In this document: positions 1-64,000 of the stretch, piece after piece
How the letters are laid out: each line of letters starts with the position of its first letter
How positions within the stretch are numbered: the first letter of the stretch is position 1
Origin: Paracoccus yeei ATCC BAA-599
Lineage (GTDB): Bacteria; Pseudomonadota; Alphaproteobacteria; Rhodobacterales; Rhodobacteraceae
Direction: 5' to 3'
DNA: 64,000 bases
Assembly: GCF_000622145.1 (NCBI RefSeq)
Contig: NZ_KK211402.1
Location: 2,501-66,500 of the forward strand
The notes under the pieces: generated by a model
The model's database searches: none
Told to the model about the DNA's origin: nothing
Seen by the model: the letters and a program-made list of their open reading frames with translations, nothing else
Made by a program: the position numbers and the translations under genes

Positions 1-2127
<2,127 letters not shown>

Positions 2128-2212
2128 TGATCCGGAAGAAGACAGACCTTCTTCCAAAAGCATCCTTGGACAACTTCATCCTGCGGGATAACGCCGATCT
2201 CGCTCCTTTTCC

Positions 2213-2330
2213 GGTCTGGTGGCCAAAGCACGAGCAAAACACCCGATCCCATCCCGAACTCGGCCGTTAAGTGCCGTCGCGCCAATGGTACTGCGTCAAA
2301 AGACGTGGGAGAGTAGGTCACCGCCAGACC
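2213..2330 (+). rRNA. 5S ribosomal RNA
   Basis: About 85 bases after 23S lies a 118-base segment whose ends pair (GGTCTGGTGG at 2213 with CCGCCAGACC at 2321), as in helix I of 5S rRNA. It contains the conserved CCCGATCCCATCCCGAACTCGG core. Position and order are those of a normal bacterial rRNA operon. Confidence 0.95.
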
Positions 2331-2389
2331 TGAAAAGAAGCGAAAACATCTCTCAGAACGATGAAAGCAACGCAAAGCGATGCAACGGA

Positions 2390-2466
<77 letters not shown>

Positions 2467-2495
2467 AAAAATTACAATACATCAGATACTTAGAG

Positions 2496-2518
2496 CCCGA
2501 CCTAAACAGTCGGGTTTT
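2496..2518 (+). terminator. Intrinsic terminator of the rRNA operon
   Basis: CCCGAC (2496-2501) pairs with GTCGGG (2509-2514) across a 7-base loop and is followed by TTTT. It lies 30 bases after the tRNA and probably ends the rRNA-tRNA transcript. Confidence 0.8.
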
Positions 2519-2530
2519 GTGCGTTGCATT

Positions 2531-2552
2531 CCATGTCAACGCCATGTCAACG
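2531..2552 (+). repeat. Tandem 11-bp direct repeat behind tRNA-fMet
   Basis: The 11-mer CCATGTCAACG occurs twice without a gap (2531-2541 and 2542-2552). The segment from here to 2728 has no convincing gene. Short direct repeats close to a tRNA 3' end resemble the arm-type sites or scar of an integrated element, but no integrase gene is present here, so this is only suggestive. Confidence 0.5.
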
Positions 2553-2728
2553 TTCTGAGAGTCGACCCCCGCACGACAGTCGTAATCATCGACAATCACC
2601 CGCGCCCAACAATAGCTGATGACATTCGCCGGTGTTGAGCAGAATTGCCCGTGATCTTGTGCGCCGCCCGCAGAGCAGCCCTCTCGGTGCGCTTGGCAGC
2701 GACGTTCAGCTCGTGCCATGAAGGGCAC

Positions 2729-3451
2729 ATGATCGAATTTCGCCAACTCCCTGATGACCATCCCGATCTCGCGCATTCGCCCATGCTGCGCGCAGCACTC
2801 TTGACCCTGCAATACGCGCAGGATCATGGCTCGATCGGCCTCACCAAAACCAAGGCGTTCAAGCGGGTCTTCGTCCATTGGGCCGTCGAGCACTTCGCCT
2901 GGCCGGGCAAAAGCGCCGAAGAAATGTTCCGCTACAATAAAGTCATCAACGAATACGAGTTCCCGCCGCTCGAGGTGTTGCACTACCTGCTGATCTCCCT
3001 GCGCCTCGGGCGGCACTTCAAGGGCGAGTTCCGGCTGACCAAGCGGGGCGCCGAGTTGGCGCACGCCCCGGGCCGCCTGTTTGCCGAACTGATCCCACAC
3101 TTCGTCCTGCGCATCGATCACGCCTCCTATGCGCGGTTCGATGATCGCCCCTCCGGCAAGTGGGATGTCTGGATGAACGTCATCAATGTCGAAGCCGACC
3201 ACGGCACGACCGAGGCCGCCTTGTTCGAAGCCTTTTACGGTGAGCCGAAAGATTGGCACACTGCCGGCTGGCGCGAGATGGCCGCGTTCTCATGTTGCGT
3301 TCGTCTGCCCCTGGAGTGGGCGGGGCTACTGGTGGAGACCCGCGAACTCAGCCCGGGCAAGCATGTGTGCCATGTTTTCAAGACCCCGCTCTGGCGCAGT
3401 GCGCTGAAACTGGACACCGATGACATGCTGCGGCCGATATTGATCCAGTAG
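2729..3451 (+). CDS. Conserved-looking hypothetical protein
   Basis: A 240-aa soluble protein of unknown function. The start at 2729 (MIEFRQLP) is preferred because the earlier in-frame start at 2645 adds 28 residues of low-complexity, shadow-like sequence and sits closer to the tandem repeats. The central region is rich in helices and aromatic residues (EMFRYNKVINEYEFPPLEVL) and ends in WRSALKLDTD. There is no signal peptide or membrane segment. It is the first gene of the accessory island behind tRNA-fMet. I do not recognise its family. Confidence 0.7.
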   Translation: MIEFRQLPDDHPDLAHSPMLRAALLTLQYAQDHGSIGLTKTKAFKRVFVHWAVEHFAWPGKSAEEMFRYNKVINEYEFPPLEVLHYLLISLRLGRHFKGEFRLTKRGAELAHAPGRLFAELIPHFVLRIDHASYARFDDRPSGKWDVWMNVINVEADHGTTEAALFEAFYGEPKDWHTAGWREMAAFSCCVRLPLEWAGLLVETRELSPGKHVCHVFKTPLWRSALKLDTDDMLRPILIQ

Positions 3452-4098
3452 CATTTCCGGCTCAACCGCAGTGCAGACGTCCGAGCCGATCGCAGCATAT
3501 GTTGCGCCATCGACGTGGAGGGCGGATTCCAGCCATCCGCTGCGGGTGCAAAGCGACCGAGCGATTTCAGCGGGAGCTGACATTGGGACGAGGTTGAACC
3601 GTTTCTTCTCGGCACTGCCGCAAGGCGGCTTGGGGCCCAACCTGTGGATTGGATTTTCGTGCTGCACGCGCGCACAACGCGAAAAATGCCGCGATAGTGA
3701 GAAAACTGGCTCCGTCGCTCAAAGAAAAGCCGCTTATTCGTGGGTGGCGCAATATGGGTCACGTGTTAAACCTACAAGTCGCGGGACAGAACCGCCGTTT
3801 ACGACGGAGGCTAATGTCGGCCCTTGGGGTGACCGCCCGCATATCAGGGCAAGTCAACATGGGCGCCTTGTGCGTGACTGGGTGACAACGATTGTCCTGG
3901 AACCCAGTGGATACGGGACACACTCGATGCGCCGAACCTAAGCTGCGGAGATTTGCCGACGAACGGGCAGCTATTGAAACTATGCCTGCGTTCTATTGGA
4001 AAAGACTGAGGCCTTTCCCTAGTCTAGTGGAGACCGCCCGGCACACCGGAAGTGGCCACTCTCGACATCCCCGGAACCACATTCTTGAAGTAGGCTTG
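3452..4098. other. Intergenic stretch without a supported gene
   Basis: About 650 bases separate the hypothetical protein from the glycosylase. Open frames up to 156 codons exist on both strands, but their translations look like non-coding reading (rich in R, S, A and C, no recognisable motif, no ribosome binding site). Nothing functional is claimed here. It may be scar sequence from island assembly. Confidence 0.5.
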
Positions 4099-4791
4099 AT
4101 GAGACCTTTCCGCGAAATTCTGTCGATGGCTGTGAAGAGACACGGCAGTCTTGAGGCCGTTGAGGCGCGCATTGAACACCCGGCACCCATCACAGACCTG
4201 CTTGCACGCAGTGACGATCGATGGCTCGCAGATATGACACGACACGTCTTCAACGCGGGCTTCAGCCGTAAGGTGATCCGCGACAAATGGCCGGGATTCG
4301 AAGCAGCTTTCAAAGGGTTTGACCCAAGCGTTTGCGCAATAATGGATGACGACTGGTTCGATATGCTGCTCAAAGATCCGCGCATCGTGCGCAACGGGGC
4401 GCGGATCCGATCCGTTCAGCGCAACGCGATGTTCATTCTGGACGAGACAGAAAGACATGCCAGCTTTGGCGCTTTCATCGCCGCGTGGCAGCACAAGGAT
4501 TTCGCCGACGTTCTTGATTATCTGCGCAAGCATGGTGATCGACTGGGCGACAAGACCGCCCAGTATTTCCTGCGCGAAGCCGGTGTAGATTCCTATGTTT
4601 TGTCGTTTGATGTCTTGAAACGCCTGTCACTCGAAGGGGTTGCTGACACTCTGCCAGCGTCGTCGAAACAGCGGCGCGCCATACAGAACGCCTTTGACGG
4701 ATGGAAAGAAGAGTCGGGCAAGTCGCTGACATACATCAGCCGCGTGCTCGCCATGAGTGTCGAAAGCGACCGCCAGCCAAGATTTACATAA
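4099..4791 (+). CDS. tag: DNA-3-methyladenine glycosylase I-type protein
   Basis: A 230-aa protein of the helix-hairpin-helix 3-methyladenine DNA glycosylase family, which excises alkylated bases. Family-like segments are DDRWLADMTRHVFNAGFS, VIRDKWPGFEAAFKGFDP, IVRNGARIRSVQRNA and the C-terminal SGKSLTYISRVLAMSV. The start at 4099 (MRPFREIL) is chosen over the upstream in-frame 3892 because family similarity begins there and the extra 69 residues look non-coding. It resembles the COG2818-type proteins common in Alphaproteobacteria. A base-excision enzyme fits the repair theme of the genes that follow. Confidence 0.82.
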   Translation: MRPFREILSMAVKRHGSLEAVEARIEHPAPITDLLARSDDRWLADMTRHVFNAGFSRKVIRDKWPGFEAAFKGFDPSVCAIMDDDWFDMLLKDPRIVRNGARIRSVQRNAMFILDETERHASFGAFIAAWQHKDFADVLDYLRKHGDRLGDKTAQYFLREAGVDSYVLSFDVLKRLSLEGVADTLPASSKQRRAIQNAFDGWKEESGKSLTYISRVLAMSVESDRQPRFT

Positions 4792-4814
4792 ACATTCCCA
4801 GAAAGGATCAATGA

Positions 4815-5282
4815 ATGGAACAACGCCAACCTCTCCCGCCCTTTACGCGTGAGACAGCAATTCAGAAGGTCCGCCTTGCCGAAGATGGCTGGAACGGTCG
4901 CAATCCAGAGGCAGTATCCAAAGCCTATACAGTAAACACCAAATGGCGCAACCGCGCGACATTTGTGAATGGTCGCGATGAGGTGGTAGCTTTCCTAGCG
5001 GACAAATGGGCCAAGGAATTGGACTACCGACTGGTCAAGGAACTCTGGGCCTTCACGGATAACCGCATCGCGGTTCGATACGCGTATGAATACCACCATG
5101 CTGATGGAAACTGGTTCCGCGCCTATGGCAACGAGAATTGGGAGTTTGACGAGAATGGCCTGATGACGAACCGGCACGCCAGCATCAATGATCTGCCGAT
5201 CAAGGAAAGCGAGCGTCTGTTCCACTGGCCTTTGGGACGCCGTCCTGATGACACGTCAAGTCTTTCTGAATTGGGACTGTGA
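4815..5282 (+). CDS. DUF1348 / NTF2-like family protein
   Basis: A 155-aa cytoplasmic protein with the alpha+beta cone fold expected of the SnoaL/NTF2-like DUF1348 family. Characteristic stretches are [33 protein letters not shown] and the aromatic-rich [24 protein letters not shown]. The biochemical role of this family is unknown. It starts 23 bases after the glycosylase behind an AAGGATC ribosome binding site, and its stop overlaps the next gene's region, so the two are probably co-transcribed. Confidence 0.82.
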
Positions 5283-5284
5283 GG

Positions 5285-6193
5285 ATGAGCGGGGGCCCTT
5301 TTCACGATGGTGAACGCCTTGTCCAGAAAGCCACGGGGGAGGACGTGCTGGCCCTTCGGAACGGGCGTTTCATCAGCACGACACTGTCTGCAAACAGCGA
5401 ACGGATGCTGGGTATCGCGACAACCCTGAATATCGCCGTAAGTGATGCTGAGGGGCGTGTCTGGTCTTTTCTGGCCAACGGTCCAGAAGGGCTTGTTGCC
5501 CGAGCTGATGACAAGACGGTTTACCTGAATCGGACCGAAATGACCGTTCCGTCCGCGCTATGGACGATGGTCAGTGCCGGAGCGCCGATAGGCCTTGTTG
5601 CAATGGACCTGACCAGCGCGCGGCGGTTTCGCATCAATGGTTCGGTTAATGAGGTTACGCCTGAGCGGGTGACAATCGATGTTGCGCAGACCTGTCCGAA
5701 TTGTCCGAAATACATCCAGCAAAGACTGCCTGTGGCAGACAATCGCTATCAAGGTGTTTCGCCCGCTTCGGGATCTGATCTGCCGGATAACCTTGCGGAC
5801 CTGATCCGACAGGCCGACACGTTTTTCGTGGCCAGCAAAAACCCGGACGGAGATCATGATGCAAGCCATCGTGGTGGGTATCCGGGATTTGTAAACGTGA
5901 AGGGAAATCAGCTTATCGTTCCCGACTACTTCGGTAATTCGATGTTCATGACATTGGGCAATCTGGCGCTCGAGCCTCGAGCGGGCATTACCTTCGTCGA
6001 TTTCGACACTGGCGCTCAGCTGAACCTGACAGGTCACGCCACGCTCAACTTGGAAGGGCGCATGGCTCATGACGGTGCCGATGGCCGGTATTGGACCTTC
6101 GACATAGAGGCTTGGCAATTGACGCCGCATCGCCCTGAACCGGCTTGGAAACTGGGTGCATATTCTAGATTCAATCCACCTTTGGAAACATGA
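5285..6193 (+). CDS. Pyridoxamine 5'-phosphate oxidase-family flavin-binding protein
   Basis: About 302 aa, with a split-barrel FMN-binding fold typical of PNPOx-like proteins. The second half carries the typical pattern ADTFFVASKNPDGDHDASHRGG followed by VNVKGNQLIVPDYFGNSMF. Such proteins bind flavin or heme and are often stress linked; the substrate is unknown. The ATG at 5285 is taken as start, and a GTG at 5279 is an alternative adding two residues. It touches both neighbours (previous stop 5282; next start 6190), indicating an operon with tight translational coupling. Confidence 0.8.
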   Translation: MSGGPFHDGERLVQKATGEDVLALRNGRFISTTLSANSERMLGIATTLNIAVSDAEGRVWSFLANGPEGLVARADDKTVYLNRTEMTVPSALWTMVSAGAPIGLVAMDLTSARRFRINGSVNEVTPERVTIDVAQTCPNCPKYIQQRLPVADNRYQGVSPASGSDLPDNLADLIRQADTFFVASKNPDGDHDASHRGGYPGFVNVKGNQLIVPDYFGNSMFMTLGNLALEPRAGITFVDFDTGAQLNLTGHATLNLEGRMAHDGADGRYWTFDIEAWQLTPHRPEPAWKLGAYSRFNPPLET

Positions 6194-7107
6194 CAAGGCT
6201 TGCCATTCCGCCCGATATCCGTTTCGGCGTTGGCGGTTTTCCTTTGGCATTCACTGAACGTCCGGAAGCCAAGGATCGGGGTGCCGTTTTCGCGTGGCTG
6301 CGCTCAGTCGGGCTCGACGCAATCGAATTGCAAATGACGTATGGGCCACGAATGACGGCTGAACAGGGGCGTCGCTACCGCGCGCTGGCAATAGCAGACG
6401 ACATCAAGTTATCGATCCACGGGTCTTACTACATCGTTCTTGCCAGCCCCGATCCGGCCAAGGTCCTGCGCTCTGTCGACACGCTTCTACGGACCTATGA
6501 GCAAGCCGACATTCTGGGCGCGCGCGAAATCGTGCTGCATCCCGGGTCGCTCTACGGCGCGCCCGAAGCCGATGTGTCTCGCCGGTTTGCCGAAAACCTT
6601 GAGCGATTCATGGCGCAATTGGGCAAGACTGACATCAGCCTTATGATCGAAACCGCTGGCAAGGTCGGGCAGATGGGGTCTGTCGATATGATTCTTGATG
6701 TGGCCTCGACGGTCAAAGGGGTCGGGCCTTGCATTGATTTCGGGCATGTTCATGCGCGCTCGCTCGGCGAGCTTGAGACGCCCGACGCGATGGCGCAAGT
6801 GTTTGCAAGGATTGACGAGTTCCAGCGGTCCAACCCAGATACGCCGACACATTTTCACTACACACCGATCCATTTTGGCCCAAGAGGCGAGATCCAGCAC
6901 CGGGCGCTCAGTGACATCGACGGCGTTTCGAACAAACCGTTCCATCCGCGCCCGGAACCTGTCGCGGCCGGGCTTGCAGGCCTGCCCGGTCGTTTCACGA
7001 TCATATCCGAAACCCACAACTCACAAGAGATGGGCGCTATCAGGTTGAAAAACTTGATCAATTCAGGCACTTGTGGGCATAAGGAAGTCGGCTACCTTGT
7101 GGAGTGA
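6190..7107 (+). CDS. Xylose isomerase-like TIM-barrel protein (endonuclease IV superfamily)
   Basis: A 305-aa AP endonuclease 2/sugar-isomerase superfamily protein. Putative metal ligands lie in SIHGSYY, IVLHPGS, LMIETAG, IDFGHVHA, HFHYTPIHFG and ISETHNS, in the same order as the zinc ligands of endonuclease IV. It may act as an abasic-site endonuclease or as an isomerase. The neighbouring glycosylase makes base-excision repair plausible, but this is inference. It overlaps the PNPOx-like gene by 4 bases (ATGA). Confidence 0.78.
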   Translation: MTRLAIPPDIRFGVGGFPLAFTERPEAKDRGAVFAWLRSVGLDAIELQMTYGPRMTAEQGRRYRALAIADDIKLSIHGSYYIVLASPDPAKVLRSVDTLLRTYEQADILGAREIVLHPGSLYGAPEADVSRRFAENLERFMAQLGKTDISLMIETAGKVGQMGSVDMILDVASTVKGVGPCIDFGHVHARSLGELETPDAMAQVFARIDEFQRSNPDTPTHFHYTPIHFGPRGEIQHRALSDIDGVSNKPFHPRPEPVAAGLAGLPGRFTIISETHNSQEMGAIRLKNLINSGTCGHKEVGYLVE

Positions 7108-7116
7108 CGCAGGCAA

Positions 7117-7989
7117 ATGGATCTTAATCAGGTCAGGTACTTCCTGAATCTCGCCGAATCCCTGAATTTCACGGAAGCGGCCCGGGTGAGTGGGATATCT
7201 CAGCCCAGTCTCACCAAGGCGATTCAACGTCTGGAAGATGAGTTTGGCGGTCCGGTGCTGTATCGCGACGGCAAGGACACGCGCCTGACGGCCTTGGGCC
7301 GTGATCTGATCGTAGAGTTCATGCGCATTCAATCAGCGCTCGAAAACATCACCGAGCTTGCGGAAAACTCGGTCGCAGGGCGCAGCCGGAAGATCAATAT
7401 TGGCGTCGCAAGCACCATTGCGCCGCGGGTCTTTGCCAAATTCTGGGCGCTCGTTCTGAAGGAATTGCCCGAGGTCGAGCTTCTTCTTCATCCTCTGAAC
7501 CCCGGCGAGGCGGAGGCGGAGGTATTGTCGGGCAAGTATGACATGTGTCTGCTGACCAATCCGCCGGAACCGAATTTCAAACTGACGATCCAACCGCTGT
7601 TCCAAGAGCGGTTGCGCTTGGCCTTGGCAAGTCATCACCCGCTCGCCGGGACAGATGAAATCACGCCAGAGCAGATGATGGAGCAGCCCTATATCGACAG
7701 GATGCACTGCGAATTTCGCACGCAACTGATCAAGCATTTCATGGATCGGAACATTGTCATGCGTCCGCGTTTTCAGTCAGAGCGGGAAGACTGGGTGCAG
7801 CAGATGGTGGCGCAAGGTGCGGGTGTGTGTTCCTTGCCGGAACATTCAGCGATTGTTGATGGAATCGTCCTGCGCGCGGTAAAGGGCCTGACCCTGTCAC
7901 GCAACATCAGCATGGTCGCCGTTTCTGGTTCTGCCAACCCGCGCGAAGTCCGTGTCATCCTTGGATTATCCAAAGATTTCAATTGGTAA
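7117..7989 (+). CDS. LysR-family transcriptional regulator
   Basis: A 290-aa LysR protein with an N-terminal winged helix-turn-helix (residues 1-60, NFTEAARVSGISQPSLTKAI) and a periplasmic-binding-like effector domain. It has only three cysteines: C144, C198 and C238. C198 sits in a segment (RMHCEFRTQ) that aligns by eye with the region of the peroxidatic cysteine of OxyR, although a Cys here also occurs in other LysR proteins and no OxyR-style resolving Cys208 is seen. It lies immediately upstream of the msrB operon in the same direction and is the obvious candidate activator of that operon. Confidence 0.88.
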   Translation: MDLNQVRYFLNLAESLNFTEAARVSGISQPSLTKAIQRLEDEFGGPVLYRDGKDTRLTALGRDLIVEFMRIQSALENITELAENSVAGRSRKINIGVASTIAPRVFAKFWALVLKELPEVELLLHPLNPGEAEAEVLSGKYDMCLLTNPPEPNFKLTIQPLFQERLRLALASHHPLAGTDEITPEQMMEQPYIDRMHCEFRTQLIKHFMDRNIVMRPRFQSEREDWVQQMVAQGAGVCSLPEHSAIVDGIVLRAVKGLTLSRNISMVAVSGSANPREVRVILGLSKDFNW

Positions 7990-8090
7990 TAGGCACACGC
8001 GCGCGGCTATAAAAACTATTCCCGCCAGGAATTTCACAAACGGATCGAAAGTCTCCATCTTCCTCTCAACGGAAGAAGAAGGAGATACAA

Positions 8091-8531
8091 ATGACCTACG
8101 AAAAATCACAGGATGCGCTCTCCAAGCTGACACCCCAACAGTATCACGTTACGCAAGAGAGCGGGACCGAGCGCGCCTTTACGGGTGAGTATGACAAGCA
8201 TTTCGAACCGGGTATCTACGTCGATATCGTTTCCGGCGAGCCGCTTTTCGCATCCTCAGCCAAGTTCAACTCCGGTTGCGGTTGGCCCGCATTCTCGAAA
8301 CCCATCGATAACGTGACCGAGCATCGTGATGCCTCGTATGGCATGGTCCGGGTCGAAGTCCGCTCGAAACACGGCGACAGCCATTTGGGGCATGTCTTCA
8401 ATGATGGCCCGCGCGAAATGGGCGGCCTGCGCTACTGCATCAACTCGGCCAGCCTGCGCTTTGTGCCGAAAGACCAAATGGAAGCCGAGGGGTATGGCGC
8501 ATACCTCGATCAAGTGGAGGAAAAAGTATGA
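8091..8531 (+). CDS. msrB: Peptide-methionine (R)-S-oxide reductase MsrB
   Basis: A 146-aa MsrB that reduces the R epimer of methionine sulfoxide in proteins. Catalytic Cys116 lies in RYCINSAS, the recycling-type Cys63 is present in SGCGWPAF, and the His-rich segment [11 protein letters not shown] is intact. The two CxxC zinc pairs of zinc-type MsrB are absent ([12 protein letters not shown]). An AGGAG ribosome binding site precedes the ATG. It overlaps msrA by 4 bases. A paralogue lies at 56743-57186. Confidence 0.95.
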
Positions 8532-9040
8532 CTGAACGTGCCGTATTGGCCGGAGGCTGCTTCTGGGGGATGCAAGACCTGATCCGCAAGCTGCCCGGCG
8601 TCGAAAGCACCCGGGTTGGCTACACCGGCGGTGACGTGAAATTTGCCACATACCGCAACCACGGAACCCATGCCGAAGGGATCGAGATCCTCTTTGACCC
8701 CTCGAAAACCAGCTATCGTGCGCTTCTGGAGTTCTTTTTCCAGATCCATGACCCGACAACGAAAGACCGCCAAGGTAACGACCGCGGAAGCAGTTATCGG
8801 TCCGCCATTTACTATGTGAATGACGAACAAAAAGCGATTGCCGAAGACACGATCGCGGACGTGAACGCATCTGGGATCTGGCCAGGCAAGGTCGTGACCG
8901 AAGTAGAACCGGTGAGCGATTTCTGGGAAGCTGAGCCAGAGCATCAAGACTACCTGGAGCGTATCCCGAATGGCTATACTTGCCACTTCCCGCGGTCCAG
9001 TTGGGTTTTGCCCAAGCGTGCGGCGACGGCGGCTGAATAA
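8528..9040 (+). CDS. msrA: Peptide-methionine (S)-S-oxide reductase MsrA
   Basis: A 170-aa MsrA that reduces the S epimer. The catalytic signature GGCFWGM is at residues 9-15 (Cys11), followed by [15 protein letters not shown] and [22 protein letters not shown] second cysteine in GYTCHF near the C-terminus may be the resolving one. ATGA overlap with msrB shows coupled translation, so both epimers are repaired by one transcript. A close paralogue is at 56202-56741. Confidence 0.95.
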
Positions 9041-9043
9041 GCC

Positions 9044-10483
9044 ATGCGTGGGCCTCATCACCATCTGATTATTGGCGATGGGGCCAGCGCAGCGGCGCTT
9101 GCGGAAACATTGGTGCTTACGTCTGGTGACCAACTGACCATTCTTGGGGCCAACGCGGGTCAATTCGGCAAAGGGATGGCATATGCGGATCATCCGAGCG
9201 CCGCGCCTTGGCGATATGCCTATCTGTTGAATTCGCCGTCAGGTGCCTTTGGTGAGAGTTTCGTCGAATGGTTCGAGGCAAACTGGGGTGATATTCGCTC
9301 AAGGATTGCCGCCTACCAACCACGCTGGTTGGACTTCGCGGCGGATCATCTGGATGCAGGCGATTTCGGCGCTGTCTTTGCCCCACGCGCGGTCTTTGGC
9401 GACTATCTCGCCGAGATCGGGCAGGGCATTCTGGCCATGCACGCCGAAGCAGGCGTGCGGGTGCAGCAGCGGACGGCTTTGGCCACCGATCTGGCCAAGG
9501 ATGAACACGGGTTTCGGATCACGCTTGCCACAGGCGAGGTGATCCGGGCGGACCGGGTGGACGTGGCCACCGGGGGACCATCGCCTCAACGATTTGGGGC
9601 GGATAGCGGCCCCACGGCGTTCACGACGCTTTATGGCAACGAGCAAACGATTGCCGAGGTCCTGCGTCCTGGACAGGAAGTGACCTGCCTAGGAGGCAAC
9701 GCCGCGATGCTGGATGTCCTGCGGCTTATGCAGTCCGTCATGGACGAGCAGGACATCCGGCTTCGGGTGATCACCCGTGGGTCCAAGCCGGAGCAGCTGA
9801 TCTGGGCGCGCCCGCGTAAAGAGCCGGTGACGCCCAAACTGACGGGCCCTTACCGCGATGCAGACGCGCTTCTGGCTGCGGTCGACGCCGAAATTGCCGC
9901 GTTCCGTGCCAAGGGGGCAAGCATGGCCGAACTCAGACCAGGCTATCTGGGTTGGGCAGCCGAAAGGGGGCTTGAAACCCTGCTGCCCTCCCTCTCGGAG
10001 CGCCGCAAGGTCATGCCACAACTGGAGCGGCGGTTTAGGCGCGCAACGCACAACAGCCTTGCCGACTATGCACGGCTCCAAGCGGCAGGCCAGATCGTGG
10101 AGGAGCACGGCGAGATAACTTGGGTCTATGCCGAAACCGAGGGCAAGACCCGCATCCGTCTGAAACGGGCTGGCACAAGAACGAACGAAGAAATCACGAC
10201 CTCAGTCGTGATCAACACATCCGGTCCGGGAGACCAGCTTGCCATGGACCTGCTAACCAGCGGCCTGATCCGCAACGGCTGGTTGCGGATGAACGAAACG
10301 AAGACGGGCCTGATCGTCGGGCCCGGACTTGAAACGGAGGTTGAGGGGCTTCGCTATCTCTCGCCCGCCGTCACCGAAATCGGCGCGGAGGTTCTGGCGT
10401 TTCCGCTCGAAGACGTCAGTGCGCTGGCGGCGCGGGCGAAAGCAGCGAACCAAATCGCCATATATGAAAGGTTTCAGTCATGA
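9044..10483 (+). CDS. FAD/NAD(P)-binding protein
   Basis: A 479-aa protein with an N-terminal Rossmann segment (HHHLIIGDGASAAALAETL) and the pattern of the FAD-NAD(P)-binding family PF13454, including LLNSPSGAFGESFVEW and a central VTCLGGNAAMLDVLRL nucleotide-binding loop. It is probably a flavoprotein oxidoreductase of unknown substrate. It begins 4 bases after msrA and overlaps the next gene by 4 bases, placing it within the same redox operon. Confidence 0.8.
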   Translation: MRGPHHHLIIGDGASAAALAETLVLTSGDQLTILGANAGQFGKGMAYADHPSAAPWRYAYLLNSPSGAFGESFVEWFEANWGDIRSRIAAYQPRWLDFAADHLDAGDFGAVFAPRAVFGDYLAEIGQGILAMHAEAGVRVQQRTALATDLAKDEHGFRITLATGEVIRADRVDVATGGPSPQRFGADSGPTAFTTLYGNEQTIAEVLRPGQEVTCLGGNAAMLDVLRLMQSVMDEQDIRLRVITRGSKPEQLIWARPRKEPVTPKLTGPYRDADALLAAVDAEIAAFRAKGASMAELRPGYLGWAAERGLETLLPSLSERRKVMPQLERRFRRATHNSLADYARLQAAGQIVEEHGEITWVYAETEGKTRIRLKRAGTRTNEEITTSVVINTSGPGDQLAMDLLTSGLIRNGWLRMNETKTGLIVGPGLETEVEGLRYLSPAVTEIGAEVLAFPLEDVSALAARAKAANQIAIYERFQS

Positions 10484-10980
10484 ACTTTGGACAACTTCGC
10501 AACACGGCGCCCGAACTGCGCGTCAACGATTGGATCGATGCGGATGGCAAGCCGATGGACAAGCCGCTTCGACTTTCGGATATGAAAGACGGCTACAAGA
10601 TCATTTATTGCTTCCAGCACTGGTGCCCTGGCTGTCATTCGCGCGGTTTTCCGACGCTGCGCTTTCTGCATGACAAACTGAAGGACAAAGGGTTCGATTT
10701 CGCCGTCATTCAGACCGTTTTTGAGGGTGCCGAGACAAACACCCGCGATAAGCTGCGCATCAATCAGGAGCAGTATGGGCTGAAAATGCCCTTTGGTCAT
10801 GACACCCCGCCCGCAGGTGAACGCTACCCGACCTTCATGGAGGATTACCGTTCTGGCGGCACGCCGTGGTTCACCGTGATCGATCCGGAAGGGAACGTTG
10901 TCCACGCGGACTTCCGTCTTGATCCGCAGCGATTTCTTGCCGCGCTCGGGGCCGACGATGTCGAGTTGAAGCGCGCCTGA
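10480..10980 (+). CDS. Thioredoxin-like / redoxin-domain protein
   Basis: A 166-aa thioredoxin-fold protein with a CPGC active site at residues 49-52 (CFQHWCPGCHS) and the cis-proline region SGGTPWFTVIDPEG. There is no export signal, so it is expected in the cytoplasm. It could supply electrons to the two Msr enzymes or act as a peroxidase-like redoxin. The start overlaps the preceding flavoprotein gene (ATGA). Confidence 0.85.
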   Translation: MNFGQLRNTAPELRVNDWIDADGKPMDKPLRLSDMKDGYKIIYCFQHWCPGCHSRGFPTLRFLHDKLKDKGFDFAVIQTVFEGAETNTRDKLRINQEQYGLKMPFGHDTPPAGERYPTFMEDYRSGGTPWFTVIDPEGNVVHADFRLDPQRFLAALGADDVELKRA

Positions 10981-10983
10981 CCA

Positions 10984-11014
10984 TTGGCTCCGGCGGCCAG
11001 ATCGCCGGAGCCAA
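10984..11014 (+). terminator. Strong 12-bp stem-loop between redoxin and rclC-like genes
   Basis: TTGGCTCCGGCG (10984-10995) pairs perfectly with CGCCGGAGCCAA (11003-11014) across a 7-base loop. No run of T follows, so it may be a partial terminator, attenuator or mRNA-processing/stability hairpin that sets the expression ratio within the operon. Confidence 0.6.
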
Positions 11015-11037
11015 ACAATCAATAACGAGGGACGAAA

Positions 11038-11490
11038 ATGGAACTGGTCGCAGAAATCACCCACTGGGTGCCAGCAATGAAACTTTTGTCACTGGCGCTT
11101 GCGGCAATCTTCGTTGCCTTCGGCATCGCCAAATTTGCCCGCTATGAACAGGACGCTGTCAAGACGCTGGTCGCGGGGCATCCGATCTTGCGGTTTGGCC
11201 CGAAACTGATGACGCCGGCGGGCTTCAGCATATTTCTGGGGATTGTTGAGTTGAGCACCGCTTTGCTTCTGGTACTTGGCATCTTCTTTCCCAGTTTTGG
11301 CCTTCTGGGCGGTTTGCTTGGCGTGCTGACCTTCTTGGTCACACTCAGCCTGTTCCCTTATGTTCAGTATTTCGAGGAAGAAGCAGGCCGTCTTTTCCTG
11401 TCCTCGCGTGGGCAATTCCTGATGAAGGATTTTGGCTTGCTCGTCGCCTGCCTTGCTATCGCACACCATCATGCGCTGGCCCTTGTTTAG
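11038..11490 (+). CDS. rclC: YkgB/DUF417 inner-membrane protein, RclC-like
   Basis: A 150-aa hydrophobic protein with about four membrane segments (residues about 12-32, 60-82, 87-108 and 127-147). The layout and stretches such as FVAFGIAKFARYEQDAV and GIVELSTALLLVLGI match the DUF417/YkgB family, whose E. coli member RclC belongs to the reactive chlorine resistance locus. An RclA-like flavoprotein gene 2 kb downstream supports this. Function of the family is only known genetically. Confidence 0.75.
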   Translation: MELVAEITHWVPAMKLLSLALAAIFVAFGIAKFARYEQDAVKTLVAGHPILRFGPKLMTPAGFSIFLGIVELSTALLLVLGIFFPSFGLLGGLLGVLTFLVTLSLFPYVQYFEEEAGRLFLSSRGQFLMKDFGLLVACLAIAHHHALALV

Positions 11491-11507
11491 CCCATCGTAG
11501 AAAGGAA

Positions 11508-12992
11508 ATGACCATGCTTGATGACCTTTCGTTCCCCTTCAACAACAGCTTTGCCGACGAAATGGAGGGCTTCTTTGTCCCTTGGCAAGGCGACAAGGTT
11601 CCCGATCCGCAGATCGTCGTTCTGAACATCGCCTTGGCGGCAGAACTGGGGCTCGATCCCACCGTCTTGAACTCGGCCGCAGGCGCCGCCGCCCTGTCCG
11701 GCGCGATGGCACCCGCCGGGGCATCGCCTTTGGCCATGGCCTATGCGGGCCATCAGTTCGGCGGTTTCTCGGCGCAACTGGGCGATGGCCGCGCGATCCT
11801 GTTGGGTGAGTTGATCGACACCGAAGGCCGCCGCCGCGATCTGCACCTGAAGGGCTCAGGCCGCACGCCGTTTTCACGCGGCGGAGACGGCAAGGCCGTT
11901 CTTGGCCCCGTCTTGCGCGAATACCTGATGGGCGAGGCGATGCATGCCCTCGGCGTTCCGACAACGCGCGCTTTGGCTGCGGTCACGACGGGCGAAGAAA
12001 TCGCGCGCAATGGGCTGGAGAAAGGCGCTGTTCTGGCACGCATCGCGGCCTCGCATCTGCGGGTTGGAACCTTCCAGTTTTTTGCAGCGCGCGGCGAGAC
12101 CGAAAAGCTTCGCAAGCTGGCCGATTATGCCATCGCCCGCCACTTTCCAGACATCGTGGGCCGCGAAGATCGATATCTGGAATTCTTCCGGCGCGTCAGG
12201 GATGCACAGGCGTCGCTGGTCGCGAGATGGGTCAATATCGGCTTTGTCCATGGTGTGATGAACACCGACAACACAACGATTTCGGGCGAGACCATCGATT
12301 ACGGTCCCTGCGCCTTCATCGACAACTATGACCCTAAAGCGGTGTTCAGTTCGATCGACCAGCACGGCCGTTATGCCTATGGCAACCAACCGGTGATCAT
12401 GCAATGGAACCTGTCGCGCTTTGCCGAGACGCTGATTGATCTGGTGAACCCCGAGGACAGCGACGACGCGATCCGGCAGTTGACCAATGAGATCAATGCC
12501 TTTCCCGCGCACTACCAGCAGGAATGGCTGCGGGGCATGCGGGCCAAATTGGGTCTGCTGAAGGAACTGCCCGAAGATCTGCATTTGGCAAATGATCTGC
12601 TCAAGGCCTGTGAAGGGCAGGATGTTGACTTCACCAACCTGTTCCGCGCTTTGGCGGGGTCTGTTCGTGGCAATGACGAACTGGCGCGTGCCAATTTCGA
12701 TGATCCCGCGGTATTTGACGCTTGGGCGGCCCGCTATCACACGCGGCTTGCGGCGGAAGATATTGCCGCGGAGTTGCGGGCGGAAGCGATGAACAGGATC
12801 AACCCGATCTACATCCCGCGCAACCATCTGGTTGAAGAGGCCCTGAAGGCCGCCGTGGGTGGCGATCTTGAGCCGTTTCACAAGCTTTTGGCTGTGCTGG
12901 CACATCCGTTCACCGAGCAAGACGGGTCAGAAACCTATGCGCTACCCGCCCCAGTCGACGCGCACCGTCACGTCACGTTTTGCGGCACCTAA
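11508..12992 (+). CDS. selO: Protein adenylyltransferase SelO
   Basis: A 494-aa SelO/YdiU pseudokinase-fold protein. These enzymes AMPylate proteins and, in known cases, influence glutaredoxin and the redox-stress response. Family segments seen are YAGHQFGGFSAQLGDGRA, LKGSGRTPFSRGGDGKA, the metal-binding HGVMNTDN (from about residue 248) and DYGPCAFID. The usual C-terminal selenocysteine/cysteine region ends in VTFCGT, consistent with Cys in place of Sec. Its placement between RclC-like and RclA-like genes ties it to redox homeostasis here. Confidence 0.93.
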   Translation: MTMLDDLSFPFNNSFADEMEGFFVPWQGDKVPDPQIVVLNIALAAELGLDPTVLNSAAGAAALSGAMAPAGASPLAMAYAGHQFGGFSAQLGDGRAILLGELIDTEGRRRDLHLKGSGRTPFSRGGDGKAVLGPVLREYLMGEAMHALGVPTTRALAAVTTGEEIARNGLEKGAVLARIAASHLRVGTFQFFAARGETEKLRKLADYAIARHFPDIVGREDRYLEFFRRVRDAQASLVARWVNIGFVHGVMNTDNTTISGETIDYGPCAFIDNYDPKAVFSSIDQHGRYAYGNQPVIMQWNLSRFAETLIDLVNPEDSDDAIRQLTNEINAFPAHYQQEWLRGMRAKLGLLKELPEDLHLANDLLKACEGQDVDFTNLFRALAGSVRGNDELARANFDDPAVFDAWAARYHTRLAAEDIAAELRAEAMNRINPIYIPRNHLVEEALKAAVGGDLEPFHKLLAVLAHPFTEQDGSETYALPAPVDAHRHVTFCGT

Positions 12993-13020
12993 CCTTACCC
13001 AAATCCGAAGGGAACGACCC

Positions 13021-13590
13021 ATGAAAATTGATGCAACTGATGCCGTGGCCGCTTTGTCGGAACTCGTAGACGCCGGGTTCACCCATGACTTCCGCATTCA
13101 GAACGGAAAACTCGTGGATGTAAGCGCAGGCCTCGCTGTAAATCCGGCGGAAGTGACGGTCCGGATGAAACTCCGCTTTGAGACCGAGCCGGGTTCGGGC
13201 GACGCCTCGAATATCTATGCGCTTGAGATCGCAGATACGGGCGTCAAAGGGTTTCTTGTCGATGCGCTTGATCTTGAGGGGGATGGTGCCCCGCAAGATC
13301 TGGTCAAGTCACTGAAAACTGCCGAACCGGATACGCGCAGCGAGATGACCGAGGACGAGGATTACCGATACGGTGTCCGCAAGGTCCGCAAGAGCGAGTT
13401 CAACGCCGACCCCGGACGCTATGTTCTCAGGCTTGGGTTCCCTGACTTCCCGGAATGCCCCTTTGGTCAGGGTTTTACGATGCTTGGCTTCGATACGGCC
13501 AGGCAGGAATACGTTTGGCTGGTCACCAAGATTATCGGGGATGAGCGCCTCCAACGGGTGCCTTTCCAAGGCGAAAACAGCGAAGCGTGA
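13021..13590 (+). CDS. Uncharacterised two-part protein of the oxidant module
   Basis: A 189-aa soluble protein of unknown function. Residues about 1-85 resemble the small phosphoribosylpyrophosphate synthetase-labelled proteins (really of unknown function) found in other bacteria, with GFTHDFRIQNGKLVD and NIYALEIADTGVKGFLVDA. The C-terminal half contains the conserved-looking GFPDFPECPFG and ends in EYVWLVTKIIGD. The ATG at 13021 is chosen because an upstream in-frame extension lies inside selO. A frameshifted paralogue sits at 53727-54298 in the second oxidant module, which argues that it is a real part of that system. Confidence 0.75.
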   Translation: MKIDATDAVAALSELVDAGFTHDFRIQNGKLVDVSAGLAVNPAEVTVRMKLRFETEPGSGDASNIYALEIADTGVKGFLVDALDLEGDGAPQDLVKSLKTAEPDTRSEMTEDEDYRYGVRKVRKSEFNADPGRYVLRLGFPDFPECPFGQGFTMLGFDTARQEYVWLVTKIIGDERLQRVPFQGENSEA

Positions 13591-13610
13591 GAATGGCAGA
13601 GGACGAAGAC

Positions 13611-15023
13611 ATGAATCATTTTGACGCCGTAATCATCGGTTCTGGCCAAGCGGCACCTTCGCTCGCGGTTGGGTTGGCCAATCGCGGGCAATCCGTTGCC
13701 CTGATCGAGGGCGACAAGCTGGGCGGGACATGCGTCAATAGCGGCTGCACACCCACCAAGACGTTGCGCAAGTCGGCGCGCGTTGCGCATATGGTGCGGC
13801 GCGCGGCGGATTTTGGCGTCTCCACGGGCGCGGTTACTGTGGATTTTCCCGCCGCAATGGCGCGGATGCGCGAGCGTGTCGATACCGCCCGCCGGGGACT
13901 GACAGCATGGTTAAAGCGCACCAAAGGTGTCGAGGTGATCCACGGTTGGGGCAGTCTTGCCGGGTTCGATGAAAACGGCCGGTTCATCGTCTCTGTAGGC
14001 GAAAGCAAGTTCTCGGCTGACAAGGTCTTTCTGAATACCGGGACTCGTTCGTTTACCCCGCCAGTTCCCGGCCTTGAAAACATCGATGCGCTCGATAATG
14101 CATCACTTCTGGCGCTCGATGAATTGCCTGATCACCTCATCATTGTGGGAGGTTCTTACATCGGCCTTGAGATGGGTCAGATTTTCCGCCGCCTCGGCAG
14201 CAAGGTCACGGTGGTACACCGTTCCGACCGTTTGGCCGAACGCGAGGATGAGGATGTCTCGGAAATCATCGCGAAGTTTTTTCAGGATGAGGGCGTGACG
14301 CTGCACCTGAACGCCAAGATCGCAGGTGTCGGGCGCAGCATGCGCGGCGTTCTGATGACGCTCGAGGATGGTACCGAGATCGCGGGAAGTCATGTCCTGT
14401 TTGCCACGGGGCGTGCCCCGAACACCGACAAGCTGAACCTTGCGGCGGTCGGGCTGGAGACCGATTCACGCGGTTACGTTCCGACCGATGCCAAGCTGCG
14501 CACCAAGGTGCCCAACCTCTGGGCGCTTGGCGATGTGAACCGGCGTGGTGCCTTTACCCATACCAGCTATCACGACCACGAAATCGTGCTGGCCGATCTC
14601 GATAAGATTAAAGACCGCTATCAATGGAAGGACGCCGATCAGCGGCCAACGACCTATGCCATGTTCACCGACCCACCGCTGGGACGCGTCGGCCTGTCCC
14701 GCACCGAGGCGCGAAAACTTGCTGCCGAAGGGCGCAATATCCTAATCGCCGACATGAAGATGGCCGACATCAGCCGCGCCAAGGAAGAAAGCGAGACAAC
14801 CGGCCTGATTCGCATCATCGTGGACGGCGACAGCGAGGCTATTCTGGGTGCCACAGTGTTCGGCATCGCGGGCGATGAGATCATCGCGATCTTTTCGAAC
14901 TTCATGGCCACGGGTGCCAGCTACAAGATCATGCAACAGGCGCTGCCCGTTCACCCGACCGTCGCCGAGTTGATCCCGACGATCCTTGCAGGCTTGAAAC
15001 CGCTGGCGGCCGCCAATGCATGA
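13611..15023 (+). CDS. rclA: RclA-like pyridine nucleotide-disulfide oxidoreductase
   Basis: A 470-aa flavoprotein of the class I disulfide reductase family. It has an FAD-binding GSGQAAPSLAV, the redox-active pair C41/C46 in GGTCVNSGCTPTK, an NAD(P) Rossmann loop (IIVGGSYIGLEMG), the second FAD motif ALGDVNRRG and a C-terminal HPTVAE. The FTHTSYHDHEIVLADL and MFTDPPLGRVGLS segments resemble E. coli RclA, a cupric reductase protecting against hypochlorous acid. It could instead be a mercuric-reductase-like enzyme. The start at 13611 is preferred over 13593 because it has a GAGGACGAAG ribosome binding site and starts right before the FAD domain. Confidence 0.82.
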   Translation: MNHFDAVIIGSGQAAPSLAVGLANRGQSVALIEGDKLGGTCVNSGCTPTKTLRKSARVAHMVRRAADFGVSTGAVTVDFPAAMARMRERVDTARRGLTAWLKRTKGVEVIHGWGSLAGFDENGRFIVSVGESKFSADKVFLNTGTRSFTPPVPGLENIDALDNASLLALDELPDHLIIVGGSYIGLEMGQIFRRLGSKVTVVHRSDRLAEREDEDVSEIIAKFFQDEGVTLHLNAKIAGVGRSMRGVLMTLEDGTEIAGSHVLFATGRAPNTDKLNLAAVGLETDSRGYVPTDAKLRTKVPNLWALGDVNRRGAFTHTSYHDHEIVLADLDKIKDRYQWKDADQRPTTYAMFTDPPLGRVGLSRTEARKLAAEGRNILIADMKMADISRAKEESETTGLIRIIVDGDSEAILGATVFGIAGDEIIAIFSNFMATGASYKIMQQALPVHPTVAELIPTILAGLKPLAAANA

Positions 15024-15543
15024 CATCACCCTGTTTGGCGAGGTCCGCTGCCACAAGACGCGGTTCTATCAGTCCGCCCTGGAAGAACGCGGGCTGGCCT
15101 ATGAATTGGCCGAAGTTGATAAGGACCCGCGCGCGGCCGTGCGCCTGACCAAGTTGGCGGGCAGCGCAGATAAGTTCCCGACCTTCCAGATCAAGGGCCG
15201 CAAACTGCGCAACCCAAAGCTGCCTGAACTTGAAAAGGAACTAGCCCGCGCGGGTCTTTACGACCCCGGCCTTATTCACGAAGAACGGGCGCAACGTTTT
15301 GTCCGGCACATGGCCCCATCTGACGCGTTCGTCAGCTATGTCTGGCAAGGCGACCGGATGATCCTGACGCATATCGAGGTCGATCCATCCTTTCGTGGCA
15401 GCGGCCTTGGCGCACGTTTTGCGGCCGAGGTCTTTGAAGAAATTGAAACCCGCTCCCATGAAATCCGTCTGACTTGCCCATTCCTGCGCAAGGTCGGTGG
15501 GACACGCGCAAACTGGCGCAAGAAATTCAATCTGGGAGATTGA
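15016..15543 (+). CDS. Glutaredoxin-like domain fused to GNAT-like acetyltransferase
   Basis: A 175-aa protein with two domains. Residues 1-80 look like a glutaredoxin/ArsC fold with the active-site-like VRCHKTRFY and a cis-Pro motif KFPTF. Residues about 95-175 match the small YjdJ-type N-acetyltransferase fold (HIEVDPSFRGSGLGARF, TCPFLRK). Only one cysteine is in the Grx active site, so monothiol chemistry is expected. The start overlaps the rclA-like gene by 8 bases. Substrate of the acetyltransferase part is unknown. Confidence 0.75.
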   Translation: MHDITLFGEVRCHKTRFYQSALEERGLAYELAEVDKDPRAAVRLTKLAGSADKFPTFQIKGRKLRNPKLPELEKELARAGLYDPGLIHEERAQRFVRHMAPSDAFVSYVWQGDRMILTHIEVDPSFRGSGLGARFAAEVFEEIETRSHEIRLTCPFLRKVGGTRANWRKKFNLGD

Positions 15544-15545
15544 AA

Positions 15546-16004
15546 ATGCCTGTCACATTCGAGAATACCCGATTTGATCCCGATTTGATCGAGTTTCACG
15601 GGATCGCTAAGCAAATGGCGGCCTCGGTTGGGTATACTGCCGATCTGTCGGTAGATGGACGTTTGGCCCAGCTTTTGCGTCTACGCGTCGCCCAGATGAA
15701 CCCCTGTTCCTATTGCCTGATCCTGCACACCAAAGCGGCCCATGATCAGGGAATCGCGGTTGAAAAGGTCGCGCATCTGGCAAGCTGGCGCGAAAGCACG
15801 ATGTTCACCCCGGCAGAACGCTGCGCGCTGGCTTATTGCGAGGCGCTCACGGCCTATGATCCGGCGGCCTTTGCAGCGCGGCATGAAAGCCTGACGTCAC
15901 ATTTCGACGAAAAAGCCATCGCCGAAATCGCGGCCATCGTCATCAACATGAACCTCTGGACCCGCCTGAAACTGGCCCAAGGTCAGGTTCCAGTGGCGGA
16001 GTGA
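15546..16004 (+). CDS. Carboxymuconolactone decarboxylase-family (AhpD-like) protein
   Basis: A 152-aa all-helical protein with the CxxC motif CSYC followed by HTKAAHDQG, the AhpD-type peroxidase/alkylhydroperoxidase signature. Such proteins reduce peroxides or serve as disulfide adaptors. The ATG at 15546 is used because the family sequence starts there; it follows the previous stop by 2 bases. Confidence 0.85.
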   Translation: MPVTFENTRFDPDLIEFHGIAKQMAASVGYTADLSVDGRLAQLLRLRVAQMNPCSYCLILHTKAAHDQGIAVEKVAHLASWRESTMFTPAERCALAYCEALTAYDPAAFAARHESLTSHFDEKAIAEIAAIVINMNLWTRLKLAQGQVPVAE

Positions 16005-16008
16005 TCTT

Positions 16009-16506
16009 GTGGTAACCATCGGCTTTGGAGGCGGGTGCCATTGGTGCACCGAGGCAGTTTTCCAACCGCTTGAGGGCGTGTCAGAGGTGCGGCAAGGCTT
16101 TATCCGCTCCGACGGCCCTGACGAGGCGTGGTCCGAGGCGGTGGAAATCTCCTTTGATCCTGATCGCGTGAGCTTGCGAGACCTGATCGCGGTCCACCTG
16201 AGCACCCATGCCAGCGAGGCCGATCACAAGATGCGTGGCAAGTATCGAAGCGCGGTCTACAGTATGACCGCGGAGCAGCAAAACGCGTGCGCGACGCATA
16301 TACGGGACCTTGCCGCAGAGGCGGAGGTGCATTTTGTTACGCGCAGCCTTATGCACCGGGGCTTCAAGCCTTCGGACAGCCGATTTCACGATTACTACAA
16401 ATCCAACCCCGAACGGCCCTTTTGCCGCACCTATATCGCGCCGAAACTTGCCAAGCTTCGGGCCCGGCACAGTGCATTGCTCAAGAAGGAATACACAACG
16501 TCATGA
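16009..16506 (+). CDS. msrA: Second, divergent peptide-methionine (S)-S-oxide reductase
   Basis: A 165-aa MsrA-family protein with GGGCHWCTEAVF near the N-terminus. Cys10 is the expected nucleophile and an additional Cys13 is present. The usual Phe between C and W is His. Other family segments are KMRGKYRSAVY and RFHDYYKSNPERPFC. It starts with GTG 4 bases after the AhpD-like gene and overlaps the antiporter gene by 4 bases. It is much more divergent from the MsrA at 8528 than the copy at 56202 is, so it may act on a different substrate set. Confidence 0.85.
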   Translation: MVTIGFGGGCHWCTEAVFQPLEGVSEVRQGFIRSDGPDEAWSEAVEISFDPDRVSLRDLIAVHLSTHASEADHKMRGKYRSAVYSMTAEQQNACATHIRDLAAEAEVHFVTRSLMHRGFKPSDSRFHDYYKSNPERPFCRTYIAPKLAKLRARHSALLKKEYTTS

Positions 16507-17693
16507 CCCCCGCAGTCCTTCTCGTGCTTGTGGCCTTTGCCATTTACTCGTTGCTCAGCAAAGCAATCTCGCGCAGCTTGCTTACCCTGCCAATCATCTT
16601 CACAGCGCTTGGCTTTGCATTGTCCGTGCCATTGAGCGCCAGCTTGTCGCCGGATGTGATCCACGAAGGTAAAAAAATTCTGGCCGAGATCACGCTGATC
16701 CTGATCCTGTTCTCTGACGCTAGCCATGTGCGCTTTAAGAAACTGGTGATGGATTGGCAGATCCCGACACGGATGCTGGTGATCGGGCTGCCGCTGACGA
16801 TCGCGCTTGGGACACTTGTCGCGCTTTGGCTCAACCCTACGTCTGGGTTTGCCGTTGCATTGCTGACCGCCGCAGTATTGACGCCGACGGATGCCGCGCT
16901 GGGGCAATCTGTCGTTTCGAACCCAGAGGTGCCAGACCACCTCAGCCAGACAATCAATGTGGAAAGCGGGCTGAACGATGGGCTGGTGCTACCCTTCGTT
17001 CTTTTGGGTGCAGTCCTTGCGTCGTCGGTTGGCGGCGCGCAGACCGATGGTTTGGCGCTGGAGGCCGCCACCGAGATTGTGCTCGGTCCGCTCGCTGGTA
17101 TTGCCGTCGGTTGGGTGGCGGCCAAGGCGATGGACTGGGCGCAAAACCGCGACTTGATGCAAGAGGCGGCGGGGGCGGTGGTCTTTCTCGTGACCGCCTT
17201 CGCAGCTTACGGGTTTGCTGTTGCCATCCACGGAAACGGGTTCATTGCGGCCTTTGTTGCGGGCATGGTCTTTGGCAACACCTACCGTCATGACATCCAC
17301 TTTATCAGCGAGTTCATGGAGGGGGCTGGCCAACTTTTGACGATGGCGGCGTTTCTGGTGTTCGGTGCGTTTCTGCTGCCCGACGGATTGGCGCACGCAG
17401 GGCCAAATACGATCATTCTTGCGTTGGTCTTCCTCACGCTGGTCCGTGTCTTGCCAATCTTCGTTTCTCTGACAAGAAGCGGGCTACCCGCGCGTGAGAA
17501 GCTCTTCCTTGGTTGGTTCGGTCCACGCGGTCTGGCCTCGATCCTCTTCACATTGCTGATGATGGATCAATTCGATTTCCCGAATGAAGAGGAACTGCTG
17601 GCTTGTGTCTCGCTGACTGTTGGCCTGTCCATCCTGTTGCACGGCCTCAGTTCAACCCCCTTGGCGACCCGCATCGGGCGCATGAAATCTTGA
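16503..17693 (+). CDS. CPA1-family Na+/H+ antiporter
   Basis: A 396-aa polytopic membrane protein with about 12 hydrophobic segments. The cation/proton antiporter core motif is visible as VLTPTDAALGQSVV with the acidic residue pair region ESGLNDGLVLP, matching NhaP/CPA1 transporters. It probably expels Na+ or K+ in exchange for protons. ATG at 16503 overlaps the preceding stop (ATGA), so the longer upstream in-frame reading is rejected. Ion transport inside a redox operon suggests pH or cytosolic thiol balance control. Confidence 0.88.
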   Translation: MTPAVLLVLVAFAIYSLLSKAISRSLLTLPIIFTALGFALSVPLSASLSPDVIHEGKKILAEITLILILFSDASHVRFKKLVMDWQIPTRMLVIGLPLTIALGTLVALWLNPTSGFAVALLTAAVLTPTDAALGQSVVSNPEVPDHLSQTINVESGLNDGLVLPFVLLGAVLASSVGGAQTDGLALEAATEIVLGPLAGIAVGWVAAKAMDWAQNRDLMQEAAGAVVFLVTAFAAYGFAVAIHGNGFIAAFVAGMVFGNTYRHDIHFISEFMEGAGQLLTMAAFLVFGAFLLPDGLAHAGPNTIILALVFLTLVRVLPIFVSLTRSGLPAREKLFLGWFGPRGLASILFTLLMMDQFDFPNEEELLACVSLTVGLSILLHGLSSTPLATRIGRMKS

Positions 17694-17712
17694 ACCAGAA
17701 AAGGAGACTATA

Positions 17713-18027
17713 ATGGCAATGCATGTAGAGGTTTTTCGCCACCGGGTTGATCCCGACTTCCAAGGCGAGTTTGACGAGCTTTACGCCCGCATGGTGACCG
17801 TGGTGAAGGGGCTAAAGGGGTATATGAGCCACAAGGTCTTTACCGCAGAGGACGGAGAAAAGGTGCTTATCGGTTACTTCGAAGATTTCGAGGCGATCGA
17901 GGAATGGGATGTCCACCCCGAGCACAAATACGCCAAAGACCGCGGCAAGAACGGTGTCTTTTTGGAGTATGATGTGGTTGTTGCCGAGGTCGTTGAGCAT
18001 CACGCGATGAACTTCACCGGCGCATGA
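17713..18027 (+). CDS. Antibiotic biosynthesis monooxygenase-like dimeric alpha/beta-barrel protein
   Basis: A 104-aa protein with the ferredoxin-like ABM-type pattern (VEVFRHRVDPDFQGEF, KGYMSHKVF, YFEDFEAIEEWDVHPEHKYAKDRG). An AAAAGGAG ribosome binding site precedes the start. Enzymatic activity is unproven. It is the last gene of the plus-strand run before two convergent transporter genes. Confidence 0.75.
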   Translation: MAMHVEVFRHRVDPDFQGEFDELYARMVTVVKGLKGYMSHKVFTAEDGEKVLIGYFEDFEAIEEWDVHPEHKYAKDRGKNGVFLEYDVVVAEVVEHHAMNFTGA

Positions 18028-18047
18028 AAATGCAGCCGCCACCTCCG

Positions 18048-18977
18048 TCAGAACCACTTTCGCCAGCGGAACAAGACCAGCATCCCTGCGACCAGAGCCA
18101 AACAGATCACCATCAGTATGGTGAAACCATTTGCATGCCCTTCGAAGGGAACCCCCATGAGGTTCACACCGAACGCGCTGACAATAAACCCAAGCGGAAG
18201 GAACAGCGTCGCCACGACCGAGAAGACAAAGGAGCTGCGCGTCAGTTGCCTGTCTTGAATGCGGGCAACCTGATCGTTGAGGATATCAACGCGGTCCCGC
18301 AGGTTTTGCAGGGTTTCAAGATACCGCAAAAGCTGATCGAGCCCGTCATCGATCCGCGTGCGCTCTCTTTCGCTCAAAAGGGAGTGCTTGCAGCGCGACA
18401 AGTGTTCCAGCACAGGTTTTTGTGGCCCGAGGTGGCGCAAGAAGCCGCTGATACGCGATTGGGTTTGTGCCATATTGGGGCAGGCAGCCTCGGTCTGATG
18501 AGTGCCCACAAGCCCTTCGATCCTGTTGACCGCGTCTTCCAGTTCCTCGATGTGGTCATCGACCTCATCGAGGTGTTCTTCGATAAGATCAGCCAGAAAC
18601 TCACCCGGTGTGGTTGGGCCTGCACCTGCGGACAACTTTTGATGAAGGGCCAGGATCGGGTCAACATCGGCCTCGCGTGTAGTAATGACGCGCGTCTTGT
18701 CGATCCAGATCCTGATCGACACCATGTCTTCAGGGCGTGCCATGTCCTGACCGACATGCATGGCCTTCAAAAGCACCATGATCCCGTCATCAAGAACGCG
18801 CACGCGCGAACGTGTGTCCTCTTCGATCATCGCATCGACAACCAGGTCGTCGAGCATGGCCACCTCCATGAGATAGGCGCTGGTCTCTCGATGCTTGATA
18901 CACATATGGAGCCATTCCCCGCCCCCGTTCAGTGCGTGCAGGTGAAGAAACCCCGGCGATGTTTTGACGTCTGTCAT
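18048..18977 (-). CDS. CorA/ZntB-family divalent metal transporter
   Basis: A 309-aa protein with a long acidic and coiled-coil cytoplasmic part and two C-terminal membrane segments (about residues 245-268 and 278-300). Instead of the CorA GMN signature it has FGVN, as ZntB does, so zinc efflux or uptake is possible. It lies on the strand opposite the redox operon, 4 bases below the neighbouring TrkC-type gene, and has a distant family relative at 54393-55361. Confidence 0.87.
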   Translation of the reverse strand: MTDVKTSPGFLHLHALNGGGEWLHMCIKHRETSAYLMEVAMLDDLVVDAMIEEDTRSRVRVLDDGIMVLLKAMHVGQDMARPEDMVSIRIWIDKTRVITTREADVDPILALHQKLSAGAGPTTPGEFLADLIEEHLDEVDDHIEELEDAVNRIEGLVGTHQTEAACPNMAQTQSRISGFLRHLGPQKPVLEHLSRCKHSLLSERERTRIDDGLDQLLRYLETLQNLRDRVDILNDQVARIQDRQLTRSSFVFSVVATLFLPLGFIVSAFGVNLMGVPFEGHANGFTILMVICLALVAGMLVLFRWRKWF

Positions 18978-18980
18978 GCC

Positions 18981-19661
18981 TCAGTGCGCTCCTGTATCTG
19001 GGGTCAATCCATGGGCGGCGGCAAACTTATGATGGGACGCCCTTGGCCCCGCCAAGACCATGGCCGATCCTTCAGGCAACGGCGTTCCGTCCCACGGGTT
19101 TATCTCGGCGTTGAAGGCGCTGCGCACACCGATGAGGGTCAGGTCGCCGGGCCACTCCACATTGTTCGAAGGAGGTGCCTTCGCCAAACTATGTTGGGCA
19201 ATCACCCTGTCCGCATCCAACTGGTACAAAACCGTGAACGGAACATGCGCCATGTGTTTGACAAGCCACGCATGTGCCATGCCGCAAATGAACTCATCGA
19301 CGACAGAGGAAAAGAGCACGTAGCGCACAAAGGCGATTGCCGTGATGATCGCCGTAAGCTGAAGCAACAACCCGCTGGCCGTTTCCTTGATCCCGAAGGC
19401 CCCAACCACAACAGTGGCAACCACCGAGGCCAGACCAACGGAACCGGTAATCATCAAGATCACAAGGATACGTCTGCGCTCCGGTGTTTGGAGGATCAGT
19501 TCGGATTCAGACGTGGTGAACCCCGTGCCGCTAAGTGCCGACATGGCCTGAACTCTGGCAACGTCGCGTGAAATGCCCGTGTGTTCTAGAACCACAGCCG
19601 CGACCCGCACGATCGTGGACGAGATCGTGAACAGGATAACGATGGAAAGTGCTGCGCCCAA
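18981..19661 (-). CDS. Membrane protein with C-terminal TrkA-C (RCK_C) domain
   Basis: A 226-aa protein with three hydrophobic segments (residues about 3-25, 66-90 and 95-118) and a cytoplasmic C-terminal part resembling a TrkA-C/RCK_C fold (GDLTLIGVRSAFNAEINPWDGTPL). It is likely an ion-channel-like or transporter-gating protein. It is co-directional with the ZntB-like gene (stop 4 bases before that start) and divergent from the gene at 19744, so 19662-19743 should hold a two-way promoter. Confidence 0.75.
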   Translation of the reverse strand: MGAALSIVILFTISSTIVRVAAVVLEHTGISRDVARVQAMSALSGTGFTTSESELILQTPERRRILVILMITGSVGLASVVATVVVGAFGIKETASGLLLQLTAIITAIAFVRYVLFSSVVDEFICGMAHAWLVKHMAHVPFTVLYQLDADRVIAQHSLAKAPPSNNVEWPGDLTLIGVRSAFNAEINPWDGTPLPEGSAMVLAGPRASHHKFAAAHGLTPDTGAH

Positions 19662-19743
19662 ATCTTTTTCCCACGCTTGAGCGGGATCAGAAGCCCCGCA
19701 AAATCACCAACTTAACAACTCCAACTATCGTAAAGGAAAACCC

Positions 19744-20190
19744 ATGATCGACAAGAACCACTTGCGCAACACGATGCTGGCCCTGACAGAGGCCGAACTT
19801 GAGCAAGCCCATAAAACCTATGAGCGATTTCTCAGCGCCGCGCGGCTGGATCGCACGGAGCCGATTGAAAATGACGAACAGGGCCAAGCAGAAACCGCCG
19901 CCGATCTTGCTGAGGCGTTCGATGACCGCGAGCATCAAGTGGAAGCCAAAATCTCAGCGTTGAACGTGCTTGATTTCGGACCGAAAACCGAAGTGGCGCC
20001 GGGCGCAGCAGTGCGGATCGGGGATCGCTATCTGGTCATTGGCGTCTCGACAGGAGAGTTTTCATGTCAGGGGCAGAAATTTATCGGTGTCTCACAAGCG
20101 GCGCCAATCTACGAGGCCCTGGAAGGCAAGAGAGCCGGTGAATTCTGTGAGTTCCGCGGCCGCAAGCTGAAGGTCACTGAGGTCTACTGA
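19744..20190 (+). CDS. GreA/GreB C-terminal-domain-like protein
   Basis: A 148-aa protein with a predicted helical N-terminal half containing ARLDRTEPIENDEQGQAE and a C-terminal beta-rich half resembling the FKBP-like GreA/GreB C-domain (FGPKTEVAPGAAVRIG, APIYEALEGKRAGE). The N-terminal helices are shorter than the coiled coil of GreA, so transcript-cleavage stimulation is doubtful; it may bind RNA polymerase differently. A clear paralogue at 53186-53635 shares the EPIENDE block and the CQG segment. Confidence 0.72.
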   Translation: MIDKNHLRNTMLALTEAELEQAHKTYERFLSAARLDRTEPIENDEQGQAETAADLAEAFDDREHQVEAKISALNVLDFGPKTEVAPGAAVRIGDRYLVIGVSTGEFSCQGQKFIGVSQAAPIYEALEGKRAGEFCEFRGRKLKVTEVY

Positions 20191-20206
20191 CAATCGGGAG
20201 CTGACG

Positions 20207-20788
20207 ATGAGTACTCTTCGCCCAGATGGACGCCCGCGCATTCCGCCCAATCAGGTGGTAACTCAGAAATTCCCGGTAATGACGGCGGGTACGCCCAAGA
20301 CGGCCGACAAGGAAACATGGTCACTAACCCTCGACGGTGACGTCGAACAGGCGATCACACTGGATTGGGCGGGCTTTCAGGCCCTCCCACAGCGCGAATT
20401 CAGCGCCGATCTGCACTGCGTGACCAGATGGTCCAAACTGGGCACACTTTGGCGCGGGGTGGCAGTTTCTGTACTGGCCGATCTTGTTCGCCCAGTAGCT
20501 GATCCGGTTTATGTTCAGGCGCGTGCGGACGGCAATTACACCGCGAACCTGCGTTTGGTCGATATGTTAAGTGACAAAGCCTTTGTGGCCACAGAATTCG
20601 ACGGTAAACCGCTGAGCGTAGAACATGGTGGCCCGGCACGACTGGTGGTGCCGGACCTATATCTGTGGAAAAGCGCCAAGTGGCTTCGTGGCCTCCATTT
20701 CAGTCCCTATGACTACAAGGGCTTTTGGGAAAAGCTGGGGTATCATAACTACGGTGATCCCTGGAAAGAACAAAGGTACAGAGGATGA
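20207..20788 (+). CDS. Sulfite oxidase-like molybdopterin protein
   Basis: A 193-aa protein covering the Moco-binding fold of the sulfite oxidase family. The molybdenum-ligand cysteine is in DLHCVTRWSK and a conserved PARLVVPDLYLWKSAKW segment follows. There is no Tat signal or membrane anchor, so it is not an MsrP in the classical periplasmic sense, but it could be a cytosolic Moco reductase in the same repair system. It overlaps the next gene by 4 bases. Confidence 0.85.
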   Translation: MSTLRPDGRPRIPPNQVVTQKFPVMTAGTPKTADKETWSLTLDGDVEQAITLDWAGFQALPQREFSADLHCVTRWSKLGTLWRGVAVSVLADLVRPVADPVYVQARADGNYTANLRLVDMLSDKAFVATEFDGKPLSVEHGGPARLVVPDLYLWKSAKWLRGLHFSPYDYKGFWEKLGYHNYGDPWKEQRYRG

Positions 20789-21399
20789 GTGCTGGCGAGC
20801 CGGCGATAGCACAGGAAATACGGCCCTGCCGTATGTGCGCAGCAGATTTCGCAGCCACTGCCACAAGGCACGAACCCCGGCCAGTCGTCTGGCTGCGGCA
20901 ACGCGCACGGATTCTGATTGTTGGGCAGGCGCCTGGCTTGCGCGTGCACGAATCCGGCATCCCCTTCGATGACCGCTCGGGCGACCGGTTGCGTGAGTGG
21001 TTGGGGGTTACGCGCGATGAATTCTATGATCGCGACCGGATCAGTATCCTACCCATGGCATTTTGCTTTCCCGGCTATCATGTGAATGGCAGCGACCTGC
21101 CGCCACCACCACGCTGCGCGGCAACGTGGCGAAGCCGGGCGCTGGACGCGCTCAATCAGGTAAGGCTCACTATCTTGATCGGGGGTTACGCCCATGGTTG
21201 GCACCTGGGCGCAGACGCACGCAAGGCGGGCGTAACAGCCACTGTTGCTGACTGGCGCCATTGGGCGCCGGTAGTCGTGCCGCTGCCGCACCCTTCCTGG
21301 CGCAACAACGCGTTTCTGCGCCGCAATCCCTGGTTCGGGACAGAACTCCTTCCGGCACTCCGTCTGCGTGTCCGCGAGGTCATGGATCAGACAGACTGA
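20785..21399 (+). CDS. Uracil-DNA glycosylase-family protein
   Basis: A 204-aa protein of the UDG superfamily, with the motif A-like ILIVGQAPGLRVHESGIPF and the motif B-like PLPHPSWRNN. Two CxxC-type cysteines near the N-terminus (CRMC) are present, but the four-cysteine iron-sulfur set of families 4/5 is not complete. It removes uracil or a related damaged base. It follows the molybdoprotein with an ATGA overlap. Confidence 0.83.
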   Translation: MSAGEPAIAQEIRPCRMCAADFAATATRHEPRPVVWLRQRARILIVGQAPGLRVHESGIPFDDRSGDRLREWLGVTRDEFYDRDRISILPMAFCFPGYHVNGSDLPPPPRCAATWRSRALDALNQVRLTILIGGYAHGWHLGADARKAGVTATVADWRHWAPVVVPLPHPSWRNNAFLRRNPWFGTELLPALRLRVREVMDQTD

Positions 21400-21415
21400 C
21401 AAAAGGGGGCGCCAA

Positions 21416-21697
21416 ATGGTCAAGGCAATCTGGAACGGCAAAGTCATCGCAGAAAGCGACGCTACCGTTGTTGTCGAAGGCAATCACTACTTTCCGATCG
21501 AAAGTGTGCGGGCAGTGTACCTATCGCAAAGCACGCGCGAAACGGTTTGCCCCTGGAAGGGAACTGCATCGTACTACTCACTAGAGGTGGACGGAAAGAC
21601 CAACCCTGATGCGGCTTGGTATTACCCATCTCCCAGGTCGGCGGCAGCGCAAATAAGGGGCATGGTCGCCTTTTGGCGCCGCGTACAGGTGAGCTGA
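21416..21697 (+). CDS. DUF427 protein
   Basis: A 93-aa protein of the DUF427 family: KAIWNGKVIAESD, EGNHYFPIESV, CPWKGTASYYSLEVDG and AAWYYPSP are typical. The function of the family is unknown. The ATG at 21416 has an AAAAGGGGG ribosome binding site; the longer in-frame start lies inside the glycosylase gene. Confidence 0.88.
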   Translation: MVKAIWNGKVIAESDATVVVEGNHYFPIESVRAVYLSQSTRETVCPWKGTASYYSLEVDGKTNPDAAWYYPSPRSAAAQIRGMVAFWRRVQVS

Positions 21698-21744
21698 GCC
21701 GGACCGGCCCAAATACGCATTGGAAATCAAGAAAGGACTTAACG

Positions 21745-22734
21745 ATGGAACTGGGATTTATCGGTCTCGGACGAATGGGCGGCAACATGGTCCGGCGGCT
21801 GTCGAAGGCCGGGCATCAATGTCACGTTCACAGTGCAAACCAGACGACGAGGGAGGCGTTGGCAAAAGAAGTCGGCACAGTCAGCTATGCCGACATCGGG
21901 TCTTTGGTCGCAGCTTTGGCAGCGCCTCGTGTAGTCTGGCTGATGGTTCCCGCCGGTGAAGTAACCGAGCAGGTGTTGACCGAGCTGGGCCAACTTTGCA
22001 CATCAGGCGACGTCATCATCGATGGAGGCAATAGCCATTTCAAAGAGAGCGTTGCGCGCGCCCAGATGCTGGCCGCTAAAGGCATCCTGATGGTTGATTG
22101 CGGAACCAGCGGAGGTGTTTTTGGGTTGGCTCGTGGATACTCACTGATGCTAGGCGGGGCAAATGAGGCAATCGGGCGGATCGTGCCTATTCTTGACACG
22201 CTCGCACCGGGGATAGATGCGGCCGCAAGAACACCTGCCCGCGATGGTGGACCTCAAGCTCCGGGTGAGGCTGGATGGCTCCATTGTGGCAAGCCCGGCT
22301 CCGGCCACTATGTGAAAATGATCCATAATGGGATCGAGTACGGTATGATGCAGGCCATGGCCGAAGGTTTCGCGCTGTTCGCCTCGGCAGGTCATGCAGT
22401 GGTGGAAGAAGATTACCGCTATGACCTTGACCTCGCCGCTATCGCAGAAGTCTGGCGGCGTGGCAGCGTAGTCAGTTCATGGCTGCTGGATCTTGGGGCC
22501 GACGCTCTGGCCAGCAATCCGACGCTGGATCAGTATTCTACCGAAGTCGCTGATAGTGGTGAAGGTCGGTGGACGATTGAAGCGGCCATCGACCAGCGCA
22601 CCTCGGCGCAAGTGCTCGCCGCAGCGCTGTTTGCCCGTTTTTCGTCGCGCGAAAAAAATGAACTGGGCAATCGTTTCCTGTCGGCCCTGCGCAATAAATT
22701 CGGCGGCCACCCAAGCCTTTCTTCCAAGGGCTGA
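21745..22734 (+). CDS. gnd: 6-phosphogluconate dehydrogenase, decarboxylating (short NAD-type)
   Basis: A 329-aa enzyme with the N-terminal Rossmann loop GFIGLGRMGGNM, the substrate signature IIDGGNSHFKES, DCGTSGGVFG and the catalytic-lysine region HYVKMIHNGIEYG. The length fits the short GndA-like class. It oxidises 6-phosphogluconate to ribulose 5-phosphate and produces reduced nicotinamide cofactor, which would feed the Msr/thioredoxin system of this island. The start at 21745 is preceded by AAAGGA. Confidence 0.92.
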   Translation: MELGFIGLGRMGGNMVRRLSKAGHQCHVHSANQTTREALAKEVGTVSYADIGSLVAALAAPRVVWLMVPAGEVTEQVLTELGQLCTSGDVIIDGGNSHFKESVARAQMLAAKGILMVDCGTSGGVFGLARGYSLMLGGANEAIGRIVPILDTLAPGIDAAARTPARDGGPQAPGEAGWLHCGKPGSGHYVKMIHNGIEYGMMQAMAEGFALFASAGHAVVEEDYRYDLDLAAIAEVWRRGSVVSSWLLDLGADALASNPTLDQYSTEVADSGEGRWTIEAAIDQRTSAQVLAAALFARFSSREKNELGNRFLSALRNKFGGHPSLSSKG

Positions 22735-22744
22735 AGAGGGAATG

Positions 22745-23430
22745 GCGGTGAGGTAACCCCGCCGCCTCCCAGGTCTTACAGGCCGCGTCCAGCATAGCGC
22801 TCTTCCCCGTCCCGGCATGGCCGATGATGATCCCGAGACTACAGCCGTCGGTGACATGGGCAAGCGCCTCGGCCTGCTCGGCGGACAGGATCAGATCCTG
22901 CGCCTCGGCGCGGGCAAGGGCTGTATCGCGGTCGCGGACGTCATCGTCATCGCCGCGCGGTGTAGCCGCTGTTCGACCTCGAGCAAGTCGCGCGTGGTGA
23001 AGCGCTCGCCGCCGCGCACATCCTACCCCTGCGCCACCGGGTCGGGTGCCCTGCGCATGGCGCCCAGCACCGCGTTGAACTGGCCCGGACCTTCGCCGTA
23101 ACGGTATACGCAAGCGGCCATGTCGCGGCGGGTGAAGGCCGCTTACTGCCGGGCGAGCACGTCGAGCGCTAGGCTCGGGTCCGCGATGATCCGGGGGCCG
23201 TTCTCGCGCGCGATGGCGCGGTTCAACTCGGCGCGGTCGGCCTTTTCACCTGCTCGCACGATCCGCTGCGCGGGCGCGCCGATCTTGTCCTGCGGCTTCA
23301 GTAAGATGCTCTGCGCGTTGAGGCTGCAGTGATCGATCCATGCGTCGATGTCGAGTCCGGCGAGCCGTGCATTGGCGAACTCCGCCCAGCCTTCCCACCA
23401 GTGTCCGAGCAGGTCCGTCCGTTTCTACGC
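22745..23430 (-). pseudogene. traA: Degenerate TraA-type conjugal transfer relaxase/helicase
   Basis: Reading the minus strand from about 23400, MobA/TraA-type sequence is recognisable: EWWEGWAEFANARLAGLDID then DHCSLNAQSILLKPQDK. It is broken by in-frame stops near 23145 and 23023 and a frameshift near 22935, after which a Walker A helicase segment appears (GIIIGHAGTGKSAMLDAACK). It ends against the gnd gene. It is a truncated, inactive remnant of a Ti-type relaxase and marks a past conjugative element at this edge of the island. Confidence 0.75.
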
Positions 23431-23700
23431 GCGCCGCCTCGAAACAACTCTTGTGCCGCAACTGCGAGCAAATGCTTCGTCGGCAGCGTGGCTAAACAGG
23501 AATGTCGGCAAAATCCCGCGATCCAGTCATCTGCTTAGGTTTAGATTAAGCTTGTGCAGCGAATATCTCCTTCGATGGGCCGCATTGCAGCGATATCAGC
23601 TCTCGCCCAAAGGCAGCTTTGGGCCGGGTGCGTCGAGTGTTCGACCGATCCTTACCGTTTGCCGGATGACGGCTCACACGTCATACGCTAGGCTGCCGCC

Positions 23701-25071
23701 ATGCATTTCGCCTTTTACGATCTCGAAACCACCGGCATTTCGCCCGCATTCGACCAGCCCCTGCAATTCGCGGCCATTCTGACGGATGACGCATTCCGGG
23801 AGATCGAGCGGGTCAATCTGCGGTGCCGGATCGCGCCGCATATCATTCCATCGCCTTGGGCGCTGGCAGTCACGGGCCTGCGCCCAGCGCAACTCGTTGA
23901 TCCGACCCTACCGAGCCACTTTGAGTTCACCCAAGAGATCGCCGCTCTGATCGAGCGGTGGTCGCCCGCGACATGGACCGGGTTTAACAGCATCCATTTC
24001 GACGAGGAGATGCTGCGCCAGGCTTTTTTCCAGAACTTGCAGCCGGATATTTTCGCGACCCAATTCAATGGCAACACGCGGCTTGATGTGCTGACATCGC
24101 TTTATGTCGTCTGGTACCGACATCCTGATCTGTTCGAGTGGCCGGTGGATGAGACGGGTCGCGTGCGCTTCAAGCTTGACCTTTTGGCCCCGCTGAACGG
24201 TTTCGTCGCTCATAACGCCCATGATGCGCTTGGTGATGTTGAGGCGACAATTCATCTCGGACGGCTGATCGCCCAGCGCGCGCCAGAGCTTTGGGCAGAG
24301 ATCCTGTCCAACCGGGACAAAACTGCCGTGCAGACCCGGCTTGCCAGCTTCCAGCCCATGGCGCTGGTCGAGCGTTTTGGCGGCGGCCCGCCCCGCGCCA
24401 CGATCGGCTGCTTTTGCGGCACGTCGGCCAGTAATGCCAATCAGGCTGCGTTCTTCGACCTCGACGCTGCCGACCCCGCCGATCTGCTGGCCGCCGATGA
24501 TGCCACGATCTTTGCAGCAGTGGACGCAACGCCGAAGATCATCCGCTCTCTTGCCACCAACAAATCGCCCGCGCTTCTCGCTGTGCACACCCCGAGCCCC
24601 GTGCAAATCCAACGCGCAGAGGTCATCGCGCAGTCACCCGATTTCAGAGGCCGCGTGGGCAATGCGCTGGCCGCGCGCTTCCCGCAGGATCCGGAAGCCC
24701 CACCGCCCCCGGTTGAAAAGCAGATCTTCGGCGGGTTCTACAGCCACGCAGACAAAGCCCTGCTAACCGAGTTCCAGCGCGCTGACTGGTTGCGGCGTCA
24801 GGAGATTGCTGCGACCCTCACAGACGCGCGTCTGCGTCAGCTGGGTAGACGCCTTGTGGCGCTCCATGCGCCTGCTCTGCTCTCCCCGAAAGAGCGCGGT
24901 CAATTTGATGCCTGGCTTCGTGAACGCTGGTTTGCGCCCAATGCGCCGGACATCGAATGGACGGGCTTGGCGAAAGCGCAGGCCGCTCTGGGTGAATTGC
25001 GCGCAAAGGCAGGGGTTGATCAGGGATTGGTCGGAGAGATTGAAGCCTATCTGAAACGTTTCGAACTCTGA
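23701..25071 (+). CDS. DEDD-family exonuclease (exodeoxyribonuclease I-like)
   Basis: A 456-aa protein with an N-terminal DnaQ-type exonuclease domain. Exo I is FYDLETTGISP (Asp7, Glu9), Exo II lies in FNSIHFDEEM and Exo III in HNAHDALGDVEATI. The size and the SbcB-like extension of the C-terminal half suggest exodeoxyribonuclease I-type 3'-5' ssDNA degradation. It stands alone between the relaxase remnant and the prophage. The region 25072-25271 after it holds no gene I can support. Confidence 0.83.
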   Translation: MHFAFYDLETTGISPAFDQPLQFAAILTDDAFREIERVNLRCRIAPHIIPSPWALAVTGLRPAQLVDPTLPSHFEFTQEIAALIERWSPATWTGFNSIHFDEEMLRQAFFQNLQPDIFATQFNGNTRLDVLTSLYVVWYRHPDLFEWPVDETGRVRFKLDLLAPLNGFVAHNAHDALGDVEATIHLGRLIAQRAPELWAEILSNRDKTAVQTRLASFQPMALVERFGGGPPRATIGCFCGTSASNANQAAFFDLDAADPADLLAADDATIFAAVDATPKIIRSLATNKSPALLAVHTPSPVQIQRAEVIAQSPDFRGRVGNALAARFPQDPEAPPPPVEKQIFGGFYSHADKALLTEFQRADWLRRQEIAATLTDARLRQLGRRLVALHAPALLSPKERGQFDAWLRERWFAPNAPDIEWTGLAKAQAALGELRAKAGVDQGLVGEIEAYLKRFEL

Positions 25072-25271
25072 GTGCTCTCGGGCAAAGCTGGCTTCCCGGG
25101 CAGCGCGTGATCGCAAGGTGCAGGCAAGGCACGAATTTCAGGATGTTGGAACCAGGCCGAAGTTGTGCCTGTAGGTCCTAACTGAAGCACTGCCTTTCCC
25201 AATTCGTGCCTGCGTGAACCATGCCCGGCCGTCCTGCCATGAACAGCCGCACTTGCAGGGTTCATCGCGCC

Positions 25272-25643
25272 TTATAGAGGCTTCGCGCTGCTGCTGATCA
25301 TCCTTGGATCGATCTCCGGTTCATCCCACTTGTCCGCAACGCCCATCCAGCGTTCGATGGTCGCTTGGAGCTTGGGTTCGTCTGCATGCAGGTGAAACGT
25401 ATAAAGGCGGTTGACGATGTCGCGCATCAGCGCGCGCATTTCATCTTCATCGAAGCGCGAGACTTCGGTCCAAGGGATGCGGCGGCCATCGGCATCCAGA
25501 ACAACGACGTCAGAGTAGTCGCCGGTCCGCGTGATGGGGGTCAGGCCGGCATGCAGCGTTTCGAGCTGCGTGTTGCGCACGCAAAGCATGGCCATGATCT
25601 TGGCCAGCTTTGCCGCAATACGCTTCTCATCGTCGGGGTCCAT
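25272..25643 (-). CDS. Hypothetical protein at the prophage left end
   Basis: A 123-aa acidic, mostly helical protein with no recognised domain. It begins MDPDDEKRIAAKLAKIM and has no signal peptide. It is transcribed in the same direction as the lysis genes and is the last gene of that run, so it probably belongs to the phage as an accessory gene. Confidence 0.6.
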   Translation of the reverse strand: MDPDDEKRIAAKLAKIMAMLCVRNTQLETLHAGLTPITRTGDYSDVVVLDADGRRIPWTEVSRFDEDEMRALMRDIVNRLYTFHLHADEPKLQATIERWMGVADKWDEPEIDPRMISSSAKPL

Positions 25644-25701
25644 GTGGCCAGCTTAGTGCGCGCTGGGCCGTCCGGCCAAGGCGATTTTGATGTGTCGGGG
25701 T

Positions 25702-25956
25702 TCAAGGTGTCTGGCACGCCCGCGCCTGCGCGCGCAGCACAGCATAATCGGCCAGCCATTCAGCAATCACGGCCCCCCCGGGCAGCGCGGCCACTTCTGT
25801 CGCGACGCGCGCCTGCTCGGCCCGGCTGTACTCCACCAGAGGCGGGCAGGCTCGCCGCGGGGTGTCAGAATTCCCCGCCGCGCAGGCGGTCAAGAAGATC
25901 GTCGCGGCTGCGAGGGCGGCGCGCGGCTGCGTCCAGCATCTGGCGGTGAACGGCAT
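25702..25956 (-). CDS. Rz1-like outer-membrane spanin lipoprotein
   Basis: An 84-aa product with a hydrophobic N-terminus leading to the lipobox-like LTACA, so the mature protein would be a lipoprotein of about 65 residues. It is encoded in a different frame and overlaps the 3' half of the Rz-like gene at 25865, the classical lambda Rz/Rz1 arrangement. Together they would fuse inner and outer membranes at lysis. The start at 25956 is chosen to give a signal peptide. Confidence 0.65.
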   Translation of the reverse strand: MPFTARCWTQPRAALAAATIFLTACAAGNSDTPRRACPPLVEYSRAEQARVATEVAALPGGAVIAEWLADYAVLRAQARACQTP

Positions 25957-26122
25957 CGTGACGCTCCAGTTGGTCGATCCGTTCGGCGGCGCGGCCAGCG
26001 CGCTCGGCTGTGCGGCGAAAGTTGAGGATGAACAGGGTGATGGTGAGTGCGGCAAGGGCGAGGGCCACCATTTGCCGCGCCCATGGCCGGGCGAGGGCTC
26101 CGATCAGCAAAGAGCCACACAT
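25865..26122 (-). CDS. Rz-like inner-membrane spanin
   Basis: An 85-aa protein with one N-terminal membrane segment (about residues 16-36, VALALAALTITLFILNF) followed by a charged helical region (RAAERIDQLERHDAVHRQM), as expected for i-spanin. It starts at the stop of the peptidase gene and overlaps the Rz1-like frame. Confidence 0.65.
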   Translation of the reverse strand: MCGSLLIGALARPWARQMVALALAALTITLFILNFRRTAERAGRAAERIDQLERHDAVHRQMLDAAARRPRSRDDLLDRLRGGEF

Positions 26123-26796
26123 CAGCGCAGGCCCTTCTTCCAGTCATCGACCCGCGCCCAGACGGCGACCGCGATCCCGCCCAGCGCCAGCGCGATAAAG
26201 AGCCAGCGTAGCGTGTCGAGATAGGGCAGCAGCGGCAGAACCGCGCCCTGCGCCTCGGCCAGCACCTCCTGCGCGACCTCGACGCCAGCTGCGCCCACAG
26301 TTGCCACGCCCGCGGCCCCGGTGCCGCGCAGGGTGCGGCTCTCGGCAAGCGCCTCGCGCGCTGGGCGCGTCTCCACGACAAAGGGCACCCGGCGCACTGG
26401 AAACGGCTCTCCCCAGCTGCGGGCTGGTCCGAGATCGATGTGCATGAAGCCCGACCGAGGATATGTTCCGAAGCCGAGGAAACCGACCGCGCGAGCGGCC
26501 TCGGCGAAAGCCACGGGATCGTGGTTCGACATGGCAATGTCAAACGCTGTGCCCAGCATGTGCTTTGAGGCCGGGGCCCCGCCGACGGCGCGGTTGTGGC
26601 TGGGGCTGCGATAGCCCGACCGAACGATCAGCGGTTTGCCGAGGCGGTTGCGCAGGGATTGTAGCTTGTCCATCGCCTCGGTGTTGATCTTGATCGCTCC
26701 GGTGCCGCGACAGGCGATCTCGGCCGGGGAAAAGCTGGGCCAGCGCCAAGCGGATTCAGGCACGTCGCGGAAATGGGTATAGGTCGTGGTTGGCAT
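26122..26796 (-). CDS. M15-type peptidase endolysin with C-terminal membrane segment
   Basis: A 224-aa protein. Residues about 1-135 are a peptidase M15/D-Ala-D-Ala carboxypeptidase-like domain with the metal-site pattern SGYRSPSHNRAVGG, SKHMLGTAFDIAM and FMHIDLG. The C-terminal part is Ala-rich and ends in a hydrophobic segment (WLFIALALGGIAVAVWA), so it might be membrane anchored or act as a combined endolysin/holin. It is the peptidoglycan hydrolase of the lysis cassette. Confidence 0.82.
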   Translation of the reverse strand: MPTTTYTHFRDVPESAWRWPSFSPAEIACRGTGAIKINTEAMDKLQSLRNRLGKPLIVRSGYRSPSHNRAVGGAPASKHMLGTAFDIAMSNHDPVAFAEAARAVGFLGFGTYPRSGFMHIDLGPARSWGEPFPVRRVPFVVETRPAREALAESRTLRGTGAAGVATVGAAGVEVAQEVLAEAQGAVLPLLPYLDTLRWLFIALALGGIAVAVWARVDDWKKGLR

Positions 26797-26814
26797 GATG
26801 GTCTCCAGAAATGC

Positions 26815-26836
26815 AAAACCCGCCTCGGGGGCGGGT
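26815..26836 (-). terminator. Intrinsic terminator between late and lysis genes
   Basis: On the minus strand CCCGCC pairs with GGCGGG (26835-26819) across a short loop and is followed by TTTT. It lies between the 102-aa gene and the endolysin gene and should limit read-through from the tail operon. Confidence 0.7.
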
Positions 26837-26866
26837 GGGGGACAGGTTCAGTGGTTGGTGGTTTGT

Positions 26867-27175
26867 TCAGTCGGTGCGGCCGCGCTGGAAGGCCTCGAAC
26901 ATCACATCCCGCATGGCGCGGATGTCCGTCTCAATCCGCTCCAGCCGGTCAGCATCGGCCTTGCGGTCTTCGGCGCGCTGTTTGTCGATCCGCTCGCGCT
27001 CGAGGTGCAGTTCCCTGTCGAGGCGTTCCAGCATCGCTTCGTTGGTGAAGGCTTTGCGGGTGACGGTGGCGGCGACGGCCAGGCTTCCACCGACCAGCGC
27101 AGTGATGGCGGCTGTCAGGCCGTTTTCGCGGAAGGCCTGGCCGACCTCATGCAGAAGCGACGTTCGTTCAGTCAT
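26867..27175 (-). CDS. Small phage membrane protein, possible holin
   Basis: A 102-aa protein with one hydrophobic segment (LTAAITALVGGSLAVAATV, residues about 20-38) and a long charged coiled-coil-like C-terminal half (LDRELHLERERIDKQRAED). Position next to the endolysin fits a holin or tail-assembly accessory. The start at 27175 (MTERTSLL) is preferred over 27211. Confidence 0.6.
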   Translation of the reverse strand: MTERTSLLHEVGQAFRENGLTAAITALVGGSLAVAATVTRKAFTNEAMLERLDRELHLERERIDKQRAEDRKADADRLERIETDIRAMRDVMFEAFQRGRTD

Positions 27176-27207
27176 GTTGATATCCTTCGCTTTCGCGGAC
27201 CTGCGGT

Positions 27208-29133
27208 TCAATAATCGGTCTCGACGTAGACGCCCGCGCAGTCGTAGGCGACGGCGGCCGCTGTCGCGCCGGTGTTCATGTAGTTGCGTGGGCTGAGCAG
27301 TTGGGTGGCAGCGGGCATGTCGGTGGTGATGGTGAACTCGACGGCCGCCCCACTGACCTCCTCGACCACCCGCACGCCGATGTCGGCCCCGTTTGGCGCG
27401 GCGGCGATGTAGAGCGTCAGCACGTTGGTCATGCTGGCCACCGGGAAACTGGCCCCAAGGTCGATCAGCGTCGGCGCGCCCGCGCCATCATTGTGCACCA
27501 GCTGCCAGTTGGTATGGGTGCCGCGCTGGAAGCCGATGCCGATGCAGTTCAAGACGGTGGCGAGCGTCAGCGTCGTCGCCAGCGCCGCCACCGATCCATA
27601 GAGGCCAAAGAACCCCATGCCCGTTGCCTGCACGGTGGTCAGCGATAGGCGATTAACGTAGTTCCACCCTCCCAGACCATCGGCATTGCCACGCCAGCAA
27701 ACCCATCCTGCGGAGCGTTCCTCTGCAACGGCGTTGGCAGTGGCTGCGCTGGTCACCCGCCAGCGCCGCATGCTGTCGGCCAGACCTGTGGTGGTCAGCG
27801 TTGGCGTCGCCACGGTGCCAACAGCCGTGCGCGGCATGCCGTTCGTATTCACCGTCGTGCTGGTGGACGGGGCCCAAGTGGCGATCCGGTTGACCCCGAA
27901 GTGTGGCTGGAGCGGAAAGAACCGGCCCGAGGGGCGCTGCACATCCAGCCACCCGGCCCCGGCACGGTCGCGGGCATAGACGGCGAGCTTTCCCGCAGGG
28001 GGCGGATCGGGAGCGGCGGCCAGGGCGGGCATCACCATCGGTTCGGGCAGTTCGACCCGGCCCGAGCTACGGTCGATCCGGATCGCATCAAAGAAGGTCG
28101 ATCCGTTCGGGCTGACCTTGAAGCTGAAATCGTCGTTGCCGAGCAGCCCGATCAGCGCCCTTGCCGAAAATCCTGTCTTGAAGGCGAAGGCCGCATCGTT
28201 CCCGGCCGCCGCCTTGTTCACTGTCGCCTCGATCCCGGCGCCAGCATTGTTGATCAGCACCGCCGGTGTGTTCATTGACAGCCGGTTGTAGCTGTCGGCC
28301 GTCGCTCCGCCGAGGCCCAGCAATTGCGCAGTCAGGTTGGCTTGCGGCATGCCGACCTGCGTGACGGCATTGGCGAAGGTGACTGTGGGGGTGTTCACCA
28401 CGGTCGTGCCGCCCGACCCAGCGGTGGCCGACCCGATGTTCAAGATAGTCGTGGATCCACTCGCCCCGCCGGTGCCGAGGTTCACAGTCTTGGTGACGCC
28501 GCTGGTCGTGGCCCCGGTGCCCATGCCGTAGGTGGCGGTCGTCGTCGCCGTGCCGATGGTGGCCGCGGCCGCCGAAACCGTGACGGTGCCCGAGGCGGTC
28601 AGAGTGCCGGAGAAGGTCTTGTTGCCCGTGAAGGTCTGGGTGCCCGCAAGGATTGCCAATTCCGACGATGTGTTCGGCAGGGCGAAGGTCCGGGTCGTCC
28701 CGGTGGAGATCCCGGACAGCGAAAACAGTGCCTTCTTTGTCGGATCGGCGTCGTTCACCAAGCTGAACACGGCATCCGACACATCCACCGGTTCGCCGAC
28801 TGGATCCCAGGTCGACCCATTCCACACGGCGAAGACCGCCTCATCCGCGATCCATGCCAGCCAGCCGGGGCGTGGCACCAGACGCATCCAGACCCCATCG
28901 ACCCAGAAGGCGATGTTCAGATCCCAGCCAGTCCAAAGGCCGGTCGCCCCGGATGCCACGATATGCCGGTCGCCATCGGTTGGGCTGGCGGGCGGCGCGG
29001 TATGAGTGCGATCCAGCACCGACAGCTGCACCATGGCATCCAGCAGCCGCAGCGCCTCGTTGTGGGTGACATGCTTCTGCGCCTGCGATGCCAGAATGTA
29101 GGGCAGCAGGAGGTGGGTGGTGATGTCGGACAT
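27208..29133 (-). CDS. DUF2793-domain tail fibre-like protein
   Basis: A 641-aa protein. Residues 1-110 are the DUF2793 head (LLLPYILASQAQKHVTHNEA, GWDLNIAFWVDGVWMRLVP). A Gly/Thr/Ser-rich, beta-helix-like middle (about 165-250) follows and then a C-terminal part with ALINNA-type fibre repeats and a lectin-like tail. It is the likely host-recognition fibre. It lies directly behind the TIM-barrel tail protein. Confidence 0.8.
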   Translation of the reverse strand: MSDITTHLLLPYILASQAQKHVTHNEALRLLDAMVQLSVLDRTHTAPPASPTDGDRHIVASGATGLWTGWDLNIAFWVDGVWMRLVPRPGWLAWIADEAVFAVWNGSTWDPVGEPVDVSDAVFSLVNDADPTKKALFSLSGISTGTTRTFALPNTSSELAILAGTQTFTGNKTFSGTLTASGTVTVSAAAATIGTATTTATYGMGTGATTSGVTKTVNLGTGGASGSTTILNIGSATAGSGGTTVVNTPTVTFANAVTQVGMPQANLTAQLLGLGGATADSYNRLSMNTPAVLINNAGAGIEATVNKAAAGNDAAFAFKTGFSARALIGLLGNDDFSFKVSPNGSTFFDAIRIDRSSGRVELPEPMVMPALAAAPDPPPAGKLAVYARDRAGAGWLDVQRPSGRFFPLQPHFGVNRIATWAPSTSTTVNTNGMPRTAVGTVATPTLTTTGLADSMRRWRVTSAATANAVAEERSAGWVCWRGNADGLGGWNYVNRLSLTTVQATGMGFFGLYGSVAALATTLTLATVLNCIGIGFQRGTHTNWQLVHNDGAGAPTLIDLGASFPVASMTNVLTLYIAAAPNGADIGVRVVEEVSGAAVEFTITTDMPAATQLLSPRNYMNTGATAAAVAYDCAGVYVETDY

Positions 29134-29143
29134 GGGTACGCTT

Positions 29144-32100
29144 TCAGAAGGTGAGCGTGACGGATCGTGCAGCGCCTCGGCCGATCAAGGCCGAGAGCTG
29201 GTAGATGCGGATAGCGAGGGATTGGCCGGGGCCGAGGGGCGCGCCCCAATCGGAAGACTGCTGGGCAGCGGTATAGAGGACACTCGTTGTGGTGGTGGTC
29301 AGCGTCTGCTTGACGGTACTGCCATCACGGATTTCCACCTCGTAGGCTTCACTGTCCTCGGCCAAAGGCACATCGCCCGCGCCCCAGGTGTCAGCGGCAA
29401 GTGATCGCGACCGGCGCGTCCAGCGGATCGTCAAATCGCCGGGGCTGCGGGCGATGCGCCACGGTTGCTCGACGTGCGCGACCGAAAACGGCCGGAGCCC
29501 CGCGCCCTCGGGCGTGAAGGTGGTGGCGACAAAGGTCTCGTCGCTGACCGGGCGCGACGCAGGGCCGATGCGCCAGTTCCATGGCAGACCCAGATCGGCC
29601 TCGGAAATCGGCAAGGGTGTCACGGCCGTGTCTAGCACGACCACCCGCGCGCCGGTTGGCACCATGCTGACGATGGCACCTTCTGTTCCGCGCTGGCCCC
29701 GCAGCAGGCGGGTCAGCCGATAACGCCCGGGCGCGATCAACTCGGCCACACCAGCCTGGACAATTTCCCATTGCCCAGCGCCGGTCTCGACGGCCAGCGC
29801 GTTGGCTCCACCCAGCAAGGTGATGTCCGTGACGCTCTCCAGCGTGCCAGAATTGAGATCGACGACCAGCGCATTGCCAAGATCGAAGCGCGAGACCGGC
29901 CCCGCGTAGAAATCTGCCGCCAGCACACCCATGCGCGCCCGGGTGCCAAAGGTGGTCAGTAGGGCAAAGCCATCCGTCGCGGCACTGCGGTAGACCGCCA
30001 CTTCGCCGGGCCATGGCTTGGCATGGGCCGCGACCAAGGGCCGGTGTGCAGGCTGATCCTCGCGCAGCTGCGGCAGGTCCAGCAGCACGATGTCTGGTGC
30101 GCCAAAGACCGTGGGCGTCGACAAGGACGCAGGGCGTGGTTCGCCGGGCGGCAGATCATAGACCGCCCGGTCCTGCCGCACCGCATCGATGCTGCGCAGG
30201 TCGGAGTCCGCGATGGACACCAGGCGCAGTTCCGTCAGGCGGCCATTGTGGTCCAAGAGGATCACGTCGCAAGGATCCAGCGCCAGGCGCGAGGGCGGCA
30301 GGCGAAAGACGGCACTTTCGCGGCCAACCCACGCCTCCATCAGAGCGCGGCGACAGCGGCGCTCGGCTTCTTCGGGCGGAATGGCCATCGGGAAGGATTC
30401 AGAGGCGATGCGGGTGGTGTCGACAGTGATGCGCCGCGCTTCGACCTGTGCCGCGTCATAGTCCTCGTCGGCCCGCGCGACTTGCCACTTCAGCGCCTGC
30501 GGCAGTTCGGTTTCCTGCGCGCGGGTCAGTTCCATCACATCGCCCTGCGCGGAGGCGGGTGCCACCATGCTGTCGGGCGTAATGGTCAGACCGGCAATCC
30601 GGCCCCGCATCAGGAACTTGATGCGGCCCTCGCTTTCGACCGCATCGAAGCCGAAATGCCTGGCCAGCGTGGAAATTGAGGCGCGCGGGGCTTCCAAGGC
30701 TGAAATCACATAGCCCTCGACCGCGCCCCAGAGGCCGGAGACGTCGATCAGTTCTTCTGGCATCCCGGCGCGCAGGCAGAGGTGGCGCACGAGGGCAGCC
30801 AACGATACCCCGCCCAGCCGTCCGGTCAGCCAATGGCCCAGACGCCAGTTCGGACCATCGGTCCAGACTTCCGTCAGCCCGGGGAAGAACGGATAGGGCC
30901 GGGCGTCCCATGTCCAGGCGGCACATTCGGGGACATGAACCATCCGGTTGCCATAGACCGAGGAAGTTGGGTTGTTCGCCGCGACACCCCAGAACAGATA
31001 GCTGGCCTCGAGATAGGCACGCTGGATCGCGTCATCGCGCCAGCCGCGCGAGAAGTAGGGCGTGAAGCTCTCGGACGATTTCGGATCGAAGAACACGTTG
31101 GGCTGATTGGTCCCGCGGTCAATCGCCGGGCAGCCCAGTTCCGTGAACCAGATCGGCTTCGATTGCGGCACCCATGCGGTAGGCGTGCCGCTTTCGACAC
31201 CGCCCGGGCGGTTGAAATGCGGGTTTTGCCACCAGGCGCGCAGATCCTTGAAGCGGAACACCCATGGTTTTGCCGCTGATCCGTCTGTGATCGGCGTCCG
31301 GGTTTGCGCGGTTCGATCAAGTGCACTGGCATAGAACCAGTCGAACCCCTCACCGCCGGTGATGTTGATTTGCAGATAGTCCCGGTCATAGATTGCAGGC
31401 GCCAGCGCGGCGTCGGCATGATCGAACCCGTCACGCCAGTCCGACAACGGCATGTAGTTATCGATGCCGATGAAGTTGATGTTGGCGTCCGACCAGAGCG
31501 GGTCGAGGTGAAAGAACACATCACCCGAGCCGTCGGCAGGATGGTGGCCGAAGTATTCCGACCAGTCGGCGGCATAGCCGATCTTGGGCCCAGCGCCGAG
31601 GATGGAACGCACATCGGCAGCAAGGGATTTGAAGGCAGAGACGGCGGGATACGTACTGGCGCCCGAGCGGATCGTGGTCAGGCCGGGCATTTCCGAACCG
31701 ATCAGGAAGGCATCGACGCCTCCTGCCGCTTTGCACAGATGCGCATAGTGCAGGATCATCCGCCGCAACGACCATTCGCCGACCGGGCCAGTCCAGCCGA
31801 CAGTGGTACCGGAAACGCTGAAGCTGGCTGGTGTCGCCGTGCCGAACAGGGCAGCAACCTGCGTGGCAGCGGTGGCGGTTTTATCCACCGATCCCAAAAA
31901 GCCCGCCGCCGGGGAACAGGTGATGCGGCCGCGCCAGGGGAAGGTCGGCTGGCCCGAGGTGGCCGCATTTGCGCTGTAGGGGTTCGGCTTTGTGTTGCCC
32001 GGCGGCACATCCATCAGGATGAAGGGATAGAAGGTGACGCGCAGCCCGCGCGCCTTCATCTCCTGAATTGCCTGCACCACTGCGAAGTCGGCGGGCGTGC

Positions 32101-33115
32101 CGCCATAGACCGGGCGATCCTCGGCGTCATGGCTGACCAGATGGGCGCTGGCCCGGCTGACACCATTCACCGACCAGTTTGCGGGCGTCGTGGCTTTGGA
32201 GGCAACCTCGACGCCGGGCTTCACCTTGCAGGAACCTGCGCGCAGGTCATTGCCGAACCAGGCCACGACGAGGCTGACGCTTTCCACAGCCGGAGCGAGC
32301 GACTGCAACCGGTCCAGCGCAACGACGATGTCAGCGGTGTCGGTGATTGCGTTCAGGTTCTCGGCCACGGTTGCACCGCCGGAGCCGCTGGTTTTCTTAA
32401 CCGGGGCAGTCGCATAGGTGAATTCGCCAGAGGCCGGGATCATCGTCACGGCTTTCACCAGCCCCTCGGCGGTGTCGGGATCCGCGAGCGGCCAGAACAC
32501 CTCGAAACTGATCTGCGGCAGACGATTGCCGAACGCGCTGAGGTTCAGTTCTTCGAAGACCACATAGGCGGTGCCGCGATAGGCCGGAGTGCTGGCTGCG
32601 CCCATCTTGGCGGCGATGAACGGATCGGGGGATTGGATCTCGTCGCCGGGATACCAGCGCCAGGTGACGCCCGTCATGTCCATCGGCTTGCCGTCGGCCC
32701 ACACCCGGCCAATGCCGGTGATCTCGCCCTCGCACAGCGCCACGGCGAAGGACGCAAAGTAGAGATACTCGGTGGTGGTAACCTTGGGCCCGCTGCCCTT
32801 GCCGCCGCCTTGGCTGGTGGTGTTGACCTCCTCGCGGAAGTCCGTGGCCCAGATGATGTTCCCGCCGATGCGCATCCGGCCGAACAGGCGCGGGATCACC
32901 GCGCCTTCGGTCGAGGAGGTGATGCGCAAGCTGTCGAGCCGCGCGCCCTCGATCCGTTGGGCCGGGGCGAGGGACGACACGATCCAGTTGTCGACCACAG
33001 AGCCAATGGTCGAGCCGATGAAACCGCCGATTGCCGCTCCGGAAAAGCCGAGGATGGCCCCGCCAAATGCGCCGCCAATCGCGGAGCCGACGGCGCCGAG
33101 AACCAAAGTTGCCAT
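29144..33115 (-). CDS. GTA-type TIM-barrel tail host-specificity protein
   Basis: A 1323-aa tail-tip protein. The N-terminal part is a Gly-rich membrane-like segment (LGAVGSAIGGAFGGAILGFS). Residues about 430-740 form a TIM-barrel-like glycosidase-type domain (KPIWFTELGCPAIDRGTNQP), followed by a phage-tail-3-type domain. It corresponds to the largest Rhodobacter GTA tail gene. The start at 33115 is chosen because it begins MATLVLGAVGS and overlaps little with the peptidase. Confidence 0.88.
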   Translation of the reverse strand: MATLVLGAVGSAIGGAFGGAILGFSGAAIGGFIGSTIGSVVDNWIVSSLAPAQRIEGARLDSLRITSSTEGAVIPRLFGRMRIGGNIIWATDFREEVNTTSQGGGKGSGPKVTTTEYLYFASFAVALCEGEITGIGRVWADGKPMDMTGVTWRWYPGDEIQSPDPFIAAKMGAASTPAYRGTAYVVFEELNLSAFGNRLPQISFEVFWPLADPDTAEGLVKAVTMIPASGEFTYATAPVKKTSGSGGATVAENLNAITDTADIVVALDRLQSLAPAVESVSLVVAWFGNDLRAGSCKVKPGVEVASKATTPANWSVNGVSRASAHLVSHDAEDRPVYGGTPADFAVVQAIQEMKARGLRVTFYPFILMDVPPGNTKPNPYSANAATSGQPTFPWRGRITCSPAAGFLGSVDKTATAATQVAALFGTATPASFSVSGTTVGWTGPVGEWSLRRMILHYAHLCKAAGGVDAFLIGSEMPGLTTIRSGASTYPAVSAFKSLAADVRSILGAGPKIGYAADWSEYFGHHPADGSGDVFFHLDPLWSDANINFIGIDNYMPLSDWRDGFDHADAALAPAIYDRDYLQINITGGEGFDWFYASALDRTAQTRTPITDGSAAKPWVFRFKDLRAWWQNPHFNRPGGVESGTPTAWVPQSKPIWFTELGCPAIDRGTNQPNVFFDPKSSESFTPYFSRGWRDDAIQRAYLEASYLFWGVAANNPTSSVYGNRMVHVPECAAWTWDARPYPFFPGLTEVWTDGPNWRLGHWLTGRLGGVSLAALVRHLCLRAGMPEELIDVSGLWGAVEGYVISALEAPRASISTLARHFGFDAVESEGRIKFLMRGRIAGLTITPDSMVAPASAQGDVMELTRAQETELPQALKWQVARADEDYDAAQVEARRITVDTTRIASESFPMAIPPEEAERRCRRALMEAWVGRESAVFRLPPSRLALDPCDVILLDHNGRLTELRLVSIADSDLRSIDAVRQDRAVYDLPPGEPRPASLSTPTVFGAPDIVLLDLPQLREDQPAHRPLVAAHAKPWPGEVAVYRSAATDGFALLTTFGTRARMGVLAADFYAGPVSRFDLGNALVVDLNSGTLESVTDITLLGGANALAVETGAGQWEIVQAGVAELIAPGRYRLTRLLRGQRGTEGAIVSMVPTGARVVVLDTAVTPLPISEADLGLPWNWRIGPASRPVSDETFVATTFTPEGAGLRPFSVAHVEQPWRIARSPGDLTIRWTRRSRSLAADTWGAGDVPLAEDSEAYEVEIRDGSTVKQTLTTTTTSVLYTAAQQSSDWGAPLGPGQSLAIRIYQLSALIGRGAARSVTLTF

Positions 33116-33126
33116 GGATGAAAATC

Positions 33127-33570
33127 TCAGATGCTGCTGGGGTGCGGGAACAGGAAGGCGAAGGCGATGCGCCGTCGCCATGCCGTGGTCAGGGTTTCCT
33201 CGACGACGCCCAGCCGTTCATAGGCGTGGATGAACTGGTTTTGCGTGGTCAGGATCCCGACATGCTTGGCGATGGCACGGGGTGCCATCCGGAACAGGAT
33301 CAGCGTGCCTGGCCCCACCTCAGTGGGCATGATTTCTGGCATCATCTGGCGCGCACCCTCGGCCAGCACCTCGCGCGGCCCGGTTTCGCCCCAATCCCGG
33401 CTGTAAGGCGGAATGGGGAAAGGCTCGTTGCCCACCATCTCCCGCCAGATGCCACGTGCCAGGCCAAGGCAATCGCAGCCGACACCGCGCAGGCTGGCCT
33501 GATCGTGGTACGGCGTGCCGAGCCAACTGAGGGCAGTGGTGATGACCAAAGCCGGATCGGCTGTTATCAC
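33127..33570 (-). CDS. NlpC/P60-type tail peptidase
   Basis: A 147-aa cell-wall hydrolase of the NlpC/P60 fold. The catalytic Cys34 is in GCDCLGLARG and the His is in AKHVGILT. It matches the GTA-type tail peptidase that sits between DUF2163 and the TIM-barrel protein in order and size. It overlaps the DUF2163 gene by 4 bases. Confidence 0.87.
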   Translation of the reverse strand: MITADPALVITTALSWLGTPYHDQASLRGVGCDCLGLARGIWREMVGNEPFPIPPYSRDWGETGPREVLAEGARQMMPEIMPTEVGPGTLILFRMAPRAIAKHVGILTTQNQFIHAYERLGVVEETLTTAWRRRIAFAFLFPHPSSI

Positions 33571-34451
33571 AGCACGTTCCCTTCATGACCGCCGTCCTGG
33601 CTGGCATAGCGCAGGACCGCATCCTGACCCGGAATATTGGGAAAGCCCCGGAAGTTGGCTACATTGGCGAACTTGGCGCTGCAGGTCGCGAGGCGCTTGT
33701 CGCAGCCTGCCCGCGCGACGAAGCTGTCCCCTTCGGCGATGGCACGCACCGGCGCTTCCAGCAGTGTGAGGCTGGCGATGCTTCCATCCACACCATGCGA
33801 CAACACTTCAGCGACCCGCCCCGCATTTGCGCCGCTGGTCCAGGTCAAGGTGCCAGACGTGAACCAGCCCGCATCAAACCCGGACAGCCCCGAGGCCATG
33901 AAGGCCCGGTCACGCAAAAGGTCCGTCACGACACCCGTACCCTTGTAGATGGCGTTTTCCAGATCGATGCCGCAGCGCGTATCGCCCAAAGCTGCGTCGC
34001 ATCCCGCCTGAAACGTGCGCCCGACCGTCTGGCCAAGGACATGCGCCAGCGACCGGACTTCGGCGACAAACGCCATGCGGCCACGGCGGATTTGCCCGAC
34101 CGCACCCCGGCGCAGCAGAACGCGCTGGCTGGTGTCGGCCCAATTGACGCGCCACAGCTCGACCGCCGCATTGTCCCAGCGGCCGTCGAGAATGTCGGTT
34201 TCGGTGATCCTGTCCGAGGTCAGCACGCCGGTGGCATCCTGCGCGTCGACGGCAAGGTCTGACCCAGCGCGGATTTCCGAGGCGGCAAATCCGCTCTCTG
34301 GCTCAAAGTCTGTGCTGTCAAAGCTGAGGGCGCGATCATGATCGGTGAAGCCCAGCGCCATGCCGTCGGCGCGGCTGATCCGCCAGCACCAGGACAGGGT
34401 GGTGGTGCCGTCATCGAGATGGGTCTGCAACGCAGGGGAGAGGTTTTTCAT
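33567..34451 (-). CDS. DUF2163 (GTA orf13-like) tail protein
   Basis: A 294-aa phage tail protein. Two cysteine-rich motifs are typical: CDAALGDTRCGIDL and AGCDKRLATCSAKF followed by NFRGFPNIPG. The order DUF2460, DUF2163, NlpC and TIM-barrel is the gene transfer agent/lambdoid-like tail-tip order. Confidence 0.9.
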   Translation of the reverse strand: MKNLSPALQTHLDDGTTTLSWCWRISRADGMALGFTDHDRALSFDSTDFEPESGFAASEIRAGSDLAVDAQDATGVLTSDRITETDILDGRWDNAAVELWRVNWADTSQRVLLRRGAVGQIRRGRMAFVAEVRSLAHVLGQTVGRTFQAGCDAALGDTRCGIDLENAIYKGTGVVTDLLRDRAFMASGLSGFDAGWFTSGTLTWTSGANAGRVAEVLSHGVDGSIASLTLLEAPVRAIAEGDSFVARAGCDKRLATCSAKFANVANFRGFPNIPGQDAVLRYASQDGGHEGNVL

Positions 34452-35074
34452 CTGCGGATCTCCAGCAGGGGGATGGCGGTGATCGACCCCAGCCGCTCAA
34501 AGTCGAGGGTCACGTCGAGGGTGTCGCTGTCGAAGCGGACCGGCACATCGAATTCGAAGCCAGCGCGGACGATGACGCCATTGGCGGGTGCGGTGGTGAA
34601 GGTGATGACGCCGGTGGGGGCATCCAGCGTCCAGCCCGACAACTGTTCCACCATGCCCAGCGCCACGCGAACGGTTCCGGTCACGGGTTTTGCGATGGTC
34701 CTGACCCATGTTTGCGGGCCGGAGGTGTAGCGTTTGGCCAGTTGGAAGGTTTGCAGGCTACCGGTGCCGGTGCCAATCTGCTGGTCGGTTGAGGTTATCC
34801 CCTGAGAGGGCAGGGCAGATTTGTAGTCGGCCCAGTCCTTGTAGCGGAAGCCGTGTAGGCGGCCGTTGCGGGCCTCGAAGAACGCCACCACCGCCGCGAG
34901 ATCATCGGCGCGACGGATGCCATAGGCGACATCATAGCGGCGGCGCGAATTGGCCCAGCTTGCGTTGCGCTCTTCATCGCCTGAGGCCAGTTCGACCACT
35001 TGCGTGCGCCGTTCCGGCCCACCCCGTGCCCCGCGGCTGATGTTGTCGGGGAACCTGACTTCATGAAACGCCAT
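34448..35074 (-). CDS. DUF2460 (TIGR02217-type, GTA orf12-like) tail protein
   Basis: A 208-aa protein with MAFHEVRFPDNISRGARGGP and GFRYKDWADYKS, the hallmark of this tail family. The start at 35074 overlaps the tape-measure stop by one base (TGATG), so the long upstream reading is rejected. Translation is probably coupled. Confidence 0.9.
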   Translation of the reverse strand: MAFHEVRFPDNISRGARGGPERRTQVVELASGDEERNASWANSRRRYDVAYGIRRADDLAAVVAFFEARNGRLHGFRYKDWADYKSALPSQGITSTDQQIGTGTGSLQTFQLAKRYTSGPQTWVRTIAKPVTGTVRVALGMVEQLSGWTLDAPTGVITFTTAPANGVIVRAGFEFDVPVRFDSDTLDVTLDFERLGSITAIPLLEIRR

Positions 35075-37542
35075 CACATGCCCCTCCGACCCAAGGACAC
35101 CGCGCGGGCGATATCGGCTGCGACCTGCGTCCGGGATTGCCGGAAACTTTCGGCGTCGCGGGCATTGATCGTGACGGAGATGTTCGGGGCAGAGCCTTGC
35201 CCTTGGCCATAACCAGCAGCTTCCCGGCGCGACAGAACCCGCTCTCCCCGTTGTAGGATCGCTGGAACCTCGTCGGGCTTGATCCCGGCCCAGCCGCCCG
35301 CGTGCATCCGTGGCGCATTGGCGAAGGCGAGTGCCGGGACCATGCGGCCCGGACCCGGCGCGCCGACCATGCCACCGGCGTGCAGGATATTGGCGAAGAT
35401 GCCACCCGCTCCGCCCAGCGCGCCCGACAGCGCGTTGGCGATGGAGCCGAGGATAAAGCGCCGCGCTGCCAGTTTCGCGAGGTCGGCGATCATCGACGTG
35501 ACCAGGTCGCGGAAATCCAGCTTGCCGGTTTTCACGAAGTCGGCCACGGCGTTTTCGGCCGAGGTGAAGGCGCTGACCAGCGTGCTGCCGATGTCGCCGC
35601 CGATATCGCGCGCCTTGGCGGCATAATCGGCGAGCGCCGCAGTGACGGCGGCCCAACCGGTCAGTGCCGTTTCCGCACCCTCAGCGGCCGCTGCCCCGGC
35701 GTTGCGCGCAGCGCTGCCCGCGCCATCGGCTGCGGTCGCGGTGTTGTTCAGTCCTGCCGTGAGGGCGTCGGCTGATCCGGCAGCATCCGCCAGCGCCGCT
35801 TCGGCCTCCGCTCCGGTGCCGGTCATTGCATCCTTCAGCGCCTGCCAACTGGCCAGCGGACGACCGGCGGCATCGGCAAGCATGCCAGCGGCCTCGCGAT
35901 AGCCGTCAGCGCGGGCGCGGGCATCGTCTGTCATCGCGCCAAGCCCGAGGTCAGGCGGTTCCAGATAGGTGCGCGACAGTGCCGCCGAGAAGGCATCGGC
36001 GGCGGCTGCGCCAGCAGCCGTCGCTGCTCCCTCGAACGGGTTACCGATCCGGCTGAGTTCTACTGGATCCAGCGTGCCGATCCGCACCCCGCCTTCGCCG
36101 GTCGCCCATTCCGGCAGCAGGGCCAGCGCGGCGTTCAGCCCGTTGATGAAATTGTTGATGCGCGTGACAACACCGTTCAGCATCGCCTCGATACCCGAGA
36201 TCAGCCCGTTTGCGGCCTGGAAGGCGAAATCGCCGATAGCGCCGGGCAGACTGCCCCAGATTGCGACGGCCGCATCATAGGCTCCCTGGAAGATTGCAGC
36301 CGTCCGGTCGCCGAAGCTGACCACGCCCCCGATGGTGCCTTCCAGTGCCGATAGCCCGGCCGCTTTCAGCCGTTCCCAGCCAGCGGCCATGTTTGCGAAT
36401 GCGGCGTCGAGCGAAAGACCGATGCGCGACCAGACCTCCCGCGCCAGATCGCCCAGCAGGCGGAAGGCTTCACCTACGCCGCCGACTCGGGCGACAAGTT
36501 GCGAGAACTGATAGACCAGCTCCCCCGCGCCGACGATCAGCGCGCCGATGCCGGTCCGGATCAGGGCCCCGCGCAAGATGACCAGCGCCGTGGCGAGGCC
36601 ACGAACGGAGAGCGCTGCAGCCGCCAACCCTGCGATCCAGCGCCCGGCCATAACGGCTGCGAAGGTGGCAGCATAGGAGGCCAGCCGCCCGAGATTTCCG
36701 ATCAGCGCGTCGATGGCTGTTCTCAGGATCCCGCCATCGGACGCGAGGGAGACGAAAGCGTTGGCCAGCGCCTCGACAGAGGGTGCCACAGCGACGGCGA
36801 TCCGGTTGCGCAGGCCCTCGAATACCAGCGACATGGTGCCAAGAGCAACTTGGGTGCGCCGAAGGGCCTCGATGGCATCCGTGTCCAGCACCGCGCCGAG
36901 GTCGGAGGCCTGGTCGCCCAGCCGCGCCATCTCGGCCCCACCATTGCGCAGGAGCGGCAGGAGGCGCGTGGCGTCCGAGGCCATGGCTTCGAGATGGAAG
37001 GTCATCTCCTGCTGGCTAAGGCCAGCGCGTTCAAGCGTGTCGACATAGAGTTGCAGGGCTTCCGGCCCCGAGAGACGGGCGAACTGGTCGGCCGTTACAC
37101 CCACGCGCGGGGCGACGCTCTCGAAGAAATCCGCCATCGGCCCGCCGCCGGTCTGGAGGAAATCCCCGACCCGGTCGTTCACGTCCTTCAAGATATCGGC
37201 GAGCTTTTCCTGTTCGATCCCGACCGTCCGCGCCCCGGCCGACCAGCGCTGCAGGGCTTCCGGCGTGGCATTGGCGACCTGCGCGAACTGCCGGATTTGC
37301 GCGGCACTCTCGGCAGTGGAACGGACGATCAGGCCGAGCGAGGCCGTGGCAGCGGCGGCGGCAGCAGACATGGCAATCCCGGCCCGGCGTGCAAAACCGG
37401 CAAGGCGGGTGTTGGCCAATTCCATCTCGCGTGACAGGCGGCCGAGGCCTTTTGCGCCAGCCTCTCCGACACCTTCCAACTCGGCGCGGACCTGGCGGCC
37501 GCCTTCGGCGACCAGACGAACGCTGACCCTTTTTTCAGCCAT
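35074..37542 (-). CDS. Phage tail tape measure protein
   Basis: An 822-aa protein, rich in Ala and coiled helices, with hydrophobic segments in the middle (about residues 270-320). Stretches like LDFRDLVTSMIADLAKLAARRFILGS and HAGGMVGAPGPGRMVPALAF near the C-terminus are typical of lambda-family tape-measure proteins. Its length would set the tail length at roughly 120 nm by the usual ratio, which is an inference. Confidence 0.88.
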   Translation of the reverse strand: MAEKRVSVRLVAEGGRQVRAELEGVGEAGAKGLGRLSREMELANTRLAGFARRAGIAMSAAAAAATASLGLIVRSTAESAAQIRQFAQVANATPEALQRWSAGARTVGIEQEKLADILKDVNDRVGDFLQTGGGPMADFFESVAPRVGVTADQFARLSGPEALQLYVDTLERAGLSQQEMTFHLEAMASDATRLLPLLRNGGAEMARLGDQASDLGAVLDTDAIEALRRTQVALGTMSLVFEGLRNRIAVAVAPSVEALANAFVSLASDGGILRTAIDALIGNLGRLASYAATFAAVMAGRWIAGLAAAALSVRGLATALVILRGALIRTGIGALIVGAGELVYQFSQLVARVGGVGEAFRLLGDLAREVWSRIGLSLDAAFANMAAGWERLKAAGLSALEGTIGGVVSFGDRTAAIFQGAYDAAVAIWGSLPGAIGDFAFQAANGLISGIEAMLNGVVTRINNFINGLNAALALLPEWATGEGGVRIGTLDPVELSRIGNPFEGAATAAGAAAADAFSAALSRTYLEPPDLGLGAMTDDARARADGYREAAGMLADAAGRPLASWQALKDAMTGTGAEAEAALADAAGSADALTAGLNNTATAADGAGSAARNAGAAAAEGAETALTGWAAVTAALADYAAKARDIGGDIGSTLVSAFTSAENAVADFVKTGKLDFRDLVTSMIADLAKLAARRFILGSIANALSGALGGAGGIFANILHAGGMVGAPGPGRMVPALAFANAPRMHAGGWAGIKPDEVPAILQRGERVLSRREAAGYGQGQGSAPNISVTINARDAESFRQSRTQVAADIARAVSLGRRGM

Positions 37543-38220
37543 CGCGGCCCCCTTCCATCTGTTCGTTCAGTTTGCGCACCATCACCGCCTCGATCTCGGG
37601 CAGCAGTTCGGCGGCGATCAAGGCGTCGATCCCAAGGGCACGGGCCATCGCCAGCGCCGCGCCCATGTCCCAGCCGAGCACCGCGCCGGGGATGACGCGC
37701 AATTGCCCACCAAGACGGCCGACCAGGTCCCAGACCTGCCAACCCTCCTGCGTCTTTGGCCGGTTCAGTCTTGCGGGGCAGTCGGGGCAGATGCCCCCGC
37801 GGCCCTCGCAGGGTGTGCAGGCCGCGCAATACCGGTCGCCCCCGCCGAAGGACCAGTCGGCGAGGGCGCGGAGACGTTTTTTTCCGCGTCCAGCAGCAGA
37901 CCGCGCGCGACATACTGCGTCTGGAAAGCCTCGAAGACCGGCCAGATTTCGAGGAGGGCGTCGATGCCCTCGGGCGACACTGGGATGATGTTGCCCGCGC
38001 CGTCGCCAACACCCTCCCAATCCAGCACCGCGTGCCGGGCGACAGACTTGGCCATGGCCAGCGCCATTTCCTCTTGGGTCGCACCTTCGGGGAGTGTTTC
38101 CACCGCCAGATCGGCGCGGGCGGACACCATCAGCGCGGTGGTCAGGGGGCCGACCAGCAGGCGCAGGCCGGGGGCCAGGTCCAGCCATTCGGGCGTGGCG
38201 GTCAGGTTCAGTCGGATCAT
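37535..38220 (-). CDS. Frameshifted tail chaperone fusion (gpGT-like)
   Basis: Reading to the slip site in frame 0 and then in the -1 frame gives a fusion of about 228 aa whose extension contains two Cys pairs (CAACTPCEGRGGICPDC), likely a zinc-binding hairpin, and then DLVGRLGGQLRVIPG to EQMEGGRDG, ending at 37535 and overlapping the tape measure start by 8 bases. The extension reads as protein-like throughout, in contrast to chance frames. This is the lambda G/GT scheme, in which the minor fusion product is needed for tail assembly. Confidence 0.75.
37765..38220 (-). CDS. Tail assembly chaperone, unshifted (gpG-like) product
   Basis: A 151-aa product starting MIRLNLTATPEWLDLAPG. It lies between the tube protein and tape measure, the position of lambda gpG. 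It ends with a stop at 37765 if ribosomes do not shift. The upstream in-frame reading to 38262 is rejected because it overlaps the tube gene. The shift site is described separately. Confidence 0.78.
   Translation of the reverse strand: MIRLNLTATPEWLDLAPGLRLLVGPLTTALMVSARADLAVETLPEGATQEEMALAMAKSVARHAVLDWEGVGDGAGNIIPVSPEGIDALLEIWPVFEAFQTQYVARGLLLDAEKNVSAPSPTGPSAGATGIARPAHPARAAGASAPTAPQD
37876..37882 (-). promoter_or_regulatory. Programmed -1 ribosomal frameshift site A AAA AAC
   Basis: On the minus strand the frame-0 codons GAA AAA AAC form the canonical slippery heptamer A AAA AAC inside a run of seven A. A -1 slip there continues as CGT CTC CGC GCC, which reads straight into the cysteine-rich extension. 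The heptamer sits at codons 113-115. Confidence 0.8.
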
Positions 38221-38222
38221 GA

Positions 38223-39161
38223 TCAGTATCCTGCAAGGGTGTTGACGAGGACGGCGGTGCACATCCGGGCGGGGCTGGTGGCCTTCGCGGCCTGCCAGTC
38301 GAAGCTCGCCTGCACGCCCTGCGGCCCGGCGATCTCGATGCGCGGGATCGGCAGATAGACGGCATGCGCTGTGAACGTGAAGCTGGCGTTGGCGCTGAGG
38401 CTGTAGACGAACTCCAACTCACAGGGGCTGCCGTCGATGGCTTGGGTCACCAGAGTGCTGTCCGAGAACCGCACCTCGATCCGGCCGGTCAGCGCTGCCA
38501 TGGTCGGATCAGCGCCATCGATGCGGCCATCGCCCCGGATGGTCTCGATCCGGTCGAGGTTGTTGGAATAGGTGATCTCGGCCGAGACGACGTTGCCCAG
38601 CGCGGTGCCGTTGCGCTTCACCGTGCCGTTGAAATGGCCAAAGCGCTGCAGGCTCAGCGCGGTGGGCGTCCCAGCGGCAGTGGCGGCTGCGATGGTTTCG
38701 CCTTGGGCAACGAGGCGGGCTGTCGCTGTCAGCAGGCCGGATCGCTGCATCTGCCACGACAACTGATCCAGCACACAGCCGGAATACATCGCGAACCGCG
38801 GCACCTCCGGCATGGCAGTTTCGATGGCCATGCTGGGCAGTATCCAGTTGCCCGACTGGAAGGTGTGGGTCTTCGGCGTGGTGCCGGTGGTGACTGGCTG
38901 GCCGAAGGCCGCCTTCAGCCAGAACCCGAAGGCCTCGACATCGATAGGGATCACCACCTCGCCGTCAGCTGTAACCGCATCCTTGATCGGGGCTAGCGGA
39001 TCGCGGCCATAGCCCAGCAGTTCGGATTCCAGCAACGGCTGTTCTGACCCGAGTGTCGCCCGGGCGAAGGGCATCAGCCGGAACCCACTGACTGGCGGGG
39101 TGCCGTAAACCGTCTCATAAGCAAGCGCCATCTGCGCCCGCGCGCCTTGCGCACGTGCCAT
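38223..39161 (-). CDS. Phage tail tube protein
   Basis: A 312-aa protein of the DUF-type major tail tube family, with MARAQGARAQMALAYETVYG at the start and a beta-rich body (VEFRFSDSTLVTQAIDG-type segments, FVYSLSANASFTFTA). Its stop is 2 bases before the chaperone start. It is expected to be the abundant tube subunit. Confidence 0.8.
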   Translation of the reverse strand: MARAQGARAQMALAYETVYGTPPVSGFRLMPFARATLGSEQPLLESELLGYGRDPLAPIKDAVTADGEVVIPIDVEAFGFWLKAAFGQPVTTGTTPKTHTFQSGNWILPSMAIETAMPEVPRFAMYSGCVLDQLSWQMQRSGLLTATARLVAQGETIAAATAAGTPTALSLQRFGHFNGTVKRNGTALGNVVSAEITYSNNLDRIETIRGDGRIDGADPTMAALTGRIEVRFSDSTLVTQAIDGSPCELEFVYSLSANASFTFTAHAVYLPIPRIEIAGPQGVQASFDWQAAKATSPARMCTAVLVNTLAGY

Positions 39162-39186
39162 GGGGGTCTCCTCGATGTTGGGGGTG

Positions 39187-39609
39187 TCAGGCCAGAGGGC
39201 CGGTGGTGGTGTAGTGCAACACGACGGTGATCACCGCCGCCTTCAGCGCTGCCGCGCCCTCGATGGGCAGGTCAACCGAGGCCGGGGCGTCGGGTTCGAC
39301 CCAATCGCAAAGGCCGCCAAGTGTGCGGTCGGTTTCCAGCGCGGTGCCGATACTGGCGATCAGGGTATCAAAAGCGCTGGCCCGGCCATTCGGGGCCTGA
39401 ACGACGACCTCCAGCTCAGCGCGGTGCTGGTAATGGTAGCGAAGAGGCGACAGCGTCACCTCCGGCTCGCCCGGCTGGCCATCACGTAAGATGATCAGCC
39501 CAGCCGCTGGGATCCGCTCTGGCAGCACCTCGTCTCGCAAAGTGAGGGCGGCCAGCGGCTGAAGCCGCGCGCGCAGCGCGGCGAGGACGGATTCGCGAGT
39601 GGTTGTCAC
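39187..39609 (-). CDS. Phage tail terminator/completion-like protein
   Basis: A 140-aa protein from the GTG at 39609 (VTTTRESVLAALRARL). A longer start at 39672 adds 21 unlike residues and is less likely. It contains LPERIPAAGLIILRDGQPGEPEVTLSPL, as seen in head-tail adaptor/terminator proteins of related phages. The 39610-39845 gap upstream has no clear gene. Confidence 0.65.
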   Translation of the reverse strand: MTTTRESVLAALRARLQPLAALTLRDEVLPERIPAAGLIILRDGQPGEPEVTLSPLRYHYQHRAELEVVVQAPNGRASAFDTLIASIGTALETDRTLGGLCDWVEPDAPASVDLPIEGAAALKAAVITVVLHYTTTGPLA

Positions 39610-39845
39610 TTTTGTTCCAAGTTGAAAGGCTCGGCTACCGTAGCTTGCTGTGTTCAAAGTATTGCGACGCAATCAAGGCGGTCGCTGTCTAGGTTTCAGA
39701 ACTGAATAAATGGGAACGGCGCCCCGATGGGCACGGAGCGAAACTCGATGCAGTCATTGAGGAAAATGGACAAAATCCATCATACGATAAAAAATCTTCT
39801 TACGATCAAAGTTGATCTTTTGCACCGACAGATCGGAGAGACGCG

Positions 39846-40715
39846 TTACACACGTGCCGCAAGCCTATCCCGAGCATCCCTGAGTTGGTCACGAACACTC
39901 TTTGGCAGAGATATGCTTTCAATGACCCAATTAGCCAACGCAACCACTTCGGCCGCACGCTCTCCAGTCGCGCCCTGTTCATCAGCCAAAAGAATGCGAC
40001 GGCCGAGGACTGGATTCAGGGCGGAACTGCCACATTGAAGGTCCCCGTGGTCGTAGTCAGGCGCAAAAATCAGATTGTGATTGAGTGCTGCGTGTCGCAG
40101 CTCGGGCGATGACTTGCTGTTCGTGAGTTTCGCGAAACGCGAACCGGCCATATGCGGCATGTAGTCCGCCTGCCGGGAAAGCTGATCCCGGAAAGTGAAG
40201 CGAGGTTGACCATGGCGGACATTGCCAAAGAGATAATAATCGAGCGGACAGCATAGGCGGCGAATGGCGTAGAGGACGCGGTCGAATTTGTACAGGTCTT
40301 CGCCATGCAGCACAAATCCATAGATCTGGTAGCGATTGTTAGCGTCGCCATTTGATGAAATTCTGGCGATAAACTGCTGTGTCGACTCGACGCGCCAATG
40401 CATATCTATCTCGCTCGGCCTAATCAGTAGATCAGGCAAGAGATCACCAGCTAGTGTGGATACCTCAGGAAAAAGACGCTCAAGATCGTGCCCGTATGGC
40501 GGCTGACCCGATGCTGGCTTCAAGCCTGATCGACCGTTGAGTAGCAGCACAGCCTTCATCATCTTTTCTAGGCAATGGGTCGCATTCCACAGAAAATCCA
40601 GAGCCAAGTTCTGCTGGAAGCACCACCTTGCGACCACGTAATTCTGATCAGCGGAATCTACGAACATGTCGTAGACGACATTATTCCTGAGAGCCTGTTG
40701 CTGAGTGATTTCCAT
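39846..40715 (-). CDS. HEPN-like cargo protein inside the prophage
   Basis: A 289-aa protein whose N-terminal third has a HEPN-like pattern (QQNLALDFLWNATHCLEKMM followed by a loop and PYGHDLERLFPE). A possible RX4-6H motif occurs as RHAALNH near residue 220, but its match to the catalytic HEPN motif is uncertain. The gene has visibly lower GC than its neighbours, its own GGAGA ribosome binding site, and unexplained flanks of 236 and 151 bases, so it looks like a moron inserted into a conserved head-tail block. HEPN proteins are often toxins or antiphage RNases; role here is unknown. Confidence 0.62.
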   Translation of the reverse strand: MEITQQQALRNNVVYDMFVDSADQNYVVARWCFQQNLALDFLWNATHCLEKMMKAVLLLNGRSGLKPASGQPPYGHDLERLFPEVSTLAGDLLPDLLIRPSEIDMHWRVESTQQFIARISSNGDANNRYQIYGFVLHGEDLYKFDRVLYAIRRLCCPLDYYLFGNVRHGQPRFTFRDQLSRQADYMPHMAGSRFAKLTNSKSSPELRHAALNHNLIFAPDYDHGDLQCGSSALNPVLGRRILLADEQGATGERAAEVVALANWVIESISLPKSVRDQLRDARDRLAARV

Positions 40716-40866
40716 CGTGCTGGTCTCCGCTAGAACCTACACAATCCCTTTAACCGCCGGGAATGAACAGTCGAAACGCACGAAGGAACTGATTTGACCC
40801 TGCAGTTTCTTGCTGCTCACAAGTCAGAACGTGGTCAACATGTTGGCCGGCGTAACGGCTTTCAGT

Positions 40867-41493
40867 TCAATTTCCCTCCACCCACTTCGCCACGATCAAA
40901 CCGGGCACACCGTCAACCGCCCGCTCTGCATCTCGCGCCAGATCCAGCCGCTTCCGCAACTTGACCTGCGGCACCAGCAGGAAAATTGGCACGGTCGCCA
41001 CACCACGCCCGGTTTTCGACCTGGACGCCACGGCTCGGCCTTTAGAATTTAGCCGCCCCTCGGCCACCAACATGCTGGGCCCGCGTCGGCGGTAGACAAA
41101 TCGCAGGCGCAACCCGGTGCGGCGTTCCCATTCGCCGGGGGTGATCCGGCCGCCTTTGGTGCTTTTCCCGGCGGCCGGGGTGGGGATGGCCAGCCAGAAC
41201 CCGTCCCTGGACCGGATGAGCGGCCCGGTGTCATGCGCGCCGATGATGACCGGGGCATTTGACCAGACGAGTGCCGCCGCGTTCAGGCTGTCGCCGGATT
41301 TGGGGAAGCTGGCGAGGCGGATTGAGTTGCCCAGCCTCGTGCCAAGCCCCGCGCCGGTGATCTGGCCGCGCCAAGCGGATTTGAGGGAAGTGCCTGCCTC
41401 GCGCATGGCCGCCGACACTGCCTTTTCCCCGGCGGCGACTTCGGCCTTCATCAGGGCGACAATGTCGGGGTTGAACTCGATGTTCAGTTTCAT
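40867..41493 (-). CDS. DUF6441 / head-tail-type minor structural protein
   Basis: A 208-aa protein beginning MKLNIEFNPDIVALMKAEV and containing KGGRITPGEWERRTGLRLRF. It resembles the DUF6441/gp10-like neck proteins that precede tail genes. It overlaps the following joining protein gene (41490) by 4 bases. Confidence 0.72.
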   Translation of the reverse strand: MKLNIEFNPDIVALMKAEVAAGEKAVSAAMREAGTSLKSAWRGQITGAGLGTRLGNSIRLASFPKSGDSLNAAALVWSNAPVIIGAHDTGPLIRSRDGFWLAIPTPAAGKSTKGGRITPGEWERRTGLRLRFVYRRRGPSMLVAEGRLNSKGRAVASRSKTGRGVATVPIFLLVPQVKLRKRLDLARDAERAVDGVPGLIVAKWVEGN

Positions 41494-41801
41494 GCGGGGC
41501 GCAAATCCAAGGTCCAGACGAGCCGCTCACGGTCACGAACCGGCTCGCCCTGAATGACGAAAGCCTCCCCATTGATCTCGATCCGATCACCGGGGCGCGG
41601 GTTGGGGACTTCGACCACGCGCAGGTCGATGCGCGTGGTTTCCGACCAGACGCGCGCAGCCCCGAAGTCCGTGATGTCATCCGCGCGGCGCAGGACCACG
41701 CGGATGAGCTGGGGCGCGCCACCGTCCGCGATGTAGGTCGCATCGCGGGCGATGTTGGGATCGGCAAAAAGGTTGTCGATGGCGGTAGCAAAGACCGACA
41801 T
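41490..41801 (-). CDS. Phage head-tail joining protein
   Basis: A 103-aa small protein (MSVFATAIDNLFADPNIARD) with the beta-barrel-like ending EPVRDRERLVWTLDLRP. In size, order and sequence style it fits the ATP-type head-tail joining family of lambda-like phages (lambda FII-like). Confidence 0.7.
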   Translation of the reverse strand: MSVFATAIDNLFADPNIARDATYIADGGAPQLIRVVLRRADDITDFGAARVWSETTRIDLRVVEVPNPRPGDRIEINGEAFVIQGEPVRDRERLVWTLDLRPA

Positions 41802-41806
41802 CGGCG

Positions 41807-42829
41807 TTAGTTGCCGCTGTGCAGGCGGATCGCGAGGCGCGGACGCTTGTTCACCGGCAAGATCGAGGCCTCGGTCATGAGATCGATCCAGCGGCCCTTG
41901 GCGTCCATCATCTGGCGCGCATAAAGCGGCAGTCCGATGGTGTTGGCGGTTTCCAAGAGGTTCGCGGGCCCGCCATATGTGGTGAAGGTGTCGAAGGTGC
42001 CCATCGGAAACGCGATGCCCTCGCCGGTGGGGATCAGCCGTTCCGACGTGCCGTTCGAGAGGGTGACCGAGCCGTTGTATTCCTCAAACAGGATCCCCGC
42101 AAAAGGGAAGGCGCGGCGCATGTCCTCGCGCAGGGGCTGGCCGCCGGTGGCCGAGAAGAACTTGTAGGCGTCCTCGGTCTTGGGGTGGCTGATCAGCTTG
42201 TCGAAGAATTCGGAACTGACCAGCGCATGTGCGGTGGTCATGGTCTCGCCCTTGAGGTTGTCCTCGATGGCGCGCAGGACTGTGCGGACCTTGCCTTGCA
42301 CATTGGTGCCAGCGGTGCCGAAGACGAAGTCGACTGAGATCATCTCCAGCCCAAACTCGGTGAAGTAGTTGTAAAGCGTCGTGCCCGCGCCATCCTTCAC
42401 GATGCCGCGCAGCGCATTCATCTCCATGTATTCGCGGGTCTGGGCGTGCTTGCGGCGCATCAGCGTGAGCTTGCGGTTCATCACCTCGACCAGCGGATCG
42501 GCGGCGTCGGACAGGCCCAGCGCGGGCATCCCCTGAATATCGGCAGGCAGGATCACATCGTCATGCGGGATCCACGGCAGGGCGAAGCTGCGCATCGAGC
42601 GCGCCTCGCGATTGCCGACGGTGGCAGGCGCGCCGAGCGGGACCGAGGGCAGGAGGCTCAGAACCCCCTCGCGCTGTTCGATCACGATGGAACGCTGGCT
42701 GACGCCTTCGAAGCGGAAGAGGCCGATCTGGCCCAGCCGGGTGTAGAGGTTGGGCAGGATGTTGATGGCCTGCGTCATCTCGGCGAGCGAATAGCCGCCC
42801 GCGTCAAACGGGTTGCGCGTGATGGTCAT
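41807..42829 (-). CDS. Major capsid protein (lambda gpE-type)
   Basis: A 340-aa protein of the Phage_cap_E family. It begins MTITRNPFDAGGYSLAEMTQ and shows SVAQRSIVIEQREGVLSL-like and PRSSEFFDKLISHPKTEDAY-like segments typical of this family. It lies next to the decoration protein, as in lambda (D then E). Confidence 0.9.
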   Translation of the reverse strand: MTITRNPFDAGGYSLAEMTQAINILPNLYTRLGQIGLFRFEGVSQRSIVIEQREGVLSLLPSVPLGAPATVGNREARSMRSFALPWIPHDDVILPADIQGMPALGLSDAADPLVEVMNRKLTLMRRKHAQTREYMEMNALRGIVKDGAGTTLYNYFTEFGLEMISVDFVFGTAGTNVQGKVRTVLRAIEDNLKGETMTTAHALVSSEFFDKLISHPKTEDAYKFFSATGGQPLREDMRRAFPFAGILFEEYNGSVTLSNGTSERLIPTGEGIAFPMGTFDTFTTYGGPANLLETANTIGLPLYARQMMDAKGRWIDLMTEASILPVNKRPRLAIRLHSGN

Positions 42830-42883
42830 GGGGTACTCCAGGGGAAACAGGGGATGGGCAGGAAGGAAGAATGCGCGGCCAGA

Positions 42884-43264
42884 TCAGGCCGTATCGCGCG
42901 CGATAATGCCGATGGCCGCGAGCTGGCCCAGCTTGGTGGTGATCTTGGGCGCATCATCGACGGTGGCGTCATAGGCGAGGCTCGCGCGCGACACTATCGA
43001 GGGGCCGCGTGCGACGACAATGCCGACTGCATCTGCAAGTGTGGCATCGACAGCGTAAAGCAGGACGGCGCCTGCGGTCTGCGCGCCGTCGCTGCCACCG
43101 CTGGTGGCCAGCTTGTATTTGCCACTGGCGGTGATGCGGCCCAAGACCGAGCCGACCGGATAGGCTGTCCCGGCCAGCAATGTGACGGTCTCGCGGGTGA
43201 AGTTCGGGTTGACCTCGTATTTGAGGACATCGCCCATTGTGGCGGGTTGATAAAGCACGGTCAT
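42884..43264 (-). CDS. Head decoration protein (lambda gpD-type)
   Basis: A 126-aa protein of the HDPD family, with VTLLAGTAYPVGSVLGRIT and AVLLYAVDATLADAVGIVVARGP, forming trimers on the capsid surface in relatives. The order protease/scaffold, D and E is the lambda order. Confidence 0.88.
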   Translation of the reverse strand: MTVLYQPATMGDVLKYEVNPNFTRETVTLLAGTAYPVGSVLGRITASGKYKLATSGGSDGAQTAGAVLLYAVDATLADAVGIVVARGPSIVSRASLAYDATVDDAPKITTKLGQLAAIGIIARDTA

Positions 43265-43291
43265 GGCGGGGTTCCTGTGTCAGGGGTCAAT

Positions 43292-43318
43292 GGAAATCCC
43301 CCGCCGATGCGGCGGGGG
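43292..43318 (-). terminator. 9-bp hairpin between protease/scaffold and decoration genes
   Basis: CCCCCGCCG (43298-43306) pairs perfectly with CGGCGGGGG (43310-43318). On the minus strand it is followed by ATTTCC rather than a U tract, so it may act as an attenuator or an mRNA boundary controlling expression of the abundant D and E proteins. Confidence 0.55.
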
Positions 43319-43351
43319 AGAGAGGGCAGTCCAGTTGGCTGGTCGGAGGTA

Positions 43352-43813
43352 TCAACCGCGCGGTGAAGCGGCTGCGCGTTTCGCAGCTGCAACGATCGGG
43401 CTTTCCTTTGCCAGCGGCAGGACCAACGACGGCGGTGCGGCGACGATATCTCGGGCGTCCGCAGCTGCGCTGGCGCGCTCCAGCACCAGTTTGCGCAAGG
43501 CCTCGGGTGCGGTGCCGTCGCGCAGCGCTTTGGCCGCGTCGATGGTGATCCCAAGGCGGCCCGCCTGTGCCGCGATCTCTGTGATTTCCGCCGCCGCCTC
43601 GCGCAGCTGCACCGAGAGCTCGGCCAGATTGTTGGTCTGCGTGGCGGTCTGCTCTGGGGCCGGTGCCGCAGCAGCTGGAGCGTCAGGTGCAGTGGGGGCC
43701 GGGACCGGAGTAGCAGGTACGTCATCGGCGGCGTCGGTTTCACCATCTTCAGTATCGGTTACACCGATCTCGGTATCTTGCGGGCTGTCGTCGGGGTCAT
43801 TCTCGGTGGCCAT
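43352..43813 (-). CDS. Nested in-frame scaffolding protein (Nu3-like)
   Basis: Inside the protease gene an in-frame ATG at 43813 is preceded by a perfect AGGAGGT (43824-43818) at 4 bases distance. Translation from it gives 153 aa that start MATENDPDDSPQDTE, are very acidic and Pro/Ala-rich, and end with the same C-terminus as the protease. This copies the lambda C/Nu3 internal-start strategy. No independent stop is needed. Confidence 0.78.
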   Translation of the reverse strand: MATENDPDDSPQDTEIGVTDTEDGETDAADDVPATPVPAPTAPDAPAAAAPAPEQTATQTNNLAELSVQLREAAAEITEIAAQAGRLGITIDAAKALRDGTAPEALRKLVLERASAAADARDIVAAPPSLVLPLAKESPIVAAAKRAAASPRG

Positions 43814-44800
43814 GATTACCTCCTGTCTGGGGTGGGTTGACGTGCGGGATTTAGTTGCTGCCACGCGATGGCTGCGCGTGGGCGAAAGGATCGGAGTGCG
43901 TGTCAGCATCTGGCGGAACGCGGCAAAGCCCCGGGCCAGATCGGTGACCTCATCGGCAAGGCCTGCGGCGACGGCATCGACCCCGCGGAAGGTCGCAGCT
44001 TCGGTCGCCAGAGCTGCCTCCTGGCTAAGCCGCCCAGCGCGCCCGGCGGCCACGGTTTCCGCGAAAAGAAACCGCAACACATCGATCTCGCGCTGGATGT
44101 CGTCGCGCACGGCTTCGGGCAGGGGCTGGTAGGGATTCCCATCGACTTTGTGCTGACCTGAATGCACCAGCGTGACGCGCACCCCGTCCTGATCCAACTG
44201 GCCGCTCAAGTCGGCATGCAGTACCACCACGCCGATGCTGCCCAGCGCGCCGGTGCGCGGTAGCAGGATACGATCGGCCTGGGACGCGAGGGCATAGCCT
44301 GCCGAGAAGGCGTGTTCGGCGACGAAAGCCCAGACTGGCTTGCTGCCCCGGATGGCACGAATGTGATCTGCGAGGTCAAAGACACCCGCCACTTCGCCCC
44401 CGAAACTGTCAATTTCCAATGCAAGGCCGCGCACAGCAGGGTCTTCAGCCGCCGCCTCGATCTGCGCGGCGATCCCCTCATAGCTGGTCTGGCCTGAGGA
44501 TTGGCCGATCCAGCCACCGCGATGGATCAGCACGCCAGAAATCTCGATCACCGCAATCCTGTCCACGACCGGGTAGGGTGCGTCGCCGTGCTGGCGAAAG
44601 CTCTCGGTCAAGCCACCTGCTAGAATGCTGGCGCGCGCCGGCAGGGGGACGGTGTTTTCAAACCCGTCACCACTGTCCGCCAACTCGACCCGCCGCCCCA
44701 AGATGCGCCGCCCGAGCCCGGATAGAAATGCCGTGGCCTTGGAGGGTTCAACCAGCAGCGGCGTGTTGAAAGCGCGCGCGGCAATACGGGCATGGAGCAT
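43352..44800 (-). CDS. S49-type capsid protease with C-terminal scaffold
   Basis: A 482-aa lambda gpC-like protein. The first about 310 residues are an S49/SppA serine protease (signature IEIDSFGGEVAG-like, EHAFSAGYALASQADRI with catalytic Ser, KxxA-type GRLSQEAALATEA). The remainder is acidic and Ala/Pro-rich, a scaffold. In lambda the protease and scaffold share this arrangement and are cleaved during head maturation. Confidence 0.87.
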   Translation of the reverse strand: MLHARIAARAFNTPLLVEPSKATAFLSGLGRRILGRRVELADSGDGFENTVPLPARASILAGGLTESFRQHGDAPYPVVDRIAVIEISGVLIHRGGWIGQSSGQTSYEGIAAQIEAAAEDPAVRGLALEIDSFGGEVAGVFDLADHIRAIRGSKPVWAFVAEHAFSAGYALASQADRILLPRTGALGSIGVVVLHADLSGQLDQDGVRVTLVHSGQHKVDGNPYQPLPEAVRDDIQREIDVLRFLFAETVAAGRAGRLSQEAALATEAATFRGVDAVAAGLADEVTDLARGFAAFRQMLTRTPILSPTRSHRVAATKSRTSTHPRQEVIMATENDPDDSPQDTEIGVTDTEDGETDAADDVPATPVPAPTAPDAPAAAAPAPEQTATQTNNLAELSVQLREAAAEITEIAAQAGRLGITIDAAKALRDGTAPEALRKLVLERASAAADARDIVAAPPSLVLPLAKESPIVAAAKRAAASPRG

Positions 44801-46302
44801 CAGGGTTGGTCCTCGTCTTTGCGGGGGTGGTCTTCCGCGTCGTCAATTGCATCTGCTTGGTCCTCGCCCTGCGGCACTGCCTGCACGCCTTGCGCGGGTG
44901 AGCCCGGCCGACGGAAGTCGAGGCCGAGCAACCGCTCGCGCGTCCGTTCCGCCGCAATCTCGCGGTCGACCTGTTCGGCGTCATAGCCGCGCTCGGCGAT
45001 GGCTTGTGTGCGGGACTTCAGGCCTGCTTCGATCTGTGCGATCTCGGCATTGGCGTCCTTGAGCGGATCGACCCAGTCCCATTTCGTGGGGAGCCAATCG
45101 GCGGTGAGCAGCCTAGATCGGTTGGCCTCGTAGCCGGGCAGGATAAGGGCACCTGACAGCACCGCCGCATCCATCCAGCGCGCATAGACGGGTCGGCAGA
45201 GTTGAAAAACCATGACCGAATGCTGCCAAGCCGAGACGCGGCGGCGGAACTCGATCAGGGCAAGGCGCGAGTTGGAGAAGTTGCCCTTCACCATGTCATT
45301 GGCGATGTAGGGGTAGGGGATGCCCAGCGCGGCAGATATCTGCAGCAGCGTCCGGTACTGGAACGGCTCATAGGTCGCGCCGCTGTCGGCAGGTTGGCCC
45401 ACGGTGACATCCTCACCGGGGTCCAGCCGCACGACCTGGCCGGGGCTTATTTCGACACCGGCTGGTCCGTCCTCGTCCTCGGGCGGGGCAAGGGGGTTCT
45501 CCGGCGCGGGCGAGGTCACGAACATCGCATACATCGCCGCGACCTTTTTGCGGTCGAGCTCGGCATCGTCGTACTGATCGAGCAGGAACAGTTTCACGAT
45601 GGCGGGGGCCAGTTTCGACACCCCGCGCAGCTGGCCGCCCTCGACCGGGTCGATGACATGGATCACTTCCGCGGCGGGAACGCGGACGATCTCGCCCGCC
45701 AGCCCCGGATCGGTGCTGTCGCCTGGATGGCGGCGCAGGAAGTGATAGGCGACGCGGCGGCCGATCCGGTCGAATTCGATGCCCTGACGGATGACGTTGC
45801 CGTTCGCTGCCGTCCCGGTCTGTTCCAACGGCAGCATCTCGGCCGGCAGCATCTGCAGTTGCAGGGGCACGCTCAGCCCATCGCCCGGGCGGCGCATCCG
45901 GATCCGGAAGAACACCTCGCCTGCCATGAACACCTCACGGGCGGCGCGGCGCTGGAGCCCGTAGAAATCGGTGAGTCCCTCCGCGTCTGCATCGTCGGTC
46001 CAGGCGAGCCAGAGGCGCTGCAGCTCTTCCTTGCGCGCGGCATCCACGATTTTCGAGATCGGCTTGATCCCGTCGCCGACGGTGTTGGCGGCCCAGCTTT
46101 CGACCGCATTCACCGCATAGCCGTTGTTGCGCACAAGCCAGCGGGCGCGGGCGGTGATGTCGGGACCAGCGGCTGCAATCAGCGCGTTGACATGCGCGCG
46201 CGTCGCGCGGAACCCGCGCAGGCGCCGGTGGTGCTGGCCGGCGTCGAACCCACCGATGAAGGCCCCGAGGCGCTGCCGCCAGTTCATTGCGCCGCCCATC
46301 AC
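44800..46302 (-). CDS. Phage portal protein, lambda family
   Basis: A 500-aa portal of the lambda gpB type, with ARARWLVRNNGYAVNAVESW, HVIDPVEGGQLRGVSKLA and NFSNSRLALIEFRRRVSAW. It overlaps the protease start by one base. The C-terminal part is acidic. It forms the DNA entry ring. Confidence 0.9.
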   Translation of the reverse strand: MMGGAMNWRQRLGAFIGGFDAGQHHRRLRGFRATRAHVNALIAAAGPDITARARWLVRNNGYAVNAVESWAANTVGDGIKPISKIVDAARKEELQRLWLAWTDDADAEGLTDFYGLQRRAAREVFMAGEVFFRIRMRRPGDGLSVPLQLQMLPAEMLPLEQTGTAANGNVIRQGIEFDRIGRRVAYHFLRRHPGDSTDPGLAGEIVRVPAAEVIHVIDPVEGGQLRGVSKLAPAIVKLFLLDQYDDAELDRKKVAAMYAMFVTSPAPENPLAPPEDEDGPAGVEISPGQVVRLDPGEDVTVGQPADSGATYEPFQYRTLLQISAALGIPYPYIANDMVKGNFSNSRLALIEFRRRVSAWQHSVMVFQLCRPVYARWMDAAVLSGALILPGYEANRSRLLTADWLPTKWDWVDPLKDANAEIAQIEAGLKSRTQAIAERGYDAEQVDREIAAERTRERLLGLDFRRPGSPAQGVQAVPQGEDQADAIDDAEDHPRKDEDQP

Positions 46303-46508
46303 AGATCCTTCACAGCGTACGGACGCAGCACCCGCCCAGCGCCACGTTCCAGCTTGGCGATGCGGCGCTCAATATCGCCGATTGCTGCGGCCAGTTCCGC
46401 GTCCGAGCCGTAATTCACGGTCTTGCCGTCATAGCTGACCGACCGCGTACCGCTGTAGCGCGCGGCCAGCAGCGCGCTGTGGCGGGATTTCAGTTGGTCG
46501 AGGGTCAT
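46299..46508 (-). CDS. gpW-like head-tail connector protein
   Basis: A 69-aa protein (MTLDQLKSRHSALLAARYSG then TVNYGSDAELAAAIGDIERR). The small size, SD-like GKTVNYGSD motif and position between terminase and portal match lambda gpW, which closes the filled head. It overlaps portal by 4 bases. Confidence 0.82.
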   Translation of the reverse strand: MTLDQLKSRHSALLAARYSGTRSVSYDGKTVNYGSDAELAAAIGDIERRIAKLERGAGRVLRPYAVKDL

Positions 46509-46518
46509 CGCGGTTTGC

Positions 46519-48546
46519 TCATTCCATGTATCGCGGCGTGCTGATCTTCCAGCCGCGCCGCCTTGGGGCGGTTACTTGCCCGGCTTGCGGGGCTGTCGGT
46601 TTCTCCGGCGCGGCATCCATAGGCACAGCGGCAGTTTCCACCCCCGCCTGTTTCTCCAGCTGCTGCCACATGCGCTCGTCGAAACGGTCCGCGCCGAGGA
46701 TCCACGCCGCCGCGCGCGCATAGACGCGGGCGTCGAGCGCCTCGTTGCGCTCGCGCATCTTCTGCCATTCCTGTCGGGCATAGCCACGCTTGTCGCGGAT
46801 CGTGACCAGCTGCTCGGCCACAAGCTGCTTGAGCCATTCAGTGTCGGCCCAGTCGGGCAGGTGGATCGTACCAGCAGGGACGGGCGTGTCCTGTTCCGAC
46901 GGCCGCTCGATCCGCAGGTGCCGATAGGTCTCCGCCTTGAACGTGGCCGTGGCCACCGTCCAAAGCCGCGCGCCGCGTTTCAATTTGCGACCATTCACCG
47001 TCGCGTCGACATATGTCGGGCCCGACGCGGGTGTGGCGCGGTTGAACCCCTCGAGGCCCTTCACGGGCGCCACCTGCGCGATGCCCTGCTTGCGGGCCCA
47101 TGCATAGACTGCGGCGGACTCGTAGCCGGTGTCGATGGCGAGCTTCGCCAGCGTCATGACCGCGCCGTGCTCATGGACCCATGTCTGCCCCAGCAGCGCG
47201 GTCAGCCTATCCCAGCACGCCGGGTCATCCGGTCCACCCGGAATGACGATGTGATCCACGAGCCAGCTGGTCATACCCCGGCCCCAGGCCCAGATATCGA
47301 CCTCGATCCGGTCCTTCTGCACATCGGCGCCAGCCGTCAGGAACAGCCCGCATGCGGGGATCTGCGCCGGGAAAGCAAAGCGCCGATCCGCGAGGCGCTG
47401 CCATTCCGGCGCTTCGCCGCTCTCGATCCAGGTCTCGCCCAGCAGCGTGTTGCGCGCAGCACGCAGCATCTCGTCCGAGCCTTGGGCGGCCAGCCAGTCC
47501 CGTGCGATCTGCTCCCAGCTCTTCCAGCCGATCGGCGAATAGAGGGCCGAGAGGTGGAAGCCGATGGCATGTGGATTGGCCGAGACCGCAGTCGCCCGCC
47601 ATTCGCCATTGGCCAGCATCTGCGTCTTGTGGTGCTCGGCGATGGGCTTCTCGCAGCCTTCGCAGTGATACATGGCCGTCTCGGGCTTTCCCTTGCCCCA
47701 GCGCAGCCTCTCGAACTGCAGCCACTGCCTGTGACCGCAATGGGGGCAGGGCACGAAGTAGCGCCGCTGGTCGCTGGCCTCGAACTCCCGCTCGATGCGC
47801 GACAGCCCCCGCACCGTAGGCGTCGAGACCATGAACACCTTGCGCCGATGCGCGAAGGTGGTGGTCCTTGCCTCGGCCAGCGTGACCGGGTCGCCCTCTT
47901 CGTCGGCAGAGGCCGGATAGGCATCGACCTCATCCAGAAACACATAGCGGGCGGGCATCGAGCGCAGGCCAGTGGCCGAGTTCGCGCCGGTCAGCACCAG
48001 AATGCCGCCGGGGAATTCCTTGGACAGCATCGAGTTGCCAGCATCACGCGAGCGGGCAGGGCTGACGCGTTCCTTCAGGGCCGGGCTGTCTTCGATCAGT
48101 GGGTCGATCCGGCCTCGCGACGTGCGCTTCGCCATCTCGACCGTGGGCAGCACCGCCAGCATCGGCCCCGGCGCGTGGTGGATCACGAAGCCAATCCAGT
48201 TGTTGCCAGCCTCGGTCGCGCCGACCTGTGCGGCTTTCATGAAGCTGATCCGCTGCGCCGGGTGGCTGGGAGAGAGTGCATCCATAATCGCGCGCAGGTA
48301 GGGCGCGCGGGCCGTGCGATAGCGCCCGGGTTCAGCTGCTGCGCGGGAGGATAGCCAGCGATGCGCGTCCGCCCATTCCGAAACGGTCAGATCAGCATCG
48401 GGCCGCATGCCACGCCGCCAAGCGCGCAGCACATCCTCGGCCCCGTCAAAGCCGAGATCCAGACCCTCGGTCAGGTCGTTGTTGTGTTCTCCTTCATTCA
48501 AGCGAGACCCGGAGGTCGGCCAAGGCGTCGAGCTGCTCTCGGACAT
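46519..48546 (-). CDS. Phage terminase large subunit, GpA type
   Basis: A 675-aa DNA-packaging ATPase/nuclease. Motifs include KAAQVGATEAG (Walker A-like), YVFLDEVDAYP (Walker B), a zinc-finger-like CPHCGHRQW with CEGC, and a C-terminal nuclease region with IDTGYESAAVYAWAR. The start at 48546 makes a 53-base overlap with the small subunit gene; a later internal start is possible. Confidence 0.92.
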   Translation of the reverse strand: MSESSSTPWPTSGSRLNEGEHNNDLTEGLDLGFDGAEDVLRAWRRGMRPDADLTVSEWADAHRWLSSRAAAEPGRYRTARAPYLRAIMDALSPSHPAQRISFMKAAQVGATEAGNNWIGFVIHHAPGPMLAVLPTVEMAKRTSRGRIDPLIEDSPALKERVSPARSRDAGNSMLSKEFPGGILVLTGANSATGLRSMPARYVFLDEVDAYPASADEEGDPVTLAEARTTTFAHRRKVFMVSTPTVRGLSRIEREFEASDQRRYFVPCPHCGHRQWLQFERLRWGKGKPETAMYHCEGCEKPIAEHHKTQMLANGEWRATAVSANPHAIGFHLSALYSPIGWKSWEQIARDWLAAQGSDEMLRAARNTLLGETWIESGEAPEWQRLADRRFAFPAQIPACGLFLTAGADVQKDRIEVDIWAWGRGMTSWLVDHIVIPGGPDDPACWDRLTALLGQTWVHEHGAVMTLAKLAIDTGYESAAVYAWARKQGIAQVAPVKGLEGFNRATPASGPTYVDATVNGRKLKRGARLWTVATATFKAETYRHLRIERPSEQDTPVPAGTIHLPDWADTEWLKQLVAEQLVTIRDKRGYARQEWQKMRERNEALDARVYARAAAWILGADRFDERMWQQLEKQAGVETAAVPMDAAPEKPTAPQAGQVTAPRRRGWKISTPRYME

Positions 48547-49063
48547 GGGTTTCCAGCACCCTTTGCAGGTTCGCAGTCTCGATTGTCACGGGCACCCCTG
48601 ATGCCTTCTCCATCTCTGCGGATAATTGCGCTGCCATCAGCGCCGCCACGCGGGTGGGCCAGGTGACCCATGTGTCGCGTTCTTGCCGCGCAAGGCGAAA
48701 TACCAGCGTTTCGGCCCGCGCGCGGTCGATCAGTACGCCTTTCTTGCGCTGGATCGAGAGCTGCCGTTCCTGCGCCTGGTAGACGGTCAGCGCCGTGCGG
48801 GCTTTGAGGTAGGACGTGCTGTCGCCGGGGCCGGATACGCCGCTGCCGCCCATCCCCGGACCATCAGGACCCGCGCCATACCCGCCGCGCGAGCGCATCT
48901 GCTGATCGGGATCGGTCATTACCCCACGCCGCGCATCCGAGGCGGCTGCGTTGATCGATCCATCGCCAAACAGCACCAGCCGACCGTTCTTGCGCGCCTT
49001 CTGCACCGCCCCGCGCGACAGGCCGGAATGGGCGGAATAGGCGCGTTCGGACATGCCTTCCAT
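48494..49063 (-). CDS. Phage terminase small subunit (Nu1-like)
   Basis: A 189-aa protein with an N-terminal helix-turn-helix-like part (YSAHSGLSRGAVQKARKNGRL) and a helical C-terminal half (RQERDTWVTWPTRVAALMAAQL). It precedes the large subunit in the usual order. It begins the late operon; the promoter should lie in 49064-49205. Confidence 0.82.
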   Translation of the reverse strand: MEGMSERAYSAHSGLSRGAVQKARKNGRLVLFGDGSINAAASDARRGVMTDPDQQMRSRGGYGAGPDGPGMGGSGVSGPGDSTSYLKARTALTVYQAQERQLSIQRKKGVLIDRARAETLVFRLARQERDTWVTWPTRVAALMAAQLSAEMEKASGVPVTIETANLQRVLETHVREQLDALADLRVSLE

Positions 49064-49205
49064 AGCGCCGTGTTTTTCCTCAAGACATTGTAATTAAACG
49101 GAAATGATCTGCTTATTCAGTTGATTACACTTCCCGAAAGAGCGACTCTGTGGACAGGAAAACGGGTGCATCGCATCCCCAAAGCCACCGCAAGGAGACA
49201 AGACA
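49064..49205. promoter_or_regulatory. Divergent promoter region with an inverted repeat
   Basis: This 142-base gap separates the minus-strand late operon from the plus-strand early-like genes. It is AT-rich and contains the hyphenated inverted repeat GTAATTAAAC (49090-49099) and GTTGATTAC (49120-49128), a possible operator for an unseen regulator. No promoter boxes were matched with confidence. Confidence 0.45.
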
Positions 49206-49418
49206 ATGACCATCGCAATCCCCTCCGACACGACCCGCATCTTCATCGACCGCGCACGCTTCGTTCAGGCCATGAGCACCGCCACGCTGCAGCGCCACCT
49301 CAATGACCAGAGCCTGAATGCCGAGGTCTTCGAGATGGCCGGCCGGGTCGGAATCGACTGCCTGACCATCGAGCTGGCGGATGTCGTCCCGGTCCTGAAG
49401 CAGCACGGGCTGATCTGA
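49206..49418 (+). CDS. Small phage hypothetical protein
   Basis: A 70-aa protein (MTIAIPSDTTRIFIDRARF). An AAGGAGA ribosome binding site precedes it. It is the first of six closely spaced plus-strand genes. No family recognised. Confidence 0.65.
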   Translation: MTIAIPSDTTRIFIDRARFVQAMSTATLQRHLNDQSLNAEVFEMAGRVGIDCLTIELADVVPVLKQHGLI

Positions 49419-49452
49419 GCCTGCGCGCCCCTAAGCTACAAGGAGCAAAACC

Positions 49453-49674
49453 ATGCCACGCTGCACCAAAACCGACCCCAACGCCCAGCGCGATGCCCTG
49501 ATCCTTGAGATCGCCCAGCGCCAGTTTCGCCTCGAGACGCTGGAGACCCGCAACTGGGACCGGCTTGATTTCCACGATGTCGCTGTCTGGGCGATCCGCG
49601 CCGCGCTGGAGGAGGCATTCGAGGCCGGACGCCGCGCAGGCCGTGTCAAAACTGAACTGAGGGCTGCATCATGA
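49453..49674 (+). CDS. Small phage hypothetical, DUF6900-like
   Basis: A 73-aa helical protein (ALILEIAQRQFRLETLETRN, DFHDVAVWAIRAALEEAFEAG). The aligned pattern resembles the DUF6900 family found on plasmids and phages. The stop overlaps the next start (ATGA). Confidence 0.65.
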   Translation: MPRCTKTDPNAQRDALILEIAQRQFRLETLETRNWDRLDFHDVAVWAIRAALEEAFEAGRRAGRVKTELRAAS

Positions 49675-49976
49675 GCACGCGCGCCCAGATCGCCATCGAA
49701 GTGGGCCCCGGAGAATGGGCGCATGTTTACAGCCATTATGACGGCTACCCCGAACACATGCTGCCCTCGCTGGCGCCTTGGACGCCCGAAGACATCCTCG
49801 CGGCCATTGAGATCCGGCAGGTCAGCGCCGAGGGGATCGCGGCGTTTGAGAGGCCCCGCGACCCCGTGATCCTGCCGCGCCCGACCTGCCAGTTCTGCCA
49901 CCTGTATATCTGGCAGGACGGCGGGTGGATCGAACTCGACCGCGAAACCCACGCCCCCGAAGGAGCGACCCCATGA
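49671..49976 (+). CDS. Small phage hypothetical protein
   Basis: A 101-aa protein beginning MSTRAQIAIEVGPGEWAHVY and SHYDGYPEHMLP, a pattern shared by many short phage/plasmid proteins of unknown function. It carries a CxxC-like pair (CQFCHLYIW). ATGA-type overlaps with both neighbours. Confidence 0.65.
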   Translation: MSTRAQIAIEVGPGEWAHVYSHYDGYPEHMLPSLAPWTPEDILAAIEIRQVSAEGIAAFERPRDPVILPRPTCQFCHLYIWQDGGWIELDRETHAPEGATP

Positions 49977-50329
49977 TCCCCAATTGCCTTTCCGAGGGCG
50001 AAACCCTCGCCGATCTGGCCCGCCGCGAATGCGCCATCGGGTTTGATCTGCGCTTTTGCCGCAGCGTGGCGGTGTCCGAACATGATCTCGATACCGAGAC
50101 CTGCGATCCGACCGAGGCCGAGTTTGCAACGCTCTATGCTCTGACCGATCTAGGTGAGGCAATCGCGATCCACGACGCCAACCTGACCAGCGCCGGGGCA
50201 GACGAGGTCGCCGCCATCGCCCGCGCGCTGTTCGTCGCCATCGTCAATGCCCGCCGCGACCCGCCCGACGCCGCCCAGCGCCACGAGGCGGAACAGGCGG
50301 CGCTGACTGATCCGGATCGAATCGCCTGA
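49973..50329 (+). CDS. Small phage hypothetical protein
   Basis: A 118-aa acidic protein starting MIPNCLSEGETLADLARREC. The start at 49973 overlaps the previous stop and is preferred to the earlier in-frame 49925. Unknown function. Confidence 0.6.
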   Translation: MIPNCLSEGETLADLARRECAIGFDLRFCRSVAVSEHDLDTETCDPTEAEFATLYALTDLGEAIAIHDANLTSAGADEVAAIARALFVAIVNARRDPPDAAQRHEAEQAALTDPDRIA

Positions 50330-50446
50330 GCCAAGCGGGTGCGATCATAAAGCAATGATATTGCTCTGAATTGCCTACGATAATCGGCGGGCCGGAGCGA
50401 TGGTTGTCACAGCAAAACGATGCAACTTACCCAAAGGACCACCGCC

Positions 50447-50845
50447 ATGACGCACCCCATCCTGCCCAGCCGCAACCCTGACCACGGCTTCTTCGGCACC
50501 CTGACCACTTGCCCGCAGCGCGACCGCCGCAGTGTTGAGGTCTGGGTGCTGGCCTCAACCCTGATCGCCACCGCCATCCGCGCCAACAGCGAGGACGAGA
50601 TGATTGGCATTCGCGACTTTCTCGACGGCCGCATGGGCCGCCATTTCGCCGACGATGTGGTCGGCAACATGGTGGGCTGCAATATCGACAGCGAAACCGC
50701 GATCAAATCCTCGATCCGCACATGGCAGGAATGGCGCATCTCGCGCCAGCTTGAGCGCGACGAGGGGATCCCTGCAGGCCTGCCATATCTGACCGGCTGG
50801 GTTCAGCATTTCGCCGTCGCCGCTGCAATGGCCGAGAGCGACTGA
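50447..50845 (+). CDS. Small phage hypothetical protein
   Basis: A 132-aa protein (MTHPILPSRNPDHGFFGTL). An AAAGGA ribosome binding site precedes the 50447 start; 50420 is an alternative start nine codons earlier. Unknown function. Confidence 0.6.
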   Translation: MTHPILPSRNPDHGFFGTLTTCPQRDRRSVEVWVLASTLIATAIRANSEDEMIGIRDFLDGRMGRHFADDVVGNMVGCNIDSETAIKSSIRTWQEWRISRQLERDEGIPAGLPYLTGWVQHFAVAAAMAESD

Positions 50846-50882
50846 TCATCCACGACACCCCATTCCATGACAGGAGGCCAAG

Positions 50883-51467
50883 ATGCCCAAACTCACCGAC
50901 ACCCAAACCGTCGTCCTCAGCCGCGCCGCGACCCGCCCCTGCAATCTCGCCATGCCACTGCCCGAGGGCCTGCATGGCGCCGCCGCCCAGAAGGCGGTCA
51001 CCGCGATGATCACCCGCGGCTGGCTGGAAGAGGTCGAGGCCAACCTGCGGCGCGGCGAGCCGATGTGGCGTGAAACCGGCGACGGCCACGGCACCACGCT
51101 GATCGCGACTGAGGCCGGGCTGCAAGCCATCGGGATCGAGCCCGTGGCGGCCAGCGCCGTTTCCAGTGCGCGCAAGGGGAAGCCGCAGAAGGACGCGGAA
51201 GCCGTGCCAACGACCGGGGAGACCGACGCGCCAAAGCCCGTCGCCATTCGCGTCGGCACTAAGCAGGCGCAGATCATCGCCATGCTCCAGCGTCCCCAGG
51301 GCGCGACGGTCGCCGAGATGGTCGAGGCCACCGGATGGCTGGCCCATACCGTCCGCGGCTCGATCTCCGGCGCCCTGAAGAAGAAGCTTGGGCTGCCCAT
51401 CACGGCCGAAAAGGCAGTAGGCAGGGGAACGGTGTATGGGCTTCAGTGGCGGGATACCAAGCCGTGA
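50883..51467 (+). CDS. DUF3489-domain protein
   Basis: A 194-aa protein whose C-terminal half has a winged-helix-like DUF3489 pattern: TKQAQIIAMLQRPQGATVAEM then TGWLAHTVRGSISGALKKK. DUF3489 proteins are common on phages, plasmids and ICEs and may be DNA-binding. It ends the plus-strand phage run. Confidence 0.8.
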   Translation: MPKLTDTQTVVLSRAATRPCNLAMPLPEGLHGAAAQKAVTAMITRGWLEEVEANLRRGEPMWRETGDGHGTTLIATEAGLQAIGIEPVAASAVSSARKGKPQKDAEAVPTTGETDAPKPVAIRVGTKQAQIIAMLQRPQGATVAEMVEATGWLAHTVRGSISGALKKKLGLPITAEKAVGRGTVYGLQWRDTKP

Positions 51468-51485
51468 ACTGCAACTCGAGACTTA

Positions 51486-52034
51486 TTAGATGGCCTTCGC
51501 CGCGTCCCGACACTTTTCGCAGAAGGATAGAACATCCAACTCTACGATACTTTCCAGCGAGCCATTCGTGCTTAGCGCACAGAAGACAAAGATATGCCTA
51601 TCGGCATCAATTCTGAAATTCATTGCGGAGGGGTGGCGATGCTTCACCTTGTTCAGCGCTTTTTCAAGGCTGATGTCGGTAATCAACGCTGATGCAGGAA
51701 GAATTGCATTTCCCGGAGCCGCAGTGATGCAGGCAACGTCGGATGGAGATGCATTCGGTTTTGATCGACCAGAAACTGCCGCCATGGAATTCGCGAAATT
51801 CGAGCTTGAATAGTTCGGGTCAACTTTGCGGCTATCCCGAATGCGCATCAGCTCACCGATAACATGATCGAAGCAGATCATTGCTTCTTCACTTGCCTTG
51901 CCAGCTTGCTGAAGCTGATTACTCTGCCAGCGACCTTTGAAGATCATTGAAAGATTCTCAAGTTTTTCAATGGCATCTTCAATGTTCGAGAAACCTCGCC
52001 CGTTACCGACGACAAGAAACTCAGTATGTCCCAC
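51486..52034 (-). CDS. Low-GC hypothetical protein at the right end
   Basis: A 182-aa protein starting with GTG at 52034 (MGHTEFLVVGNGRGFSN) behind an AAGGTG ribosome binding site. The longer in-frame start at 52175 reads into the neighbouring MFS fragment and is rejected. GC is lower than in the surrounding genes. No family recognised; it ends just beyond the phage run, so it may be cargo of the prophage or of another insertion. Confidence 0.55.
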   Translation of the reverse strand: MGHTEFLVVGNGRGFSNIEDAIEKLENLSMIFKGRWQSNQLQQAGKASEEAMICFDHVIGELMRIRDSRKVDPNYSSSNFANSMAAVSGRSKPNASPSDVACITAAPGNAILPASALITDISLEKALNKVKHRHPSAMNFRIDADRHIFVFCALSTNGSLESIVELDVLSFCEKCRDAAKAI

Positions 52035-52129
52035 GTTTAAAACACCTTCGGTTGCTAAACTTGAACTGGCATTGATGCACCACTCTCTACCAACAGCAGC
52101 GCTGACACCAGACCCGTTCTCTCTCCCTT

Positions 52130-53164
52130 TAGAGAACCTTCGCCGGCTTTGCGGCCATCGCTTCGATGACCGCACTTTTCCATGTGGCGTTCGTGGAGCC
52201 GATCGCCTGGATGCCGCTTCGCCTGATTACCGGCTTCGCCTATGCAGGCATGATCCTCGCAACGGAGAGCTGGCTCAACGCGCACGCAGTGCAATCCACG
52301 CGCGGGCAACTCCTGTCGATATTCGGAGTCGTCTCGATGGGCTCATGGGCAATCGGGCAGGCGCTACTCAACATCGCACCGCCCGCCGACGTGACACTGT
52401 TCCTCATCGTGTCGCTCTTGATATCGGCGGCTGTGGTTCCGATCACCTTGCTGCCCAGTCATCCGCCGGCCCAGGTCGAACAGGAGCGGGTCGTATTCAG
52501 GGACCTCGTCCTCGCATCGCCCCTCGCTGCTGCTGGCGCGTTCCTGGCCGGCCTGGCTATCGGCGGTTTCTGGGGCATGGGCCCAAACTTTGGCCAGAGG
52601 ATCGGACTCGATGTGGGCGGCATATCCGCCTTCATGGCTGCGGTTCTTGGTGGAACGCTGGCGTTGCAGTGGCCACTCGGCTGGCTTTCGGATCGAGTGT
52701 CCCGAAATCTTGTCATCGCCGGTGCGGCACTGGCGTCCGCGGCGGCTGCCGTCGGCGTAGCGATGGCCGCGGAAGCACCTCTGCCCCTGCTCCTCGCGGC
52801 GGGTGCTCTTTTTGGTGGCTTTGGCATACCGATCTATTCGTTGTGCCTCGCGGTCGCGAACGACGATCTTCCGGCCAGTCGGCTACTGGGCACCGCGCGC
52901 GGGCTTCTGCTACTCAACGGGATCGGGACAGCCGCGGGCCCCCTCATCGGGGGAGCGGCGATGGCTATCGTAGGTCCAGGCGGCTTGTTCCTTTATGCGG
53001 CGGCGTTGCTCATCATCCTGGCGGTGCTGGCCGTCACACGCAGGCAGCCGAGTCCCCCAAACCAGGCCAAGGCCGGCGCCCGTTGTCCGAGCACGCCGAT
53101 GATCACGGGATCTCTCGATACGATGATATGCATGCAAGGAAAGACCCAGGACGTTCGGCATTAG
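52130..53164 (+). pseudogene. MFS transporter truncated at its 5' end
   Basis: The sequence encodes membrane segments 4 onward of an MFS transporter (PLRLITGFAYAGMILATESW, PLGWLSDRVSRNL and LLGTARGLLLLNGIGTAAGP are typical) in frame from about 52130 to the stop at 53164. Roughly 80-100 N-terminal residues, including the first membrane helices, are missing. The break coincides with the boundary of the foreign block to the left, so it was probably cut by an insertion or recombination. Confidence 0.75.
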
Positions 53165-53185
53165 TGTGGGCGGCGGTGGGGTGCC

Positions 53186-53635
53186 TTATTCTACGTCTTC
53201 TACTGTGAGATCCCGTCCGTTGAACTGCACGGTCTCCCCGGCTCGGGCACCCTCGATTGCTTCGAAGATCGGCGCCATCGTGGAAATGCCCATGAGCTCA
53301 CGCCCCTGACAGGTGAACTTGCTCGTTGACACCGCGATCACAAAGTGGCGGCCAGACAGCTTGACGACTGCGCCTTCGTTGACGGCCAACTTGGGACCGA
53401 AATCGATCGTCCTGAGTTTTTCGAGTTTATCAGCATAGTCATGGAGCGTGTCATCGAGCGCTTCGGCGAAGTCGCTTGCGACCTCGGCCTGAGCTAGTTC
53501 GTCGTTTTCGATCGGTTCGCTCCGATCGAGCCGAGCGGTGGAGACATAATCCAGATAATTGTCGCGAGCGCTATGCAAGGCTGCAGTTTCCAGCGAAAGC
53601 ATAGTTTCCCGAATATGGTCTTTATTCCAATCCAT
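53186..53635 (-). CDS. GreA-C-like protein, paralogue of 19744-20190
   Basis: A 149-aa protein sharing the ARLDRSEPIENDELAQAE block, FGPKLAVNEGAVV and a CQG segment with the protein at 19744. The N-terminus is a charged helix. The second member of an apparently conserved pair in both oxidant modules. Its role is unknown, although RNA polymerase binding is plausible. Confidence 0.75.
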   Translation of the reverse strand: MDWNKDHIRETMLSLETAALHSARDNYLDYVSTARLDRSEPIENDELAQAEVASDFAEALDDTLHDYADKLEKLRTIDFGPKLAVNEGAVVKLSGRHFVIAVSTSKFTCQGRELMGISTMAPIFEAIEGARAGETVQFNGRDLTVEDVE

Positions 53636-53726
53636 AAATCACCTCGTTATGTTTCGATAATACAAATATCCGGTAGACTGGTCCGCGACCTCTTCGGGAG
53701 GGGACCACAGGGGCTCGCTGATCCTG

Positions 53727-54298
53727 CTATTCATCGCTGATGACGTCCTCTCCCTGATAAGGAATTCTAATCAGCCGTGAATCTCGGATGATGCTTGTGA
53801 CGAGCCAGACATATGACCGCTCGGCGGTATCGAAGCCGAGAATGCTGAAGGCTCCGCCGAAGGGGCATGCTGGGAAGTCTGGAAAGCCCTGCCGCACAAC
53901 GTAACGCTCGGGATCGCGGTCAAACTCGCTCTTGTAGACTTTGCGCAGTCCGTGCTTGCTCGGCACATCCTGGTCACCTGCGGGACTGTTTCCCGATGCG
54001 CTACGAGGCGCTCAGAGAGGTCGCGGTGACACATTTCGTCGAATACGTCGAACGCGTCGATCAACAGGCCCTTGTGCCCTGTCGCTGGATCGGTGATCGC
54101 GTAGATGTTGGAGGCGTCTTCTGCGTCACTCCCGCTTTCGAGGCGTAACGCCGCGTCGATGCGAAGGGCGCAAGGGTCCAGTGTTGATCCGAGATCGAGA
54201 TCGACGAGATTGCCGTCTTTGACGCGGTACTCGCGGTTGTAGCCCTTGGCGACGAAGGACTGCACTGTTTCTAGAACGTCGGTCACTTGGGATGTCAC
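53727..54298 (-). pseudogene. Frameshifted paralogue of the 189-aa island protein
   Basis: The N-terminal part starts at GTG 54298 and carries GYNREYRVKDGNLVD and NIYAITDPATGHKGLLIDAF. Around 53965-53995 the frame is lost. The C-terminal part continues in another frame with SKHGLRKVYKSEFDRDP and GFPDFPACPFG. One base missing or extra near there explains it. Either the copy is inactive, a sequencing error occurred, or the frame is corrected by slippage; no slippery heptamer was seen. Confidence 0.7.
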
Positions 54299-54392
54299 GG
54301 CTGCACCTATGCTTGGTGTCGTATTGAGCCCGCCCCGGCGTCGGGCGCGCTGTGACCGGTCGGATGACGGCGAGTTTTGCGAGACGCGGTAT

Positions 54393-55361
54393 TCACAGCC
54401 ACTTGGCCATCTTGAAGCGCACAAACAGGAAAAGGCAGGATATCGCCATCACCCCGAGTACGACGAAGTATCCGTAGGCCGTGTCCAGTTCCGGCATATG
54501 CTTGAAGTTCATGCCGTATATTCCAGCGATCGCCGTCGGGACTGCGAGTATTGCCGCCCAAGCGGCAAGCTGACGGGTGATCACCCCGATCCTTTGTGCT
54601 TCCAAAAGGCTGCTGGCCTCAAAGACTGTAGACAGGACCTGAAGGAGGCCGTCGACCATTGACTGCACCCGATCGACGTGATCCGCGACATCGTTAAAGT
54701 ACGGCCTCACTTCGGCGCTGATGCAGGGGAAATGCCCGCGGACGAGTTTTCTGACCAGTTCGGCCATAGCGCCGAGCGTGCGTTGGAAGCGCGTGAGTTC
54801 GGCCCTCAGCCCGAAGATGCGGGCGACTTCTGCCCGTCCGAGAAAATCGTCTAACGACCGTTTCTCCATCGCGAGGACGTCATCCTCGATCATTTCGAAG
54901 ATGGGCAGATACTGGTCGACGATACGGTGCAAGATCGCGTGCAGCACGTAGTCGACACCCTTTCCGAAGAGCGCCGGCGAAGCCTCGAGTTGCTCCCGAA
55001 GTTTGCCTAGCGCTCCGGCGTTGCCGTGCCGCACGCTGATGAGATGATTGTGACCGGTGAAGATCGCCATCTTGCCGTAGCTGATCCGGTCGCCGACCAG
55101 TTCGGCAGTCTGCGCGACGATGTATAGCTCGCCGTTGTAGACGTCGAGCCTGGGCGGGCACAGCGGGTGCATCGCGTTATCGATTGCCAACGGATGGAGG
55201 TGATACGTCGCCTGAAGCGCGTGAAGTTCGTCGGCGGTGGGATCCAGAAGAGCGATCCAGCAGAAACCCGAGCGACCCTTGTCGAGTTGGACGCGCTCGT
55301 CGATCGCGATTTCCCGGATTCGCTTGCCTTCGTTGTAATAGTAGGCGGCGATGACGCTCAT
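54393..55361 (-). CDS. corA: CorA-family Mg2+/Co2+ transporter
   Basis: A 322-aa protein with the CorA signature YGMNF near the C-terminus and two terminal membrane helices (about residues 260-282 and 292-312). The start at 55361 (MSVIAAYYYNEGKRI) overlaps the transferase stop (ATGA), so the longer reading is rejected. It mediates divalent cation transport. Confidence 0.9.
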   Translation of the reverse strand: MSVIAAYYYNEGKRIREIAIDERVQLDKGRSGFCWIALLDPTADELHALQATYHLHPLAIDNAMHPLCPPRLDVYNGELYIVAQTAELVGDRISYGKMAIFTGHNHLISVRHGNAGALGKLREQLEASPALFGKGVDYVLHAILHRIVDQYLPIFEMIEDDVLAMEKRSLDDFLGRAEVARIFGLRAELTRFQRTLGAMAELVRKLVRGHFPCISAEVRPYFNDVADHVDRVQSMVDGLLQVLSTVFEASSLLEAQRIGVITRQLAAWAAILAVPTAIAGIYGMNFKHMPELDTAYGYFVVLGVMAISCLFLFVRFKMAKWL

Positions 55362-56062
55362 GCCGACCTCGCAGGGATTTGCAGGCCACGCTGCACTGCC
55401 GGTCGAGCCAAGCCACGGCCGAGCCATTTCTGGATGTTCGAATAGTCGCTGAGGCTAAGGATGTCGCCAGCAGCGTAGAGTTCAACCAGCGCATTCACCC
55501 AGCCGAGCGTCGCGATGTCCGCAATCGAATAGTCGTCGACGAGCCAATCACGGCCTTCCAGTTGGCGATCCAGGATGCCGAGGAGACGCTTGGATTCATC
55601 GACAAAGCGCTGCCGAGGCCGTTTGTCCTCATAGTCCTTACCGCCCCACCGCAGGAAAAAGCCAAGCTGACCGAAGATCGGCCCGATGGCCGACACCTGG
55701 AAGAATACCCAGGCCAAGGTTTCGTAACGTTGGGCGGGTGAACTCGGAATGAACTGGCCCGTCTTGTCGGCCAGGTAGATAAGGATCGCACCGGATTCCC
55801 AAACGGCAATGGGGTTGCCGTCCGGGCCCGCCGGATCGATGATCGCCGGTATGCGGCCGTTCGGGTTTAACGAGACGAACGCTGGGTCCTTCGACTCGTT
55901 GTTCGAGATGTCGATCAGGTGGGGCTCGTACGCTAGGCCAGTCTCCTCCAGCATGATCGAGGCTTTGACGCCATTGGGCGTTGGCGCGGCGTACAATTGC
56001 AGGCGGTCGGTATGAGAGGCCGGCCAGCGCTGCGTGACCGGAAATGATGAGAGGTCTGGCAT
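55358..56062 (-). CDS. Glutathione S-transferase (YghU/YfcG-like)
   Basis: A 234-aa GST-fold protein with the N-terminal thioredoxin-like region NGVKASIMLEETGLAYEPHL and NPNGRIPAIIDPAGPDG and a helical C-domain (WLVDDYSIADIATLGWV). Related proteins are disulfide-bond oxidoreductases that use glutathione. It sits between msrA and corA in the second oxidant module. Confidence 0.88.
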   Translation of the reverse strand: MPDLSSFPVTQRWPASHTDRLQLYAAPTPNGVKASIMLEETGLAYEPHLIDISNNESKDPAFVSLNPNGRIPAIIDPAGPDGNPIAVWESGAILIYLADKTGQFIPSSPAQRYETLAWVFFQVSAIGPIFGQLGFFLRWGGKDYEDKRPRQRFVDESKRLLGILDRQLEGRDWLVDDYSIADIATLGWVNALVELYAAGDILSLSDYSNIQKWLGRGLARPAVQRGLQIPARSA

Positions 56063-56201
56063 AATTCTGCGATCCTGTTGCTACGACGGCGGCTGACTCA
56101 AATGACCACCTCATCAATGCGGGGTCCGATGACCGCGTCGTTTGACGACACGGTCAAGAAGAGTGCGAACCCGAGCGGCGCAGCGGCAACGTCAGTGAAG
56201 A

Positions 56202-56741
56202 CTATTCCGCTGCGGTGTCGGCCGCAGGCTGCACATCGCCAGCCTTTTGGCGCTGTGGAAGCACCCAGCCGGGACGGGGGAAGTGACAGGTATAGCCGCC
56301 GGGCCGCTTCTCCAGATAGTCTTGATGTTCCGGTTCGGCCTCCCAGAAATCGCCGACCGGCTCGACCTCGGTGACGACCTTGCCATCCCACAGCCCGGAG
56401 GCATCCACGTCGGCGATCGTGTCCTCTGCGACGCGCTTCTGCTCCTCGTCGACGTAATAGATACCCGACCGGTAGGAGAGCCCACGATCATTGCCCTGGC
56501 GGTCCTTCGTCGTAGGATCGTGGATCTGGAAAAAATACTCCAGGATGTTCCGGTAGCTCGTCACTGCCGGGTCGAAGACGATCTCAATCCCCTCGGCATG
56601 CGTGCCGTGATTGCGATAAGTGGCGTCCGGAACATCCCCGCCGGTGTAGCCGACACGGGTAGAGACGATGCCGGGTCGCTTGCGGATCAGATCCTGCATG
56701 CCCCAGAAACATCCGCCTGCGAGAATTGCGCGCTGGTGCAT
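56202..56741 (-). CDS. msrA: Peptide-methionine (S)-S-oxide reductase MsrA
   Basis: A 179-aa MsrA. The catalytic signature GGCFWGM (Cys11) is followed by [34 protein letters not shown] and [13 protein letters not shown], almost the same as the copy at 8528. Its start codon lies 1 base after the msrB stop, so the two are coupled. Confidence 0.94.
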
Positions 56742-56742
56742 G

Positions 56743-57186
56743 TTAGGCCTCCTCTACCTGGTTGAGATATTCGCCGTATCCCTCGGCCTCCATCTCATCG
56801 CGAGGAATGAAGCGAAGGGACGCTGAGTTGATGCAGTAGCGCAGACCGCCGCGGTCGGGAGGACCGTCGGGAAACACGTGGCCGAGATGGCTGTCGGCGT
56901 GCACCGACCTGACCTCCGTCCGGACCATGCCGTGCGCGCTGTCCCTAACCTCGTTCACGTTTGCTAGCACGATCGGTTTGGTGAAGCTCGGCCAGCCAGA
57001 ACCCGAATCGAATTTGTCCGTCGAAGCGAACAGTGGCTCTCCCGACACAATGTCGACGTAGATGCCCGGCTCCTTGTTGTCGTTATACTCGCCCGTGAAG
57101 GGCCTTTCGGTGCCCGACTCCTGGGTAATCCGGCGTTGTTCGGGGGTCAGGCGGTGGACTGCTGTCTGTGACTTTTCAAACTTCAT
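56743..57186 (-). CDS. msrB: MsrB lacking the usual recycling cysteine
   Basis: A 147-aa MsrB with catalytic Cys118 in RYCINSAS. Residue 63, Cys in the copy at 8091, is Ser here (SGSGWPSF), so a classical intramolecular disulfide cannot form and a different electron donor or Cys is needed. The start at 57186 has a GGAG site; a TTG at 57198 is rejected. It heads the second oxidant module. Confidence 0.92.
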
Positions 57187-57303
57187 GATAGTCTCCAATA
57201 ATTATATAGAGGGCCATGCAAACTACCGGTTAATTTGTCGGTCATTGCTTCAACTATCGCAGTGCGGCTTAGATTTATCCAATACACTGTGCGTCCTGCA
57301 TTC

Positions 57304-58956
57304 CCCAAGTGGCGTGTCGTTTGAGGTGAAGATCGCCTGTATCCGAGCGCTAGACAAGGATTTTCTGCCGCAAGCGGCACCTGCGGTCGCGCAGACTGCT
57401 GGATCTGGACGGATCAGACCGCGAAGCCGCTGTTTCCTTGCCCAGGGGCGGCGTTTTTCAGCGCAGCGGACAGATCTGTCCAGCCGCTTTCGTTCAGTTT
57501 GAGCGTGGATCGCGATCATGCGCATAGCGGTGGCGCTCGCAATCGGCGGATAGCGGCGAGGATGGCGCGTACCATCGTGCCGGTGACAGCGACCTCGGCC
57601 AGCTGGAAGGTGATGGTGCGGGCGTGACGGACCACACGTGCCCCGATCTTGATCAGCTTCAGTTGCAGGCTGGTCAACGACCAGTCGGCCATGGCCTCGG
57701 GCAGCTCGATGCAGCGCAAGAAGGTGGCCAGGTTGTACGCCAGGGCGTGCAGTTGCAGCCGCACCTCATTGTCGCGGAACTTCCGGCACGACAGCCGCGT
57801 CCAGCGAAAGGCGTATTTGCCCTCTTTGATGTGCTGCTCGGCGGTGCCGCGCTGGTTGTAGAACCGCACCACCCAGTCCGGCTCCATCGGCAGGTTGGTG
57901 ACGATGAAGCCGACACGCGGGAACAGTTCGCCCGGATGCCATTCGATCTTGGCGATCACCCGGCGTTCCTTGTCCCAGGACGCCGCCTGATACTCGAATT
58001 CCTCGAAGAACCGCTTGACCTTGGTCAGTGACGGCCGCCCGACAGGGCGCGTTAGCCGATGCGCGATCTTGTCCTTGAGGACCGCGTTTGCGGGCAGCCG
58101 GATGGCGTAGAAGAACCGCGCTTCTTCCAATCGCTCATAGATCGCCGGGATCGCGTAGGCAGCATCGGCCCGGAAGAACCTGCCACCAAGGTCGCGCTCC
58201 GCGTAGCGCGCAATGACGGGGTCGAGAACATCACGCCAGCCATCGGCGCTGTGGACGTTGCCATGGCGCAGGGCGCAGCGTTCCAGCATCCCGAACTGGT
58301 TGAACAGAAAGTTGGGGTGATAGCAGCTACAGTCGAAATGGCCATTCCAGGCAGACCCTTCCTGGTCGCCATGGGTCGGGCTGACCGAGCTGTCCATGTC
58401 CAGAACGATGTACTTCAGCCCGTTACGGTCATGGAACCGGTCGATCCATTGCCCGTTCAGGTCGGCCAGCGCGGCACGGTTCCCGGCCAGAGCCAGCGTC
58501 TCGGTCTCGAACCGTCCCATCTGCGATGCCGAGGCCGCTTGTGCATCGACCGCTCTGCCGCCGACAACTTGGCGCATGACCGGATCGCAGGCGAGACGGT
58601 TGGCGTCGTTGACATCCTCGTATCCGGCCAGCCGCCCAAAGACTGATTGCCGGAACAGGCCGTCGAGCCGATGGACCGTGTTCTTGCCAGAGCGAGTATC
58701 GCGCAGCGCCGCTGACGCCAAATCGGACAACCCGAGCGCGTCATCAAGCTCGCGCATCACCAGAAGGCCGCCGTCGGAACTGAGCTGCGTGCCGCGAAAT
58801 TCCAGCCGCACGCGAGGGTCGAAATCCACCCGATCTGCCCGTTGCAAGCCCGCACCCTCTGGGTGATCCATGAAACGCGCCCCTCGCAGCCTTCAACACC
58901 ATGTTTTATATAGGAAATATAATGGTCAGGACAGCGAAATCAGCGCCTTACTTGGG
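57304..58956 (-). mobile_element. IS1380-family insertion sequence
   Basis: One DDE transposase is framed by matching inverted ends: CCCAAGTGGCG at 57304 and, reversed, CCCAAGTAAGGCGCTG ending at 58956. The resulting 1.65 kb is the usual length for this family. No 4-base target duplication was clear. It separates the second msr module from the methyltransferase genes, landing 34 bases past the stop of the latter. Confidence 0.7.
57516..58871 (-). CDS. IS1380-family transposase
   Basis: A 451-aa DDE transposase, apparently intact. Typical segments are FRGTQLSSDGGLLVMRELDD, KYIVLDMDSSVSPTHGDQEG and EQHIKEGKYAFRWTRLSCRK near the C-terminus (the conserved acidic Glu). It has no obvious frameshift, so the element could still be mobile. 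Confidence 0.93.
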   Translation of the reverse strand: MDHPEGAGLQRADRVDFDPRVRLEFRGTQLSSDGGLLVMRELDDALGLSDLASAALRDTRSGKNTVHRLDGLFRQSVFGRLAGYEDVNDANRLACDPVMRQVVGGRAVDAQAASASQMGRFETETLALAGNRAALADLNGQWIDRFHDRNGLKYIVLDMDSSVSPTHGDQEGSAWNGHFDCSCYHPNFLFNQFGMLERCALRHGNVHSADGWRDVLDPVIARYAERDLGGRFFRADAAYAIPAIYERLEEARFFYAIRLPANAVLKDKIAHRLTRPVGRPSLTKVKRFFEEFEYQAASWDKERRVIAKIEWHPGELFPRVGFIVTNLPMEPDWVVRFYNQRGTAEQHIKEGKYAFRWTRLSCRKFRDNEVRLQLHALAYNLATFLRCIELPEAMADWSLTSLQLKLIKIGARVVRHARTITFQLAEVAVTGTMVRAILAAIRRLRAPPLCA

Positions 58957-58990
58957 AAATGTGGGTTTAGATGAAATGGCTCATCATCAG

Positions 58991-60325
58991 TCAATCATAT
59001 TGTGCAACAGTGGCAGTCCTGCCCGTCGCCATCTCCCACCGGCGCACGGCGACGTCGCAATAGGCCGGGTCCAGTTCCACCGCGCGGCAGCGCCGCCCGG
59101 TGCGTTCCGCAGCGATCAGCTGGGTGCCGGAGCCGCAGAAGGGTTCGAACACCAAGTCGTCGGGATTGCTGAATGCCTCCAGCACCGCCTCGGCCAGCGC
59201 GACGGGGAACACGGCCGGGTGCGATCCGGCCGCGCCCAAGCCCCCTTTGTGGCGCATGATACGGAACACAGAGTCCGGAATGCGGTGGCTCTGGATCGCG
59301 TTGCCGGTGCCGGTCTTGGCGGGGACGGTGCCGTCGGCCCCGCGTAGACCACCGCCGCCGAGAGTTTCGCCCGCGTGCTTGGACGGGACGGTCTTGTGCG
59401 GTTTGCGTGGGCTTCGGTTGAAGTGGAATATGAACTCGTGCGACGGGGCCAGGCGGCCGTTCCAGTCGCCCGGCAATCCCGGCCCCTGATCCCAGACATA
59501 CCAACCAAAGCGCCGCCAGCCAGAGTTGCGCATCCATTCCACCCATCCTTCCCAATAGGGCTGCCATTCACTGTCGCGATGCACGAGGCCGAGATTGACC
59601 AGCAGCTGGGCATCGGTCGTGACCGGCGCTGCGCTGAAAACGCCCTGCATCAGCGCATCCCAATCCCCGACCTTTTCCTTGGCGGCGCCGTAGTCCCGCT
59701 GCTGCGCATAGGGCGGCGAGGTGAACATCAGCGTGGCCTGTTCGCCCTGCATCAGACTGGCGACGATGGCTGGATCGGTGGCATCGCCGCAGCACAGCCG
59801 ATGCTTGCCAAGCGCCCAGATGTCGCCCGGCTTGGTGATGGGTTCGGCGGGCGGGGCAGGGATGGCATCGGCAGCGTCGTCGTCGATCAACGTCCTGTCG
59901 TCGTCGCCCGCGTGCAGCAGGGCGTCCAGTTCATCCTCGGGGATTCCGATCAGCCCAAGGTCGAAATCCTCAGCCAGCAGCGCCTGAAGTTCCTGCAGCA
60001 GCAGGGCCTCGTCCCAGCCGCCCAACTCGGTCAACTTGTTGTCGGCGATGCGATAGGCCCGGCGCTGCGCTTCGGTCAGATGGCCCAGCACGATGACCGG
60101 AACCTCAGTCAGCCCAAGATGCGCGGCGGCCAGGATGCGACCATGGCCAGCGATCAACTCCCCGTCGGCGGCCACCAGCACCGGCACGGTCCAGCCGAAC
60201 TCGGCCATGCTGGCGGCGATCTTCACGACCTGACCGGCGTCGTGGGTCTTGGCGTTTCGGGCGTAGGGTTTCAGCCGGGCGAGTGGCCAATGTTCAATCC
60301 GGCCCGGCAGCAGGGGCGCGTTCAT
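58991..60325 (-). CDS. ParB-domain DNA methyltransferase, TSPPY type
   Basis: A 444-aa protein. Residues 1-110 are a ParB/Srx-like domain (AGHGRILAAAHLG, RAYRIADNKLTELGGWDEA) and the rest a beta-class amino-methyltransferase, with TSPPY at 202-206 and FEPFCGSGTQ near 393. SPPY is typical of N4-cytosine enzymes. It overlaps the next gene by 4 bases and is a close relative of it. Such fused methyltransferases are common on phages and may block host restriction. Confidence 0.88.
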   Translation of the reverse strand: MNAPLLPGRIEHWPLARLKPYARNAKTHDAGQVVKIAASMAEFGWTVPVLVAADGELIAGHGRILAAAHLGLTEVPVIVLGHLTEAQRRAYRIADNKLTELGGWDEALLLQELQALLAEDFDLGLIGIPEDELDALLHAGDDDRTLIDDDAADAIPAPPAEPITKPGDIWALGKHRLCCGDATDPAIVASLMQGEQATLMFTSPPYAQQRDYGAAKEKVGDWDALMQGVFSAAPVTTDAQLLVNLGLVHRDSEWQPYWEGWVEWMRNSGWRRFGWYVWDQGPGLPGDWNGRLAPSHEFIFHFNRSPRKPHKTVPSKHAGETLGGGGLRGADGTVPAKTGTGNAIQSHRIPDSVFRIMRHKGGLGAAGSHPAVFPVALAEAVLEAFSNPDDLVFEPFCGSGTQLIAAERTGRRCRAVELDPAYCDVAVRRWEMATGRTATVAQYD

Positions 60326-61584
60326 GCGGCCATTCTCTTCGCCTTCAGGTCGGCGAAGCTATCGCCGGTTTCCACCAGCACGGCCTCCTGGCCGGTAAAT
60401 GACTGCCAGCGCTCCACGGCCACGTCGACATAGGCCGGGTTCAGTTCCACGCCAAAGCAGACACGCCCCGTCGTCTCGGCCGCGATCAGCGTGGTGCCGG
60501 AACCCATGAAGGGCTCGTAGACCGCCTGACCCGGGCTGGAATTGTTCAGGATCGGCCGTCGCATGCATTCGACCGGTTTCTGCGTGCCGTGGACCGTGTC
60601 GGCGTCCTGATCCCGGTTGGCGATCTGCCACAGCGTCGTCTGCTTGCGGTCCCCGGCCCAATGGCCCTTGCCCTTGGCGCGGACGGCATACCAGCAGGGT
60701 TCGTGCTGCCAGTGATAATCGCCTCGGCTGAGGACCAGCCGGTCCTTGGCCCAGATGATCTGCGAGCGGATGGCGAAGCCTGCAACCAAGAGGCTTTCAG
60801 CAACCGTCGCCGCGTGAAGCGCGCCGTGCCAGACATAGGCGACATCGCCCGGGAACAGTGCCCAAGCCTCGCGCCAATCGGCACGGTCGTCATTCAACAC
60901 CTTGCCGGTGCGCTTGGTCTTGGCCGCTCCTGCCTGGTTGCGCCAGCTTGGGTCATACTCCACGCCGTAGGGCGGGTCCGTCACCATCAGCAACGGCTTC
61001 ACGTCGCCGAGCAGCCGCCCGACGACATCGGCGGAGGTGCTGTCGCCGCAGATCAGCCGGTGCGATCCAAGCTGCCAAAGGTCACCCGCCACCGAGACCG
61101 GGGTGACCGGTAACTCCGGAACGTCGTCCTCGCCCTCGACGGGGCCATCGCCGCCCAGCGCATCGGGATCCCGCAACAGCGCATCGAGATCATCCTCGCT
61201 GATGCCTAGCAGCGTAAGGTCGAAATCCTCGGCCAGCAGCCCTGCGATCTCGTCGCGCAGCATTGCCTCGTCCCATTCGCCCAACTCTGTCAATTTGTTG
61301 TCCGCGATCCGGTACGCCCGGCGCTCCGCTTCATCCAGATGGCCAAGCCGGATCACCGGCACGTCGGTCAGCCCCAGCATGGTCGCGGCCAGAACCCGGC
61401 CATGACCCGCAATAAGCTCGCCATCGTCGGCCACCAAGCAGGGCACGGTCCAGCCGAACTTGGCCATGCTGGCGGCGATCTTGGCCACCTGGTCGTCACC
61501 GTGCATTTTGGCATTGCGGGCATAGGGGCGCAGCCGGTCGAGAGGCCAAGTTTCAATCTGGCTCGGCGCAAAGACAAGGTCCAT
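60322..61584 (-). CDS. ParB-domain DNA methyltransferase, DPPY type
   Basis: A 420-aa protein with the same domain layout: ParB-like head (AGHGRVLAATMLG, IADNKLTELGEWDEA), DPPY at 203-206 and FMGSGTTLIAAETTG near 375. DPPY is typical of N6-adenine enzymes. The start at 61584 (MDLVFAPSQ) is used since an upstream in-frame start adds 32 unlike residues. It looks like a tandem duplicate of the neighbouring gene with changed specificity. Confidence 0.88.
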   Translation of the reverse strand: MDLVFAPSQIETWPLDRLRPYARNAKMHGDDQVAKIAASMAKFGWTVPCLVADDGELIAGHGRVLAATMLGLTDVPVIRLGHLDEAERRAYRIADNKLTELGEWDEAMLRDEIAGLLAEDFDLTLLGISEDDLDALLRDPDALGGDGPVEGEDDVPELPVTPVSVAGDLWQLGSHRLICGDSTSADVVGRLLGDVKPLLMVTDPPYGVEYDPSWRNQAGAAKTKRTGKVLNDDRADWREAWALFPGDVAYVWHGALHAATVAESLLVAGFAIRSQIIWAKDRLVLSRGDYHWQHEPCWYAVRAKGKGHWAGDRKQTTLWQIANRDQDADTVHGTQKPVECMRRPILNNSSPGQAVYEPFMGSGTTLIAAETTGRVCFGVELNPAYVDVAVERWQSFTGQEAVLVETGDSFADLKAKRMAA

Positions 61585-61676
61585 GGGTGGGGTTCGGATC
61601 CGGGGCAGGGCGGACAGACCAATGCAAGCCCCGGCAAACGCCGGTTGCTGTGTCAGGGTCCGCGATGGGGGGGAAA

Positions 61677-61710
61677 GCAAAAGCGCCCGCGAGGGGTTTC
61701 CTCCGGGCGC
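61677..61710 (-). terminator. Intrinsic terminator or attenuator upstream of the methyltransferases
   Basis: GCGCCCG (61683-61689) pairs with CGGGCGC (61704-61710), with the inner pair GAGG/CCTC. On the minus strand the hairpin is followed by TTTTGC. It is located about 95 bases before the methyltransferase start, so it stops incoming transcription or attenuates this operon. Confidence 0.68.
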
Positions 61711-61804
61711 AACTCTTCGACAATCAAGGGGTACGTCAAGGGGGCTAGAAATGTCAATACATTTTGTGGCGTAGAATCAAGGTGTTCTGCCGATCTGGCC
61801 TGAG

Positions 61805-61966
61805 GGTGGCTTCCGACGGTGGCTTTTCTGGCCAAAAGAACCCACCAAGTGGATTCCCTGGCTTCCAAAAGGAATCCATTCTGGCCACCGATGCTGTCGG
61901 GTAAGGTTCTGAAATTGAGTCACAATTTCCCGCAGGGCCGCCGGGGTGGCTTCCAAGTGGATTCCC
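61805..61966 (+). repeat. Direct repeats in a non-coding gap
   Basis: The 14-mer CCAAGTGGATTCCC occurs at 61845 and 61953, and GGTGGCTTCC at 61805 and 61945. The stretch 61711-62203 holds no gene I can support; frames there read as chance sequence. The repeats may be binding sites or the worn edge of a mobile element. Confidence 0.6.
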
Positions 61967-62203
61967 CGGTGAAAAAGCCAGTCACTAGAAAAGTGGCGCG
62001 CTAAGCCCCCCCGTATACGGATCGGGCCAGGGAGGAACCATGCCGGGGGGGTGGGGTCCAAAGTATCTCTGGTGACGATTGTGTCCGCATCGATGGTCTT
62101 GGTCCTAACGCTTTGTGTTGACCCGATATCTTCTGCACTTAGTAGTGGAGTTGGGATTCGGCGCAGCACGCGCGCCAACAGGACTGTGGTGGAGTAGAAA
62201 CGC

Positions 62204-64000
62204 ATGAAGCTTATCAGTAACAGCGGGAGAGAACGTGCGCTCGATGAGCTGAAGTCGTGGCCGACCGAAGGCTCGACCATTGATGTCATGTCGCCTTCCT
62301 TCTCTGTGCACGCATTTGACGCGGTGGCTGATCAGCTCGAGCGGGCAGGAAAATGCCGAATGATACTCGGACATAGTGATGTTGTAGCTGACGGGCTCTT
62401 TGGCGGTGCAGAGGAAACAGCCCTCCGTGCAAGGCTAAAGGGTCGTTGGCTCGCCGGGCGGGCCTCGAACTGGTTGAAGAAGGCAGTTGAGGTTAGACAC
62501 ACGAAGGCCGTGCCACCTCAGTCTTTGATTGTCGGTGGGCCGTCCTTAGGGCGAAAAGCACTGCTGGGATCCTGCTCCTTCTCGACCGAAGGTTTGGGAA
62601 TCACTCCCGGCGCTGAGTTTGGCATCGTCCAAGTCGCTGAGAACGTGCACGAAGCTGAGACCTTCGGGGCATGGTTTGAAACGCACTGGAATGGTCTTGG
62701 TGCAGGTTCCCATCCGGGCGGGCAGCTGGTTGAACTTTTGGATGAGGCCGCGTCACAGCGCCCGCCTTCACTGCTCTATTTTCAGGTTCTCTATCAGCTC
62801 TTCAAAGACCTTGGCGACGAACTGGATGAGGAGCGGATTATCAAATCTGCCACTGGCATCCGAAATGCTGTTGTCTGGAACAAGCTTTTCCGTTTCCAGC
62901 GCGACGGCGTCGTCGGTGCAATCGACAAGCTAGAGCGGATCGGTGGGTGCATCATTGCCGATAGTGTCGGCCTTGGCAAAACCTTCGAAGCACTTGCTGT
63001 CATCAAATATTACGAGTTGCGGAATGATCGCGTGCTTGTGCTCTGCCCCAAGCGGCTGCGGGACAACTGGACTCTCTACAAGGCCAACGACCGACGCAAC
63101 ATCCTTGCCGCTGACAGGTTCAACTACGATGTGCTGAATCACACCGACTTGTCGCGCGATGGTGGATCCTCGGGCGATATCGATCTGTCGCATGTGAACT
63201 GGGGCAACTATGACCTGGTCGTCATCGACGAGTCACACAACTTCCGCAACAAGGCGACGCACAAGGACCGTGACACCCGCTACGACCACCTGATGAAGCG
63301 GGTGATCAAGTCGGGCGTAAAAACCAAAGTGCTGATGCTGTCTGCCACCCCGGTGAACAACCGCCTCGCAGATCTGAAAAACCAGATCGCCTTCATGACC
63401 GAGGGCGATGATCTTGCTTTGAGCAAGCACGGTATTGCCAGCATCGAGGCCACCATCCGGAAGGCGCAGGCGCAGTTCAACAAGTGGCTGGACCTTGCAG
63501 ATGCTGACCGTCGTCCGTCACGTCTGATGGACATGCTGGGCTTCGACTATTTCAAGCTCCTCGACCTGCTGACCATTGCCCGGTCGCGCAAGCATGTTCA
63601 GCGCTACTATGGGACGGCCGAAACGGGGCAATTTCCAGAGCGTCTTCGGCCATCGAACATCAAGGCCGATGTAGATCTGTTGGGTGAGTTCCGCCCGATC
63701 CGGGAGATCAACAACGAGATCAGGCGGCTGAACCTTGGGTCATACACGCCGCTCCGTTATGTCCTGCCGAACAAGCAGGCGGCCTATGATGAAAAGTACA
63801 GCACCAAGATCAGGGGCGGAGAGAGCTTCTTCCGCCAGGTCGACCGGGAAGAAAGCCTCATTCACCTTCTCCGCGTGAACATACTGAAGCGCATGGAAAG
63901 CTCGGTGGCGTCGTTCGCACTGACCATCAAACGCCAACTGACCGATGTCGAGGCGCTGCTGGCCAACATTGATGCCCACGACGAAAGTGTCAGCGAGATC
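62204..64000 (+). CDS. SNF2-type helicase with PLD-like N-terminus (partial)
   Basis: An open frame of 599 codons that runs off the window without a stop. Residues about 20-190 resemble a phospholipase D-like domain, with H99-x-K101 and LLGSCSFSTEGLG but without the complete HKD. From about 225 comes a helicase core: DSVGLGKT (253-260), DESH (342-345), and the SATPVNNR motif III (from 380). Such PLD-SNF2 proteins are usually found with methyltransferases or nucleases in antiphage islands. The ATG at 62204 is preceded by a weak GGAG; no other start was better. Confidence 0.82.
   Translation, partial: MKLISNSGRERALDELKSWPTEGSTIDVMSPSFSVHAFDAVADQLERAGKCRMILGHSDVVADGLFGGAEETALRARLKGRWLAGRASNWLKKAVEVRHTKAVPPQSLIVGGPSLGRKALLGSCSFSTEGLGITPGAEFGIVQVAENVHEAETFGAWFETHWNGLGAGSHPGGQLVELLDEAASQRPPSLLYFQVLYQLFKDLGDELDEERIIKSATGIRNAVVWNKLFRFQRDGVVGAIDKLERIGGCIIADSVGLGKTFEALAVIKYYELRNDRVLVLCPKRLRDNWTLYKANDRRNILAADRFNYDVLNHTDLSRDGGSSGDIDLSHVNWGNYDLVVIDESHNFRNKATHKDRDTRYDHLMKRVIKSGVKTKVLMLSATPVNNRLADLKNQIAFMTEGDDLALSKHGIASIEATIRKAQAQFNKWLDLADADRRPSRLMDMLGFDYFKLLDLLTIARSRKHVQRYYGTAETGQFPERLRPSNIKADVDLLGEFRPIREINNEIRRLNLGSYTPLRYVLPNKQAAYDEKYSTKIRGGESFFRQVDREESLIHLLRVNILKRMESSVASFALTIKRQLTDVEALLANIDAHDESVSEI

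Follow-up and report, generated by a model that had tools for sequence, protein, structure and literature searches.

The window analysed here, a stretch of 64,000 nucleotides from Paracoccus yeei ATCC BAA-599, carries two sets of genes in which MsrA and MsrB are found together with a 189-aa protein and a Gre-like protein. One set lies in island A and the other, here called B, lies 30 kb away. The question is whether B is a reduced copy of the island A module, as a preliminary description had proposed, or a separate mobile element, and what such a string of genes might do for its carriers.

Composition of the second gene set

Gene set B extends from 52133 to 57294 and, as had been described, includes a GST gene and is placed on the strand opposite to island A, with the exception of its MFS gene:

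57295..58965, minus strand: insertion sequence (IS) with a DDE transposase (PF13701), 1671 bp
57187..57294, minus strand: rest of the msrB upstream region, 108 bp
56743..57198, minus strand: MsrB, type B (PF01641, 1.2e-48; 94% to pFBAOT6 MsrB)
56202..56741, minus strand: MsrA, type B (PF01625; 89% to pFBAOT6)
55358..56062, minus strand: GST (84% to pFBAOT6)
54393..55361, minus strand: CorA-family ion transporter, CorA-like (PF01544 superfamily)
53727..54298 (about), minus strand: gene of the 189-aa family, frameshifted
53186..53635, minus strand: Gre-fold (GreA/GreB/Gfh1-like) protein, intact (98% to pFBAOT6)
52133..53164, plus strand: MFS transporter remnant (residues 81-423 of the plasmid protein)

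The gene order MsrB-MsrA-GST-CorA-189-Gre-like, followed by the opposite-strand MFS gene, matches the type B plasmid module. MsrB, whose start in homologues corresponds to 57186, passes the TIGR00357 cut-off (193.7 bits vs 113.05), as MsrA does that of TIGR00401 (164 bits vs 108.1). The top NCBIfam models for the GST are glutathione-dependent disulfide-bond oxidoreductases, with scores under the cut-offs (174.3/325 and 137.1/332).

The cluster is already known anatomically from resistance plasmids. An IncP-6/IncU plasmid cluster, msrB-msrA-yfcG-corA-orf8 (p10265-KPC, pFBAOT6; also found beside blaAFM), holds the same genes in the same order as B, with orf8 at the position of the annotated 189-aa gene. 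It is described as backbone or cassette genes, with no function given in the accessible text of PMC4785139. Within the open-access text of PMC4785139, PMC9984417 and PMC9602987 there is no functional test of the gene string, and that of PMC4211555 holds nothing on its function; the accessible descriptions of the plasmid cluster make no mention of the Gre-fold gene, the LysR operator, the two lineages or the chromosomal island setting.

Comparison with island A

The corresponding genes and sites of island A are the following:

3971..3983, plus strand: second operator, at the head of a gene run ending in LysR
7117..7989, plus strand: LysR
8007..8019, plus strand: operator CTATnnAAACTAT, 84 bp before msrB
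8091..9040, plus strand: MsrB and MsrA
13021..13590, plus strand: 189-aa protein, intact
19744..20190, plus strand: Gre-fold protein

Five genes of B had been listed as paralogues of island A genes. Four of these pairs stand, with 139/170 residues identical in MsrA (82%), 105/145 in MsrB (72%) and 75/148 in the Gre-like protein (51%), while two intact B homologues of the 189-aa protein are 47% and 45% identical to that of island A. Judged by these alignments, the four are true homologues. The fifth pair, CorA, does not stand: 60/286 residues are identical (21%), the island A protein is closer to ZntB (169.7 bits vs 91.8 for CorA) and that of B is closer to CorA (181.2 bits vs 34.6 for ZntB), although under the TIGR00383 CorA magnesium transporter equivalog cut-off of 200.75 bits. 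Orthology of the two CorA genes was rejected on this basis; the parting is at the level of subfamily, and CorA is the only pair to which it applies. No GST was found among the island A genes scanned.

Phylogenies were built after removal of near-identical rows and of the long-branch MsrA rows of loci L097, L064 and L076, with lineage labels (A, B and C) that we assigned. In the Gre-like tree the A clade (100/99) and the B clade (98/97) are separate. The 189-aa tree, which omits the broken gene of the window, also separates A from B, with two type A rows only and a long-branch warning. A single type A clade is marginally rejected in the MsrB tree test (p-AU 0.045) and is not rejected in that of MsrA (p-AU 0.34). 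By these comparisons A and B belong to two lineages that stand well apart, and they differ in CorA subfamily and in neighbours. The view of B as a reduced copy of the same module therefore captures what the two have in common (MsrA, MsrB, the 189-aa and Gre-like proteins, the type of LysR and the operator) but not their separation.

A shared operator and its loss from the window copy

The sequence CTATnnAAACTAT is found upstream of msrB in both lineages. Within 1.44 Mb of related loci (78 loci) there are 77 exact sites, compared to 0 in five simulations; 40 lie before MsrB and 31 before the gene for a relative of the island A molybdopterin (MsrP-like) protein. Because many loci are near-copies, distinct LysR-msrB intergenics were also counted: 25 of 33 have an exact site, 7 differ at one position and 1 at two. 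The LysR proteins of island A and of pFBAOT6 B are 75% identical in the DNA-binding domain and 40% in the remainder. The putative operator and the LysR DNA-binding domain shared by both lineages are new here. Across the whole genome only two perfect CTATnnAAACTAT sites occur, both in island A.

In pFBAOT6 both LysR and the operator are present upstream of msrB, and both are absent from the window copy, lost where the IS begins at 57295. The kept 108 bp before msrB hold no operator at up to 3 mismatches, yet retain a candidate core promoter, spotted by eye (TTGGAT-N18-GATAGT). Of the LysR matches in the genome at E up to 1e-20, the nearest is that of island A, at 47%. The IS, which we take to be IS1380-type from its transposase, has imperfect terminal inverted repeats and no duplication visible in the 10-bp flanks; another contig (C8) carries a partial identical copy of it. 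The gene ridA, next after the Gre-like gene in pFBAOT6, is also missing, and the MFS protein is without its first 80 residues. The frameshift in the 189-aa gene is identical in the assemblies of Falsigemmobacter faecalis and Gemmobacter serpentinus, and since three assemblies agree, an assembly error was judged unlikely. B is thus degraded, as had been noted, and with LysR and the operator absent it is called a fragment rather than an intact member.

Proposed function

The mobile operon reads LysR/msrB-msrA-GST-corA-"189"-Gre-like-ridA. In intact copies the upstream-encoded LysR would probably bind CTATnnAAACTAT, and we infer that under oxidant stress it would switch on msrB-msrA-GST-corA-189-Gre-like(-ridA). 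Oxidised methionine would then be repaired by MsrA and MsrB, disulfides would probably be reduced by the GST and stalled RNA polymerase would probably be rescued by the Gre-like factor, with CorA and the 189-aa protein in what may be supporting roles. Taken as one joint reading, it is in our judgement probable that 52133-57294 is a piece of a widespread mobile type B operon, truncated and recently transferred, in the same island as A, and that this is best read as an oxidant-inducible operon for protein and transcription repair. For the window copy, with LysR and the operator gone, the 189-aa gene broken and ridA missing, we infer that MsrA/B, the GST, CorA and the Gre-like factor are expressed at a basal level or by read-through at most.

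The likeliest trigger would be reactive chlorine or a similar strong oxidant; for reactive chlorine itself the chances appear about even. The same mobile repair operon may instead have been selected by general peroxide, organic hydroperoxide or disulfide stress, an alternative with an appreciable chance of being right, if short of even. MsrA/B, GST, redoxin, AhpD-like CMD and OsmC domains respond to many oxidants, and several markers of chlorine defence fall short of their models: the island A FAD reductase (13587-15020) is below the RclA cut-off NF040477 (306.8 vs 740), the DUF417 proteins are below the RclC cut-off NF040476 of 275 (57.5 bits in A, 89.1 in pFBAOT6 B) and the island A molybdopterin protein is below that of MsrP (56.2/207). 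Membership in RclA or RclC was rejected on these scores. However, RidA in B, the MsrP-like gene that follows the same operator at its 31 sites and the five MsrA/MsrB-family proteins within the window would each fit a hypochlorite response. So would the presence of DUF417 proteins in both lineages, as RclC and RcrB are members of this family and the accessible text of PMC9600549 names RcrB as the major HOCl defence of CFT073.

Likeness of the proposed oxidant-repair operon to E. coli rclABC and UPEC rcrARB consists in this DUF417 membrane protein and, in A, an FAD disulfide reductase; LysR regulation and the Msr and Gre-like genes are extra here. Island A also holds a PF00999 antiporter, PF00999 being the broad superfamily of KefB. 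KefB is likewise a part of tLST, a mobile island for chlorine and heat tolerance in Enterobacteriaceae that is built of sHsp20, ClpK, PscA/B, HdeD and KefB (PMC8407380, accessible text). The sHsp20 and ClpK families were not found in the scanned genes of A and B, and by analogy tLST and the A and B systems would at most work alike.

The Gre-like and 189-aa proteins

The prediction for the Gre-like protein is a Gre-fold factor of RNA polymerase that is full-length and has an acidic tip. Its AF2 model (pLDDT 76.8, with low block means of 54-62 in the tip region) has a coiled-coil N-domain and an FKBP-like C-domain, as in Gre factors. Foldseek matched the model to Gfh1/GreA/GreB (E 2e-4, prob 1.00), and VIA placed Gre-type chains in the first six rows (Z 9.8, rmsd 4.2, 136 aligned). 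For a model that is in part helical, this Z is modest. Likeness to GreA, GreB and Gfh1 thus lies in the predicted coiled-coil hairpin, the C-terminal beta domain and the acidic tip, while the sequence is far diverged from theirs. Against PF01272 (GreA_GreB) the window copy scores 12.4, below the gathering score of 26.9, and matches at E up to 1 were obtained for 36/58 family members, the best at 8.1e-5. Profile comparison with the genome's own canonical GreA, encoded on contig C5, is weak (probability 8.5%, C-terminal domain only), and in PDB sequences the only match was to a Gre chimera (E 0.56). The Gre-like gene is a mobile extra copy beside that of the genome's own GreA, and its omega is 0.025.

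Acidic residues occur at tip position 40 in 56/58 members and at positions 43 and 46 in 57/58 each, and the tip EPIENDE is invariant among 28 aligned members. This is presumably the position of the GreA acidic pair D41/E44, which speaks against, and leaves somewhat unlikely, a Gre-fold protein that inhibits or regulates in the manner of Gfh1 or DksA and does not stimulate transcript cleavage, despite Gfh1 being the best structural match and the Pfam score falling short. In Salmonella, Gre factors aid oxidant survival and leave antioxidant gene expression unaltered, according to the accessible text of PMC10072461.

For the 189-aa protein, nothing credible was found in Pfam and the PDB sequence search was empty. 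Its AF2 model (pLDDT 63.1) gave no Foldseek match at E 0.001 and no VIA match with Z of at least 5 (best 3.8). Its N-terminal half may be similar to small proteins of Bacteroidetes that have a PRPP synthetase annotation. Both halves of the broken B gene are under purifying selection (omega 0.136 and 0.195).

Distribution and recent arrival

Related loci were collected by a genome contig scan with two peptide patterns, which favours close relatives; two of the 78 (L106 and L107, with a Gre-like fragment only) were excluded, leaving 76. Tblastn rows were left out of the counts where query cover was below 30% or where they overlapped a better match. MsrB, MsrA, CorA, 189 and the Gre-like gene are found on one strand within 6 kb in 47/76 loci, in keeping with the recurrent core, two of its proteins uncharacterised, that had been proposed; the GST is also present in 46/76, and 189 lies directly upstream of the Gre-like gene in 64/76. 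The Gre-like gene is matched in 206/72,556 plasmid records, with at least 80% of its length covered in 120, and the B segment in 17/5426 E. coli genomes (12 over at least 80%), where all 19 places are on plasmids. As many of the loci, and the plasmid records too, are near-copies, these counts are not independent. Within a phylum sample the Gre-like family occurs in 4/398 genomes, its own genome counted and one match weak and partial; despite this rarity, its own genome has it twice, each time with MsrA, MsrB and 189, a recurrence that goes beyond chance. A viral contig scan for phage carriage gave 155 pattern matches and no relative, and the neighbours of distant chromosomal Gre-like homologues (10 proteins) have no common theme.

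DNA of B is approximately 86% identical to copies on IncU and Enterobacterales plasmids, and approximately 84-86% to the IncP-6/IncU cluster. It is 100% identical to F. faecalis over 2707 bp and 99.9% to G. serpentinus over 3824 aligned columns, which points to recent arrival or exchange of B. In Paracoccus sp. S1E-3, A is 99.97% identical to the A of the window but B is only 77.7% identical.

That the cluster is neutral baggage, spread by insertion sequences and resistance plasmids, seems improbable. Beta-lactamase or other resistance genes do lie near it on some plasmids (also in the accessible text of PMC4785139 and PMC9984417) and, by difference of counts, the regulator seems to be missing from many plasmid copies. 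Each B gene measured is under purifying selection, however (omega 0.025-0.195), and gene order and operator are conserved across loci from many genera. Independent acquisition, one of two origins suggested for B, is upheld; the other, a decaying older copy with its origin in this genome, from island A or alongside it, is very improbable and was rejected, for its frameshift, truncated MFS, adjoining IS and families, LysR type and operator in common with A are set against separate Gre-like and 189-aa clades, near-identity to other genera and the S1E-3 contrast.

Significance

The gene set resides on plasmids from bacteria of hospitals and wastewater, and some of these plasmids also have carbapenemase or other resistance genes. 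The operator, the LysR type and the Gre-fold member together offer a testable hypothesis of a mobile oxidant-repair regulon. In its fullest form, which we advance tentatively and consider rather unlikely to hold in every part, a mobile LysR regulon would couple Msr repair to dedicated Gre-type rescue of RNA polymerase during chlorine-type oxidation, would move between alphaproteobacterial islands and hospital and wastewater resistance plasmids, and would repeatedly shed its regulator, passing from inducible to constitutive. The locus offers an initial approach to two orphan protein families, the 189-aa and Gre-like proteins, and a concrete case of an operon that loses its switch while its enzymes persist. 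A mobile oxidant-repair regulon, if true, could favour plasmid carriers in chlorinated settings.

Gene content of the second copy and its pairing with island A

The second gene set (type B; window 52133-57294) carries, on the - strand, MsrB, MsrA, a GST, a CorA-family transporter, a broken gene of the 189-aa protein family (189) and a 149-aa Gre-like gene, all of which had been reported in the preliminary description. Beyond the Gre-like gene, the + strand carries an MFS remnant; the opposite flank holds an IS:

57295-58965, IS beside B, 1671 bp, with a partial identical copy on contig C8

Five of the genes had been counted as paralogues of genes in island A (type A), the first gene set, on the + strand about 30 kb away. 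Pairwise protein identities were 82% for MsrA, 72% for MsrB, 51% for the Gre-like protein, 47% and 45% for the 189 protein of island A against two intact B-type proteins, and 21% for CorA; NCBIfam places the CorA of island A nearer ZntB and that of B nearer CorA. Four pairs are therefore homologous, and the CorA pair matches at superfamily level only. The genome (4.43 Mb, 70 contigs) also contains a more distant MsrA on contig C19 (41%), another MsrA in island A (29%) and a canonical GreA on contig C5. Island A encodes, at window 16009-16506, one more MsrA-family protein, the third and a highly divergent one (24% to MsrA of B); it is also present in the A. caviae plasmid p3_SCLZS52, bearer of a near-complete type A module.

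The Gre-like protein

The AF2 model of the Gre-like protein (28 sequences; pLDDT 76.8, low at the tip) has a hairpin of two helices (5-35, 46-76), followed by a C-terminal beta domain. The first eight Foldseek matches to this model were Gfh1, GreA and GreB (E 2e-4 to 2e-3, probability 0.99-1.00). With VIA the first six rows were all Gre-type chains, and the Z to Gfh1 in an RNA polymerase complex, 9.8 (rmsd 4.2, 136 aligned), is modest, as in mostly helical models VIA values under ~13 can stem from an arrangement that is widespread. EPIENDE, at the tip of the hairpin, does not vary among 28 members, and positions 40, 43 and 46 are acidic in 56, 57 and 57 of 58 members, presumably at the same place as the acidic pair of GreA. 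PF01272 was matched weakly by 36 of the 58 members, and hhalign support against the genome's own GreA was weak. The family's likeness to Gre factors would extend past the GreA C-terminus.

Distribution and phylogeny of the core

Two peptide patterns of the Gre-like family, scanned against 84,980 species genomes, picked out 78 loci, of which 76 have a usable Gre-like match; from the locus records, we take the hosts to be Alpha-, Beta- and Gammaproteobacteria. The proposed five-gene core (MsrB, MsrA, CorA, 189 and Gre-like) was recovered on one strand within 6 kb in 47 of the 76 loci, the GST included in 46; several loci outside the 47 are cut by contig ends and others are of type A or of type C, a third arrangement with 189 and Gre-like paired away from MsrA. 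The 189 gene is directly upstream of Gre-like in 64/76. With the own genome counted, the Gre-like family was found in 3 of 101 near relatives, in 32 of 295 genomes of the family, mostly as distant homologues, and in 4 of 398 of the phylum, one being a weak partial match. Among 294 other genomes of the family, 31 have distant homologues (33-52% identity), and in 29 of these loci (L112-L140, ~3 kb each) no core gene was found except SelO at L122. At L115 the homologue adjoins an O6-methylguanine methyltransferase gene, and at L131 an integrase gene.

When the pairs were placed in phylogenies, the A/B split was clear for Gre-like (support 100/99 and 98/97) and 189 (100/100, with two A rows, and 100/99). 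MsrA proteins of the B module group in a single clade (100/97), and the second msrA of type B makes up another clade next to it, with type A MsrA placed without resolution; for MsrB a single type A clade was marginally rejected (p-AU 0.045).

Relatives of B and genomic setting

Most closely compared with B was a gene run of ~17 kb on the Aeromonas caviae plasmid pFBAOT6, in the order LysR-msrB-msrA-GST-corA-189-Gre-like-ridA, followed on the opposite strand by MFS. Past LysR lie OsmC/hydrolase, a second msrA, MarR, DUF417 and YeeE, and past the MFS side ISApu1/ISApu2. DNA identity to pFBAOT6 is 84.6% over window 53127-57294 and 89.2% over 52133-53164, and the Gre-like proteins are 98% identical; some Klebsiella plasmids are slightly closer to B (86.5% vs 85.9% for pFBAOT6). 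A Gre-like match was found in 206 of 72,556 plasmid records, covering at least 80% of Gre-like in 120. The B segment matched 17 of 5426 complete E. coli genomes (12 over at least 80%), and all 19 places were on plasmids.

The gene cluster is already known anatomically: msrB-msrA-yfcG-corA-orf8 has been named as IncP-6 backbone (PMC4785139), and msrB-msrA-yfcG-corA lies beside blaAFM (PMC9984417, PMC9602987). As far as the available portions of these three sources go, the cluster descriptions contain no operator, Gre-fold member or two-lineage picture.

Two assemblies are closer to B than the plasmid relatives. Falsigemmobacter faecalis (Rhodobacterales) has 100% identity over window 52990-55696, a stretch that reaches the end of its contig, and Gemmobacter serpentinus has 99.9% over 52551-56371. 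At window 52990 the B fragment of F. faecalis gives way directly to sequence from upstream of island A (window 5255 onward, 98.5%); A and B have therefore adjoined each other in more than one arrangement. Paracoccus sp. S1E-3 carries island A and, head to head with it, a more complete B that includes the second msrA, OsmC and the genes from LysR through Gre-like; neither ridA nor MFS was seen there. Island A of S1E-3 has 99.97% DNA identity to that of P. yeei but its B only 77.7%, and the two B copies therefore differ in origin.

Three features bear on the wider setting, the window being positions 2501-66500 of contig C3:

2390-2466, tRNA-Met
C3:86631-86681 (L023:6631-6681), 51-bp direct repeat of the tRNA-Met end, 94%
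L023:727-2007, phage-type integrase gene (PF00589), inside the far end, near the repeat

Island A, a prophage-like region and B lie within the ~82 kb between tRNA-Met and its repeat, and this repeat with the nearby integrase gene suggests that A and B belong to an integrated element of ~82 kb. S1E-3 likewise has its A and B near a tRNA-Met, and the chromosomal sequence there matches that of P. yeei (window 4-2554, 92.6%). The prophage-like region (~26-46 kb of the window; GTA TIM-barrel tail protein, PF13547, at 29144-33181, - strand) is 72-78% identical to a region beyond island A in S1E-3. Beside the IS, window 58991-61680 (- strand) holds two adjoining genes, alike by eye, with a ParB-like start and a DNA methylase (PF01555 in the first); S1E-3 has similar DNA close to its island A. 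Past the right end of the window, L020:2297-7814 (C3:68696-74213) contains two large genes resembling, by eye, a type III restriction-modification pair.

Damage to the window's copy

The second copy had been called degraded, and each sign of this was confirmed. The 189 gene is frameshifted, with intact copies elsewhere, and the shift is most likely real and inherited because F. faecalis and G. serpentinus carry the identical one. Relative to pFBAOT6, MFS lacks 80 N-terminal residues and ridA is absent. Omega against pFBAOT6 is 0.136 and 0.195 for the two 189 halves and 0.025-0.154 for MsrB, MsrA, GST, CorA and Gre-like, the last being lowest. The 10-bp flanks of the IS contain no target duplication, so the IS-side end of B was probably made by rearrangement rather than simple insertion.

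A putative LysR operator and its loss

When the LysR-msrB intergenic regions were aligned, a conserved block stood out, the putative LysR operator (CTATnnAAACTAT, longer form GCTATNNAAACTAT). CTATnnAAACTAT occurs 77 times in the 78 loci (1.436 Mb), many of them near-copies, and 0 times when this DNA was simulated five times with a Markov-1 model. The next gene is MsrB at 40 sites, an MsrP-like molybdopterin-protein gene related to island A's at 31, OsmC at 2 and another module gene at 1, with 3 lacking an assigned gene. The distinct LysR-msrB intergenics number 33 and come from loci of types A, B and C; the block is exact in 25, has one mismatch in 7 and two in 1. The LysR proteins of A and pFBAOT6-B are identical at 45/60 residues in the DNA-binding part and 92/230 in the rest.

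The window has 2 operator matches against 0.05 expected. Genome-wide, GCTATNNAAACTAT has 2 perfect sites, both in island A, and 2 one-mismatch sites elsewhere (one for the reversed control pattern). One perfect site is 84 bp before island A msrB; the other (window 3971-3983) heads a gene run ending in LysR, which suggests that the regulon of island A includes a second operon. The run comprises a glycosylase-like gene (by eye), DUF1348, PNPOx-like, TIM barrel and LysR. The 31 sites before the MsrP-like gene likewise suggest that in type B islands the same LysR controls a second operon. In loci between L031 and L084, the operator and this gene lie ~1.5-5.6 kb downstream of Gre-like, and the proteins are 46-49% identical to island A's.

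Homology of the window's B copy ends at 57294, the downstream edge of the operator, and the operator is gone from this copy. With E up to 1e-20, the LysR of B matches only one place in the own genome, the LysR of island A (47%). A candidate core promoter (TTGGAT-N18-GATAGT, read by eye) remains upstream of msrB. Loss of the switch is not unique: in p10265-KPC msrB is preceded by a different sequence, and in pCI190083_2 the operator is retained but Tn5403 genes occupy the former place of LysR. Of five further plasmid stretches, four retain LysR and one is interrupted by a transposon. By megablast, 341 plasmid records had at least 80% of msrBA, 156 of LysR and 157 of the operator stretch, a count difference over clonal records in which divergent LysR genes could escape megablast.

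Proposed function

MsrA and MsrB reduce methionine sulfoxide, and Gre factors restart backtracked RNA polymerase. Gene content, order, conservation, the operator and the loss of the switch are shown by the analysis; the operon would be an oxidant-inducible repair set. Gre factors help Salmonella under oxidant, not via antioxidant gene expression (PMC10072461). DUF417 is described as including RclC and RcrB, with RcrB loss abolishing the extra HOCl resistance of CFT073 (PMC9600549). An rcl system is a disfavoured label, as scores fell under the RclA, RclC and MsrP cut-offs. The nearest functional parallel is tLST (PMC8407380), whose genes differ from those of A and B save for a possible common antiporter superfamily (PF00999 in island A). 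Reactive chlorine is our first choice of trigger, at about even chances, followed by general oxidant stress, a somewhat less probable second. For the window's B copy, weak constitutive or no expression would be expected.
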